Origin: Botryotinia globosa
Lineage: Eukaryota; Ascomycota; Leotiomycetes; Helotiales; Sclerotiniaceae
NCBI GenBank assembly: GCA_014898425.1
Contig: RCSZ01000007.1
Span: 1,302,001-1,366,000 of the forward strand
DNA: 64,000 bases
Direction of reading: 5' to 3'
This document shows positions 1 through 64,000 of this stretch, one piece after another (positions within the stretch are counted from its first letter, which is position 1; each line of letters opens with the position of its first letter). The notes below the pieces were generated by a model. That model did no database searches. It saw only the letters and a list, made by a program, of their open reading frames with translations, and had not been told where the DNA came from. The position numbers were made by a program, and so were the translations under genes.

Positions 1-1146
1 CGAAGTAGTAACCGGCGGTCTGAGCCTTCTTGGAGAAGGTGACCATGTCGGGAGGGGTGTCGAGGTTCCAGTGTTCGTGGGCCCAGAATTTACCCGTGGC
101 GCCGACACCAGTTTGAACTTCATCGACGATGAGGAGGACGTTGTGTTTCTTGGTAAGGGCTCTGAGACCGCGGAAGAAGGCGGGTGAGGCGTGGTTGTCT
201 CCTCCTTCGGATTGAATGGGTTCGACTACGACGGCGCAAGGTGGGAGGTGGTGAGTGGTGATGATACGTTCAACATCGGCAAGAGCTTCTTCTTCGATCT
301 TCTGGTTCTCCACAACGTGATCCTCGAGTGGGTATTTGAGAAGAGGGAAAGTAGCTTGTGGCCAATCGAAAGCAGGAATGTCGAGCTTGTGGATTGGCTT
401 ACTGCGAGTGGTAGAAAGGGAGCCGAAAAGACGTCCATGGAAGGCAGTCTTGAAAGACATGATAGACAATTGAGGAGCACCCGGTGCTTGGTTAAGCATA
501 GATGAAGCAATATCTTCCTCTGAAAATTCCACATGTGCACCACCACGCTCTTGTTGTCGACGATACATAAATGCAGCCTTGTATGCAGTCTCATTGGCAT
601 CTGAACCCGCCATGGCAGTAAACACCTGATCGAGACCCTTTGGTGCTACCTTTAAGATACCCGTCTTGATAATATCGGCCCAATCGTGCGAAGGGAAATT
701 GCCAAGGGCAGGACGGTTGATGATGGCAGATGCCATTTGTTCGGATTGTGCGGCTCTGAGGAGATGGGGATTGCTGTAACCAACTGGAATGGATGCAATT
801 TGAGCATAGCTATTACTCTGACATCAGTATATTGTGGAAAATTGTGAAAACAGGAAATGATAACGTACACATCCAACAAGACATTTCCATCTGGATCCGA
901 AATGTAGTTGCCCAAACTCTTTTGATAATTGGCAAGCATGTTCAAACTTCTCGTATCAAATACTTTATCCAATTCCGCAATTGCCTTTTGGGATTCTGGA
1001 CCTGGAATGGCAGTTTTGACATGTGGCCTCTCTGGTTCACCAGTGAAGAATGGTTTGACGCTCGTAGTGGCGTATGTTCGTACAGCTCGTGGAAGGGCCC
1101 TTGAAGCCATTGGAGGCAATCGGGCGGCAGCTCTTAGAGAAGCCAT
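1..1146 (-). CDS. 4-aminobutyrate aminotransferase (GABA transaminase), 3' end beyond the window
   Basis: Class-III PLP aminotransferase of the GABA shunt: it converts GABA and 2-oxoglutarate to succinate semialdehyde and glutamate, normally in mitochondria. The first exon runs 1146-869. A 59-bp intron (868-810, donor GTACGT, acceptor TAATAG) rejoins the frame to read LLDVYAQIASIPVGY, and exon 2 runs from 809 off the left edge. The first 35 or so residues are Arg/Ala/Ser-rich with no acidic residue, which suits a mitochondrial presequence. About 362 residues are visible, out of roughly 500 in the family. Visible hallmarks are MAGSDANE, the PLP-binding aspartate region IVDEVQTGVGATGKFWAHE, and the Schiff-base lysine (about K355) in TFSKKAQTAGYF, only a few codons from the edge. 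The start at 1146 is the first ATG and gives the presequence. Related to UGA1/gatA proteins. No damage is seen in the visible part. Confidence 0.95.
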
Positions 1147-1711
1147 TGTTTGTGCGGTGATGAGAAAGAGGGGAGATTGGTGAGAGAGAAGAATAACGAG
1201 GAATAGAAAGAAGAAAGGGAGAGGAGGAGAATAGAAGATGAATGAGAGCCAGAGAAGGTTATGTAGTACGAGTATTTCTTACCTAGCTCGCTCTCCTCTC
1301 CTCTCCTCTCCTCTCCTCGCCGCTGCAGGTGAGTGGAGTCAGGAATGAATTTCGGGTTGTTTTATCTTTATCACCTTGCTCTGCTAACCTTGCTAACCTT
1401 GCTGGACTTATCTTATCCGACTTATCGTGGATTGTGAGTGATTCGTGACGTGAAACTGTAACTAAAACCGGGGATTGTACGGATTGGAAAGATTGGAAAG
1501 AGGGGCTCGAGGGAGGAGGCCCAGGAGGAAGATCCTCAGTGGTGGTTAATATGTGTGTATGGATTGAAATTACATAAGAGAAGAGTAAGTGAATTGATGG
1601 AAGAGCAATGATTGGCTTGATAATCATTCACATTCGAGGTTTGACTAACTCCAATGAGTACAGAACAGAGTATGCGATACTTGCTGAAGGCGACAGACAA
1701 CCAAAAGAGCT

Positions 1712-1742
<31 letters not shown>

Positions 1743-2995
1743 CGACGAGGACAATATATATATGTAGCTTAGGATTTAATACTCAGCACTCAGTACTTAT
1801 TAGCACTTAATGCACCATTCTACTTTTCACCTAGGATTTTACAGATTTACAACCTACTTACCGTCCTTATTTATTAGTAGTCAACGAACTCATTTATTAA
1901 GCTTTTTAAGGGTCAAAGACAAAGACCACATTGATTGGGGAATTCATAAGATAATATCAATATCAATATTAACATCAATATCAATATTAACATCAATATC
2001 AACATCAATATCAATATCAATATCAATATCAATATCAACATCAACATCAACATCCATCTCTTACTAAATTCAATTGGGAAAGTCCATCCCAATCATTGTT
2101 AGCCAATCGATACGAGTATACTTGACCAAATTAGTCATCCTCTCCATTCCACCAGTTTTACCATTGTTCTTCTCTCTTTGACTCTCTTCGATCTCTCCCA
2201 TAAGTATGCGCGACGATGAGCTTCAAAATCGCATTCCCTTGTCTCTGTCTTGTCTATTCCAAGGTTCTCTGTTGTATCATTCTCTGCTCTCTTTTCTTAT
2301 CTTATAAGTTATCAATTTGGCGGTTAGAATCGGCTTTTCGCGGGAGATCATTTTGGTTTCTTTGCTTGAGGATTGAATGCCTTTTGTCAGAACATATCAG
2401 ATTCAAAGTCAGAATGATGATAAATGGCGATGGTGATGGTGATGGCAAATACATTGGAGAAATAATGCGACTGGTATTGATCACTTTGAAGATAAGAAAA
2501 GTCAAAAGAGAATCAATTAGTGACGTTCTGAAGCTCAAATATTGGGGAAATGTAATGTTGAAGTTGAGTGACTTTGATTGTCAGAAGATGTTCTTCTATG
2601 GTATTTTTCGAAGCTAGACGAGCACATTGGAAGAATTTATTCTCGCTTGACATTTTATTCAAACTGGAGATTACGGGGTCTGAATGTATAGTATATGACC
2701 GTTGAATGGTAACATGGGGCGAATCGCTTCTTGCAAGCAAAGGGGTTTTATAGTATAGTGTAAAAGAAATTGTTTTTTTTCTTGAACATCTTAGGCTTTG
2801 AAACACAGTGAGATATCTGATAGGTTTTTACTTTGTCCCTCTGTAGTTTGACGGATGGATATATATATCTCAGGTGGCGTTTGATGAGGGATTCTTTTCA
2901 GCGAACGAGGGCAGTTGGTGGCTTTGTGAGAGCATCACAGTACCCCGACATCTCTTTGCCTTCAATCCACCTCTCGCGTAGATATCATCAATAAT
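1147..2995. other. Intergenic region with simple repeats
   Basis: Upstream region of the GABA transaminase, on the other side abutting the 3' end of the next minus-strand gene. It contains a CTCTC run (about 1290-1317), a GAC/CGA trinucleotide run (about 1709-1750) and an ATCAAT/ATCAAC hexamer tract (about 1956-2052). Open frames here (for example 2216-2617 +) have repeat-derived or low-complexity content and no domain I recognise, so no gene is called. Confidence 0.6.
1956..2052. repeat. (ATCAAT/ATCAAC)n microsatellite
   Basis: Tandem hexamer tract, mostly ATCAAT with interspersed ATCAAC and ATTAAC units, about 95 bp long, in non-coding DNA. Confidence 0.9.
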
Positions 2996-4187
2996 CTATT
3001 CCCCTACCATCTCCGCCTCCCTCCGACTCTCGCCCCCGAGCTCACTGATAACAACTGGCTCTACTGGCGACACCGTCTCGGCCACCGGTGTTGCACAAGC
3101 CGGTCGTTCGCTGATATCATCAACTACTCCCCTGACCTGGCACTCTGGCTTGTTACCCATACGTCTTGCTTCAAAGGCATATGATGGAGATTTCTCGCTC
3201 CCTCTAACTGCTGAAGTCCAACTTGTATGTGGGTTTGAGTCTGGGTTTGGAGAGGCGTAGGATGCTACTTGGATTTCTGGATTTGAGTTTAATGATGGCT
3301 GTCGTATAATGGTGGTTGAAGAAGATGAGCGCCGTCGCCAGAGAAGAAGAAGTATTGTGAGTAGTGATACAATGAGTAGTGTCGCGCCTACTGCTATTCC
3401 AATGACAATGCCTGTAGGAAGGGTATGATGGGCGGTTGCTACCACGGAGGATGATGTGGCAATAGCCAATGTGGCGCTGGTTGATGTTGATGTTGATGCT
3501 GATGATGTTGTGCTTGTTGAGGTAGATGGCGTTGTACTTGTTTGTGGGGCCAGTGAGCTCATAGAAGATACGACAGTTACGTACTGCGTGGTCGTAGGCG
3601 ATCCGGGGTTTGAGAACGATCCCCAATTGTATGTATCAGTCACGATTATGATGTCGCCAGGCGTCGTTTCATCGTTACAATATATTATCTCAAGCGCATT
3701 ATATGCATCAAAAACATACGTGTTACAGTATGGCCAGGTGGGGTCAGTACTGGATCAACCTGTGTTAAAAGATTACTCAAGATTTACATAGGTAGTGTTG
3801 GAACTCACCAATAAGATGCACCAATTGATTCTAAGTAGGTTTGGTTCTCTGTATATGGATAGCAGGTAGTTGCCACATTGCAAGATTCTCCCCTTCAATG
3901 GTTTCAGCTTCTGACTTTCATTCGAATGAAAAAGAGATAACCCACGGATAGCAGCACGTCGCGTAATTGCTGGTGGGACCAACACAAATAGCAGGTGAAT
4001 TGCAAATGTCGTTATTGCATGTTTGAGAGTCGCGCTTTAACGCTCGATCGAGATCATGTAGAGTAACTGGCGCTGTAATCATGGGATAGTTCTCATCTGT
4101 AGGCATAGGCATTGTCATTGGACTGGCAAGCAAGGCAAACAATAATGTCGAGCAAACAGCATTTCGTAGAAAGATAGTCATGTTCAA
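2996..4187 (-). CDS. Secreted Cys-rich, Ser/Thr-rich single-pass membrane protein (wall-sensor-like)
   Basis: Three exons fit: 4187-3946, 3892-3809 and 3749-2996 (introns of 53 and 59 bp), giving 359 residues. The N-terminus is a hydrophobic signal peptide (about 1-22). A dibasic KR at 51-52 could be a Kex2 site. The ectodomain then has ten cysteines (57, 62, 68, 78, 79, 85, 91, 109, 117, 133), including a CC pair. A Thr/Ser-rich stalk (about 155-220) follows, then one transmembrane helix (about 223-246, starting GIVIGIAVGATLL) with a WRRR stop-transfer, and a 113-residue cytosolic tail. The layout matches fungal plasma-membrane stress sensors and other mucin-like type I proteins, but the Cys spacing is not a WSC domain I can match. 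The splice choices are the only ones that avoid in-frame stops and keep the cysteine-rich frame. Function is unknown. Confidence 0.7.
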
Positions 4188-5360
4188 TTGCCCGTCACTT
4201 TGAACTCAATGAGAAAGTGCCAAGTGAGAATGATGTGGGATATCATGAAAGAACTGCGAACTTAAAGGCATAATAAAAGAATACAAGGCTGAGTTGAACG
4301 TTCATTGTATCACAATAAAACGAGAACGACGAGGCGAATTTTCCTGCACTTGCCCGCTGACCCGTCTATCTTCCAAAATCGACTGGCTAAGATGACATAA
4401 AATGAAGCAGCTATATTCATGCAAAGGGAACCAGCTTTTCGAGCCGCCACTTTTGTCAAGGAGGGTCTAACGAAAATACGTCGTCGTTAAAATGCTTTGG
4501 TTGACGTGTGGAAGTACACTGGTGCTCCCCGGGAATGGTCTGCAAAAGCCCGCAGATGACAGACGTAAAGAAGTGATCCACCATGCTCCTGGATGTATAT
4601 GCTCAACTCACAGCCCGGTTTGACGAATACCTTTGGTATGTGTCGTTCGAATATCGGTGTAAAAAGTAGGACTTTGAAAGACGTGGCGAATCAATCCCGA
4701 GATGCCTTTCCGCAATCATTTTGGGGGAGGGGAGAGAAAGCAAAATGAGGAATATCATACATGTCAGGAATGGAATCTCGAAACTAGGTCCCTTATAACT
4801 ACTTCAATATTTCAAAGAACTTTTAGTATCATCGTGTGCCGACTCCAGACAGCTGGTTACTCGAGATTCGAGGTTGATAATCCCTAATCTATGAATAATA
4901 AACAGATCACTTTATAACCTTGCCTCATACTGCCATACCGCATATTGTCCAGCAACACGCATGCATGTGATATCCCATACTCCAGGGTGGTATCAATATT
5001 ACACATTGTCTCATTTTGACATTGAGCCCTTAGCACAAAGTCAGAAAGGAGATGCGAGTCAGCAATCTCAACATTTGGAAGGTTCTCATGTGCCAATATA
5101 TTTGGCGGGAAGAAGTTGAATCAAGACAAGATGACAGAACTGCCTGTGTCTGCTGGAGAGTTGGCTTCGGCGTTGATGTTTAGAATGATATATACAATCA
5201 TGTTTTCACAAGGTGATTTTGTACCAGGTTACAAAGGATTTGTGTAACATATACTGGATAAATCGCAAGACTTTTTAGTAAATACAGATCGAGATAGGAG
5301 AAAACATATGAAATAATCAGATTCAGTCAAGTCAAAATCCAACTTCAGCAATGCCCCTTT
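4188..5360. other. Intergenic region, no gene recognised
   Basis: Upstream of the sensor-like gene and downstream of the phosphotransferase-like gene. The minus frame at 4884-5096 looks protein-like for about 70 residues, but it lacks an ATG and a usable acceptor. Confidence 0.5.
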
Positions 5361-6695
5361 TTAGTGTCCTCTGGGCTGCAAATTGCTCCTTTGCAGTTCC
5401 TCCAACTCCGCAAGGAAAGCTTCAGCGTCCTCGACTCCTTGGCCTTGGAGACCAAGCCGCCCTTCGACGAAGTCCGGTCCGACCTGCGCTGCGTCCCAAG
5501 GTTTAGCTCTCCAGTAAAGAGACCTAACCTCTGGCATATTATATGGCGGTTTTCCCAGCCCCCTGTAGACGCTCCACCTATATTTATGAAATTCAATTCG
5601 CCGAATACCCGAGCTGTATTCTTTATTCAATATTTGAATTGGGCAAAAATCGTACGTGTGACACACGGCAAACTTCGTACGAACCCACGCTTTCGGGACA
5701 AATCCCGCTAACGACCAACTTGCAAGCCCGATGGTTGGAACTCGTAGATCTGAATAGCCCCCATTGGGATAGTCTATGAGAATAATGTGACCAGGTCGCA
5801 AATTGTTGTGCGCGAAACAAAACTCCGAGAGTCCAGGTGCTAATTCTGTCTCTGCCCAGCTGTCTTGCATGCCTTTTGGGTCATAGGGACTTACTCCAGG
5901 CTGGAAATGCACCGGCAAACACGAATCATACATGCCTTTTCCATCAACAGTCCCCATCCTGTCCCCTGTTATTTTGGACAATTCAAAACAAGAGTCCTTC
6001 ACAGCCGTGATGACATTCTCCCTTTGTTGTGGCGAAAGTATCGGCCATGCTTGTTCAAAGTTCAAACCATATAATTGAGTTTCAAACGAAATATGACGCA
6101 TCATCTGCACCTCGTAGCGTATGATCTCTGGGATCTTAAATCTCTCAGCCAGCTCAGGCGAAAGTTTTCCCCTCATCCAGTTCAGCGTCACGGATTGATG
6201 TGTGAGAGGATGTCGTATATGAATAAAGGCCATTTTCAAAACGCCGCCGTACCCAATACTCCATGAAACCGAATTGTTCATCCAGACGCGTGAATCAAGA
6301 TAGCTTACCAGCGGAATATCACCCCCGGCCCGGAAACGTCTTGTTGAACGTTTATGAAAGGTGGCCTTGGGTGGCGGCATAGGAGCATCCATAATGTGAT
6401 AGCTAGAATTGTCTTTTTCATCGTACCAATCTGCGTCTGCAGATCGGCCTTCAGAGCGCCGCAAGATGAGATTGCAGATTAGCCAGGCGTCTGGATCGTC
6501 GTCTATTTCTTTGATGCCCTCACTCATTGGCCAGCTTCCATTTTGGACGCGCCATTTTCTTTCGTTCTCTTCCAATGTGTAAACTGGGTCGAGTTTGTGA
6601 CAATCGTAAAAGAACCGTTTGATTTTGTCGAGTGGAGGGTACCATTGGCTTTCTAACCAGGGGCTTTCTTCCTCCAACGAGCCTTCTGTTGTCAT
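5361..6695 (-). CDS. Aminoglycoside-phosphotransferase-fold protein lacking catalytic residues (predicted pseudokinase)
   Basis: Intronless, 444 residues. The C-terminal half has the layout of fungal APH/choline-kinase-fold proteins. A Brenner-like segment lies at 296-304, where the family reads HGDLxxxN, and a segment at about 323-333 corresponds to GIIDWEMAG, followed by the usual AGFVPKAWVRTKFAVC continuation. Here the first reads HNNLRPGHI, so the catalytic Asp is Asn298 and the metal-binding Asn is His303. The second reads GLASWSLAG, so the metal-binding Asp is Ser326. The frame is otherwise intact with no stop or frameshift, so the loss of catalytic residues looks like divergence rather than decay. 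The N-terminal 130 residues are acidic and not recognised. It could be a pseudokinase or an HET/orphan-type protein with a binding role. Start at 6695 is the first ATG in frame. Family assignment is fairly sure; biological role unknown. Confidence 0.8.
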   Translation of the reverse strand: MTTEGSLEEESPWLESQWYPPLDKIKRFFYDCHKLDPVYTLEENERKWRVQNGSWPMSEGIKEIDDDPDAWLICNLILRRSEGRSADADWYDEKDNSSYHIMDAPMPPPKATFHKRSTRRFRAGGDIPLVSYLDSRVWMNNSVSWSIGYGGVLKMAFIHIRHPLTHQSVTLNWMRGKLSPELAERFKIPEIIRYEVQMMRHISFETQLYGLNFEQAWPILSPQQRENVITAVKDSCFELSKITGDRMGTVDGKGMYDSCLPVHFQPGVSPYDPKGMQDSWAETELAPGLSEFCFAHNNLRPGHIILIDYPNGGYSDLRVPTIGLASWSLAGFVPKAWVRTKFAVCHTYDFCPIQILNKEYSSGIRRIEFHKYRWSVYRGLGKPPYNMPEVRSLYWRAKPWDAAQVGPDFVEGRLGLQGQGVEDAEAFLAELEELQRSNLQPRGH

Positions 6696-8156
6696 GTTTG
6701 ATTGATGACAACGATAGATGATAACTTAAAGATGTATGTACTTGTGCTTGTAAGTCTGTGAAACCTTCAAGTAGATGGTAGTAGGATAGAAGAAATTATG
6801 AAAATCGCAAAGGTTTATATAAACATTCCCTGAAAGAATTCAAAGTAAGAAGGCTAAGACGAACGCAGAACCACCAATCAAAGAAAAAGCTCTACCCATG
6901 AAATGAAAGGGACTCGTGGTATAAAGATAACCAAGAGAGTAATGTCATTCGAAATCGCTTACAGGACCTGATGAATTTGACTACATCTACAAGGAAACTT
7001 ATTCAAACAAGGGCTATTCGACTCCGATTTCGTAAATACACGAATGGCGAGTTTGATGACAGAACATCACACGAGAAAATGAAACATTTCAATGAAGAGC
7101 ACAAAGAAATTCAGCACGCCATTCATGAGGTATATCATCTAGCTCGAGGACGTTGAGAGTGAAAGGTTTTATGGCTCAAAGCCGACAATGAATTACAAAA
7201 GATATTCAATGCAAAATATGCATCTCAATAAAAGACGGATTTCTCCATAACAAGAACTATAACAAATGGAGATCGTGGATCGAGATTAAAACTGAAATCG
7301 AGATCACATTGATATTGATCAACATTCGATTGAATGACTTGAATAACATATTGATCTAGTGATTTCCTTTATAGATGATAAATGCATTTTGGATCGAGAT
7401 GGCTACCCAGCCGTGCCTAGGTAGACAAAGGCAATATCGACCAACCCGATGACTGCCAATTTGGCCGAGATTATCTGGTTCTTTCATCACCTACAATCGA
7501 CTAGACGTGATTGTCCTTTGGTCGCGAAATTGAATCAGGAGGTAACTTGGGACCTACTTTCCCGGAAGAATCCGCTTCTCTTTTGATAAAAATGTGACAC
7601 GATTACTGATATTTGGGATGAAATGTCGCCATGGGACCATACAAAGAGGGTAAAAACAATTGACTCTTCTAGTTCCATATAGGCACACAAGGAAATCTTT
7701 AGACGAGGCTGTTGAATGTAAACTTGATGATTATTTAACTTGCCATTAATGTATATTCAACAACACAAAATACTTCAGAAAGGAAGAAACAAAGGAACTT
7801 GTGAGTTTTGCACTAACTACACAAATCCACACCACACAAATGGTTGCAATAAACGTAAAACCACACGCCTTATGAAAAGCCTGTCTAAAATCAAAAAATG
7901 ACCCTCCCAATTATCCTATCAATTACCAAAAAAAAGAACATGTATAAAATCCCATTCAGATTGAACCCCCCCTCCCCAATCAAATCGTGTGATACTAGCG
8001 GCTTGCTTGCACAGAGTGATTTGATAACTAAAATTCAATATTCACATCCTCTTTACAAGATGTTTATATGCGATTTTGTGCCAAGCTGCATGGACCTAGT
8101 GGCCCGGCCATCTATTGCATGCAATGCAATTGCTGTCAAGGCTTTTGCACCACGTC
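6696..8156. other. Intergenic region, AT-leaning, no gene recognised
   Basis: Upstream of the phosphotransferase-like gene. No ORF with coding character. The 3' part (8041-8156) contains the degenerate exon copy described separately. Confidence 0.5.
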
Positions 8157-8160
8157 TCAT
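8041..8160 (-). pseudogene. Decayed tandem copy of the zinc-knuckle exon and its intron start
   Basis: Compared with 8211-8330, this stretch has the same order of words on the minus strand. A coding part reads WCKSLDSNCIACNRWPGH, against HCQKRDGDGIVCNKWLSH in the neighbour (same length, C2/C12/W15/H18 shared). After a stop codon it aligns with the neighbour's intron, GCATATAAA then TTGTAAAGAGGATGTG. The splice donor of the neighbour is destroyed here. It is a local tandem duplication about 170 bp apart. Confidence 0.5.
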
Positions 8161-8398
8161 CGCGCGAGTTTCTCCCACCAAGTAAGCAGAGTCCTAAACC
8201 TCTTGTTAGTATCCACATCTTCTTTACCAAGAATTTATATGCTACTACTTACTGAGCTGTAAGGATAACGTGGCTCAGCCATTTATTGCATACAATTCCA
8301 TCCCCATCGCGCTTTTGGCAATGCTGGATGGGTTTGGAGTAGTATTTCATGTCACAACCAGGGCAGTAGTAAAGTCGTTCCTGAGAAGAAGGCATCAT
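8157..8398 (-). CDS. Possible 60-residue zinc-knuckle protein
   Basis: Two exons fit: 8398-8253 and 8193-8157. The 59-bp intron (8252-8194) has donor GTAAGT, a perfect ACTAAC branch site and acceptor TTTAG. The protein starts MMPSSQERLYYCPGCDMKYY, with a CxxC pair, then C and C nine residues apart (HCQKRDGDGIVCNKW), which could bind one zinc ion. It ends TLLTWWEKLAR. An upstream in-frame ATG at 8533 would add 45 unremarkable residues. An alternative acceptor 21 bp further on would splice into the downstream duplicated exon and give a second Cys motif. Such short Cys-knuckle proteins are common in fungal accessory DNA and usually uncharacterised. I judge the gene real mainly on the splice signals and cysteine spacing. 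Confidence 0.4.
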
Positions 8399-11160
8399 GA
8401 TGGGGTTGTCCAAGTAGAGGGCGAAGCTTTTGGGAGATGAGATGTTTTGCTTGGTATGTTGAGATGACTTTAGTATGGACAACACTTCCAAAAGTCTGGC
8501 CAAGAGGCTAGAAAATGCGTGATAGCTGCGCAAAGGCGTGTATTGTTGGAGAGGAGTTGAATTGAAATTTGCAGATTCTTAGGAGTTGGAGCTGGTTATG
8601 GATTTTACTGTAGGGCATCTTCCCAATTTAACGTAGCGTTTTCTTTATACGATTCTCTGAGGTTTCAAGTTGTGGAGTATGAACCATGATGATGAACACA
8701 GTATCTGAGATAAATTTAGATCTTTCCAATCTTTCCAATCCAACATGCTCTGGATGTCGAACAATGATTCTCGCTTCGACTTCATCTCTTCAACTTGAAA
8801 GGAATTTAATCGGAAATCGATCAAAACAGGGATCCGTCGTTTCATTGAGGGATAGACAGAGAACCGTGCATCATATTTCAATCATTAGGGCTAAAACATT
8901 GTTTAACACTTGATGTAAAGGTTCGGTGAAACCATCTTTCATAGGGTTCAAGAGGCTTGGGAGTGACGAACTGGAAATGCCTTCTTCGCAATGCAGCAGT
9001 TATTGTGACACTTATTTGATCCTATAGCATATGAAAGATCTCATCGAAAGCCACTAACTTGCAGAATGAAATACCCGATTCCTCGAAATTGAACAAAATT
9101 TGGTTATAAGTATGTTCCTGACCACCGCACAATTGAAACTCCTTTTAGTGGCCAGTCTATAAAACAATATTGGAGGCAGAGACAGCAAGAAATGTGTCAT
9201 TAACACATCAAAAACGCATTCATGAGATCACGACAACAACGATTGATGACCTGCAGTCATTGACCCCAAAAATAACTTTTCGGATATGATATCTACGCCA
9301 CCTCGAGTAGGACAATACGAAACGCGCCCTGATTTACAGGATAGTTTAGGAATAAATCTTCGAGAGGATCGAAGAAGAGTTACTTTCGATGTGTAATTAT
9401 CGTTCGACGCGCAATCAACTCGTGGCGCAGACACATCTGAGACTAATGTCTCGAGTGGATATGAGTACATGAGATATGGAAGCCGTTATAAGGACCAACG
9501 CATTACTGTTGTATGCGCAAGATGCTGAAGATTCAAATAACAATAAGGAATTGTGTGAAGGAAGATACAGTGATCAGAACTCGACAAGAGATCTCATCAA
9601 TCGACAGTCATGTTATTCCTCCAGCGCAAATAACTAGGGAGCCGTTCAACCTCTGAAACCAAGCCCGGTCCAGCTGTAAGACAAGAAGAATAATGTGAGC
9701 CAACACGAAAGATACCTCACCCAGATTTTTCAGAAAAATAAGAGTTGTCACTCCGAGTATGCAGAAAGAGAAAAACATATATATCTCCACACCGTGATGA
9801 CTAACCGCGTGCACGCTGCAAGCACACAAAGCATGGCGTCGCCCAACCCGAGGAAATTTTCAAAGGTCACCGGGAATGCGAGGATCAGATATCCATCATG
9901 CTGGGAGCGGTTCTTTGTGTACCTACTGAAATAATCGAGGCGTCACTGGGCGCGTTCTAGAGCGAGTCTGCGAGAAAGTTATCGTGTCGAGGTTTTTGCA
10001 GATGGGATTTGGATGTACCTAGGTAGTCAGCATCACGTGATGATATAGTCTTGGAGCTCTTTGAAAGGAAGGGTCAGCCACAAGAGAAGTTCTTCTTGTA
10101 TCTGCACTATAGTTCCTGACAGTGAGGGCTCGATCCAATATAGTCATCGCACAGTAGGTAGCAGATAGATGAAATTTATAATCACGTGGACATACATAAA
10201 GGTACCTAGACCCTATCCGCACGAGAAGAAAGAGGCGGTGTCAATAATAACATCTTTGAAAACTCGATCGGTCCTCTTACCTAGGGCTAATTCTGAAATG
10301 ACCTTTTGAGATACCATTCAAATAATCAAAAGCAAAAAAAAATGCTTTATTTCGGTGTGATTTCTATAATTCATTTGTAATTGATTTTTATTCCATGAAT
10401 TCAAAAGATCTCAACGAAGAGTTGAGTGGTCAAATCCTCTAGGCGAATCGATTGTTAAAACTTCAGCTCTCAGCCCTCAGCTTAGCACGTCAAAATCTCC
10501 CCAATAGAAGAACAAAAGAAGGAGAACGAAGAAGCAGCAAGAGTCATGCGATATCTCACGCCCCTCGCATTACCATGCAGACCCATTCTATCCAAGAGAA
10601 AGTAAAAATAGTAATCACTGAAAAGTAGTTTCGCCAATGGGTTATTGGGAGAGATTCTAGAAACGGAGAGAACAAAGAAACAACAACGATATATAGCAAT
10701 AGCCAAAAAAGGAAATCCTTAATGCAAACTTTCTGTATAGAGTGTATGAAGGGAAAGGATTTAACCGACTTGAAGAAAAGGGAAAAGGGGCGGGCTATTG
10801 TGATGATTCATGAGCGAGAGTATAAGTAGGAGTAGTAGTAATATTTATGGGTATAATTGTAATAGAAATATAATAATGCTATCAATTGAAAAATCGTTTC
10901 ATTTCACAAGCGTTTATTGTACCCCAAGTTCCTTCCCTTTTGGTACGAACTTTGAAGTGGTAAGGGACTTAAGTCTACCTAGTCGTCGTTGTTTCAAATT
11001 CGAGGATGAAGTCTGTGCTCGCCTTCAACCACGAAGATTTTCCTTCCGACCGCCAATTAAAAATCCTTATACACCGGTACTGATGCTCAGCGTGTCATTT
11101 CCACTCATTAGTATTACCCGAGCAAGTGTTTAGGGCTCGGGGATTTTCACTCCTTATACC
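8399..11160. other. Intergenic region, no confident gene
   Basis: About 2.8 kb. Minus-strand frames around 9600-9960 encode hydrophobic stretches in two different frames (possible relic of a membrane protein), but no continuous model could be built. Elsewhere I see nothing with coding character. Confidence 0.5.
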
Positions 11161-11289
11161 TACAGAAGAACTTGGTTATACCGGACTGGGATTTTCGATC
11201 AATCAAATCCGGTATATCCAAGATTCCAGTATAAAAAATAATAGCCCAAGCTTTCTAACCAAAATTTATATCCGATTTCAATTCCAAAC

Positions 11290-11432
11290 TGTAAGACTTG
11301 ATTGAAGTAAAAGAGATAATATTAAGGATTAGGAGGTAAGGATCAAGATAATGATCCTTGCTTACCTAATCTACACTAAGCTAATTTAATGTATATGCAT
11401 GTGATATGTATTATATATTTAAAAGTGTAACA
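11290..11432. repeat. Left LTR, 143 bp
   Basis: Contains an internal short palindrome around GGATCAAGATAATGATCC, shared with the right LTR. It differs from its partner mainly by transitions. Confidence 0.9.
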
Positions 11433-13929
11433 AATACTATTAATAAAATAATACTTTATTTTAAAGCAAAAGCAAAAAATACATTTAATATTTGTATTCT
11501 ATTTCAGTTATATATATAATCACTTCTTGAAAACCCTAATTAATTCTATTAATATCTTTCTATTTAATATTCATTTATTCTACTTTATTTCTCTTTTTGA
11601 AAAACAAATCAAATATTCGATTATTTCTTTTTCTTCTTTTTTATACTATATTCTTTTATATAGAATTTATTCAGAAATTAATTTTGGATTCTATAGAATT
11701 TCTTATACAAAAAAGTAGTAATAGGGATTTTGTATAGAATTTAATGCAGATTTGAGATATATAATATTGATAATCAGATATATTCTTATAGATTCAGGTA
11801 GCTCGATTTGATAAGCTAGATATTCAATCCTCTTTAATATTTTGAATAAATCTATGAATTATTATTTGATTTTTGTATTTCTATTTATAATATTAGATAT
11901 ATTATATCTTTAATATAATTTTAAAGAAATATAATCTCCAATCTTAAAGAATATAAGTTTATATTATCGATTAAAATAATGTTTTATAAATATAACTACA
12001 AATTTAATTGTATTAATTATTTCAATCTTTATAGGTTTGTATTTAGTATTATTGACGGGTTCTATTGTCTTGAATATTTTTCTGATATATATTTTTGGAT
12101 TTTGTATTAATTGATATTTTAGTATTCAAAGATTTAAATAGGGTTAAAGTAGGGTTTTGTATTAGATAAATATATTATATCTCTATTTTATTATTATTAA
12201 TATCAGATTCATCATTTGATTTCTTATAACAACTTTTTAATCTTTGATAGTATACTTAATTGTATATATAGTTATTATAACCTTTTGTTTCTTTATTTAC
12301 TTTAATAAATCTCTTCTTTTCATTCTTCTTTATATTATAAGTTTTTGTTTTATTTATTCTATAATTTTATTTAGTATTTTATTTCCAATAAGGTTTTCTA
12401 TCTAATAAAAAAATGTTTTATTTAATCTCATTCTTTGTTTTATTAGTATTATATTTTTTATAGGAATTAAAGGAATTCTTAAAAAACGAAAAGAGGTGAA
12501 TAGATTTATAATTGTTTTAATATTGTAATTTATAAAAAGAAAAACATTTATTGTTATATTAATCAAATGAATAGCTCTTTGGGAAATTGAAATAGTAGAT
12601 ATCAAATTAGTTATTTTTCTTATAATCGATTTGCTTTATAAAAGTTAATAGATTTGTTTTTGATGTAAATATAGATATATGAATATAAAGCTTTATAGTT
12701 AGGTAATAGTATATAGTAAATATCCAAATGTATTTCGATTCTATAGTATTTATATTTCGATTAAATATTATAATATTTTGAATAAATTTTTTGGGATCCT
12801 TATATCGATATATATCTTTAATAATATATTTGAGTTTTTTTAACTTTTCTAATATTATATTTGGTGATATATAGAAATGTGTTTTAAATTTGATATATCA
12901 ATTTTCGATATTAGTTTTAAGTCTTATTTGTATTGTATTAGATATTTTGTTGATATATTACAATTCAGTTTTTTTATATAGATATTAATCAAATTAGGAG
13001 GTAATAAAATAAACAGTAAATAATTCATTAATAATATTTAATATTTTAGTTTTCATACAAATAATAAACAAATATATATTATAAAAAACCAAAGTATTAT
13101 TTATTATTCTAATAAATATATTTGTTTTATTATCTAATTTAAAGTAATTCAGATCTTGAAAATGGAAATATAAGATATTTACTAAAACAAGATTTGATTA
13201 TATAAAAGCTTATATCATTTATAACAATTATTGGAATTATTCTATTATAAAGATTACAACTAATAACTTTATTTTATTTGTTAATATATTATTATTAATA
13301 TTATATAAAAGTAAAATTTGATTATATATTTATATAAATAATAATATATTCGATATTACAAAAAGTTGATTCTGCTTTATAATTTGTAAATCAGGAATAA
13401 TATTAATGATATTTTAAATTACTTCAATTACTCGATTGTAATTATTAAACCAGTTAATAGATATATTAAATATTTCGAAAGTATTGATAGATGTTATAGG
13501 ATTATTAATTAATAATAATCCTTGAATAATAGAAGATATAATCTGATTGTTTATATTTAGATTAAGCAAAATTTAAGTGATTGCTTTTTATTATTGGAAT
13601 AATAATTTATTATAAGTTTTTGATTACTAAATAAAAAACGAATTGATTAAAATTACTCTTTCAATAATCTTCTAAATGAATTAATTAGATTATACTTTTA
13701 GTTTGATAATTAGGTTGTCAATTATTATTATAAAAGTATAATTTGATTATCCTATTTGTTATGAAATTGAATCATTTTAGTTAAATATAATAAATCTGAA
13801 GTTATTTGTTGTTTGAAAAGAATATAAAAAGGGTTTAATTATAAGAAATACGATATTATAAAAGAAGATTTAGTGCTATAGATTGGTGATTGATTCTGTC
13901 TACAGAAAAACTATAGATTTGCTATTATA

Positions 13930-14072
13930 TATAAAACTTGATTGAAATAAAAGAGATAATATTAAGGATTAGAAGATAAGGACCAAGATAATGGTCCTTG
14001 CTTATCTAATCTACACTAAGCTAATTTAGTGTATATGCACGTGATACGTATCACGTGCTTAAAAGTGTAACA
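13930..14072. repeat. Right LTR, 143 bp
   Basis: Retains more GC than the left copy, for example CACGTGATACGTATCACGTG where the left copy has ATGTGATATGTATTATATAT. This indicates C-to-T and G-to-A change in the left copy. Confidence 0.9.
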
Positions 14073-14318
14073 CAAACCCCGATATTTTCGAAAAAAATCA
14101 TATGACTAAAGCGAATTATGCTTATTAATAAAAAAAAAGCTTATTCAGTTAAATTTACCATCAAAATTTACACCGGATTTATAAAAAAAGTATCCGGTAT
14201 ACCAGTATATCCAAAAAAATCCGGTATCACCATATAAAAAGTGTTCAAATAAGGAAATTATTCCGGTATATCCAAGATTCCGGTATATCCCAGTCCGGTA
14301 TAGCCAAGTTTTTCTGTA

Positions 14319-16995
14319 GTACCTACTACCTAGGTAGGTACCGATTCGCGATCGATTGATGAAATCCCATTGTGTGGATGAAAGAAACTGCGCGAGTAAT
14401 TTTCTCGCCTGGCCTTGATCTGTATCTCTTTCGAGCCGGATGCCTGGTCACTTGGTAAGGTTGGCATGGGTTTTCTTCCTGGGCATTCGGAGTTACATGC
14501 CAGAGTTTCCTGTGCGTTGAAACTTGAGAGACGGAATGCTACTCTGTGCAGGTAGCAGGATGAATTGTCCAGGGCCCTTGACTTTGATCTTTCAAGAATC
14601 AAGGGTCTCAGGGCTGAAATGACGGTCGGGGTAACGTTCTCTATCGGGAAGGGTCGCCGATGTGACTCTCTGGCTGTAGGTGGTTAACATTGAAGATATT
14701 GCATCACATGATTCACATCACATCATATCATATCACATACAGATATTGAAAGAGATTCGGAATCTTCGGTCGATGATAGATGGAAGTTGGAGATCGTTGG
14801 CTAAGAGGTCAAGAGATTTGAAAGAAAATCTGATCCGATGTCCGAGATATATAGTACCATTCATTAGCATGACATTGCAATCCCGTTGCAAATAAGATTC
14901 GAAGAAAGGATTGAGAATTTGAGATGAACTTTTCTCCACAAAGTCCACCCTTTTACCAGGACAGTACATACGTTTGTTTAACCCACCTTCAGGCTGAAAA
15001 ACGTGAATAGAATCAATAGAATCAATAGATGAACGGCCTAGAATTGTCAGTAGGGAAGTTCCTTGTCATATGATTTGTTACAAATGAAATTCAAAGGTTC
15101 TCGTGCCGAAAAGATGAGAATCCAGAACAATTGATTGGCATGATTGGAAAGTATGATTGATGATGATATTTTAATTGGAAACATTGGAGCCGTGCCAAGT
15201 ATGTCGGAGATATATGGTGGTTTTGCTTGCAGATGAGGACAGAGTTTTCCCTGTCATTGATGATTAGCAATCGAGAAAGTTGATAGAAACGGGTATTACA
15301 GTAGTCACCACTTCCAACTTCCAACTTCCAACTTACCCAAAGGCTAGAACGTTTTCCATCCGAAGAGATTTTCGTGACTATGGAGTTAGAGAACTCTCGG
15401 GGCATTTCTCATACTTGTCGATCCATCATCTGAGCACCCTCTCCATCTTCCCTCGACCTTTTTCCGGTGCTTCTTCTTCAGCTGGCTTCGTCGTTTGGCT
15501 GTTTCGGAAGCGTAGCAAATGTCATTATACTCGAGCACAAACGTCGCCGGTAGCTATTCGTCCCATCAACTAATCATTATACCTTCCGTCTAATTCCCAA
15601 AAGAGATGGCCATTCTCTCTAGTTTGAGTCCCTGCTCTGTCCTCAATGACTGACTGCAGCGGCATAGATGCAGGTACAGGTGCTTTGAAGCCATACAAGC
15701 CAGACAAGCCATACAAGCCATTAAGAACAGCCCTTGCATACGAGGTAGCCCTCATTTACTCACAGAAAGCGCTGATAATAAGGCTCTCGCACAGGAAAAA
15801 GAGGATACAGTATGCAGTATTCGATATTCTCTCGTGTTTCAAAAGCCTTCTTTATATCATTGCGCCAATCGTAAGCATTTCCGGTGCGTACCGCCAATTA
15901 GATCTCCGCACAGATCAATGCATACCCAGGTATAGCAGTGACGATGAATATGTAGTTCTTTTCCTTCCTTTCCTTTTGTATCTCTGGTTGTTCATCGCAT
16001 GAACTTTCTCTAAGCATCAAGAGGAGAGAGAGAATGAGTATCTCACCGCAGCATTAATCATCATAGACAATGTGTTATGCCATATAGCAATGAAATTATA
16101 TCATTGTTGCCTCTGACACGCGATCATACTCTTGTCAAGCAAAAGTCAATTATCCACTGATTACCATGCATCTAAGCGCAAAGTGGAGGAGAGGAGGAAT
16201 CCCCAAGAGCTAATGCTTATTATCATAACAAACGAAACAACAACCACGACACTACAGTCTGCGGCATTCACACAGACCTCGCCGACGCATGGAAAGTAAA
16301 CAAACCGTGAAGATTTGGTAAACACACGGATGAATTTCAAAATAGAACAATGATGATATTTATGATTGATATCTATTATTGATATGATGAATGTAAAACT
16401 CTTCCACCGTCTGTCTGTCTTTCCCCCTTCCCCTCGTGCTTTCTCCAATCTCATCTGATCTCATCCATCTCATCCATCTCATCCATCTCATCCATCTCAT
16501 CCATCTCATCCATCTCATCCATCTCATCCATCTCATCCATCTCATCCATCTCATCTGATCTGTTTTTCTAATCCGAAAGTGATATTCTTATATCGTATGC
16601 TTCATGCATTAAACAACATACATAATATTGATATTAAATTGAGATCACGAATCACCATCAGCCACCATTCTTCCAACAGATACAATCCGGGGCACTCAGG
16701 AATTCTGGAACATTGGATCAGATAGATACCGATACACAAAACATTGGAATTTCATCAACTCGATACAATCGCACACATATCTCGAGAAAATAAACTACCC
16801 CTCCTCCACCTTCCTCCAACAAAAACACACCTACTCGAAAACGATTCTCTCCACCGAACCCTCAAGCATTAGACGATCAATATCTGACATCCGCTGTACA
16901 ACATTCAAGCAAGCAATCCAGCAAGCCCTTTCCTTACCCATCCACCTTCCACCACAACGCCTCTGGTCCAACAGCCATCATCATCCGATCTCCCT
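14319..16995. other. Intergenic region with a CATCT/CATC repeat
   Basis: No gene recognised. Open frames at 14330-14602 and 15646-16002 lack coding character. The long minus frame with repeated RWM units is only the translated minisatellite at about 16448-16556. Confidence 0.5.
16448..16556. repeat. (CATCTCATC)n minisatellite
   Basis: About eleven near-perfect 9-bp units (CATCTCATC), bounded by TCTCATCTGATCT on both sides. Translates into spurious repeat ORFs. Confidence 0.95.
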
Positions 16996-18283
16996 ATTGG
17001 TCTCTCACACAAAACACACCCAATCTCCCCCCCAAATCAACAAGAACATCATCACATTATCCCGAAACCCGAAACCTACATACTCTCCTCCGCAGCAAAA
17101 TCCAAGCTCCATCCTCGCCGCCCGCACGTTTACGAGCGCTCAGCCCCATCCCATCCCATCCCGCCCAGCAAGACCGGCACGACAAACTTCGCACGTACAC
17201 TTACTTGCACTTGCCCTCGCACTTGCATTAAAAAACATTTGCTTCTTCCCGTCCACGCAACTCGCATGCCGGGTTTCTTGGCCGCTTTTTCCTTGTCTCT
17301 TAATTTAGGATCCGGATTTTATTGTTATTTGCTGGCTTTGCCCATCCAATCCTCTTTCTCGCTCTTCATTGATACCTCCTCGCAATACCTGTCATCCCGG
17401 TTCTTGGTATACCATAACGCCTTTATCAATATCAACATCGATATCAGTATCCATAGCTATATCCATAGCTATATCCATCGATCCTCCTACATCCATACTC
17501 ATTCTGCCCTAGGAGATAACCAAACACGCGATTCCGAGCTACTCACTGACCGACCGACCGACCGACCGACCGACCGACCGCCTAACGCGTGAGAAGAGCA
17601 CCCCCAAGAGAGGAAAAAGAAAAGAAAAGAAAAGAAAAGAAAAGAAAAGAAAAGAAACAAAATCAACAAGAAAAGACACTTGGTTTTTCCAAACCATTAT
17701 ATCGTCTTTGAAAACATCCCTCGAGTTTCACTCTTCCCTTCTCTCGCTTTTTTCTTTCTTTCTTTCTCTTTGAGTTTTCCTCCTCCTCCAAATTGGCCCC
17801 GTCGAGTATCTCGATTTCGATTTCGATTTCCAATCTTCAATTTCAATTTCATTTTCTCGATAGCTCCCGGATATATTTACACCACATATACATAGCAACC
17901 GCACTACCACAAACTCGAAACAAAAACACTCGACACTTTGTGGAGAACTTCATTCATTCATTCAGTCATTCAATCATTTACTATCGTATACATCCATTAT
18001 ACCACATTCATTTATTCATTTATTCACTCCTACCATCCTTCACTTCGCAAACCGAACCCCGAGAAAACCGAAGAAGACGTCACCGGTCCATCCATCCATT
18101 CATCCATTCCAATCCCCCAAAAATTGTTTTATTTTATTTTTTAATAATCTTTTCTTCTACTCCATCAAACCCTCAAACCATCAAATCAAAATCATCAAAC
18201 CCATCAAAACCAACCCTCCACCCCTTCATCTAGAACCCCCCGTCCACATCTCGCCAAACTTTCCAACCTTCCAATTCCAATTC

Positions 18284-18333
<50 letters not shown>

Positions 18334-20013
18334 TAAAACAAGGTCTCCATTCTCCCGCCCCCGGGAGTTAACGAAGCATAAGCATAAGCATCAAGCAGAA
18401 GGAAAGAAGAAGAAGAAGATTGATTACAAGAATCCACTTCCCAAAAAATTTACCCACCCCCTCAACTCGCCCCGCCTCGCCCTACGAACGAAACAAACCC
18501 GAGACGAAACGAGCATCCCTCCATTCCATCTCACCGGCCCCATCTAAGAATCTATCCCAATACCGGTAATCGTGCTTGAAAGAAAAAAAAGAAAAAAGCA
18601 GCTGCACACAGAGAGAGCCAGGCACATACAAAGTATATAACAAAGCATACAAAACCAAGCCAAGCCCCTCCCTCAAAAAAACAAACCAAAAAAAAAACTC
18701 TACTTGGTATAATCCCAGTAACCTTCCGCAAGGTTTCTTGGGACTAGGCTCGATATTGGAAAATCAATCCACAAAGTATTATATATTAATTATCGCAAGA
18801 AAAACTATAAGCAACAAATCCCGTCAACAAATCCCGTCAACCTGGTCATTAATAATTCTTTTGAAGATATAACTCCACTCGCTCATAATATCCACCCATA
18901 TTACTCTCTGCCACCCCGTCAGTCACGCAAATCCGAGCCTCCATCTCATGCGAATTCATTCCCTTTGCTTTCCCTAACAACGACTACAAGACGAGTTCGA
19001 AGACGACCAAAAAATAACAATCGCTTTACTTGTACAACCACACACGCACACACGCACGCTTTCTTTCCATCTCCCAAATTCCAAAATAGATCCCACGTTT
19101 TAACTTCCCATCAAAAAGCGAAAAGGATCCAAAATTAAATTCTACGAAGAACAAGAAGAAGAGTACGACATTGATTTGCTGCACCTACCGGTCTGCCTAC
19201 CCACCTGCATATCATACCATATCATCATCCTGCACGTTGCCGAAGCTCATCCAATCCATGCTTGCGGATTCTTCCAAGCTTACTGATTACTGCACTGCAA
19301 TATTTCCCACATACATACATACGATTCATCCACCTGGGATTGATTATCTACCAAGCGTCGCTCCTAGCAAACAGATCAGATACGTACATTACATCGTACA
19401 CAACACCCTTCCACAACCTCTCCCGACATTCTTTTAACGTAACCCAAAAACCTACATAACTATCCCGTGCTGCGTACTGCGTGGAATTTTCGGTACATTA
19501 TCTTCCTTTTAGATAATCTTTCCTATCCATCATATCAGATCATCGGCGAAGAAAAGAGACTGGGTGCGAAGAAACGAGGAAGCGAAAGCTGGCAACTAAA
19601 GTCAGACTTTGTGTAGCCTCGGAACCATCAGTCTGAGACAAGGTCTGGATACACAACATATCATCCCATACACTCCTTTTGGGTATTACGCCGTACGTAC
19701 AACCTCAGCCAAAGACTGGATGAATAGTACGTGAAGGACAAGAAACAGAAGGAAGCCTCCTGATTTCTGAATCCGATTCATCGTTCAATTATCTCGTCAG
19801 TCATTCTTTATTGAGAAGTAGTCATCTCTGTAAAAGTTGTGCGCCTTGTCATTCGTTTATATCATTAATTTCGACATCGCCTTCCGAACATCGCTTTTCA
19901 TCGCCATCTTTCCGGAGGCTTTATACTATTCGTTGCCGCACTTGAGACCAGTCATAATACGTATGCTATCATTTCAGTAACGCCACGGCTTCACTCATTC
20001 AATAAAAGACATC
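16996..20013 (+). promoter_or_regulatory. Long pyrimidine/CA-rich leader and promoter region of the membrane-protein gene
   Basis: About 3 kb of strongly strand-biased sequence (C, T and A rich on +, G poor) ahead of the ATG at 20014. It holds several simple repeats: (GACC)n near 17547-17580, (AAAAG)n near 17618-17655, TTCGAT repeats near 17815-17830 and (CAGGCA)n near 18285-18332. The bias is typical of long fungal 5' leaders of highly regulated genes. No upstream gene is recognised. Transcript start not visible. Confidence 0.4.
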
Positions 20014-21456
20014 ATGTCGACCTCGAAAGCATTACCATTGAGTTTAGGCTTTCTAGCATTGGCAAGTGAGACTGCCATGCTTATTTTTAACATCATCTTC
20101 TCGGCCACCATTTCGAAACACAGCACGACAAACAAAGCAAGCGTATCATCTTATGTCGCGACCGGTCTTGGAGTTGTCACAGAAGCATTACTTGTGCTAC
20201 TGGTAATCAGACAAATCAAGTATCAAAACCACATTCAAGATCGTGGAAATGGACGACTAAGAATATATCTTTTTGCTGGACTCACCTCCATATTTGCCGG
20301 GTTATCGACAATCGCTACAGCACTATCATTGTGCTTAATGAGGCAAAATTTGTCTCTACTTCCTAAAATAATTATTTCCTCCCCGGCGCAATCGATGACG
20401 ATGGGTGGGTTTGTTATATGGGCAATATCGTTGGCTTCGCAAGCCGTATTCCTCATTTGTTTAGTTGTAATTCAAAGAAAAGACTTTCATCAACAAATTC
20501 AGCCATATATCACCGAATCAGAAGCACACATCTCTTCGGAAATGCAGCAGAGATCACAACCCCAGAGCCTAAACGATGGATCCGAATACGGAAGAAATGG
20601 CTCGATAGAATCGAAGACTCAATGGTCATATAGTGGTCGATCTCGATCAGGATCGGATCCAAAACGTTCGATGGGCTCATTCCGATCATCGATTTCTCAT
20701 GTTGTACGCCCGATCACTTCGAAGACTCGACTTATTCATTCCAACAGCCAGCGCAGTCATCATTTCCGACCATCTTTCGATTCAACTTATCGCGAAACGA
20801 CTGAAAGGGCCGAAGACGACTTCGACTCATGGAACACATCTGGTGTAGATGCACAATCTAGACAAGTTATTGAATCAGCTTCACCCAGCCCCCCAAGGTT
20901 TCTCGAAACGATTCCCGCTAGTCCGACTGGGAGTAGAAGTCCTAGTCCAGGGTTCCCATTAGATCTTGAACCCCCCAGGCCAACACGAAGTCGAAGTTAC
21001 AGTCCAGCTGCGAGCATCAGGAGTGAGAGATCACTCTATCGAGCGAGGCAAGGGGGGATGAGTCTAGAAGGCACAAGGGAGGAAAATATTCATCCTTTAT
21101 TTAGATCCGACTCTCCTAGTCCGGCACCTGCTGCTACTGCCGAAACCATCATAACCGCCGCTCCGGGAGCTGGATCGATTACCTTGTCGGATGTTCACAG
21201 CATTCGTTCCATAAACCGATTAAGAAGTGAGAGCCTGCCTCCACTCATGCACAATCCCAGCTTGGATAGCATCCGACGCGCGATAGAACAGGAAGATATG
21301 GGAATAACTGAAGAAGTCGAAGGAGAGCGTAGCCTGACACCACCCATACCGGAATGGATATTAGGAGCTGGACCACGAACCAGTATGTCCGAGTACAATC
21401 GCAAAAAGGCCATGTCGTTGAGTAGAGTAGGGAAGTCGGATACGACAGAGTATTGA
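20014..21456 (+). CDS. Four-transmembrane fungal protein with a long Ser/Arg-rich cytosolic tail
   Basis: Single exon, 480 residues. Four hydrophobic segments lie at about residues 7-30, 46-66, 82-106 and 128-153, joined by short loops. A roughly 320-residue hydrophilic tail follows, with many Ser-Pro and Arg-Ser pairs (for example SPSPGFP, RSRSYSP, SDSPSP), suggesting multisite phosphorylation. I do not recognise a named family; the topology resembles fungal-specific tetraspan membrane proteins of unknown function. The start is the first ATG of the frame, preceded by AGACATC. The upstream region has an unusually long low-complexity leader. No sign of decay. Confidence 0.8.
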   Translation: MSTSKALPLSLGFLALASETAMLIFNIIFSATISKHSTTNKASVSSYVATGLGVVTEALLVLLVIRQIKYQNHIQDRGNGRLRIYLFAGLTSIFAGLSTIATALSLCLMRQNLSLLPKIIISSPAQSMTMGGFVIWAISLASQAVFLICLVVIQRKDFHQQIQPYITESEAHISSEMQQRSQPQSLNDGSEYGRNGSIESKTQWSYSGRSRSGSDPKRSMGSFRSSISHVVRPITSKTRLIHSNSQRSHHFRPSFDSTYRETTERAEDDFDSWNTSGVDAQSRQVIESASPSPPRFLETIPASPTGSRSPSPGFPLDLEPPRPTRSRSYSPAASIRSERSLYRARQGGMSLEGTREENIHPLFRSDSPSPAPAATAETIITAAPGAGSITLSDVHSIRSINRLRSESLPPLMHNPSLDSIRRAIEQEDMGITEEVEGERSLTPPIPEWILGAGPRTSMSEYNRKKAMSLSRVGKSDTTEY

Positions 21457-22791
21457 GCATGGGAATATCAGGAGAGGGTATTCCAAATAATGTTTGACAT
21501 GGGAAGAAAAAGAGAGAAAAGAGAAAAAAAAATCCATAGAGGACATGGAAAACAGGCTATAAGCTGAACGAATTTCTTTGCTCAATTAAGGTGGAAATGG
21601 AATGGAATGTCATGACGAAACCGATACCATTTGATGTATTAGCGCGGCGTTAATTTTTTTTCCAAGTTAGATAGGTATACCTTAAATTTTAACGAAATAG
21701 ATGAATGATTTTGAAAGAAGATGATGTTTGATTTGGACTTGTGTAGTGAATGTTTGTGCCGTTGGTTGTGACACGCATTGATCAAGTGTTTCTGATGGTG
21801 GACAAGAAAAGAGAGATGGAATAGTAGTTGTACTGTAGTGATAGTAATAACAATAACAATGATTGATATAGGGACCTCGGGAAACCTCTCAATTGACTGC
21901 CATTGCAATGATTAACAGATGGATATATGCTGATCTGGATCAAAATCAATACTATAGGAATCCTAAGCAAGTTTAATTGTATTGATAATAAGTACATCCA
22001 TAGAGTAGTAGTCGATGAGTTCGAGTCGAGTTTGTTAGTGGTGTTGCAGGTGATCTAAGTTGGCCAAGACAAGGCTGAAAGAAAGAGGTTTATAACCCCG
22101 CATCTGTTTGTGATAGAACTAGGGATGATTATGTAAGGATTTTTCTTTTGGATTTTTGGCCTGAGCCGCAATTGGATAATAGTTGTTATATATGGATATA
22201 TGAATATCTGTATATACAAATCGTAATTATAACAATTTATATAAATACCTACCAAGGAAGGTAGATAGATGGTGAACGAAAAGAATATGAATGAAATGAA
22301 AAGAAACTACCATTATAAAAGATGCTTCCTACCTATATACAGCAAATCATTGAAATGTCTCTTGTGTTTCTGTCATTGACAACCGTGCATGACCATTATT
22401 CCATTGTATTGATTCATTGTATTGATTCATTCCATCGTCTTGGCACACAAGGTTGTAGATGATGTACGACTGATTGTAGCCTGGCTTGTTAGCGTTTCCT
22501 TCACGCCACTACACCTGGTCTGTGTGCAAGTGATTTGGGAATTCGTACCGTGAACTACTCACTACTGACTACCTTCCAAACTTCTTTCTATCAAGAGGTA
22601 AACTAATAACTCCAACTTCAACTCCATTACACCACACTACAACTTCTTCAATATCAAAGCTTACTACCTACCTATTGTTCGTTCATCGTCACTTCCAACA
22701 TCTTGCTTGATACCCTTTTTCACAACCTCTTGAAAAGTCTCACGGCTCTGTCTCAGTCATCACCACAGTCGCATTTCCCAACGTCGCAAGT
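21457..22791. other. Intergenic region between the membrane-protein gene and RAD23
   Basis: 3' flank of the tetraspan gene and promoter of RAD23. The last 250 bp is CT-rich, as expected of a leader. No ORF of interest. Confidence 0.6.
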
Positions 22792-24358
22792 ATGAAGTTG
22801 ACTTTCAAGGTATGTTATTACTTGCCCTTTTGACATCGGCGTTCTATCAGTCCATTATACTAATTACCGTTGGTCGCACGTAGGATTTGAAGCAGCAGAA
22901 ATTCGTCCTCGAGGCTGAGCCTACTGAGCTTGTACGTTAGCAATATATTTTCGATTTTCGACATCATTCTATCCTACCTTCATCGCCGCCTCATATCTAT
23001 CGTTCGAATAGCAGCTAACCCATATAACACAGGTCTCTGACGTGAAGGAGAAGATTTTCAAGGAGAAGGGATGGGAAGCGTCGCAACAAAAGTTGATCTA
23101 TTCTGGTATGTTCTGCATTCGGCCGCAGATGTTGATGACTGGTCAGAGACTTTTGGCGCGCATTTGACTAACGACAATTCCAGGCAAAATCTTACAAGAT
23201 GCGAATACGCTAGAATCCTATCACATCGAGGAGAAGGGATTCATCGTTTGCATGATTACAAAGGTAAATATCCACTGATTGTCCAACAATGTTCTCCCCA
23301 TTTTTCTAACACTTGAGATAGCCCAAGGCTGCACCAGCTACGTCCTCTGCGTCCTCTGCGCCTAAAGCTCCATCGACCCCTGCTCCAGCATCAGCTGCTA
23401 CACCCGCTCCACCTGCTGCGCCTGCACATTCGTCGAGTACCCCAAACACCGCTGTTCCAGCAACACCTTCTCCTGCTGGTGCCTCGATCCCAGCTGCTCA
23501 AGCCACACCATCAAATGAGACTACCGGTCTGGCTATGGGAGCTGAGCGTTCAGCACAAATCGCTGAGATGGAAAGCATGGGTTTTGAGAGATCACAGATT
23601 GAAGCAGCCATGCGTGCTGCCTTTTACAACTCGGAACGTGCTATTGAATATTTGTTGAATGTAGGTTCATCTTAGTCCAGAAGTGATCACTATTACTAAC
23701 ATCTCCCCAGGGAATCCCAGAAAATCTTTTACAAGAACAACGACAAGCTACACCAGCTGCACCCCCCGCTGGTCAAGCCTCATCTCCTCCCGCTGCCGGT
23801 GGCGAAGATGACCCAGTCGATCTTTTCCAAGCAGCTGCCGCAAATGCAGGCAATCGGGGTGGTGCTGCTCGCGGACGAGCTGGAGCTGGAGCCGATCTTT
23901 TGGGGGGTGCTGGAGCTGGAGCTGCAGCTGGTGGACTCGGTAACCTCGACTTTCTCCGAAATAACCCTCAATTCCAACAACTTCGACAAGTCGTTCAGCA
24001 ACAACCTCAGATGCTCGAGCCTATCCTCCAGCAAGTTGGCGCTGGTAACCCACAATTGGCCACTCTGATCAGTCAGCATCCAGAGCAATTTCTGCAACTT
24101 TTGAGTGAGAATGCCGATGACGATGCGCCACTTCCACCAGGAGCTCAGGCTATCGAGGTGACACCAGATGAGCGTGATGCTATTGAGAGAGTAAGAAATA
24201 CCTATCCTTGTATTTGATTTTTTTCCCCCACTAACAATCGGCAGTTATGTCGTCTCGGCTTCAATAGAGAGCAAGCGATCCAAGCCTATTTTGCCTGCGA
24301 TAAGAATGAAGAATTGGCTGCCAACTTCCTTTTCGAGCAACCCGAGGATGAGGAATAG
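22792..24358 (+). CDS. RAD23: RAD23, UV excision-repair protein / ubiquitin shuttle receptor
   Basis: Seven exons fit: 22792-22809, 22884-22931, 23033-23105, 23184-23263, 23322-23660, 23711-24190 and 24245-24358, total 383 residues, the normal family size. Domains in order: ubiquitin-like domain (1-75, [19 protein letters not shown]), Ala/Pro-rich linker, UBA1 (about 149-186, [20 protein letters not shown]), Gly/Ala-rich linker, XPC/Rad4-binding domain (about 264-320, [19 protein letters not shown]) and UBA2 (about 337-380, [20 protein letters not shown]). In the family it stabilises Rad4/XPC for nucleotide-excision repair in the nucleus and carries ubiquitinated clients to the proteasome through its UBL. 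The very short first exon (six codons) and intron-dense 5' end are typical of filamentous fungi. All exon phases close. Confidence 0.97.
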
Positions 24359-25405
24359 ATATTTTTCCGTCGATTCTCGCGTCTCGGGTTCACTTTTTCC
24401 TATTTTACTCTCTTCTCATTGAGCGAATGAATGATGACGAATGAGCCTTTCCATTTACGTGTGGTAATACCGGGGAATGGAGGGAGATGTAAGGGAAGGG
24501 GTAGGGCAGAAATTGAGTGGTAGTAGGAGGCAGGCAGTCTATTTTTCCATACGATCGGGAGGGCAATGAATTGTAGCGAACGACATACCTACGTTGCATA
24601 ACTCTCGAATAACATAGCAAAAATGTAACGTAGTTTATTATCATGAAAACTTTACTCTATTTAGATAGGGTACAGCGGATGGATGGATTAATTAACAAGA
24701 AATTCAATGTTTACAACAATGTGTACTGGTTCTTACTCTTATTTTTTTTTGAGGTGTTGCTATTCTACCTAGGTAGTTCGAGGTAATGCAGGTAGGTAGG
24801 TGGTTTTACATTCATCAATCAAAAATACATAGGAGGTATCTGCGGGGTGAGAGAATGATTTTAGAAGGCTTATGTAATCTTGGAGATGGAGTCACTGGTG
24901 AGTATCATTTATATTAGGGAAGTCGATGTTTGAGTGTACGGTAACCTTTATGCGGGTCCACCAATCAGGAGAAGGAAACAAGTGCAATATGTTTGTTACT
25001 CGACTGCTCGCATTGCATTTTTAATTGTTGATCCATGCATTTTGTGCAGATGGGATGGGATGGGTGTACAAACAATAAGACATACATACTTCAATTGATA
25101 TCTCTACTCTCTACAACATCACTTACTTATATTCCTTCATTCTCCTATGAACATGAATATCGCCATCTCATCTCATGTTCGAGAGATGATTCATTGATAT
25201 ATTTATGGAAAGCCAAATCGTGTCTTGAAAGACACTTCACCCTTTACATTCAAGAGCGAAAAAAAAAGGTACTAGGGATTTAATCCTAGACACTTCTGGT
25301 AACCTTTACTCTCCGACTTTTCCCAAGCTCCATCCATCCATCCATTCATCAATCCATCATATCATATCATATTACTTTGACAAACCAACTACCTGAAGAT
25401 TCAAC
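24359..25405. other. Intergenic region, no gene recognised
   Basis: 3' flank of RAD23 and promoter of the next gene. Contains short CCTACCTA/TAGGTAGG palindromic words near 24770-24800, which recur elsewhere in the window. Confidence 0.6.
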
Positions 25406-27882
25406 ATGGAACCCCCTACATATTCCACGCGTTCTAAGCGTAAATCTTCGGAATTAGAACCCAATTCACCACCCCTTTCAAAAAAATCACGAACATCACT
25501 TGATCTTCCACCTTCTTCTCCATTATCTTCACCTTCTTCCACGTCAGCTGACCCCGTCTTGGCTCAATGTTCAATGGACTCTGAAAATCTTGATCTCGAT
25601 GCCAACATGCCTCTTCGAGGTGGGTTTCGTGGGAGAGGTCGTGGACGCGGTCGAAGTCGTGGTGGAGGGAGAGTTGGGAGAAATGGCAATGCGAAAATCC
25701 CCGTTGCGAGGGCGGGTGGTGTAGAGATTCTGGCGGGTGTGGCGGCCGGAAAAGCGACTCGTGGAAGAGGTGGCCATCGAGTGAAAAAATCAAGTAATGC
25801 GAGGATACAGAGTTTGTATCATCGGAAACAATTGCTGAAAACTCAGTATAAACAGGTGGCGTTGTTGCAGAGGGTCGCCCTGGATGTTATCTCAGATAAA
25901 TCTTTACAGGCTATGAGTGAGGATCCAAAGTACCATGAGACGTTGCCAGAATATCAGATTGTCATGGATCAATTGGCCGAGAGATATGAGGAGAGAGTTG
26001 CGCTGTTGAAAGAGCAACGCAGGATTCAATTGGAATATGCAAAGAAGCAGAGGCAGTTTGGAGAGGATTACACTAGAGGGGTCTATGAGGTATGTCATTC
26101 TTTTCTTTTTTTCGTTATTATGAATACTGTTAACACGTGTATAGACACGAGTAGAACTGATCCAAGAGAAATATGATTTAATAATCAAGAGGAGACTTAT
26201 TGAAGAATATCAACAAATGGAAGCTCGATATGGCGCTGATAGTCCTTCTCAGCATGATGTAAGTCAAGGAGATATATTCTATATCATCCCCCATTAACAT
26301 TTACCAGTTTGATCATTCACATATCAAAAGAATTCCCGAAGGGACTTTTATTCACCCTGCTGATGCGTGGATCAATGGTGGTCGTGCGGCACAGCTTGCT
26401 GCTGAAGCGGAGAAAGAGAAAGGGAAAAAGCGGGGCGGTCGTGGAAAGAAATCCACAAAGTTGCCTGCGTCCCCATTCAAACCTTTGGATATCATGATGC
26501 CGGATGATAGTGAAGTTGCACCCAAGAAGACGGCTTTGTATCAACCTGCGACTTCATTGTCTCTTGCCACTACTGTGGATGGAGATTCTGCAGCTCCCAC
26601 CCCAGCCGAGTTGACCGAACAAGAAGATGTAGATGAGCTCGAAACTGATAAGTTTGGAGTTTACATACCTAATAAAGCGAGACCTAGAAATGGCGATCCA
26701 CCAAATAATCGCATAGTGGTCGAACCTCCATTCACTTTCGATCCAGATGAAATAGGTATTCGTCATCACCATTACAAAAAGTATAACAAGAATGATCTTC
26801 CTACATTCATTGGAATGGATCCTTCTCCACAACCAAAGACTTTTCATTACGATCCGTGGGTGAGAAATCACCATTCTACGAACAATCGACCAGAAGACTT
26901 GGATCAGACAATAGTCGAGACTCATAAATTACATCCGACTTTGGGCTTACCTGTGAAGGGTTCTATAAACCCTACACTCACTACAAGGAGTGATTGGAGT
27001 AAGCCTGTAGCAGAGACTAAACCTGTTGTCTTCGTTGTCGAAACTCAAGATGAAGAATCGCTCAAGCCAAGATTTGAGACTTCTCGATCCGCATGGATGG
27101 CACGTACCGAAAGGGAATTTGCGGATCTTGGCGACCAGCTTAAGATGGCTGAATCATTAGAAGCGATTGGACTTCGTGATCCTATCCTTCGTCCGATGGA
27201 GAAAAAGGTCGAACCTCAAATTATTGGCAAGATTAGCGATGATCTGATGGAAGCTGTTTCGGAGGCGGTAAATGTCTTCAACAAGCCCGTCCCACCAACA
27301 GCACCCTCAATTAGAGCAGCGTCAACAGCCCCTCCAACTTCAATACCTGGAACACCTGCGCCTGCACCAAGAACGCAAGGTTATGATCCAGTCCGTGACA
27401 CTGGATATTCTCCTCACTTACGTCGATCTCCCGTCAGAACTTTCAACAATAAAACCTTAGATATCCTCGCCAATGCAGCCGAGTTTCATGGAGCATCCCT
27501 ACCTCGCGGGGGATTGCCGCAACCAATTATTCCAGCTCCAAGGCCAATGCAACAAATCCAATACACTTTTTCCCAACCAGAATTTTATGGACAACCTCCA
27601 GCATTTGTACCTCCACCCCCACATATGACTCTTCCACCACCTTTACCTATGACTCTTCCCCCTCCTCCTCAGCCGCTTCAGCAACAAACGCAATTCTTTC
27701 AATATGCAGGTCCTCCCCAGGCTCAAGGTGGTTCTCATAATAAGTATAAAGAGATTCTTCCTGCACCACCGCAACCACAAAGACGTGTGCCGCCACCCTC
27801 ATTACCTGTGCCTCGAAGTAATGGATTTAATCCGTTTGTAAATGGGACAGGGTATGGAAATGGTTCGGGAAGGGGATCTTGA
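25406..27882 (+). CDS. Nuclear-type coiled-coil and proline-rich protein of unknown function
   Basis: Three exons fit: 25406-26089, 26145-26258 and 26308-27882, 790 residues. The N-terminus is Ser/Pro-rich with basic KRKSSELE and KKSRT patches (nuclear-localisation-like). An RG-rich stretch (about 71-95, FRGRGRGRGRSRGGGR) follows, then a long charged helical region (about 130-266, ending TRVELIQEKYDLIIKRRLIE) that should form a coiled coil. A conserved-looking middle includes IKRIPEGTFIHPADAWINGG and HHHYKKYNKNDLPTFIGMDP, and a Pro/Gln-rich C-terminus carries repeated THMLPPP-like units. The combination suggests a chromatin or RNA-associated adaptor. I do not recognise a named family, and the coiled coil only vaguely recalls Sds3-type histone-deacetylase subunits. 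Start at 25406 gives the basic N-terminus. Confidence 0.85.
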
Positions 27883-29845
27883 GATGTTGAAATGCCTAAA
27901 AGTTTATCCAAAAGAGAACAAAATGCAAAATTTTGGATATATAGTTTTGAGTGGTCATTCACATTACGCGCTTTCGTTTCACCTCATTTGAAAATCTTTG
28001 GGAGTTTTCTTATAGTGATGCATTTATTCTTCGTAATTTTTTCTTCCTTCTCTGTATCAACAAATCAATCACACAAATTCACCATTTTTTCCGCTTCCAA
28101 AATGGCATAGGCGCAAAGTTCGGATTTCGGAGTCTTTTCAACGGTCGTATATGTGTATTCACGAGTTTTAGCTCGAAAATTAAGAAATTGGAATTGGATT
28201 GGTCGGTAATGAAATAATCCTTAAATTTTATTGGGCGTGGTGTAGTTATAAAAGTGTTTTTGGGGGGGTTTCTTTGGTTTTGGGGGGTTTGAGTCTTTTC
28301 GAAAATGGAGTTTTTGATGAGGGAATGAGGGAGGTGAAAGACGGGGGAGGGGGGGGAGGATGGGAGGATGTGGGGATAGGAGATAGGAGATAGGAGGCGA
28401 GGAAAAGAGCGATTTTAGTGTCTATGTTAGAGTCGAGTAGGAAATGGAAGCTGACTTTTTCTTCTTTCTATCTCTTGGAGATTTTGAATGAGATTTTGTG
28501 AATTTGTAATTTTGCCTTATTTTCGCAGGGCAAAGGGATATATCAAGATGGGAAACCTATCTAGATGGGTAGGTATAGGCAAGCGAGAGAAATTCATGGA
28601 TTTTTTTATAGAGATGTTAGGATTGGATTGTTTTGTTTTGAGTTTGTGATAGTAATAGTGATAGATACTCAGAATAGATATATTATAAATCTCTTTCTTT
28701 TTATATAATTAATAGGTTTTAACTAAGAGATATATTTAAATTGAACTGAATTGAGTGGAGTGGAGTGGAATGAATTGAGTGGATTGGGGAGGATATAATG
28801 TTGTGTGTGGGTAGTGAGAAGGTGTGGAATCTTATTGAGATGGTTTTGAGTTTGAGTTTGAGTTTGAGTTTTTGTGGGATGGTTAATAGATGATGGTTGA
28901 TAGTTGATAGTTGATGATGGATGATGAATGATGGATGATGGATGATGATAATAATAACCAAAGGGGATTAGGTGAACAGATCTAGTATTGATACTGGTTG
29001 TACTTATTTGCTTAGCTAGTTGGTTTTAAGTAGTGAGAATGAAGTTGGAGTTAGAATTGGATTGGATTGAGAGGAAGATGATGTATGATGTAAAGTAGCT
29101 TACGATATGGATATCATAACCGAATTGTCGAGATCGGAAGTATACTAGGGTTCATATTATAATGAATACCTATTAGATAAAATAAGTATCTCATTCTGAT
29201 TCTGATTCTGATATAGCGACCGAGTGCGAGTGGAGAGAGTTTTAGATTGGAGAAGATATCTTTTCGGGGATTTCAGACTTTTTGTTTTGACCATTGTGTG
29301 GGATGGGAGTTGGATATGGAGGATTGAAAGAAGATGGGAAGTGGATGGGTAAGAATGTGGGAAGTGTGTATTGTCTATGGAGATTGTGAGTTGGATGGAT
29401 AGTTTCTATGTGTGTGGATGGATATCTGAAGAATTATTATTCAGTTTGGTCTCTGGATGCAGAAAGGGAATTTGTTACACATGAGCCCCAGATTGCGATT
29501 TTTTCACTTCTTTTGAAAATTCGCGGGAGTTGGGGTGTGGTGATGTGATTTGATGTGATGACTTGGTATTATTCTTTCTAGTAAAGGAGGTTGGGAAAGA
29601 GCGAGGTGATGTACCTATGAATCTATAATCAGGGAAAGGGTAAATGGCGTCAGTCCCATAAGCAAAATATTGTTTTCCAGTAGGTACCTAAATACCTGTT
29701 ACTTCTTAAAGATTCCAAAAGGAAATGAAACTTCGCTGAATGATCGATGTGCATTTGTAAATTTGAATATTCACTTACTGTCCATTTCATTTTTATTGCT
29801 CTCGTACTAGATAGAGTATTACCAGGGGGGATACCAGTGTTCGTT
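27883..29845. other. Intergenic region, purine-rich on +
   Basis: Strongly G/A-rich tracts on + (for example GGGGGAGGGG near 28340, TTGAGT repeats near 28850-28870, GATGATGGA repeats near 28905-28950). No coding frames with support. Confidence 0.6.
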
Positions 29846-30639
29846 ATGGCATCCGAAACCATGGTAGATAATCTATCATCAAGCAACCTGCGAGATCTTC
29901 TGCTAATTTTCTTGGAAAGTCTAACGTCGACTATCGACCCCATATCAATCTTCAAAATAATGCATCCAACCCTCATGGCCATAACCACGGAGCGCCCTGC
30001 CCTTGGGAAACCACCGAGAGGTATCAAAGGAAGTGGTCATTTCCAGCTGTACAAATTTACCATCCTTTCCCAATAGTGACGCCTGCGGGTGAACAATGCA
30101 TTGACGAAACGATAGCGTGGGAGACCTGCACAGAAGCAAATAACGGGATGCCCATGCCGGTTGAACCTCAACATGCTCAACATACCGGATATTGTATTGC
30201 TAGAAAAAAAAGCTTCTGTAGATATTGGAGGCACAATCAATCAGACCCATTTGTTTGTTGTTATCACCTCTACTCACGGGTGGAGATACCACTGAGGAAA
30301 GGGTATTGTTTTGGAGAAAACTGCCCAGGACTTGAGGGGGCGAAAAGTGTCCCCGTCGTTGATTATGATCCTGCGGCTTATTATACCGGCGATAGGTTAC
30401 AATACGAAAGGGAACAGCTTGCCTTGTTGAAAATAGAGGCGGAAACTGGAAAGGATGTGAGGTTTTCATGGAAGAATGCGGATGGACCAAGCTATGAGAC
30501 TTTTGAAGAGGAAAAATTACGATTCAAATTTGGATTCCAAGGACGTAACAGAGTTCCCAAGCCGGTTATGAGCTACATGCCGAATGACAGTTGGTGGCGG
30601 CCGCATTGGCAAATTGGATCCAAACAAGTTGAAAAATAG
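29846..30639 (+). CDS. Probable small Cys-rich orphan protein
   Basis: The frame 29872-30639 is open for about 255 codons but has no early ATG. A short exon 29846-29863 (MASETM) with donor GTAGAT, a CTAAT branch-like site and acceptor GAAAG at 29919 joins it in phase 0, giving 245 residues. The protein has about ten cysteines between residues 50 and 150 (for example GYCIARKKSFCRYW, VCCYHLY, GYCFGENCPG), then a charged region KLRFKFGFQGR. There is no signal peptide or known domain. Weak point: the 5' exon is inferred, and other upstream exons are possible. No homologue recalled. Confidence 0.5.
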
Positions 30640-31926
30640 GGATATGGACAATTATTTTTACTCTTGTAGGTGGGATGATTGCACGAAGATGAGCGGGTTG
30701 ATGGAGGACATCATTTCGAGTTTTATGAAAGGGCCGAAAATGCAAGTGGGATACTTGTGGATTCGCAGGAACAGAAATAGAAGGAAGGTTTTTTGAGCTT
30801 TGATACATGAATTGACGGCGCATTGGGACATTGCTCCTGGCTGTCTCTGAGACAATTGAATAGCTCTCCCAGAGATCCGTGGACTTTCATATACTTTCTA
30901 GTAGTTGTAAAAGCTTTTGGCTTCTACTTTTCTCAACAAAACCCGAACGATGAATGAAAGACGTAGGTAGCTTTGAATTTTCCTTACTAGTGTTGTGCTT
31001 CCCTTGAAACTTCATGGTATCACCGCGTTCAATTGGAATAGCGAAAGCTTATATTGAGGTTTTCTGCATCTCAGGGCACTTGGCTTCGAGGTAGGTAAAC
31101 GAGTATGAATCGGAGATTACCCAGTATCATTAATGCTCACTCCGATTCCACCATGATGATACACATAACAAGCCAGCGCAGAAGAGTACTCATGGATAGC
31201 ATCATCACCACCCAAGTGTCACAAACGAAACCACTTGTGTTCTTGTGATAGTGTTCTTCCTTTCCAAGTCCAACTAGGGCCGAGATATTCTGATTGGGAT
31301 ATCGTGATGTTTACTTCTTTGAGCTGAGTTGTAAGTAGGTACCTTCCAATACCATTTTGATCGTTGTGACGAATTTCAAAGTGATCAAGTTAAAAGCATG
31401 GTGCCACTGGTACCCGCCCTTCAACGATGACCTCGAGCATAGAGTGAAATATTCCACGTGATGCAACGGCGATAGTCCATATACTGAGAGTAGAACTAAA
31501 TGAATTGAACCAATCACAGAGTGCCCAGCTATATTATATTTGCCACTCTTCACTTCACTCTTCTCCATCCCTCACTACCTACTTCGTAGTCCTTCGTAGT
31601 CCTTCGTAGTACTTCGTAGTACTTCACTCTGAGCAAAAATGAGTCGAAAAGCATTTTAACTGTTTTTAGTAAATTTGGTACATTTTAGCGCAATTATAAG
31701 AGTCATCCCACATGAAATCCCTGCTAGCGTATAATTGCTATCGAGGAAGGGTTTGCTGATTTTCCTAATAAATCCACTGCAGAGAACTTCGAAAATCTTC
31801 ATTCAAAATTCATAATTATCTACAAACCACAACAATCAATCAATCCGTTCACTTTTTTTGATTAGAAATCTCTCCCAGAAATCTCTCCCAGATATCCAAG
31901 ATCACACTTTCGCAAATAATTTAAAT
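30640..31926. other. Intergenic region with a short tandem repeat
   Basis: 3' flank of the orphan gene and promoter of TIF6. A 10-bp repeat (CTTCGTAGTA/C) occurs four times at about 31581-31624. Nothing else recognised. Confidence 0.6.
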
Positions 31927-33112
31927 ATGGCTGTTCGTGCGCAGTTTGAGAATTCAAATGAGTAAGTTTGCCTGCCTGCCTTACCCCTCCTCGATGGATG
32001 ATATGATGGATTGGAGTGAGGGACGAGTACCCCACCACGGGTGGCACAATTGATGTGACGAGTCGTGGAAGGATGGGATTGAACTGGCAATATGCGGAGG
32101 GAGAGAGAATGGATATCAAGCATGAAGAATTTCGAACATTGGATACGTTGCTGACAAATTGAATCTTTTAGAGTCGGTGTCTTCTCTACATTGACAAACT
32201 CATATGCATTGGTTGCTGTTGGCGCCAGTGAGAATTTCTACAGGTATGTGTATCTTCAAGCTCCTATAACTTTGATTCCGGCGCATTCCAGTCTTCTCTG
32301 GGTGGATGAGCAAAAACTAATAAGGCGAACAAAAAGTGTATTCGAAGCAGAACTCCAAGATGTTATCCCAATTTGCCATGCCACAATCGCAGGAACTCGT
32401 ATTATTGGACGTTTGACTGCAGGTAACAAGAAGGGACTTTTGGTACCAACGAGCACAACAGATCAGGAGTTGCAACATTTGAGAAATAGTTTACCAGACA
32501 GCGTTAAGATACAGGTGGGTTCTTTTTCTATTTTTCTGGGTGATTCAAGGGCTTTGCGACAAGTTTCGAGCTTTGCGATGCTTGAAATAAGCTTGGCTTC
32601 ACTCCTTCAATGCTCTGATTTGTCTTCTAATACCCGTCTAACGAACAACCAAACAGAGAATAGAAGAGAGGCTTTCAGCTCTTGGAAATGTCATAGTGTC
32701 AAACGATCATGTCGCCCTTGTCCATCCAGATCTTGAGCGCGAAACCGAAGAAATTATTGCCGATGTCCTCGGTGTTGAAGTTTTCCGTCAGACCATCGCC
32801 GACAATGTCCTTGTCGGATCCTATATGGCACTTTCCAACCAAGGTGGTATCGTCCATCCAAAAACCAGCATTCAAGATCAAGATGAATTATCTTCGTTAT
32901 TACAAGTTCCATTGGTTGCAGGTAGTGTAAACAGAGGTAGCAGTGTAGTTGGTGCAGGTATGGTCGTTAACGATTGGATGGCCGTTACCGGATTGGATAC
33001 TACGGCTACGGAATTGAGTGTGGTCGAGAGTGTATTCAGGCTGGGCGAGGGACAAGGCCCAAGTGATATCGCGGGAAAGAACAAGGATACCATGGTGGAA
33101 AGTTTCTATTAA
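31927..33112 (+). CDS. TIF6: TIF6, eukaryotic translation initiation factor 6
   Basis: Four exons fit: 31927-31961, 32172-32243, 32337-32514 and 32657-33112, giving 246 residues, exactly the family size. The sequence starts [20 protein letters not shown] and includes [21 protein letters not shown] and [20 protein letters not shown]. It ends [12 protein letters not shown], with the five-fold pseudosymmetric eIF6 pattern. eIF6 is an essential nucleolar and cytoplasmic factor that matures 60S subunits and blocks their premature joining to 40S. Introns of 210, 93 and 142 bp are longer than the window average. The first exon ends within the EV codon pair. No anomalies. Confidence 0.97.
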
Positions 33113-33597
33113 ATTCTTTGGTGGGGGGTGTGTATATGAGGAATTCCGGAGGATTAAAGACTTTAGTCTTGTGGTTTCGTCTTTCTCGGTCATTATTTAA
33201 TAGATGACATGGGGCATTGCTAGCAGGAGAACAAGATTTTCTACTGCTGAGATATGAATCATAGGGTAAACTGGTCTTTTAATGGTCATGAATGAAGACT
33301 TTTCCCTACCCATGCAAAAGTTCTGGCTCCCGGATTTACATGATCCTCAAGCTGTGAAAATTGGACCTGCACATCTATTGGGGCGGCTATATTGATACAC
33401 GATCTCATTCTTGAGCGCTCTGGGCCATCTTCGTCCAGCAGACGAGATGTTCATTGGGATAAATCGCTAGACCAAGTTTCCAACCTGCTAGTCCATATAT
33501 GCACCATCAATAAAACGTTCGTCAGTATCGCTCCAACGAATGTGAACATTCTCCATATAAAAATTATTTTGACATATAGCCGTGAACGACTAGTAGT
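33113..33597. other. Intergenic region 3' of TIF6
   Basis: No ORF with support. Precedes the zinc-ribbon relic read on the other strand. Confidence 0.6.
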
Positions 33598-33766
33598 TCA
33601 CTCAGGTTTTCTCTCGATGTAACTGATGCCAATATAAAATCCTTGTACCCAGTCTCCATTTTTCCAACCCTTTTGACATTTGAACCGCTGGATTCGAACC
33701 GGACTTATCTCATCCTCAGACCCACAGTGATTACATAATTTTTGGCCTTGATTTCGAGGCAGGGGT
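33598..33766 (-). pseudogene. Terminal exon relic encoding a CxxC-type zinc-ribbon-like protein
   Basis: On the minus strand 33766-33598 reads continuously: PRNQGQKLCNHCGSEDEISP, then VRIQRFKCQKGWKNGDWVQG, FYIGISYIERKPE and a TGA stop. It has CxxC, a third Cys and a KGW/NGDW pair, and codon use like living genes. Immediately upstream the frame meets stop codons, and at about 33780 the DNA turns into a 1-kb AT-rich tract without coding potential. I read this as the surviving 3' end of a gene whose 5' part was lost or mutated. It could also be a small exon of a gene I cannot complete. Confidence 0.45.
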
Positions 33767-35124
33767 TTTACAAAGAATTATCACTATAAAATCCGAAACA
33801 ATTTGGTTCTAGTTTTAATATGAAAACCAACAATTCGTTATTTTTCGATTTTTCAATTAAAGATTATAAATCACTCAACAATTATATCATTTTGATATAG
33901 ATTCAATATATATAAATAGATTTTCTTATTATTTTGATATATTTTTTATTATAATAATTTTATTCAATTATATATATATATATTAAAAATATATATTTTT
34001 GAAAACCAATATTTCATTAAATTAAACACCTACCCTCTTTGAAATCCACTACTACCACTATTTATAATTAAAAGAAATATATTCTAAAAATCTTCTAATC
34101 AATCTAATTCCCATTATATATTTCAATCCTTTTTAAAAAATTAGGATTATTAATTTTGAAAAGATTGAATATTCCTAAACCTAAAAATCCATTTATTTCG
34201 AAACTATATACTTTAAACTTAAAGTATTTTAAAATTCAAATTGAAAAACAATTCAATCACTATCAATAATATAATCCCAACATTATTCTAATACTACTAA
34301 TACTATTGAAAAAACTATTAGCATATTCAACTCAATAAAGCAATTCGATTGATACTATTTTTATTATTAATAAAAATAATTTAACTGATTTGAAAAAAAA
34401 TCTTTTTAATTGAATCATATAATAACTACAACTTCAATCAATTCGATATAGATTCAAATAATAATATCAATTAAACTTTTTCAAATACTCTAATTAGTTT
34501 CTCAATAAATAATAATTGAAAAAATGAAATATATTATTGAAATACTCTAACCAAATAAATTCAATTCCTTATTAAAAATATAATCAAAAACTCTCAAACT
34601 CTCAAAAAGATAAATACCCCCTCAATCCCTAATTGATTCTAATTAATCAAAAAAAACTTAATCATTAATAAGCCACAACACCAAAAAGATCAAAATATTA
34701 TTTAGAATTCAATGAAATACATTTTATCAATGAAGAGAGTTTGAAAGTGAGATAAAACCGGACTCGATGTAGAATTAAAGATATCACGTGATCAACGTGA
34801 TCAACCTGTTTTATTCGTGTTTTATGGGTCCGTGCGCAGCGCAGGTAATATCCACGCGTTTGTTCTTTTCGAAAAGAAAGTTCACCTTCACTTTTACCTT
34901 TTTCGAACCTTGGGTTTCTTTTCCTGTTTTCGTGTTTAATTTTAGTTTCACAATCGCCTTTGAAATTTCTCAATGATGTCCAATCAAGAAGGCTGATCCA
35001 AAGTCTGGAAATGTCATCGCCACAAGACAAGGTTTGATGGTGAAGGAAAAGACATTGCATACCGTGACCGTAAACGGGAGAACGGAGGAGAAAGACTGGG
35101 AGGTGTCAGCTTGTGGAGCTCAAA
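33767..35124. other. AT-rich tract (RIP-like) and promoter of the AT-hook/Swi5 gene
   Basis: 33780-34690 is strongly AT-rich with short A/T runs and no ORF, resembling RIP-mutated repeat DNA but without identifiable ends. From 34730 to 35124 composition returns to normal and serves as the upstream region of the next gene. Confidence 0.6.
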
Positions 35125-38100
35125 ATGGATAGGGACTTGTCAGAAACGGATCTGGGGATGGATCTTATTGAACAGTGGGATTGGCAGCGGTTTAGGGAGG
35201 CCGAGAGTATGGAGTTGGAGGATGAAGAGGATAGTGCGATGCAGACGCAAATGAGCATTGAGAATGGGGCAAAGGTCAAGGAGACGACAAAGGATGTTGG
35301 TCGGATGGGAGAGGCTGGTGGGGTGGGTTCGAGAGGATCACAGAATTTACTTTTACCACAGTGTGATGGGCCGGCTGATGACGAGGATGTGATTGGGGAA
35401 AATGGATCGGTATCAAAAATTGGCATTGAAGATATTGATGTAGAATCGCGCCAAGCGATTTTGCTACAGTGCGATGACCAGGCTGTATCCATATCGAAAA
35501 TCGGGAGCGGAGATGTCGATGTGAGTTCTCGACGTGATGATACAGCAGCCTCAGATATACCCACGGAGGAAGGGTTGAACAAAAACGCTCCCGTGGCCCA
35601 AAAGCAAAAAATGGTTATGGAAGACGTTGGGCCGTACAAGGAAGAAAGTGGGGAAATATCGAAAAAACGCGATGGTACGGCAGATGAGCAAGAAGACCAA
35701 GAGATGAACCTAGCTGGCGATAAAAGCATTCCGGATATCCCTGGAAAGGAGATTGGCGATCAAGAATTGGTCAAAGTTGATGAACCAGCTCTACTCGAGG
35801 CAACTCGTAAGAATACTTCAGAGACAATCACAACAACTACTGAAATGACAATTGACTCTAGTCTCATCGCGGATGTCGATCCTTTTGGAGGAAACATGTA
35901 TTTTGAGGAACAAACCCACGACAAATCGGATGATAAGATTAAGGATTCGGGTTTAGACGGCGAAAATCCTGTGTCAGAAAGGGGCAACGGTATCTCGAAC
36001 TCGGAAAAATCTATCACCGAGATGAGAGCTGGGTCAGTAATTAATAAACGTATCGATCGAGAGAACAGTCAAATCGAAGCAATTCACGGCAATGTTCCAA
36101 CTTCGAACACCACTTATTCCGGAACGACTATTGATACTGAAATGATGGTCAACAAAGACGCAAATTCTGGGAGTGAAGATCATGTTACTGAAAGCATTAC
36201 CAGCGGGTTCCTGAGTAATGAAGATTTAAGGGACCTTGAAGGGAAGCCGAGCTCAATATCTATTCTGGAACAATCACCTGTTGAATTCGCGCCCGGGGAC
36301 GATTTTTCGGAAGGAGCCCCGTCAATAGATGAGAATATTACGAATTCTCCGAATACGGAAAATGTGTCAAATCCCACTCATATTCAAGATCTCAGAATCC
36401 CTAATCAACTACCTGTGGATAATGACAGCTTGGACGATGTTGAATTGCCTTCACTTTCCAGGTTGGAAGCTCCAGTACAGCCAAGACAAGTAGAAATTCC
36501 GGATAGCGATGCGATCACAGAATCAAGTCAACAATCTCTGCAAAAACTCAGCCATAATAGAAACACATTCCATAGCTCGGTGAAAAATGGAAAGAACGTG
36601 GAAATGGCCACAGGAGTCGATGCTGTCAGAGAAGAAAATGAGGACGCGGAGGCCGAAGATGCTATTAACTCGTTTGGGAGAGAATGTGCTACAAGCTCCA
36701 TCGACCCGAAGAAAAATCTCAAAGAGCTAGAAACCATGGGATCCGAAAGTTCACAGAATGGAATAGATGATTTTGAAGAGATCCGAGAGCCTTTTGAGCG
36801 TGCGCTGATTGGTTCTGCTCGGAAGGCTGAGGAAGATTCTAGAGCCGACGAAGATAATATAGATATTCAGCTGTCTACTACTCAAATATCACCGCAAAAA
36901 CCAACAAATAAGAGGGGTCGACCACCAGGAATCAGGAGATCTAAAATGGCCAACAGTCAAGCTGACGAAGAAAATATTGAAAGCAAAGCAATGCTTGCCG
37001 AAGCTGACCCAGACAAGTCAATGAGTGTGGAGGACGAGGAAGACTTGAGCGTAAGCAGCCCCGTGGCCGAGAGGAAGAAACGAGGACGACCATCTACTAG
37101 GAAGATTTCTGAATTATCTGTCGATGAACATGTCGACAAACTAGATGACGCAATGAAGCATATAGCTCCCACAGATGCCACAGCAGATGATTTCTCTCCA
37201 AGTAGCCCCGTACCTGAGAAGAGGAAACGAGGACGACCATCTGGTAGAAAGGTCTCTTTGTTATCTACTGATGAGCTTGCCGTGGAAGAAGATAAAGTAG
37301 CTGTGGGTCCACCAAAAAGATACGAAACCACTCTCATCAACAAATCAGCTGAGGCACATTCATCTCCCAGAAAACTCCCAGCAGACAAGGCGGATCCACG
37401 TAGCCTTACACCCGAAAAGAGAAAGCGCGGAAGGCCATCCGGGAGAAAAAATTCCACGTTATCCACTGTTACAAATGATGATGAAGATCTTGAGAGGGAG
37501 AAGGTTTTGATGGATGAGAATACTATAAATTCGAACATCGGTCGCAAATCAACAGATGAGCCAGCCGGGAATACTCCTATTAATTATATACAAGAGATGA
37601 AGGAAAAAGGAAGAACGACAGGCAGAAACCCTTCAAATTTGATTCCCGAGAAGAACTATCCCGAGGGATCAGACGGAGAATTTGATGAATTAGATGAAGT
37701 GACAGCAATAGCCCCAGTCGAGATTATTGAGAATCATGATGAGTCTAGAATCAACGATTCGATGGATGAAATGACTGCAAATTCATCTTCACCTGTCAAG
37801 CGAAAGAGAGGAAGACCAGCCGGTAGAAAGTCTTCGGACTTGAGTCCCGAGAAAGCCAACACCGAAGAAGTTGCCAGACGGGATTCGAGTAAGGTTTCCG
37901 TGATTATTCCCGGAGATATTGAAACGGAACAAGCTACGCCTAGTCACAAATCTACCGGAAAGCATATTGCTATCCCATCTTCATCCGTCAAGAGAAAGAG
38001 AGGAAGACCTGCAGGACGCAAATCTTCTGGGGTTGAAGCGGAACATACAGAAGCTGATGAGTTATCGTACGAGGCTTCACCATTGCCTCACAATGATGTT

Positions 38101-39958
38101 GACGTACAAGCCACCCCATCTGAGGAAGCAAATGATGATTCGGATGAAAGCTCGTCTATAAGGCCAAAAAACAGAGATCGACCTAGTCGAAAGACATCTG
38201 AACTGAATTCCGAGAAAACACACGCCAATGAAGCTGTCAACGAAAGCTCTGGAATTGTCATAACGGAAGAGACCTCAGAGAGCATCGCTAAGGAGTCTAT
38301 AGGCGATATTAATTCCACTGATGAACTAGCTGATTTCGATTCCTCACCAGTGAAGAGAAAGAGGGGGAGACCTGCTAGCCGAAAGGTGTCTCGACTAAGT
38401 CTGGAAAAGACAACTGTTGACGATGCTCCAGAGAAGACTCCAAATATCCCCCAAAAAGCTGTAACCGATGCTAGTGTCTGTGAGCCAGTATCTGAGACGC
38501 AATCAGTTGATGAGCCGCAAGATTTTGCTAAAACATCACCCGAAAAGAAAAAGAGAGGTAGACCGGTAAGTCGTAAGGTCTCCGCAGTTACTAATCCAAA
38601 CAAGGGGTCCGTTGAACCTCCAGAAGCAAGTCAAGTGGTCATTGCATTGCAAGAGACTGTAGCCGCAAGCAGTGATCAACCAGTTGTGATCAGTTCTTCT
38701 CCAGAGAAAAGAAAAAGAGGTAGACCTTCCAATCACAAATCCTCTAGTGTTAGCATTGCGAACAAGGATGTCATTGGTACTGTCGAAGCAAGTTCCAGCA
38801 ATGCTGCTACAAAAGCTTTCGACAAAGTTGTGGATGCCGATATCAACGAACCTGCACCTGATGCTAGCCTATCGACCAACGCTTCACCCGGGAAGAGAAA
38901 AAGAGGTCGACCGGCTCACAAAGCTTCTAGCTTGAATATCAGGAATGCTACCATGAAGGATATGTCGAATGATGTTATGAGTAGTGGTAAGAATGTCCCG
39001 ACCGAGATTGTCGACTCAGATGAGGAAGAAGATGCGCTACTCAATGAATCGCCGCCTTCAAAAAAGATTAAGCCAGAACCAAGGATGAGAGACCGACCAC
39101 CTGGAACTAAAGACTTGGGTGCCAGTACTGAAGACACAAAATCTGGCGAAGAAAGTTTGACAGAGGTATTGAGCGGTAGGGGCAGGGCTAAGAGTGGTGG
39201 AACAAATCAGGTGGTTACAAATATCGAGGAAAAGTCACCTGCATTAGAGAAGAAGAAACGGGGTCGGCCCTCCGCAGCCAAACCTAGGCGGATTAATAAT
39301 AGCGATTCTGATATTGCAGAGGAAGAGCAACAAATACCCGACAAATTCGAGCTTCGTAGCATTGAAACTGAGGACGTTGACGAAGAAGAAGAGGTTAATG
39401 ACCAAGAAGAGCCGGTCATGGAGAGAAAGAAAAGGGGAAGACCAAGCTTACTCAAGAACAAAGGGAAGCAGACTGCAAAAGCTTCAGAGCCCGTGGATCC
39501 AGATGCCACTATTAATGAGAAGACATCTACCGCTGGTGGCACTAAAAACAAAGCATCTGGAAGTCAAATATCAACATTGTCAAATACTCCCTCCTCCCAA
39601 CGCCAAGATGCGTTTTTAGCCGAGATCAAAGCGCTGAAACTTGTAAGTCTTAGTCTGCCTTTGATCCCATACTTTCTTTTTCCTTAAAGTGATCAACTAA
39701 CTCTGTCACTAGACATCAATCCAAACACGCAACGCGAATCTCAAAGCAGAAATTGCACAAAAACGAGAGAAAATACAGGAAATCACGGAAGGATTGGAGA
39801 AACCGGCGAAGCAAACAGTCAAGAGACATATTAGGTTGCTGCATGATTATAATGATATCAAGGATGTGGGACAGGGGCTGCTGGGCATGATTGCCGATAA
39901 TAGGGGTGTAAGGGTTGGGGAACTGTATGAGGAATTTGGGGTGGGCATTTCAGATTAG
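35125..39958 (+). CDS. AT-hook array protein with a C-terminal Swi5 domain
   Basis: Two exons: 35125-39642 and 39713-39958 (70-bp intron, donor GTAAGT), 1,587 residues. Residues 1-590 are acidic and low complexity. From about 595 to 1440 there are twelve canonical AT-hook cores (RGRP in contexts like KRKRGRPSGRK) plus three degenerate ones, spaced roughly 30-110 residues and often preceded by SSPV/SP and followed by RK(V/I)S. The last 80 residues read TSIQTRNANLKAEIAQKREK, then KRHIRLLHDYNDIKDVGQGL and NRGVRVGELYEEFGVGISD, the Swi5/Sae3 signature. Swi5, with Sfr1 or Mei5, stimulates Rad51/Dmc1 strand exchange; other Swi5 proteins can be as short as about 85 residues. AT-hooks bind the minor groove of AT-rich DNA. 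Upstream frame stops make the ATG at 35125 the first usable start. The fusion is supported by a continuous frame up to the intron. Confidence 0.85.
39713..39958 (+). other. Swi5 domain (terminal exon)
   Basis: Encodes an N-terminal coiled coil (AEIAQKREKIQEITEGLEK) followed by the conserved Swi5 core, with LLHDYNDIKDVGQGLLG corresponding to the LHEYNEIKDAGQALLG core in animal SWI5. The domain boundary falls almost exactly at the intron. Confidence 0.9.
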
Positions 39959-40712
39959 GGGGTTGATGAGAAGGAGGGGTGGGAAGAGAAAGAGTGTGCT
40001 GCTAGAACGGTGGTGGGCGAATCTCGGGGAGAGAAAGAGACAAGGATGAGAATAAAAGCAAGGAAATTAGTTTATTGCTAACGGGTGTGTTTGGTTCCAT
40101 TTCTTTATTATATGATACCATTCTGCCTTGTGTTTGCTAGGGCGTATTAGGTGCTTTCTTCTGGGAGAGAAACACTCTAAAGGAGCTAGACTATTAAATG
40201 TCTATTGCTTGTGCATTAAGATAGATATGGAAGGGAATAGAGTTCTCTCTTTCATGAGATAATGCGAACAAAATTAGCTGCGTAGATAGCTACAGTAGCT
40301 TTATATATAATAGGAGACTTGTTTACTATCTTTCATGTTTGTGTAAGAATAAGTCTAATAGTGATTTGAGAGTGATTAATTGAGTATATCATAGGCACTT
40401 GGGGATTCATTAATCTTTCTGACATGTCTGCATACCTGATGCCGGATACCATCTGCATTCAAGACCTTTGGAATGTTTGATTTTCTTTGAGAGGTTGAAC
40501 GAAGGGGAGTGGGAATATGGAATCTTGGTTGATAAAGTTTATAAGAGTGTGCAGAGTATAGAAAAGATGATATTGATCAATGTTTGCTTCGAATTCACAG
40601 ATACTTTTCCTATCATAATTTTTTGATGAGACGATTTAGTCCACGTGGAAGACTTCTTTTCAGGGATGAGAGAGTGACTATCGCCCAATCTCTCCCAAGG
40701 CCTAAAAGTTGT
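39959..40712. other. Intergenic region between convergent genes
   Basis: 3' flanks of the Swi5-domain gene (+) and the dehydrogenase-like gene (-). No ORF with support. Confidence 0.7.
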
Positions 40713-41669
40713 TCACAGCCTCAAAAATTCACTTCCCTTCAAATCCTCAAACTCTTCTCCCTCTCTACAATCCACCCCCTCCTTCACCACCCTCCCCACC
40801 TCCTCCCCCACCTCCCCCTCCCCATTTAACAAATCAAAATACCCACTCCTCACCCCCTCCTCCGCCAACAACCTCACCGCCACCTCCGCCACATCCCCTC
40901 TCGTAACCTTCCCCTGTCCCGTCGTCTTCCCCAAACTCACCCTCCCGGTCTCCTCCTCATCACTCAACGTCCCCGGCCTCAAATCAATCCACGTCATATC
41001 TTTCCTCTCCTCGCTCAGCACTACTAACGCTTGATCTGCCGCCAATTTCGCTTTGTAATAATCGGGAAGCACTTCATTATTGACTTTCTGCACATACGCC
41101 CAATCTTCTTCGCTCCACCATGGAGCCCGCGAGCGGCGGCATATGAGCGCGGAAACGAGGAGAAATTTGCTGACCGAGGGAGTCGCGAGAGAGGCCCGGA
41201 TGAAATGGATACAGGCGTTTTGATCGATGGCGTATGTGCGGTCTTTGCCACCTTTACCTCCGGCTCCTGTTTGGTTGGCAAGTTGTTAATTGGTATTCTA
41301 TTTCATCATCTGAAAATCGCAATTTCTGACCCTTCCCTTCCCGTTCCAAGTAATGAAAATGAGAAAAATGCAAGGAATGAAAGATTTCCTACCAGCACAC
41401 CAGATTACCCAATCCGCTTTTACTTGGTCCAAAATACTCTTTGCGTCGCTCTCGTTCTTGACATCTTCAATGCTGGAGACGAGCACCTCGAGGTTTCCGG
41501 CGCTGCTTTTGGGGGCGCGCGATGCGGCAGCAAGGATGTCGGGTTTGTGGTCGGGGTTGCGGATCATGGAGATGAGGTTCCAGGATCGAGAGAGGATCTT
41601 GGGGGTTAGTAGGAGAGATACTTTGCCGTGGCCGCCGAGGAGGAGGATGCGTGGGGTAGAGGGTGACAT
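40713..41669 (-). CDS. Atypical short-chain dehydrogenase / NAD(P)-binding Rossmann protein
   Basis: Two exons: 41669-41393 and 41266-40713 (126-bp intron, GTAGGA donor, AAACAG acceptor), 276 residues. The N-terminus has a beta strand and glycine-rich turn ILLLGGHGKVSLLL (NAD(P)-binding). VIWCAGAGGKGGKDRTYAID follows across the splice junction, then FLLVSAL and a YxxxK-type motif in DYYKAKLAADQALVVLSEE. WIDLRPGTLSDEEETGRVSL is typical of the SDR_a5/NAD-dependent epimerase-like group related to bacterial YwnB/YhfK. The third exon half is GC-rich (GAGGAGGTGGGG runs) on the coding strand. Substrate unknown. The start is the first ATG and is followed by the Rossmann strand within ten residues. 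Confidence 0.85.
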
Positions 41670-42139
41670 TTTCTTTTGGTAGTGGAGAGGAATCGATGGT
41701 TTGAGTGTTGATTTTGTAGAGGACGGGAGAAAATTGTTGGTTGGGAATTGGGATTTTTGGTAGTTGGATGTTTATTAGGTAGATAGGTATTGTTAGTAGC
41801 TATTACCCCGAGTTGTTGTAACCGTCTGATGTTACTGTTTTGGTTGGTAAGAATGCGGGGTCGGATCGCATCATTGTGGAACGGAACTTCGTTGAGAACT
41901 TTTGATTACGTCATAACCTATTTACCTACCGAGGCTACCTACAAATTACTATCCTTCTGGATTGTACCTCGTATAATTGATTAATTAGGCCAATGTGGTT
42001 CATCAGTACGAGAATGTGTATCTATATTCTATTAGTACATGCACTATCACTATTATCTTAATTCTGATTGTTTAATTACAATATATAATTGAACAATAAT
42101 GAAGCTCAAATACTTCTAATCGTTAAGACTATTAAGAAG
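41670..42139. other. Intergenic region, AT-leaning
   Basis: Upstream of the dehydrogenase-like gene. Also the place where the broken O-methyltransferase loses similarity (about 42140). Confidence 0.6.
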
Positions 42140-43002
42140 TAATCCAATTGAACCGACTACCTTTGCTAGTACTCTGATAGGTGCTTTTCAGTCAGACCTA
42201 TGAGATCGTATCCTGTACCCTCTGTCCAAGCTTTCATGGCACTGCCAAAACGTTTTGCTCGTGCTGGATTCTGGGACAAAACTTCGAATATAGATTTATC
42301 CGTACCGTTCGCAAGCGCAAATCCCTATAGAAGTTCATCAGTCTAGCTATCTACACTTTGTGTCAAGGGACTATACAGTTTCATTTGGCTCTTGAGATCC
42401 CGGATGCTTCACCATAGTGTTGACTGTCTGGGTCGCAGCTTGCCAGAGTTCATCAGAGGTGGTCGCGACCCAATCCGCCATTTATTGCTCTTTTGCTATC
42501 ATCCTAGATGCAGCTGTGTGAGCAACAACGCCCCTCTTCGGTTCCTTGAATAGGCGTAAAGTCATGGCATGACGAAGAATTCAACGGACGTCAAGCTCAT
42601 TGAGACCACATGTTTTTGCAATATCGGCATAAGAGACTTCTTCATGAACCGGAATGCTTTTCGCAATGTTGAAGCGTCCAATTGCTTGCATACTTAGGAG
42701 CCAATCATGCTTTGACAAGTCAGCAAAGAGCTTAGTAGTTACTTTTGTGTGTACTCACGGTGAATTCATCAAATACTCCTTGGGTCGGGTCCAAGAATGA
42801 GATCATGAAGCATCAGCGTTGCATCAATAAGCTCTGATCAAGCAGCTTCAAGTTCAGGAGCATCTGAAGGGACGAATGGCTCAGTAGGAGCGTCAACATC
42901 GAATGATGGGGACTTTAGACCCTGACTGCTTAAGTAATTATCAATTTTGGCAGTATTTGCCGAGATTATTGCAGCTAGTTCAGTGATTGCTGGTTGTGTC
43001 AT
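42140..43002 (-). pseudogene. Truncated O-methyltransferase (secondary-metabolism type) pseudogene
   Basis: Read on the minus strand from ATG 43002-43000, the product begins MTQPAITELAAIISANTAKI and follows the N-terminal dimerisation/winged-helix half of fungal SAM-dependent O-methyltransferases of the aflatoxin/sterigmatocystin OMT class (HDWLLSMQAIGRFNIAKSIP, TCGLNELDV). Two introns are still recognisable (42758-42710 with GTGAGT, and 42376-42325). In-frame stops are TGA at 42840-42838 and 42583-42581, TAA at 42484-42482 and TAG at 42168-42166. Three would be CGA or CAA codons before C-to-T change. A one-base loss lies just before the first intron. Similarity ends near the SAM-binding GxG region, so the catalytic half is missing. 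Confidence 0.85.
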
Positions 43003-43439
43003 GATGAAGTAAAGAAGTATTGTAGAAAGAGCTTTCTCGAGGAAGAAGGATGGGTAATATATGTTTTGAAAAAAGGAGAACTCGGCGAAAGAATCCCTGG
43101 TGAGATATTACGGGGATTGCATTCTGGGCCGCAGACATGCAGTAAATAAGAGGTGCAGAAACTGCATCTGACATATATTCTTAATGCAGTAAGAAGGCCT
43201 AATATCAATATTCTAATATAGTCATTAATATTGGCTATCTTGATTCTGTATATGCCGCATATGCTAGCGTGTTAATCTTGAAAATTAAAAATGACCAATT
43301 TCAGTCGCCGGAAAAAATGTTCCTAGCCATCAAACAGGGAAAAACTATAATAGAATACGAATCAGACAATGAATCTTGTGGCTACAGCAGTCTAGTTATT
43401 TATATTGACTGAGAAGATTACAACGGACCAAGACCTCGT
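43003..43439. other. Spacer between two pseudogenes
   Basis: Contains no recognisable coding remains. The 5' flank of the dead O-methyltransferase. Confidence 0.5.
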
Positions 43440-44638
43440 TATCCAAGAAAGACTTTGACCATAACTATGGCGTATGTGATTAGAATAGGTGAACTGAGGA
43501 AGTGGACCGGGAGTAGTCGACGGCTTTTCGTACTGCCAATACCCTACGTTTGCTGGATTGCACAGAGAGATAATAGTATCCCAGCAGTAACGAAGCGGCC
43601 GATTATCCTACCACTGTTCAAAGTATAGACGGCTCCGTCGAAGGATACTGTATGATGCTGGCAGTAAAACAACCGCATATAAGGAACGTTACGATCAAAT
43701 AAATAGTCTTAAGGCGACCGATTATTGAACTGTCTGTGGGGCTTTGCGGAGGTGCTGAAGGGAGAAGAAATGAGTGGATTGATGCGCAAATGTTACCAAC
43801 CAGAAGGTTGATGTAAGAAACCTGGAGCCACAATATCAATACAATTTTTGTACCTATAACAAATCTGACTCACCCATCTCCAAGTAGCACTCCTGACTGT
43901 GAAAGCCCCCCTAGAATTAGACTAAAATCGTTCCCTACCCTAGATTAATCCGCAAAGACTAATTAAATCGGCTTTTCATGTTCCAGAGTAGTAACGGATA
44001 TTAGTACCGTCACTCCTGAGTAAATGCCAGCCCCTCCAAGCCCACATATTGCTATGCCCACAATCGAAGCGACCATATTGGGCGCTGCAGCACAAGCAGC
44101 AGGTCTAATCTCGGAGAGCACCACAAAAGTGGTATACACATATCTGGCGTCGATATCAGAATAGATTTGCCCCGTACACCAATTATATCAGATATGGAAA
44201 GATTGGAAACGAGATATGATACGAGGATCAACAGAATTGTGATTCTTGCCAGAAGAGATTTGTTCCAGATCCCCCAAGGAGGAAGGCAACAGGAAGCCGA
44301 GATAACTTGTCGACTGATGAAAACTATCGAACGACTGCGGACTGCACGACTGCAACGATTGCATTATCAATTGAGAAGAGAAAGGTTGGTAATAAAATCG
44401 AATGAACCACTAGAGCCCATCATACGCCAGTGATACTACGAGGTGGAAGTCAAGGGCGGGGGCGGGGTGTCCCGTCGACGCTTAGGGTCTTTGCGGAAGC
44501 ATGGGAGTTATCAACCTCCTTGTCCTTTTCGGGTGTTGCACTCAGGTTCTCTTCCGAGGTAGGTTCAGAAAATACAACAAGATCCAAGGCAGGCGCCTTC
44601 TGCTGTTCTTCGAGATCAACATTCATTTCGTTGGTCAT
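43440..44638 (-). pseudogene. MFS (DHA14 drug:H+ antiporter-type) transporter pseudogene
   Basis: The minus strand from about 44638 reads in pieces: an acidic N-tail starting MTNEMNVDLEEQQKAPALDL; WALVVHSILLPTFLFSIDNA (TM1, with the DNxIV motif); VDKLSRLPVAFLLGGSGTNL; NMVASIVGIAICGLGGAGIY then SGVTVLISV (the conserved TM4-5 stretch of DHA14 transporters); LLPSAPPQSPT; and RIIGRFVTAGILLSLCAIQQ. Stops (for example the TGA before WALVV and TAG after QSAVVR) and frameshifts break it throughout. The 3' half of the gene is missing. Fungal secondary-metabolite efflux pumps belong to this family. Confidence 0.8.
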
Positions 44639-46365
44639 GTTGAAGAACTCTGAAAGTATCCAGAAGCGGGTATCTGCTAGTCTTGAAAGATGTTTTGAGG
44701 AAATACAAAGATTCGACTTGTGCCTAATTTTCGCCATTCATATCGGTGGTGTTCGGATTATAACTACGCATGCGATGTAAACCTGCCACATAAATTCTAG
44801 AGAGTCTATGAATGGTACATGCATATAAGTTGATCTGGTCAACACATAATCGGTGAGGTTGATGGAAGTAAAGAAACTTTAACACTTGTCGATTGTATCT
44901 CCCGCCGTCTTGAAAAAAAGTGGATCCGTGTCAATATACGAATGCCTACAGATTCCTCCCGCAAACAATTAATGTGCAACATCATCCAGATGGCATGTAG
45001 TCGTAAAGCTTTCGGTTTATACTGTTATGTTCGCCCAGCACTTGCGCGGCGCGATCATTTTAGCAGAGTAAATTCGCCTTTCGGAGATTACCAACATCAA
45101 AACTAATATCCTAACATCTGAATATATCCGAAGCTATATACTGTGCCATTGGTACTCGCTGACCGGATCATCAGCAACTAATCAAACGGCCGGGAGCGCG
45201 TTGGCGGCGATGTTCTGCAGCATCCATCACAGTAGCAATTGACTGTTAGTCATTCCTATTATGGAATAGATTCTCAAGTTACATGTAGTTGTATTTTAAC
45301 GGTTACCGTAAGAAATCGATAACAGTGGAGTATCTTACAGTCCTTCGTGATCTGCCAAGTCTTTTTCGTTCACAACTTGTAGATTCATAACACTTTCGAG
45401 ATTTTGCGCATGTCCTTCTACCATATAATTTCAGATTATCTCTACCTATCGAGCCTACCTTCCTACCAACGTGCCTTGAGACTGATTACCTCTCCCTACA
45501 TTGCAACAGGGTGCTTTGTGCTGATATACAACGCAGGCCTCTTCTAAAAAGCATAAAAACGGATTTTTTCAATTTTTGGGATTTTTGGAATTGCTGATTA
45601 AGAAAAAAATCGATTAAAAAAAGTACCAAGAATCTTCAAGTAAAAAATAGAACTCATACCTACCTCCCCTGAAAGTATTCTTGTTGCTTTTCAAAAGACC
45701 TCTCCTTATACTTCGGAAGAGGCAAATTTCTCGTATATTAGGAGCTGGAGTCTTCTTGTCATTCTAGTCGTACTGACTGGTACGAAGTATGTAGAGTAGC
45801 AATTGGACTGTAGATCTTTTCTAATCAATTCATAATGTAGAACAATACCGATTATTGAGGGCCGGAAATTGATGCCGAGAATTGAACACAATGTTATTAA
45901 TCTCGTAAATCGTATTCCAAGATCATTATCAAGTCTACAAATCTGATATGATAATCAAACTGTTTATACTCGTAGCTAGGTATCGATTACTATGTAAATA
46001 CATTTTATAGCTTGTTAGCCACACTATACATTACCTTAATAGTACTATGCGTAACTAATAAATGAGGTTCAAATAATATATATGCTATGTAAACATGTTT
46101 ACACTATATAAACGATTTTATATAATGTACTCTCTTATTCGATATTAATATTAAAAAAATTACATTTTATGTTATTATAGATCATTGAATAATAGTATAA
46201 TATAGAAGCTGGCTCTATTTAATAATTAAAATCGATTATTAAGCAAGGTAATATATGATTTTAAAGAATTTATATTAAATAATTCATTTTCTTATTTTAT
46301 ACTTTTTTCTATTAATCTAGTTTTCTTACTTTTATTAATCTCTTCATTAATCATTTCCTAATCCA
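44639..46365. other. Transition region towards AT-rich DNA, no gene recognised
   Basis: Composition is normal until about 45500, then increasingly AT-rich. I see no ORF with coding character on either strand. Confidence 0.5.
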
Positions 46366-46370
46366 GCTAT

Positions 46371-46520
46371 TGTCACGGCGCTAACTACGTTGCCTTCGTG
46401 CCTTAGGCACGAACCCTTAGCGTGCCCTTAGCGTGCCCTACTTCCTATAATAGGGCCTCAACCTTTCATAGCACTTAGAACCCTTATGGTACAATATAAG
46501 TCTTTACCCGTACCCTGACA
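46371..46520. mobile_element. Solo LTR, 150 bp, with 5-bp target duplication
   Basis: Begins TGTCACGGCGC and ends TACCCTGACA, with inverted TGTCA/TGACA termini. It is flanked by GCTAT on both sides (46366-46370 and 46521-46525). GC content is high relative to its surroundings. A related, strongly AT-shifted copy lies in the opposite orientation at 51891-52041. Confidence 0.85.
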
Positions 46521-47072
46521 GCTATTCCTTATAAATAAAGTTTTCTTTAAGAATTTAATAAAGAATTAATTGTTTTTTATTTCTTTAAGGTTATATTAAA
46601 TTAAAAGCGTCTTTTAAACAATAATTATATGATTCGATTATATTATTGTGAGGGCGCACGTACCCTCTGGGCACGTGACCGGCTATACTAGCCGTTTTAG
46701 CTAGCTTTCAAGTATAAGTTGAAAGCTTCGCTTCCAACTTCCTTTCTAGCTCTTTATTAATAACTATATCTCTAACATATAGGATTTAAAACACAGTTTA
46801 TAACTGGAAACTAATTGATCGAAAAAAAGTACGGATGCTCTGTATAGCGAATATCAAAATCCTAATCTATTATTAATAAGTATAGTAGTTATAAATGATT
46901 TATGAAATATAATTAATTAATATTTTTATATTCTTTGAATTAATAGTTTTTGAATGATATTATTTTTATATCAAAAAAAAAGAGTTGTTATTAATATATT
47001 AATTGTTTAATTGATTTTAAAATAAAAAGTTCGAAAAAAGTTTGATAAAAAGTTGTTAATATGATTCTAATT
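46521..47072. other. AT-rich spacer
   Basis: AT-rich, with one GC-normal patch near 46650-46740 (GAGGGCGCACGTACCCTCTG). No gene. Confidence 0.5.
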
Positions 47073-47077
47073 GGTTT

Positions 47078-47351
47078 TGTCAAGGTTACAAGGTTATAAG
47101 TCACGTGAGATTATATAGCGGGAGACCCTCGAGTTCATTTTGTATTACAGACTCTTTCGTTTCAGAATATTCTACAAACTTCTTTCTTTTCTGAGATATT
47201 TCGAAGATCTAATCTTTAGCCTCGAGTTCTTGTATCGAAGTCAATCCGCTTGTTATAAATTGTATGCTTTCAATAGTTTTAGAGAAGTAATAAAAAGTCT
47301 TTTATTCAAAATATACCTAAAGTTAATTCATTACTATTATCTACTCTAACA
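47078..47351. mobile_element. Solo LTR, 274 bp, with 5-bp target duplication
   Basis: Runs from TGTCAAGGTTACAAGG to TACTCTAACA and is flanked by GGTTT on both sides (47073-47077 and 47352-47356). Contains a promoter-like GC patch (GCGGGAGACCCTCGAG). No second LTR of this family seen in the window. Confidence 0.8.
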
Positions 47352-47427
47352 GGTTTAGATTTGATTAATAATAAGAGAGATAAAAGAAGAGATTAGAAAG
47401 AAAAGAGGAATTAGAAAAGGGAAGGGA

Positions 47428-48235
47428 TTAGATTTATTAGATTTATTAGATTTATTAGATTTATTAGATTTATTAGATTTATTAGATTTATTAGATTTAT
47501 TAGATTTATTAGATTTATTAGATTTATTAGATTTATTAGATTTATTAGATTTATTAGATTTATTAGATTTATTAGATTTATTAGATTTATTAGATTTATT
47601 AGATTTATTAGATTTATTAAAGAAAAAAAATAGAAAAAAAAATAGAAAAAAAATAGAAAAAAAATAGAAAAAAAATAGAAAAAAAATAGAAAAAAAATAG
47701 AAAAAAATAGAAAAAAAATAGAAAAAAATAGAAAAAAAATAGAAAATAGAAAAATAGAAAATAGAAAAATAGAAAATAGAAAAATAGAAAATAGAAAAAT
47801 AGAAAAATAGAAATTAGAAAAATAGAAATTAGAAAAAATTTAAAATGAGAATTAAAAAAGAATTTAAAAAGAAAAAAAGAATTTAAAAAGAAAAAAAAGA
47901 ATTTAAAAAAGAAAAAAAAGAATTAAAAAAATTAAAAAAAAGAATTAAAAGAAAAGAAAAAAAGAATTAGAAAAGAAAAAAGAATTAGAAAAGAATTAGA
48001 AAAAGAATTAGAAAAAGTTAGAAAAAGAATTAGAAAAAGAATTAGAAAAAGAATTAGAAAAAGAATTAGAAAAAGAATTAGAAAAAGAATTAGAAAAAGA
48101 ATTAGAAAAAGAATTAGAAAAAAATTAGAAAAAGAATTAGAAAAAGAATTAAAAAAGAATTATAAGGTTATAAGGGTTTGAGGTTAATTATATCTTAATA
48201 CTTTTATATAAGCTAAAAGCTAGAGGTTAATAAAG

Positions 48236-48284
<49 letters not shown>

Positions 48285-48365
48285 TATTATTATTATTATT
48301 ATTATTATATTATTATATTAGTATTATTATTATTATTATATATTATTATTATTATTATTATTATA

Positions 48366-48459
<94 letters not shown>

Positions 48460-48496
48460 TATTATTATTATTATATTATTAGTATTATTATTATTA

Positions 48497-48562
<66 letters not shown>
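47428..48562. repeat. 1.1-kb compound microsatellite block
   Basis: Four adjoining simple-repeat domains: (ATTTATTAG)n at 47428-47618; (AAAAAAATAG)n with shorter variants to about 47840; (GAATTAGAAAAA)n at about 47940-48160; and a nearly perfect (ATT)n block from 48236 to 48562. Each domain is a one-step derivative in A/T composition. Together they make a stretch with essentially no C. Confidence 0.95.
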
Positions 48563-48853
48563 GAATATACTCCAACTAGATCGGTGTACAGACCACCATC
48601 TCAAAAGCTTATAATCTCTGAATAGCTTCAAAATTCATATTTTAATAGAAAATATAAAAATATTAATTTTATTTATTTTTACAATTCTATAAGCTATATA
48701 GTACAAATATAAATATAGGTCCTGAGGGACATGAAAAATAATTACGGAGAGTGTTAGCGAGCCTGTTGTTATTTTTAGCCCTGAAGGGCCGAAAAAAGCT
48801 CGTTATTCAATGATAACTCCTCTTTCGTTTCCAGACCCTTTACAATTATAAGC

Positions 48854-49015
48854 TGTCGGGACAGGGATCATGTGACCGCACTAGCGCTTGCGCTAGTGCC
48901 TCGGCACTATAGTATAAACGTTTCATAGCCCTAGCTTTTAGAACCTCAAGCAATATTACAATAATATAAACTATAGTACTATATTATTTTTATTATTCTC
49001 ATAATGATATCAACA
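48854..49015 (+). repeat. LTR-like repeat, copy 1 (162 bp)
   Basis: Begins TGTCGGGACAGGGATC, contains GCACTAGCGCTTGCGCTAGTGC (a perfect 22-bp palindrome counting its flanks) and GCCTCGGCACTA, and ends TATCAACA. A copy in the same orientation lies at 53173-53335; the two may be the LTRs of one heavily nested element. No matching target duplication. Confidence 0.6.
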
Positions 49016-49594
49016 CTAATCAATGATATTATAGATCAAGAGCCTAGTATCTTATTTCAAAAGTAATATAATTTTGAACTAAAATTAATATTTCTTTAAA
49101 AAAGTATAAGCTTTTATATCAAAGTAATATAATTTAATATCTACTATTATATAAATAAGAATTGTTAGTAATATAACAATAATTTTTATATATTAAGTAT
49201 TAAAGCAATATAATTTAATATTAATCAAATCGAAAATAATTAATAACATAATAATGATCTTTATATTCAATCTTAATCTATATTTTATTTTTTAAGGTAG
49301 TATAATTTAAAAAATGAAAATCTATAATATCAGCTTAAATTTAATAAAATTTTAAATAATTATAACTTTACTAATTTTTAATAAAACTATATATCGATAT
49401 ATCTATTTAATTATTTATCTACTATTTATTAATATAATAAAACAATTTTTTGAATCCCCTTAATTAGAAGAATATTTCGAAGATATAAGTATAAATAAAT
49501 CAAATATATTATTAATTATTATAATCAACATATTTGATGAATTAATTAGAAAATAGAAAAATTATTTTTTTCAATATTAAAAAGAATTCAAATA

Positions 49595-51664
49595 CCAGGG
49601 GCCTGCGAGCCCCCGGACCCCTTGCTTTTTGAGAAAGTATTATATAATTATATTTATAATTATAAAAATCTAAAAAAGAAATTTTATTGAAAGCTTACAG
49701 GCGAAATCGATTTATCTTTTTTTATTTAAATTTTTTAATTTAATTTAGGTTTTTTAATTTTATTCAGATTTTAGTGGGTTTTATTACTTCAGATCATTAA
49801 TTATATCATTGAATTACGAAAGCTATAATATAAAAATAATTTTTATTAATATTAAACCTACTATATTCGATATAAACTCTTTTCAATTGATTATATAAGC
49901 TCTAGTTATATTTATACTATTTCAACTTCAATTCTTTATAAAAACCTTAGTTTTGAAGCTAGTAATATAAAAAATATATTATTTGAAAGCTTTTAATCTC
50001 TTATATATGATTATTACTTTCTTTCTTTTTCATTCAATTTATATTAGTTTAAATAAGCTGATCTAAAAGATTCTATTATTAATTCATCTATAATACTATA
50101 ATGTTATAATGCTAAGAATGTTATAAAAGACTTATAATCAATTGGATGATTAGTGTTAGGATATATATATAGTAATAAGCTGTCAGGACTTTAATCCCTG
50201 ATACTGTGCCTTTTGATCAGATTGTGTATGTAGTGTAGTGATAAAACTTACAACTTCTATTTGGTTCTATATATATTGGTTTTATGTATATAATAGAGTA
50301 TTAGGGATTAAGCTAAATGGATATTATTCTGGAATCTGTGATTTAGGCTTATTTGATTGGGAATAAATTTTCCTAATAAGAAGTGGGTTAGAAGTGAGGA
50401 TGTATTATTTAATAATTGAATATTCTGAATTTATTAATAAATTAATTATTAATAATGAGGATATAATTAATATAATTAGTGTATTATATATTATATAGTT
50501 AATTATATAAATAAATATTCTTTATAATTAGTTTTTTTGGAATGAAAAGAATAAAAGAGGGGAGTTTTGTTAGGATATATATATAATAGTAAGCTATTAG
50601 ATTTAATCTCTAATATTATACTTTTTGATCAGATTGTGTGTGTGGTGTAGTAATAAAGCTTATAACTTCTATTTGGTTCTATGCGTATTGATTCCATGCA
50701 CGTGACAGTTAGAATTACAACTCATTTTAAGCTAATAGTTTTCAAATCGAATTTTTTGTATATATATATACCTTTGGTTCTTACAGGCGGCAAGAATATT
50801 AAGGAGGTAAACCTCTAATAAAAAAAATAAAAAAAATCTATAAATATTAATCATCTATATTCTTTAATTAAAAGATATAATTAGATTATTTCTTAATATT
50901 TATATATTTTATATAAAAATATTTTTAAATAATTAATATATATTTTTTATATAAATTAAAATATAAGTTATATTTATATAGATTATGAATTCGTAAAAAG
51001 CAAGTCAAGTTTTTTTGTATTCATATATTATATAATCATATATCTCTATAACTATAATAAATTTATTAATTGGTATATATAAGGTTCCCTTTGATTGGTT
51101 ATAAGTAATATACGAAACTTTCTATTAATTAAAGTTTAGTTTTTTTGATTGGTGTTGTGATTGAATTAATAATAGAATCTTTTGAATCAATTTATTTAAG
51201 TTAATATGAATTGAATAAAAAAAAAGTGGTAACTATATATAAGAAATTAAAGGCTTTTAAATAATTTTTTTTTTTATTAGCTTCAAAACCAAGGTTTTTA
51301 TAAAAGATTGAAGTTGAAATAGTATAAATATAACTAGAGCTTATATAATCAATTAAAAGAGATTTATATTGAATATAGCTGATCTAATATTAATAAAAAT
51401 TATTTTAATACTATAGCTTTCATAATTCAATAATATAATTAATAATCTGATATGAAGTGATCTACTAAAATCTAAATAAGATTAAAAAAATCTAAATAAA
51501 ATTAAAAAATCTGAATAAAATTAAAAAATCTGAATAAAAAAAGATAAACCGACTTCGCCTGCAAGCTTTCAATAAAATTTCTTTTTTAGATTTTTATAAT
51601 TATAAATATAATTATATAATACTTTCTCAAAAAGCAAGGGGTTCGGGGGCTCGCAGGCCCCTGA
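49595..51664. mobile_element. Fold-back DNA element with about 490-bp terminal inverted repeats
   Basis: Left arm 49595-50085 and right arm about 51168-51664 are inverted copies. The ends are CAGGGGCCTGCGAGCCCCCG and its reverse complement, followed by CTTGCTTTTTGAGAAAGTA; inner matches continue through AAAGATTCTATTATTAATTCA. TA flanks both ends (49593-49594 and 51665-51666), fitting a Tc1/mariner-type target duplication. The middle contains no ORF and holds the 554-bp TRIM-like element. The terminal 30 bp keep GC while the rest is RIP-like. Confidence 0.75.
50154..50707 (+). mobile_element. TRIM-like miniature LTR element, copy 1 (554 bp)
   Basis: 5' LTR 50154-50295 (142 bp) and 3' LTR 50568-50707 (140 bp), both starting TGTTAGGATATATA, with the 3' one ending CACGTGACA. 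The 272-bp interior ends in a purine-rich tract (AAAAGAGGGGAG), like a polypurine tract next to the 3' LTR. The flanks ATTAG and GTTAG (50149-50153 and 50708-50712) are a 5-bp duplication with one transition. There is no coding capacity. It is nested in the fold-back element. Confidence 0.8.
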
Positions 51665-51890
51665 TAGAATATACTTTATTATTCGAATAAATATTTTCGT
51701 ATCACTTATAATAATAGGAATATTTTTATACTCTAATACTAATATAGATTCTTTATTAGCTATATTTATATGTTTTGAGATTTTATATTCTTTATAATTT
51801 ATAAATCAATCTTTATTTGGATAATAATGTTTTATAATTTCTGAATCTATAATATTATTATTTTTAGATTAGTTAATATGTGTCAAGGTG

Positions 51891-52041
51891 TAGGTAAAGA
51901 CTTATATTATACTATAAGGGTTCTAAATGCTATGAAAGGTTGAGGCTTTATTATAAGAAATAGGGCACATTAAGAACCTGCTAAAGGTATATTAAGAATC
52001 TATATCTGAGATATAAAGACAATGTAATTAGCATTATAATA
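51891..52041 (-). repeat. RIP-shifted copy of the 150-bp LTR family
   Basis: Reverse-complement relative of 46371-46520, aligned end to end: TGTCAAGGTGTAGGTAAAGA against the reverse complement of the GC-rich copy. Differences are nearly all transitions. Followed directly by CCCTTCCTTAAAACTTAC, which may be element interior. Confidence 0.75.
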
Positions 52042-52367
52042 ATATCCCTTCCTTAAAACTTACTTATCCCAAGCAAGCTAAGATATAATACTAATTTTAT
52101 TATTTTTCAATAAAATTATAAGAAATCGATTTATCAGACTAATTTATTATTATATTTAAATCAAATGAATAATAAAAATAATCAAATAAAACCCTAATAT
52201 CTTTTAAAATAAGCTTGAAATTATTCGAAACAATATTAGAAAACTCTAATTTCTATAAAAGAATTAAAATAAATTCTTTTGAATTTCCTAAGGGCTGTAA
52301 TCAATTAGCGAATTTTTTTAAATCTAATTAATTTCTATTTAAAAGTTATATTTGATATAATAGTATT

Positions 52368-52920
52368 TATTAGGATATATATATAATAATAAGCTGTCAG
52401 GACTTCAATCCCTAATACTGTGCCTTTTGGTTAGATTATATACATAGCATAATAATAAAACTTATAACTTCTATTTGGTTTTATATGTATTGATTCCATA
52501 TATGTAACAAAGTATTAGGGATTTAGTTAAGTGGATATTATTCTAAGATCTCTAATTAAAACTTATTTAATTAAAAATAGATTTTCCTAATAAAAAGTAA
52601 ATCAAAGATGAGGATGTATTGCTTAATAATTGAATATTCTAAATTCATTAATAATTGATTATTAATAATAAGGATATAATTAATACAATTGTTGTATTAT
52701 ATATTATATAGTTAACTATATAAATAAATATTCTTTATAATTAGTTTTTTTGGAATGAAAAGAATAAAAGAGGGGAGTTTTGTTAGAATATATATATAAT
52801 AGTAAGCTATTAGATTCAATCTCTAATATTATGCTTTTTGATTAGATTGTATATATAATGTAGTAGTAAAGCTTACAACTTCTATTTGGTTCTATGTGTA
52901 TTAATTCCATGCATGTGATA
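52368..52920 (+). mobile_element. TRIM-like miniature LTR element, copy 2 (553 bp)
   Basis: Same architecture as the copy at 50154-50707: LTRs 52368-52509 (142 bp) and 52781-52920 (140 bp), with the interior ending AAAAGAGGGGAG. The first LTR starts TATTAGG and the second ends GTGATA, as expected after transitions. No clear target duplication. Confidence 0.8.
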
Positions 52921-53172
52921 ATAATAGTTATTTAAAAAGTATACGAGAAATAAGAGATTGTAAAGATCAAATAAATTAATAAAGAATTTAATCTAATTAA
53001 TATAATAATTAAATCTAAATTATATCAAATTTTATAGGATTTGATTAATAATAATATTATAAGAATTAAGATTATAGAGTAAATGAAAAGAGATTAGAAG
53101 AATAGGTGATTATATGAATAAAAGAGATATTAATTAGAAGAATACAATCTAACAACTTTAAATAATTGCTAA

Positions 53173-53335
53173 TATTAGAATAAAAATCATATAATTATAT
53201 TAGCACTTATATTAGTGCCTCGGCACTACAAATATAAACGTTTTATAACCCTAGCTTTTAGAATCTCAAGCAATATTATAACAATGTGAACCACAGTACT
53301 ATATTGCCTTCACCATTCCCATGGTGATATTAGCA
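53173..53335 (+). repeat. LTR-like repeat, copy 2 (163 bp)
   Basis: Aligns with 48854-49015 including GTGCCTCGGCACTA and AACCCTAGCTTTTAGAA, with transitions throughout the rest. Confidence 0.65.
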
Positions 53336-53562
53336 ACTATATATATAATTATAATTAATTTGAATAATTTATATATTTTGTTAATAAAATTATTAATTAG
53401 TTTATTAATATTAAGAATAATTATACTTATTAAAATTACAATTAGATTTAAATTATTATTCGCTTATCGAATAATGTTTTTAAATATAATAATATTAAAT
53501 ATTTATTCTAGAAAGATTATTTATAAATAGTTTTTGATTCGATTATTATTAAAATTAATATA

Positions 53563-56500
53563 TACTGTAAAAGAGTAGAAGGTGATAGGGTCATAAAGTA
53601 ATCCTTTGTATATACTACAAAAAAGTCACTACAGCATATCACCTCAGATAAAAAAAAGGAGGGGGAGATTCTATATAACACTTTACAAAATATATTAAAA
53701 ATTTAGTAAATAGAAACTAACTACTCTTTCTAAATTATAAGGAAAAAAGCTATAAATACTAATTATAAAAATAGATTATATAATTAATACAAAAATTCAC
53801 TTATATTCCTCCTTATATAAAAATATTGATTGTCTCAATTAATAAACTTAAATACAAGAATGTAAAGAAAGATAATCAAAAAAAAAAAAAACAAATACTG
53901 CTTTTATTCAATACAATCAATTCAATAAATATTATTAAATTTTTTTTTTTTTGCTAAAATTTAACAAAATTAAATAGCTTTTTAATAAAATTCTAAAATC
54001 AAATATTAATAAAAACTTAATAACGAATTCTTTTATTTCTTTAAAAGAAAATTAAAAGATTCGAAATCTTTTTAGATTTCTATAAGTTTTTTAAAATTCT
54101 TAAAAATTGATGGGGAGAATTGGATTCTTATACTTCCTCTTTTTGATCTTTATTTTTTAAAGAAATTTTTTTTTTTTTTAATCTTTTATTTTTTGAAGTA
54201 TTAAAAGGTTTTTTATTATTTTGTTTAAGATTAAAACTATTTTTATTATTATTATTATTTAATAAAATTAATTTATTCTGCTTTTTTTCATTAGGTTTAA
54301 AGTATTTATTGTTATATTTATTTTTTAGGTTTTATTTTAAGATTATAAAATACAATTTATTTTTATAATATTTTTCAATAAACTTAGTATTCTCAAAAAC
54401 TTAAAAAAAAACTCTTGATATTTTTTATATAATATTAATATCAAATATTGAATTTATTATTATTTATAAAAAGAAGTTTAATAACTTTTTTGAATATAGA
54501 TAAATCGTTTCAAGATAGTTTACTAATGAAAACTTATTTAATAGGATTTTGAATAATTAAGTAATATTCAATTGAAAATCTAGAAATTTTATATTAACTA
54601 TTATTAATAATATATTTATTAAAGATAGATTTCAAATTATAATATATATTTTTAATATTCTAATATTTCAATTCATTTTTTAATATAGAATCTAAATTAT
54701 TCTTTAGAAATCTTTTTATTATAATATATAATATAATTGATATTATAAAAGGAATAATATCTTTATTATTGGATTTAATTCTGAATATTATAGAATTTTT
54801 TATAATTATAAATATTTAGTTATAATTAGCTTTTTCAATAAATTATATTGAAATAATCAAATAAGTGTACTTTATATAACTTTTTTTTAAAATAATATTC
54901 TAAAAGTAATCTTTTTTGAAAAGCTTATTAAATATTCTTAAAGTAAATATAACGAAATTTTGCTATATTATCTTATATTCCAATTCTGATTTTATTTTGT
55001 TATATTTTATTCTATATTTTAATTTTTTAAATTGAAAATGAATAATATATATAATAAAATTGTTTGTATATCTAAATCAATACTTAGTGTAAAATTCTCT
55101 TATATTTCTATATACAAATGTATAATCAAAAGTTTTATTAGATTGAATAATAATAATTAAAAAAGAAATAGAAATAAAATGAAATTTCTAATCTATATAC
55201 TGTAATATAACAATTTACCGTAAAAGAGTAGAAGGTGGTAGAGTCATAGAGTAGTCCTTCGTATATATTATAGGAAAGTTATTGTAACATATCGCCTCAG
55301 ATAGAGGAGAGGAGGGGGACGTTTTATATAATGCTTTATAAGATATATTAGAAGTTTGATAGATGGAAACTAACTATTCTTTCTAAGTTATAAGGAAAAG
55401 GGTTATAAATATTAGTTATAGAAATAGATTATATAATTAGTACAAAGATTTACTTATATTTTTTTATATATAGAAATATTGATTATCTTAATCAATAAAC
55501 CTAGATATAAAAATATAAAAAAAGATAGTTAAAGAAAAAAAAACAAATATTATTTTTGTTCAATATAATCAATTTAATAAATATTACAGAAAAAAGATAA
55601 CTTTGCTAAAATTTAACAAAATTAAATAGTTTTTTAATAAAACTTTAAAATTAAATATCAATAAAAGCTTAACAACGAATTCTTTTATTTTTTCAAAAAG
55701 AAATTAAAGAGTTCGAAATCTTTTTAGGTTTTTACAAGCTTTTTAGAGTTCTCAGAAATCGATAGAAAGAATTGGATTTTTATATTTCCTTTTCTTAATC
55801 TTTATTCTTCAAAAGAATTATTATTCTTCTTAATCTTTTACTCCCTAAAATATTAAAAGATTTTTTATTATTCTACCCAAAATCAGAGCTATCTTTATTA
55901 TTATCACTATTTAATAAAATTAATTTATTCTATCCTTTTTTTATCAAGCTCAAAGTATTTATTGTTATATTCATTCTCTAGGTTTTGTTTCAAAATTGCA
56001 AAATACAACTTATTCTTATAATATCTTTCAATAGATTTGATATCCTTAAAAATATACAAAAGAGAATTCTTAATATCTTTTATATAATATTAATATTAAA
56101 TATTAAATTTGTTATTATCTATAAAAAGAAATCTAATAACTTCTTTAAATACAAACAAATCATTCTAAAAGAGTTTATTAATAAAAACTTATTCAATAGG
56201 ATTTTGAATAATTAAATAATATTCAACTAGAAATCCAAGAACTTCATATTAATCATTATTAATAATATATTTGTTAAAAATAGATTTCAAATTATAATAT
56301 ATATTCCTAATATTCTAATATTTCAATTCATTTTTCAATATAAAATCCAAATCGCTCTTTAAAAATCTTTTTATTATAATATATAATACAATTAATATTA
56401 TAAAAAAAACAATATTTTCATTATTAAATCTAATTCTAAACATTATAGAATTCCCTATAACTATAAATATTCAATTGCAATTAGTTTTTCTAATAAACTA

Positions 56501-56870
56501 TATCAAAACAATCAAATAAGTATACTCTATATAACCTTTCTTCGAAATAATATTCTGAAAATAATCTTTCTTGAAAAGTTTATTAAATATTTTTAAAATA
56601 GATACAACAAGATTTCATTATATCATCTTATATTCCGATTCTAATTTTACTTTACTATACCCTATTTCATATTTTGATTTTTTAGATTGAAAATAAACAA
56701 TATATATAATAAGATTATCTATATATCTAAATCAATATTTAATATAAAATTCTTTTATATTTCTATATACAAATATATAATCAAAAATCTTATTAAATTA
56801 AATAATAACAATTAGAAAAAGAATAGAAATAAAACAAAATTCCCGATTTATATATTACAATATAATAATT
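53563..56870. repeat. Direct tandem duplication, two units of about 1.65 kb
   Basis: Unit 1 starts at about 53563 (TACTGTAAAAGAGTAGAAGG) and unit 2 at about 55217 (ACCGTAAAAGAGTAGAAGGT). They stay collinear to about 55210 and 56870 respectively (for example TATTTATTGTTATATT at about 54302 and 55957). A purine-rich patch (AGGAGGGGGAG / GGAGGGGGACG) sits near the start of each unit and resembles a polypurine tract before an LTR. Neither unit has an ORF of significance. Mutated by C-to-T or G-to-A in patches. Confidence 0.8.
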
Positions 56871-59800
56871 CACCAGATTTTTAGATTCTATTTAAAAACT
56901 TATTATATTAAAAAATAATAATTATAGTAATAAACAAATTCAAATCCTATATTCTCATAGCAATTGTAATAATAATATATTTTTATAAACTCTTGAATCA
57001 AAGAAATATAGATTTTTTTAATAAGATAAAAATATTTATTAGATTCTACAAACTTATATATTCCAAACCTATAGACCACAATCAAACTAGTAATAAAAAC
57101 TTAAACAATTATAAAGATAATAATACTATATTTAATAGATTTGAATTTTAATATATCAAAAAACTTTGCTTTTTTTTTTATTAATTATTACATTTTCTTT
57201 AAATCAATAAAAGTATTTATTATTAATACAAATATCATCGATTCAATCTTAATATTTATACAAAAATCGAAAATATTTTAATAAATCCTTTTAGTTTATA
57301 CATATAACTTTGAATTCAAGAATATTAACAAATTGATATAAATAATAATTATAAAGATTATTAAACATTTTATCTATTAATATTATTATTACCTTTCAAT
57401 TTATTTATTTTATAACATACTTTTTCTTCAATAAATAAAACCAATCCTTTAATTATAAAATATTTTCTTTATATTTATATACTTTAAATTAATTAATATT
57501 ATTATTCTTATCTTTTTTATTTTTATTTTTTGATAAAATATTTTATCGAAATATGATTTTGTTTATCAAGTATTTATTGAATAATTCGATATTTTCATTT
57601 ATTATTATTAAATCAAATTTTAACTATCTTTAAAGATTTATAAGAATATTTTCTAAAAATAAAAAAAGAGGAACTTACAAAAACTCAATAATTAAATCTC
57701 TAACAAAAAAGATATCTTCAAAATAATCTATATTAGCTTTTTTAAACATTCCAATTATATTATATTGGAAATCAAATTTTCTTCTTTATTTATTATTTTA
57801 CTCAAAAGATTTATTGGGGAACTTTTTATTCAGAATTCTAAAAGCAATTTTGAATTCGAAAAATATCAAATACCAATTAACTCGAACTCTAGATTTCAGA
57901 TCTTTAGAAAGTCTATATATAAATTCCTTATTAATCAATTCCAATACAATTTCTAGAATAATAATCCTAACTAATTTGAAAAGCTCATTATAAAATTTCA
58001 TATTATAAAATATAATCAAAATTATAACAAATATTATATCTTTCTACAAATAACCCTAATATACACAAATTTTATTAATAGTCTTTTGCTATAATTTATA
58101 GGATTTTTTTATTTTAAAAAGAATAATTTTATTATTGATTTTCATTTGCTTTATTATTATATAAACTTTAATATAAAGATTATTTTATAGAATTAGGATT
58201 ATAGTTATTTTTGTTAATATATTTATTTTAGTTTTCTATTCTTTTATTTATATATTGAATTTAATAAATTTTGTATATTATTATTTTTCGAAAAATCTTT
58301 ATATAATTTCAAAGACTTTTAGTATATTAAAAAATTGAGTATTATTAATTATTATTATTATATTATAATATATATATTATAATTGAATATTTAAATATTA
58401 TATAATATAATTCAATTCGTTATTAGACTATTTAAATATTTTGAAGGGATTTTTCAAGAAAAGTAATTTTATTAAAATTTAGCAAAGTTATATAAACTAT
58501 TTAAGAAAATATAAAAGAGAATCGCTTTGTATATAATAATAAAAGATTGAAGTATTAGAATAATCGGGAAAGAAGGTAGTAAAGAAAATAAAAGAATTAT
58601 AGATTAATAGAAATATTGAGAAAGGAAAGGAAAGTGTTTTTATTTTATAAATAGTTTTTTTTGTTTTATAATATTAAAGAAAGAGATGTTGTAGGAAATA
58701 ATTTCTCAAAAAAAAAAGAAAGAGAAAGAAAAATTATTTTTTTAAATAAAGACAGATAAACACTCTTCTTTACTAAAGGAATTTTGCAGATAGTTACTTT
58801 TTTTATTATATAGGGAAAAACGCTATTCTTATTGCTAAATTGATAACTAAGATTTCTATAAATATATAATCAGTATTTCTTGAAATTATATCTAGAGATC
58901 CTAGTATATCATTTGTTTATATATAATCAATTATTGTTTTCAAACTATTAAAATATTAATCTATACAATTAGATTTTTACAATTCTAATAATATTTCTAA
59001 CAAATCCTTATAATCTAATTAGTTATTATTTCCTTTAATATTATTATTTGAAATTAATAAATATTCCTTTTCCCTTTTTACAAATTTCTTAAGACAAAAT
59101 CCTAAATAGATTTTATTAATTGAGGTTCTATTTATTTCTTTCAAAATATAAATATTTTTATTAGAATTTGCAATTACTATTTAATATAATCTAAATCATT
59201 GATATATAAATTTCCTTTCATACAATATATCAATTTTTGATTATAGATTATATTAGAATATAATATCTTTTGGATTAATATTTTTATTTATTATATTATT
59301 ATTTCTATTGAAATATTCTTTTCTATTTAAGTGATAGTGTTTTTTATAAAGTATAACTTTTTTTATATCAATATCGTATATTTCTAATTATTAAAAATAT
59401 AATATTAGTAAATCTGCTTAAATTGTTATTGATTTTCAATTAAGGATTCTCTAAATATAAAATCTTATTTTAATAAATAATATCAAATAATGACTATAGA
59501 TTATATAAAATAAAGTGAAATTAATTAATTGATATATTATAATCTTATCAGTAAACAATATTATATCAAGGTATTTCAATTATCTTTCTTTTCTATTTAT
59601 TACTTTGAATAATCTATTAATAATAGATCTATAACCTTATTTAATTTGATTATTTGCTTTAGAATTATATATAAAGATTTGTATTTATTAAATATTATAT
59701 TTTTTTAAAAAATATATTATATATATTTTATTCTCTAGATTATTGTTTATTGAGATTTTATTGAAAATGGAATAATAATAAATAATAGATTATATAAAAG

Positions 59801-62800
59801 TAGTTATTATTTATAAAATTATATTCCAAAAAGTTTTCCTTTTTATTTATTCTAATAGATTATTTTTAAAAAATATTAAATATTTATAGTTATTATTTAA
59901 AGGTATATATATAATATTTAATTTATATTTTTGTTAATATATATTTATTTATATTAGATATAAAAATTCTTTTTAAAGATTTGATTGTTGTAATTAATAG
60001 TTTAAATAAAAATTAATGAATTTCTTGATAGTGTTATATATTTTTATTTAATAATATAATTATAATATTTTATCGAAAATATTTTTCATTTTTTTATAGT
60101 TATAAATTTTATATAGATTATTAATAAAAACAATTTGTTTTATTTTATTATTAATTATTTTTCTAAAAGGTAAATGCTTTATATTAATTTTGAAAAAATA
60201 ATTATTGTAAATATAGAATTCAAGAGTTTTTTTTTGAAGTTTTTAAAGATTTTTTTTATTATATTTTTAGATTTTTGTAATAAAATTAAATATTTAATTA
60301 TTTTTTGATTTTCTTTATTATATATTAAATCTAATATATAATTTTATTCAAATTTAATAAAGTTATATAAAACAAGAATATTTTGAATATTATTGAATTT
60401 ATTAATAATTTATTTGTTAATATTATTTTCTTAAGTTTTTTTATATTAAAATTTAATGAGAGTATTTGATTTATAAAAAAATCTATTTGTTGTAATGTAT
60501 ATTATTCTTTTTATATATTGAATTTTGAAGTCAAAAAGTTTAATTTATATAATTCACTTTGTTATTAGGGTTTTTAAGAAATCTATTATTATTTTATTCA
60601 ATTAAGTAATGAGAATTTTAATATTAGTTTTGAGAATGAAATATATTTTATATAAATTGTATTTATATTTCCAAAGAATTTTAAGTATTTCTTTATATTT
60701 TCTTTTTATAGTATTGTAATTCTTTTTTATATTATTTTATAATTTATTTTTTAATTTAATTATTATATATTTATTGTTAAGTTTTTAATCTAATATTATA
60801 TTCTAATTATTGAGATTAATATTTATATTTAAAATAATTATTTCAATTATTAGAGTATTTTTATAATTTAATAGTATTAAAGTAAAAGGTTTGGTTAATT
60901 TAGTTTTTAATAAATCTATAGTATTTTTTTATTTTTTTGTTTATATAAATTTCTAATCTTTTTTTAATAAACAATATAATGATTTGGTTTTTTGAATAAA
61001 TTGTTTGATTTAGATATAATAGTATATGTATATATTTAAAAATATATAAATCTTTATAGTGTTTTTAGGTTTAGATTAATCTATAATCTAAGCGATTTTT
61101 GATTATTATAGAGTTTGTTTTTTAGATTTTATAATATATTTTATAATTTTTATATTGTTAAAGTATTATTTGGATTTCGTTTTAATTGAATATTTTGTTT
61201 TTTTTATATATTCTAAGGTTTTATTAATCCTTTAAATATATATAAAAATAAATTTCTATATTTTAGATATAATTTCTTTATTATTAAAATCAATCTTAAA
61301 TCCCTTTATTCCTATATTATTTAAAAATAATATAATTATTTTAGAAACTAAATCATTTAGAATTTTTATAATAATTTTATAGAATTGGGTAATAAAGTTA
61401 GTAACATTTTGTAATAATATTATATAATATAATAATTTAAATAATATTTGAAAAATAATTATATTACAATTCTTTATAATTAAAGGAATCTAATTATAAT
61501 CCGAAAAGAAATCGATTAAAGAAATAACTCAATATTCTGTAAAGTTTTTTATAAAGATATTAATATTTAAAAATAAATTTATATTTTTAATCAAATATTT
61601 ATTAAATTCAATAACTATATTTATAAATCTATAAATATTAGAAATCTTTTTTTTTATTAAAAACTATAGATTTCTATAAAAACCATTTATATATTCAAGA
61701 ATTCCTTGATTCATTTTTTTTAAAGCATTTTGAATACAATTTTAATTAAGGCTTTTGGAATAAAAAATCTAGATATTTGTTAAGTTTTGTATAAAATAAT
61801 TTATATTTTCTATAGAGGGATTGTTTCTTTTTATATTTGTTTAATATATATTTAATTAAAAACAAATGTTTTTTCTTAGTTTAGTAAATAGATAAATAAT
61901 AGTTTTTGTTTGTAAATAAAAAGTATTTTTTTAAAATCTATTTTTTTATATTTATTTATAATTAAATAATAATCTTTAGATTCCTTATTGAATTACAAAA
62001 TCAAATAATCTTTTTATTTTTTTGAAGATTATAAATAAAGATTTCTTTCTTTGTATTTTTTTAACCAATTATTTCTTTTTTTTGGTTTTTTATTTGTAAG
62101 ATTTCTAAATTGATTTAAAGAAAGTATTTTATTTATTTTATTTTTATATAAAATATTTATATAAAACAAAAAACAATTTTGTTAAAATTCAGTAAAGTTA
62201 TTTTTTAATAAAAAATATAAATTTGTTTTGATATATTATTTTTTAGATATATTAGATTTTAGTTTTTTAGATTTGAGGTTTAGAAAAGTATAATTATCTT
62301 TTATTCAATATATTAAATATTTGTTTGGTTTTTTTGATTATTATTTATTATTATAATATATTACAATTCATTTTTATATACAAATATAACTTTATTTATA
62401 ATGAATTATAATATTCTAAATAATAAATCATTATATATATTTTTTATTATAAATAAACTAATAATATTTAATATTTCTTTAAAGGATATATATACATTTT
62501 TACAAAAACCCTTAATATTAATTTCAAAAGAATTAATTTCAATAATAATAATCTGAATTAGATTGATTAATAAATTGAATTTTATAATTAGATTAATATT
62601 GATTAAATTGATAATCAAACCAAAATCTGGAATTGTTTTAATAGAATCTTAATTATTAAGAAATGTCTTAATATAAGAAAGATTTTCCTTGTTATTTTTT
62701 GTAGAAATATAAATAGAATTATAAATTATATTCGAATAAAAAGCTTTTATAACTCCAATTTGTTTTAAAGATTTAAATAAAGTGGGAAGTTTATTGATTA

Positions 62801-64000
62801 AATTTATTATATAGTTGTTAAGGATTAATAATTTTATTAGATTATTTATTTTTATAATTTACTTTTTCTATATATTAGAATATTCTTTGATAATAAAATT
62901 TATAATAATAAGGATTATAATTAATAAAATATTCCAATTGATTTTTATTATTATTTTATAATTATTGTTTATTATTTGGAGAATTATTTATTTCCTAGGT
63001 TTTTTGGTTGTATTCAGTACTTTTTCGATTATAACTTTTATTATAGAATTCTTGGAATTATAAATATGAATTTTTATTAATTTAATTTATATAAACTTTT
63101 AAAAGGATATCTTGATTATAGATTATTAATTGAGTTTAAGGATTTTATCTATAAATGAGAGTATAGGTTTTATAGAGATATTTAGATATAATTTGATTAT
63201 TTTATTCAAATTGTTATAAAATAGTTTTCTATATTTGTTTTATATTTTTTTTATATTTTTTTTATAATATTGATATACTTTTGAATAATATATATATTTT
63301 TTTTAATATAGTATCAATAAATTCTTCTTTAATATTAATAAAGTATAACATTTCCTTATTTTTAAAGGGTTTTAGTTAATTATTTTGAAAAGCTTGTAAT
63401 CTAATTATTTTTATTAAGTTAGGATTGGTTTTGTTATTATATATAATTAGAATAGAATTATCTAAACTATTTATTAGTCTTTATATTAATTGTTTTAGTT
63501 TATTATAATATATAAATCCTTTATTGAAATATTTTTTAAAAATTGAGTAATCTTTTTTTAGAATATAGTTTTTATTATTAGGCTATTCATTATTACAATT
63601 ATAATATATTTTCTTATAAATTATATATATAGTTTTTATTATTTTTAAATCAATAATAATAATAAATATTATAATTTATATAAATTTACAAATTAAAATC
63701 TAAAATATTTCTATTATTTTTGGATTGAAAAGAATCTAATAAATTTCAATTTTTTTTTAGACTTGAAATCTGATTATATTTATTTTTTTATAATAAATAT
63801 AAAATTTTTAAAATTTTTTATTATTTTTTTTATTTTATTATCTTTTTGAATTATTAGGATTTTCGTTTTATTTTGAGTTTTTATAAATGGAATAACAAAT
63901 TCTAATAATTTATTGAAATTAGAATTTTTATTATTGTTTATATTGAAAAGAATATATTGGGATTTATTTTTAATATATTAAATTATTTAATTGAATATTT
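56871..64000. other. AT-rich, gene-free, RIP-like block to the window edge
   Basis: About 7 kb with very low GC and no ORF above about 75 codons that looks coding. C-rich and G-rich patches alternate (C over G on + around 56900-58080, G over C around 58440-58800 and much of 59300-61200), as expected when RIP strips C from one or the other strand. The minus frames at 56903-57085 and 57798-58019 may be retroelement debris, but no domain is certain. Confidence 0.7.

Follow-up and report, generated by a model that had tools for sequence, protein, structure and literature searches.

Within the 64,000-nucleotide window (i.e. the whole stretch of Botryotinia globosa DNA that was analysed), a two-exon gene (Table 1) is predicted to encode a protein of 1587 amino acids, in which a long array of AT-hook cores precedes a C-terminal Swi5 domain. 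The frame of exon 1 begins at its first ATG (35125) and stays open past 39642, and the spliced product is letter-for-letter identical to the deposited Botryotinia globosa protein EAF00_005577 (P0017), in agreement with the initial annotation, which had described the frame as unbroken from the hooks to the phase-0 intron. Two database proteins (P0038 and P0016) diverge from the common sequence at the intron codon, in the manner of unspliced read-through. Judged from sequence, the array and the Swi5 domain are one predicted protein, and since hooks are carried by all 22 Sclerotiniaceae-type and all three Rutstroemia rows retrieved (7-14 each), this predicted fusion is no gene-model accident of one genome. 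A search of a plasmid collection with the locus returned 0 matches, which is uninformative for a fungal gene.

Table 1. Features of the Swi5-AT-hook gene, in window positions; fractions out of 22 refer to Sclerotiniaceae-type rows, B. globosa's own included.
Feature	Position	Strand	Remarks
Spliced product	35125-39642 + 39713-39958	+	1587 aa
Exon 1	35125..39642	+	residues 1-1506: extended N-terminus (apparently disordered) with the AT-hook array; first part of Swi5 helix
Linear motif LPSL...VEIPDSDAITESS, residues 441-468	36445..36528	+	common to hookless Swi5 relatives
AT-hook array, 15 units of ~60 residues (residues 585-1454)	36877..39486	+	
Hook 1 RGRP	36913..36924	+	
Hook 2 RGRP	37081..37092	+	
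Hook 3 RGRP	37228..37239	+	
Hook 4 RGRP	37426..37437	+	
Unit 5, degenerate KGRTTG (RTTG, residue 830)	37612..37623	+	RGRP in 4/22 rows
Hook 6 RGRP	37807..37818	+	
Hook 7 RGRP	37999..38010	+	RGRP in 21/22 rows
Unit 8, degenerate RDRP (residue 1017)	38173..38184	+	RGRP in 14/22 rows
Hook 9 RGRP	38362..38373	+	
Hook 10 RGRP	38554..38565	+	
Hook 11 RGRP	38716..38727	+	
Hook 12 RGRP	38902..38913	+	
Unit 13, degenerate RDRP (residue 1322)	39088..39099	+	RGRP in 19/22 rows
Hook 14 RGRP	39259..39270	+	RGRP in 21/22 rows
Hook 15 RGRP	39433..39444	+	RGRP in 21/22 rows
Intron, phase-0, 70 nt, GT-AG	39643..39712	+	GTAAGT...CTAAC...CACTAG
Exon 2: Swi5 domain + stop (TAG)	39713..39958	+	PF07061 7.1e-30; 3viq_B 1.8e-11
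F1581-G-V1583	39935..39943	+	equivalents of mouse Swi5 C-terminal F83, L85

The Swi5 domain and its partners

The C-terminal Swi5 domain recognised in the initial annotation was recovered by the Pfam model PF07061 (103.4 bits for exon 2 and 97.5 bits for the full-length product, against a curated cut-off of 22.1), the match spanning residues 1510-1584 and lying entirely within exon 2, and by the best solved relative of exon 2, the S. pombe Swi5 chain 3viq_B (residues 11-79 of exon 2). The conserved helix start directly ahead of the Pfam match (AEIKALKL) is encoded by exon 1. The C-terminal aromatic/aliphatic pair is present (F1581/V1583), and its mouse equivalents are reported to be required for functional interaction with RAD51 (PMC5573924). 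An AlphaFold model of the region was all-helical (pLDDT 84.8, pTM 0.53), and a fold search with this model ranked 3viq_D first (probability 0.98) but with an E-value of 0.019 and an rmsd of 15.6; structure prediction and fold search contributed little. In a Pfam scan of the full product at E 1, Swi5 alone was matched and no Sfr1/Swi2-type domain was found. A single Swi5 domain was found in the 45.7-Mb assembly, located in the 1587-aa product, which is the fungus's only recognised Swi5 and the predicted small subunit of Swi5-Sfr1 (Sae3-Mei5).

Among the recombination partners, RAD51 is present in the genome above the curated cut-off, and a second RecA-family gene scored higher with the DMC1 than with the RAD51 model, falling below both cut-offs and in pieces. 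The joined product of an Sfr1 candidate (at C3) matched a single PDB protein at a threshold of E 0.1, S. pombe Sfr1 (E 1e-5); against Pfam Mei5, its exon 1 reached 16.6 bits (cut-off 28) and the joined product matched nothing at E 0.01.

Units and cores of the AT-hook array

The twelve-fold array of the initial annotation corresponds to 12 intact RGRP cores, which we refine to 15 units (three of them degenerate) spaced by 60.0 +/- 4.8 residues, with DNA repeats across the array at a spacing of ~190 nt or double that. An origin of the hooks by chance is ruled out, since shuffling the residues of the first 1506 amino acids 2000 times yielded a mean of 0.02 RGRP cores and a maximum of 2. At the DNA level the 12 intact hooks show 11 distinct 12-nt spellings, a diversity consistent with selection at the protein level rather than with DNA copied recently. 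Over 271 hooks from 25 rows the consensus reads K-[RK]-K-RGRP-[SA]-x-R-K (with a basic residue, K or R, at -1 in 96% of the hooks and at -2 in 90%), and [ST]Px[KR] occurs in the 9 residues ahead of 107 of these hooks as against 713 of 32,369 (2.2%) other 9-mers. S/T-P-x-K precedes none of the 8 hooks of P0034, and is found at one hook in each of the Rutstroemia rows.

Checking the product with profile models, as had been proposed, gave a divided outcome, in that the Swi5 model passed and the AT_hook model (only 13 positions long) did not: an hmmscan of exon 1 at E 1 gave no AT_hook match, and a six-frame genome search placed one match in the gene at 15.9 bits, under the 17.4-bit cut-off that was exceeded at five other places in the genome. 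Because this cut-off was not passed, the hook call rests on the RGRP core together with its basic flanks, and we describe the predicted protein as carrying AT-hook cores rather than as a Pfam AT_hook member.

Relatives and probable growth of the array

The suggested comparison of orthologues upheld one gene model across the 22 Sclerotiniaceae-type rows (1425-1598 aa, 8-14 RGRP each) but not the presence of the array in the other Leotiomycetes retrieved; as none of the 15 other long Swi5 relatives carries hooks, the array as a trait of all Leotiomycetes is ruled out. Among the Sclerotiniaceae-type rows individual hooks have been gained or lost and the linkers between them diverge fast, whereas the same letters are better conserved in hook cores than in linkers (G 0.92 v 0.52, P 0.87 v 0.63, R 0.82 v 0.66, K 0.86 v 0.70; permutation p <=0.0076), the largest excess being that of the core G and P.

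The motif lying ahead of the array follows a pattern (defined after the sequences had been inspected) that occurs in 34 of 40 long rows (24/25 hook-bearing and 10/15 hookless; 0.04 expected after shuffling), and because it recurs in these hookless relatives the array probably grew within an already extended Swi5. The Swi5 tree (91 columns, quick search, SH-aLRT only, with 23 of 39 inner branches open) separated Rutstroemia from the rest and needed two changes for hooks, and thus does not show a single origin of the array. After masking of the hooks and deletion of the Swi5 domain, B. globosa still matched Rutstroemia P0041 at E 2.7e-9 (residues 351-561), while the best E among five hookless proteins was 0.043 (four of them, not P0012, had non-significant alignments that lay on or ran across the LPxL...IPDS stretch). 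Of three shuffled versions of P0041, one had no match and the other two reached E 5.0 and E 7.1. This masked match would lend indirect support to one origin of the array. A genome search with the EIPDS motif returned very few matches, two further ones lying on C10, of which one falls in a frame of 167 aa that lies opposite a longer one of 296 aa, and the other in no listed 60-aa frame.

Proposed tethering to DNA and its alternatives

We argue, with moderate confidence, that the array most likely tethers Swi5-Sfr1 to dsDNA. The Swi5 domain would pair with Sfr1 and stimulate Rad51/Dmc1 as in yeasts, and the flexible array would grip the dsDNA minor groove at many weak sites simultaneously (with some preference for A/T-rich stretches), thereby keeping the complex on chromatin beside recombinase filaments. 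B. globosa Swi5 itself would take the anchoring job performed in S. pombe by the AT-hooks of Swi2 and the disordered N-terminus of Sfr1; the Swi2 hooks are reported to bind dsDNA and to be needed for Swi2 localisation (PMC10164574). More speculatively, the S/T-P-x-K sites ahead of many hooks might let a cyclin-dependent kinase alter the grip in the cell cycle, an effect that could go either way, because phosphorylation near HMGA1 hooks is described as weakening naked-DNA binding and yet, in one in vivo study, as tightening chromatin binding (PMC11354804). The initial annotation had envisaged a tether of a Rad51/Dmc1 accessory factor to AT-rich DNA: the DNA tether is reasonable in view of the Swi2 precedent, but the targeting to AT-rich DNA is not sustained, since Swi2 hooks bound DNA of 60, 72 and 75% AT alike in gel shifts in vitro (PMC10164574). 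Work in S. pombe makes the case that, for the potentiation of Rad51, the binding of Swi5-Sfr1 to DNA is not important (PMC10366545). Counted against the tether were this S. pombe work, the lack of AT preference of the Swi2 hooks, the turnover of hooks, the rows with few or no S/T-P-x-K sites ahead of their hooks, the Sfr1 candidate below the Mei5 cut-off and the AT_hook score below its own.

An AT-rich block (63-kb low-GC) lies 6 kb from the gene and had been offered as a clue to function, a suggestion that we reject. Seven of 14 fixed 10-kb stretches sampled elsewhere in the genome hold at least one AT-rich 500-bp stretch (under 28% GC; 19,400/140,000 bases, 14%), AT-rich DNA is reported to make up 6.5-27% of the genome across Botrytis species (PMC10971195), and the protein acts in trans; the block is weak evidence on these grounds, with the reservation that only 1/14 stretches was AT-rich throughout and that blocks this long are therefore rarer. 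Its earlier designation as RIP-degraded is likewise not upheld, the indices being borderline (TA/AT 1.0; (CA+TG)/(AC+GT) 1.06), and the block could alternatively be a centromere. We consider it doubtful that Swi5 acts as a D1/HMGA-like multivalent tether, clustering or coating heterochromatin that is A/T-rich and derived from RIP as well as centromeric blocks, and deciding by carrying Swi5-Sfr1 there whether Rad51/Dmc1 acts in them or is excluded. If this were true, the hook copy number would change over evolution in step with each genome's AT-rich content, and the link is testable by comparison because this content varies so widely among Botrytis genomes.

The basic hook clusters might, instead of tethering to AT-rich DNA, serve nuclear import, contact with the acidic surface of Rad51, RNA binding or base-blind chromatin affinity, which we view as possible but rather unlikely. 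The K/R residues preceding the hooks would suit such roles, as would the absence of preference of Swi2 hooks among the DNAs tried (PMC10164574), the conserved acidic patch of Rad51 used by auxiliary factors (PMC7837696) and the contacts with RNA and proteins reported for AT-hooks (PMC11354804); however, import would need just one basic cluster, and neither import nor charge alone needs the conservation excess of the core G and P. The conservation of hook cores above linkers also renders improbable a near-neutral process in which tandem duplication lengthened a disordered linker and took the hooks with it: the regular 60-residue repeat, the variable hook number (7-14) with decay of single hooks and the fast linker divergence are what such growth would leave behind, but all 25 rows retain at least seven hooks, and the 12 hooks are spelled in 11 ways.

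We regard as highly improbable a fusion created by the gene model, with two separate genes, or a short Swi5 transcript of its own, behind it. Swi5 is indeed short elsewhere (85 residues in S. pombe, in line with the length of about 85 given in the initial annotation, and 89 in mouse, PMC5573924; 117-129 aa in the Candelina, Trapelia, Aspergillus and Penicillium rows), and in many hookless relatives a Met stands immediately ahead of the AELKA helix, a possible internal start. The B. globosa gene, in contrast, has no Met ahead of this helix, and exon 2 cannot supply a complete Swi5 domain by starting at an ATG of its own, since its first Met is residue 1565, inside the domain. Moreover, the 18 of 25 hook-bearing rows caught by the helix pattern differ in where their last upstream Met lies, protein length over the 22 rows stays within the range given above, and the motif ahead of the array is common to hookless Swi5 proteins. 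Neither a start belonging to the Swi5 exon nor orthologues split in two, the outcomes named beforehand as speaking against the fusion, was seen at the sequence level.

To our knowledge, the multi-AT-hook proteins D1 and HMGA1 have no recombination domain and Neurospora CHAP has no Swi5 domain. Drosophila D1 (10 hooks) and mouse HMGA1 (3) are described as bundling the satellite DNA of different chromosomes (PMC5957525), with HMGA binding altered by phosphorylation beside the hooks (PMC11354804), and CHAP, which likewise bears an AT-hook, belongs to the fungal heterochromatin complex HCHC, in which it works with HP1, CDP-2 and the deacetylase HDA-1 (PMC13297926). S. pombe Swi2 resembles the B. 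globosa protein as a Swi5-linked factor with AT-hooks in its N-terminal part, and is reported to bind dsDNA and to set the site of recombination; on this polypeptide, distinct from Swi5, lie two hooks, a binding site for HP1 (Swi6) and a C-terminus resembling that of Sfr1 (PMC10164574). In B. globosa the hooks sit on Swi5 itself and, unlike in Swi2, the 1587-aa product contains neither the HP1-binding stretch PxVx[LMVI] (0 found) nor C-terminal homology to Sfr1/Swi2. The C-terminal PF07061 domain is held in common with S. pombe Swi5 and S. cerevisiae Sae3 (Mei5-Sae3), the B. globosa counterpart of Sfr1 being a candidate and the length differing widely (85 residues in S. pombe, PMC5573924, against 1587). 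No mention of AT-hooks on a Swi5 was found in the available parts of the cited Swi5 literature, nor a description of this architecture in open-licence full-text literature as judged by titles and abstract openings. The Swi5 proteins of fission yeast and mouse have fewer than 90 residues (PMC5573924), their anchoring being supplied by partners. In the lineage described here a long conserved AT-hook array is predicted on Swi5 itself, which offers a natural, easily mutated system for studying what happens when a recombinase accessory factor is tethered to duplex DNA. Human SWI5 (235 aa), far shorter than the B. globosa protein and likened to it by description, bears an N-terminal extension reported to be missing from most other species (PMC5573924).

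Gene structure and the AT-hook array

The spliced product was found to be fully identical to the deposited B. globosa protein EAF00_005577 (P0017 in our numbering of retrieved Swi5-related proteins), which bears out the unbroken frame and phase-0 intron of the initial annotation. The Swi5 domain that it had placed after this intron was likewise recovered (exon 2: 103.4 bits, model cut-off 22.1), with S. pombe Swi5 as the nearest solved chain (1.8e-11). Neither a second Swi5 domain (six-frame search) nor a further copy of exon 1 (next best E 0.3) was found in the 45.7-Mb assembly of this species, which a taxonomy look-up placed in Sclerotiniaceae (Helotiales, Leotiomycetes).

Features discussed in the text (G000:C-numbers, contigs of the same assembly; L-numbers, stretches taken from them; exons in window coordinates)
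Feature	Position	Strand	Remark
Exon 1	35125-39642	+	start of 1587-residue product
Intron	between exons 1 and 2	+	70 nt, phase 0
Exon 2	39713-39958	+	Swi5 domain
Sfr1 candidate	L009 1282-1793 and 1851 onward (G000:C3:411826 onward)		
EIPDS match	within L038 910-1641 (G000:C12:246817)		near C-terminus of a Rad51 paralogue-like RecA-fold ATPase (scores under Pfam cut-offs)
EIPDS match	within L039 1173-1778 (G000:C14:1908263)	-	exon before FAN1 nuclease domains
SAP domain	P0012 residues 325-360		N-terminal extension of Phialocephala subalpina Swi5; 3.6e-14
AT-rich block	window 45801-64000, on to G000:C7:1411200		63 kb, ~15% GC

The twelve-fold hook array proposed from the sequence holds up on counting, as the product contains 12 RGRP cores (hooks) against 0.02 expected by residue shuffling. 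These are distributed over 15 units (spacing 60.0 +/- 4.8 residues; consensus roughly S-x-P-E-K-[RK]-K-RGRP-[SA]-[GS]-R-K-x-S, from 271 hooks in 25 proteins), of which units 5, 8 and 13 are degenerate in B. globosa and carry RGRP in 4, 14 and 19 of the 22 Sclerotiniaceae-type hook-bearing proteins, respectively. The spacing of DNA copies within the array (~190 nt or double that) points to growth by tandem duplication; among the 12 intact hooks, 11 distinct DNA spellings occur. Judged by composition alone (heavily charged, few order-promoting residues), the array region is predicted to be disordered.

Across the same 22 proteins, the mean majority fraction was 0.65 in linkers, 0.69 in the N-terminus, 0.75 in hook flanks, 0.87 in hook cores (two RDRP units being counted among them) and 0.91 in Swi5. 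Residue by residue, G, P, R and K were each better conserved in cores than at other positions of the array, also against the 9 proteins outside Botrytis (p <= 0.017), in tests that take positions as independent and draw on related sequences. The joining of Swi5 to a hook array is a real, conserved and unusual architecture within a known family.

Distribution and origin of the array

Three length-tiled searches (71-2292 aa, Swi5 part as probe) yielded 14, 26 and 20 proteins; since they detect just those having exact 5-residue words in common with the probe, the fungal classes beyond are under-sampled. Between 7 and 14 RGRP cores occur in each of 25 proteins (21 from Botrytis/Botryotinia, Sclerotinia, Stromatinia, Monilinia and Ciborinia, together with P0038 and three from Rutstroemia), and none in the 15 other long proteins (P0003-P0016 and P0039; 331-1060 aa) or in the 20 short ones (73-221 aa), many of which resemble fragments or unspliced reads (four named ones measure 117-129 aa). 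Taxonomy was checked for Botryotinia, Rutstroemia and Venustampulla; the remaining genera are assigned to the families to which we take them to belong. Four hookless Swi5 frames (P0046, P0048, P0055 and P0056) apparently read through a second intron before PAAETV, which is absent from the Botryotinia gene.

Ahead of the array, 24 of the 25 hook-bearing proteins carry the motif [LF]PxL...I[PL]DS, as do 10 of the 15 hookless long ones (in total 34/40 vs 0.04 expected by shuffling, a figure that is no blind test, the motif having been drawn up with the sequences in view). Its presence in hookless proteins suggests that the N-terminal extension predates the array, and that the latter expanded between motif and Swi5 domain. 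With hooks masked and the Swi5 domain removed, Rutstroemia P0041 still matched B. globosa at E 2.7e-9 (whole comparison 3e-47), so that the two, on alignment, have more than hooks in common. One origin of the array is likely; it was not recovered in the tree of the short Swi5 domain. Furthermore, as SAP domains are DNA-binding, the one in Phialocephala subalpina (one of the 15 hookless long proteins) is possibly a second, parallel gain of a DNA-binding module at the same place.

Recombination partners and a putative tether

The genome encodes RAD51 on contig C8 (515.5 bits, cut-off 478), a gene in pieces on C14 for which the DMC1 model gives a better score than the RAD51 model (under both cut-offs), and a Rad51-domain gene on C16. 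For the Mei5/Sfr1 family, the genome gave nothing at E 0.001 and one weak place (E 0.198), a 263-aa candidate that, among PDB entries, matched S. pombe Sfr1 alone at E <= 0.1 (1e-5) and did not pass the Pfam Mei5 model. The short N-terminal part of this candidate (~95 residues ahead of the coil) carries a repeated stretch, PFRSPFKTPFKSP.

A strict DNA pattern for EIPDS[DE]-[A/D/E] had three matches genome-wide, one of them in B. globosa Swi5 and another upstream of FAN1 domains (FAN1_TPR 5e-11; PDB FAN1 3e-18). All three proteins look like repair proteins, though they are just three in number and 2 matches arose with a permuted control pattern; a second pattern added two matches in doubtful frames.

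In S. pombe, the disordered Sfr1 N-terminus is described as a proposed anchor of the complex to Rad51 (PMC7093153) and as interacting with DNA (PMC5573924), and the two Swi2 AT-hooks are described as binding dsDNA and as required for Swi2 localisation at recombination enhancers (PMC10164574), whereas in the B. globosa lineage the predicted anchor lies on Swi5. By analogy, a tether role of the array is likely, and the simplest reading would be that this lineage put an anchor of the S. pombe type on Swi5. Numerous weak contacts in the minor groove would then keep the complex bound to duplex DNA yet still mobile. DNA binding by the S. pombe Swi5-Sfr1 complex is, for its part, held in PMC10366545 to be unimportant for Rad51 potentiation; the same source describes phosphomimetic Sfr1 changes that weaken Rad51 binding. 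In the nine residues preceding a hook, [ST]-P-x-[KR] occurs in 107 of 271 cases vs 2.2% of other 9-mers, and is weaker outside Botrytis (0/8 hooks in P0034; one hook per Rutstroemia protein). These predicted sites resemble the HMGA setting, for which PMC11354804 describes weaker binding to naked DNA on phosphorylation but, from one in vivo study, tighter binding to chromatin.

The neighbouring AT-rich DNA

The array may target AT-rich DNA; any connection with RIP or with heterochromatin is speculative. Of the RIP-degraded block read 6 kb from the gene, the AT-richness stands and the RIP reading is less certain: RIP indices are borderline, and the block, slightly beyond the midpoint of the 2.58-Mb contig, may represent either a centromere or transposons hit by RIP. 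For B. cinerea and B. fabae, PMC10971195 describes low-GC regions without annotated genes as predicted centromeres and RIPed transposon remains in other AT-rich regions. As a clue to function this proximity loses most of its weight, because at least 500 bp under 28% GC were found in 7 of 14 fixed 10-kb stretches elsewhere (14% of sampled bases), though just one was AT-rich throughout.

Immediately upstream of the gene lies a short AT-rich stretch (window 33601-34900; 20% GC over 34000-34760) that does not appear RIPed (substrate index 1.48). At 28000-29100 the window is rich in G and contains short simple repeats, and frames of 200 aa are absent there; GC skew is strong at 28001-29000 (+0.56) and at 16001-19000 (-0.36 to -0.43). 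Near the block edge (window 47427-48562), a perfect 9-bp array, ATTAGATTT, runs for 21 copies and is followed by a 12/22/24-bp A-rich array and ~110 ATT units.
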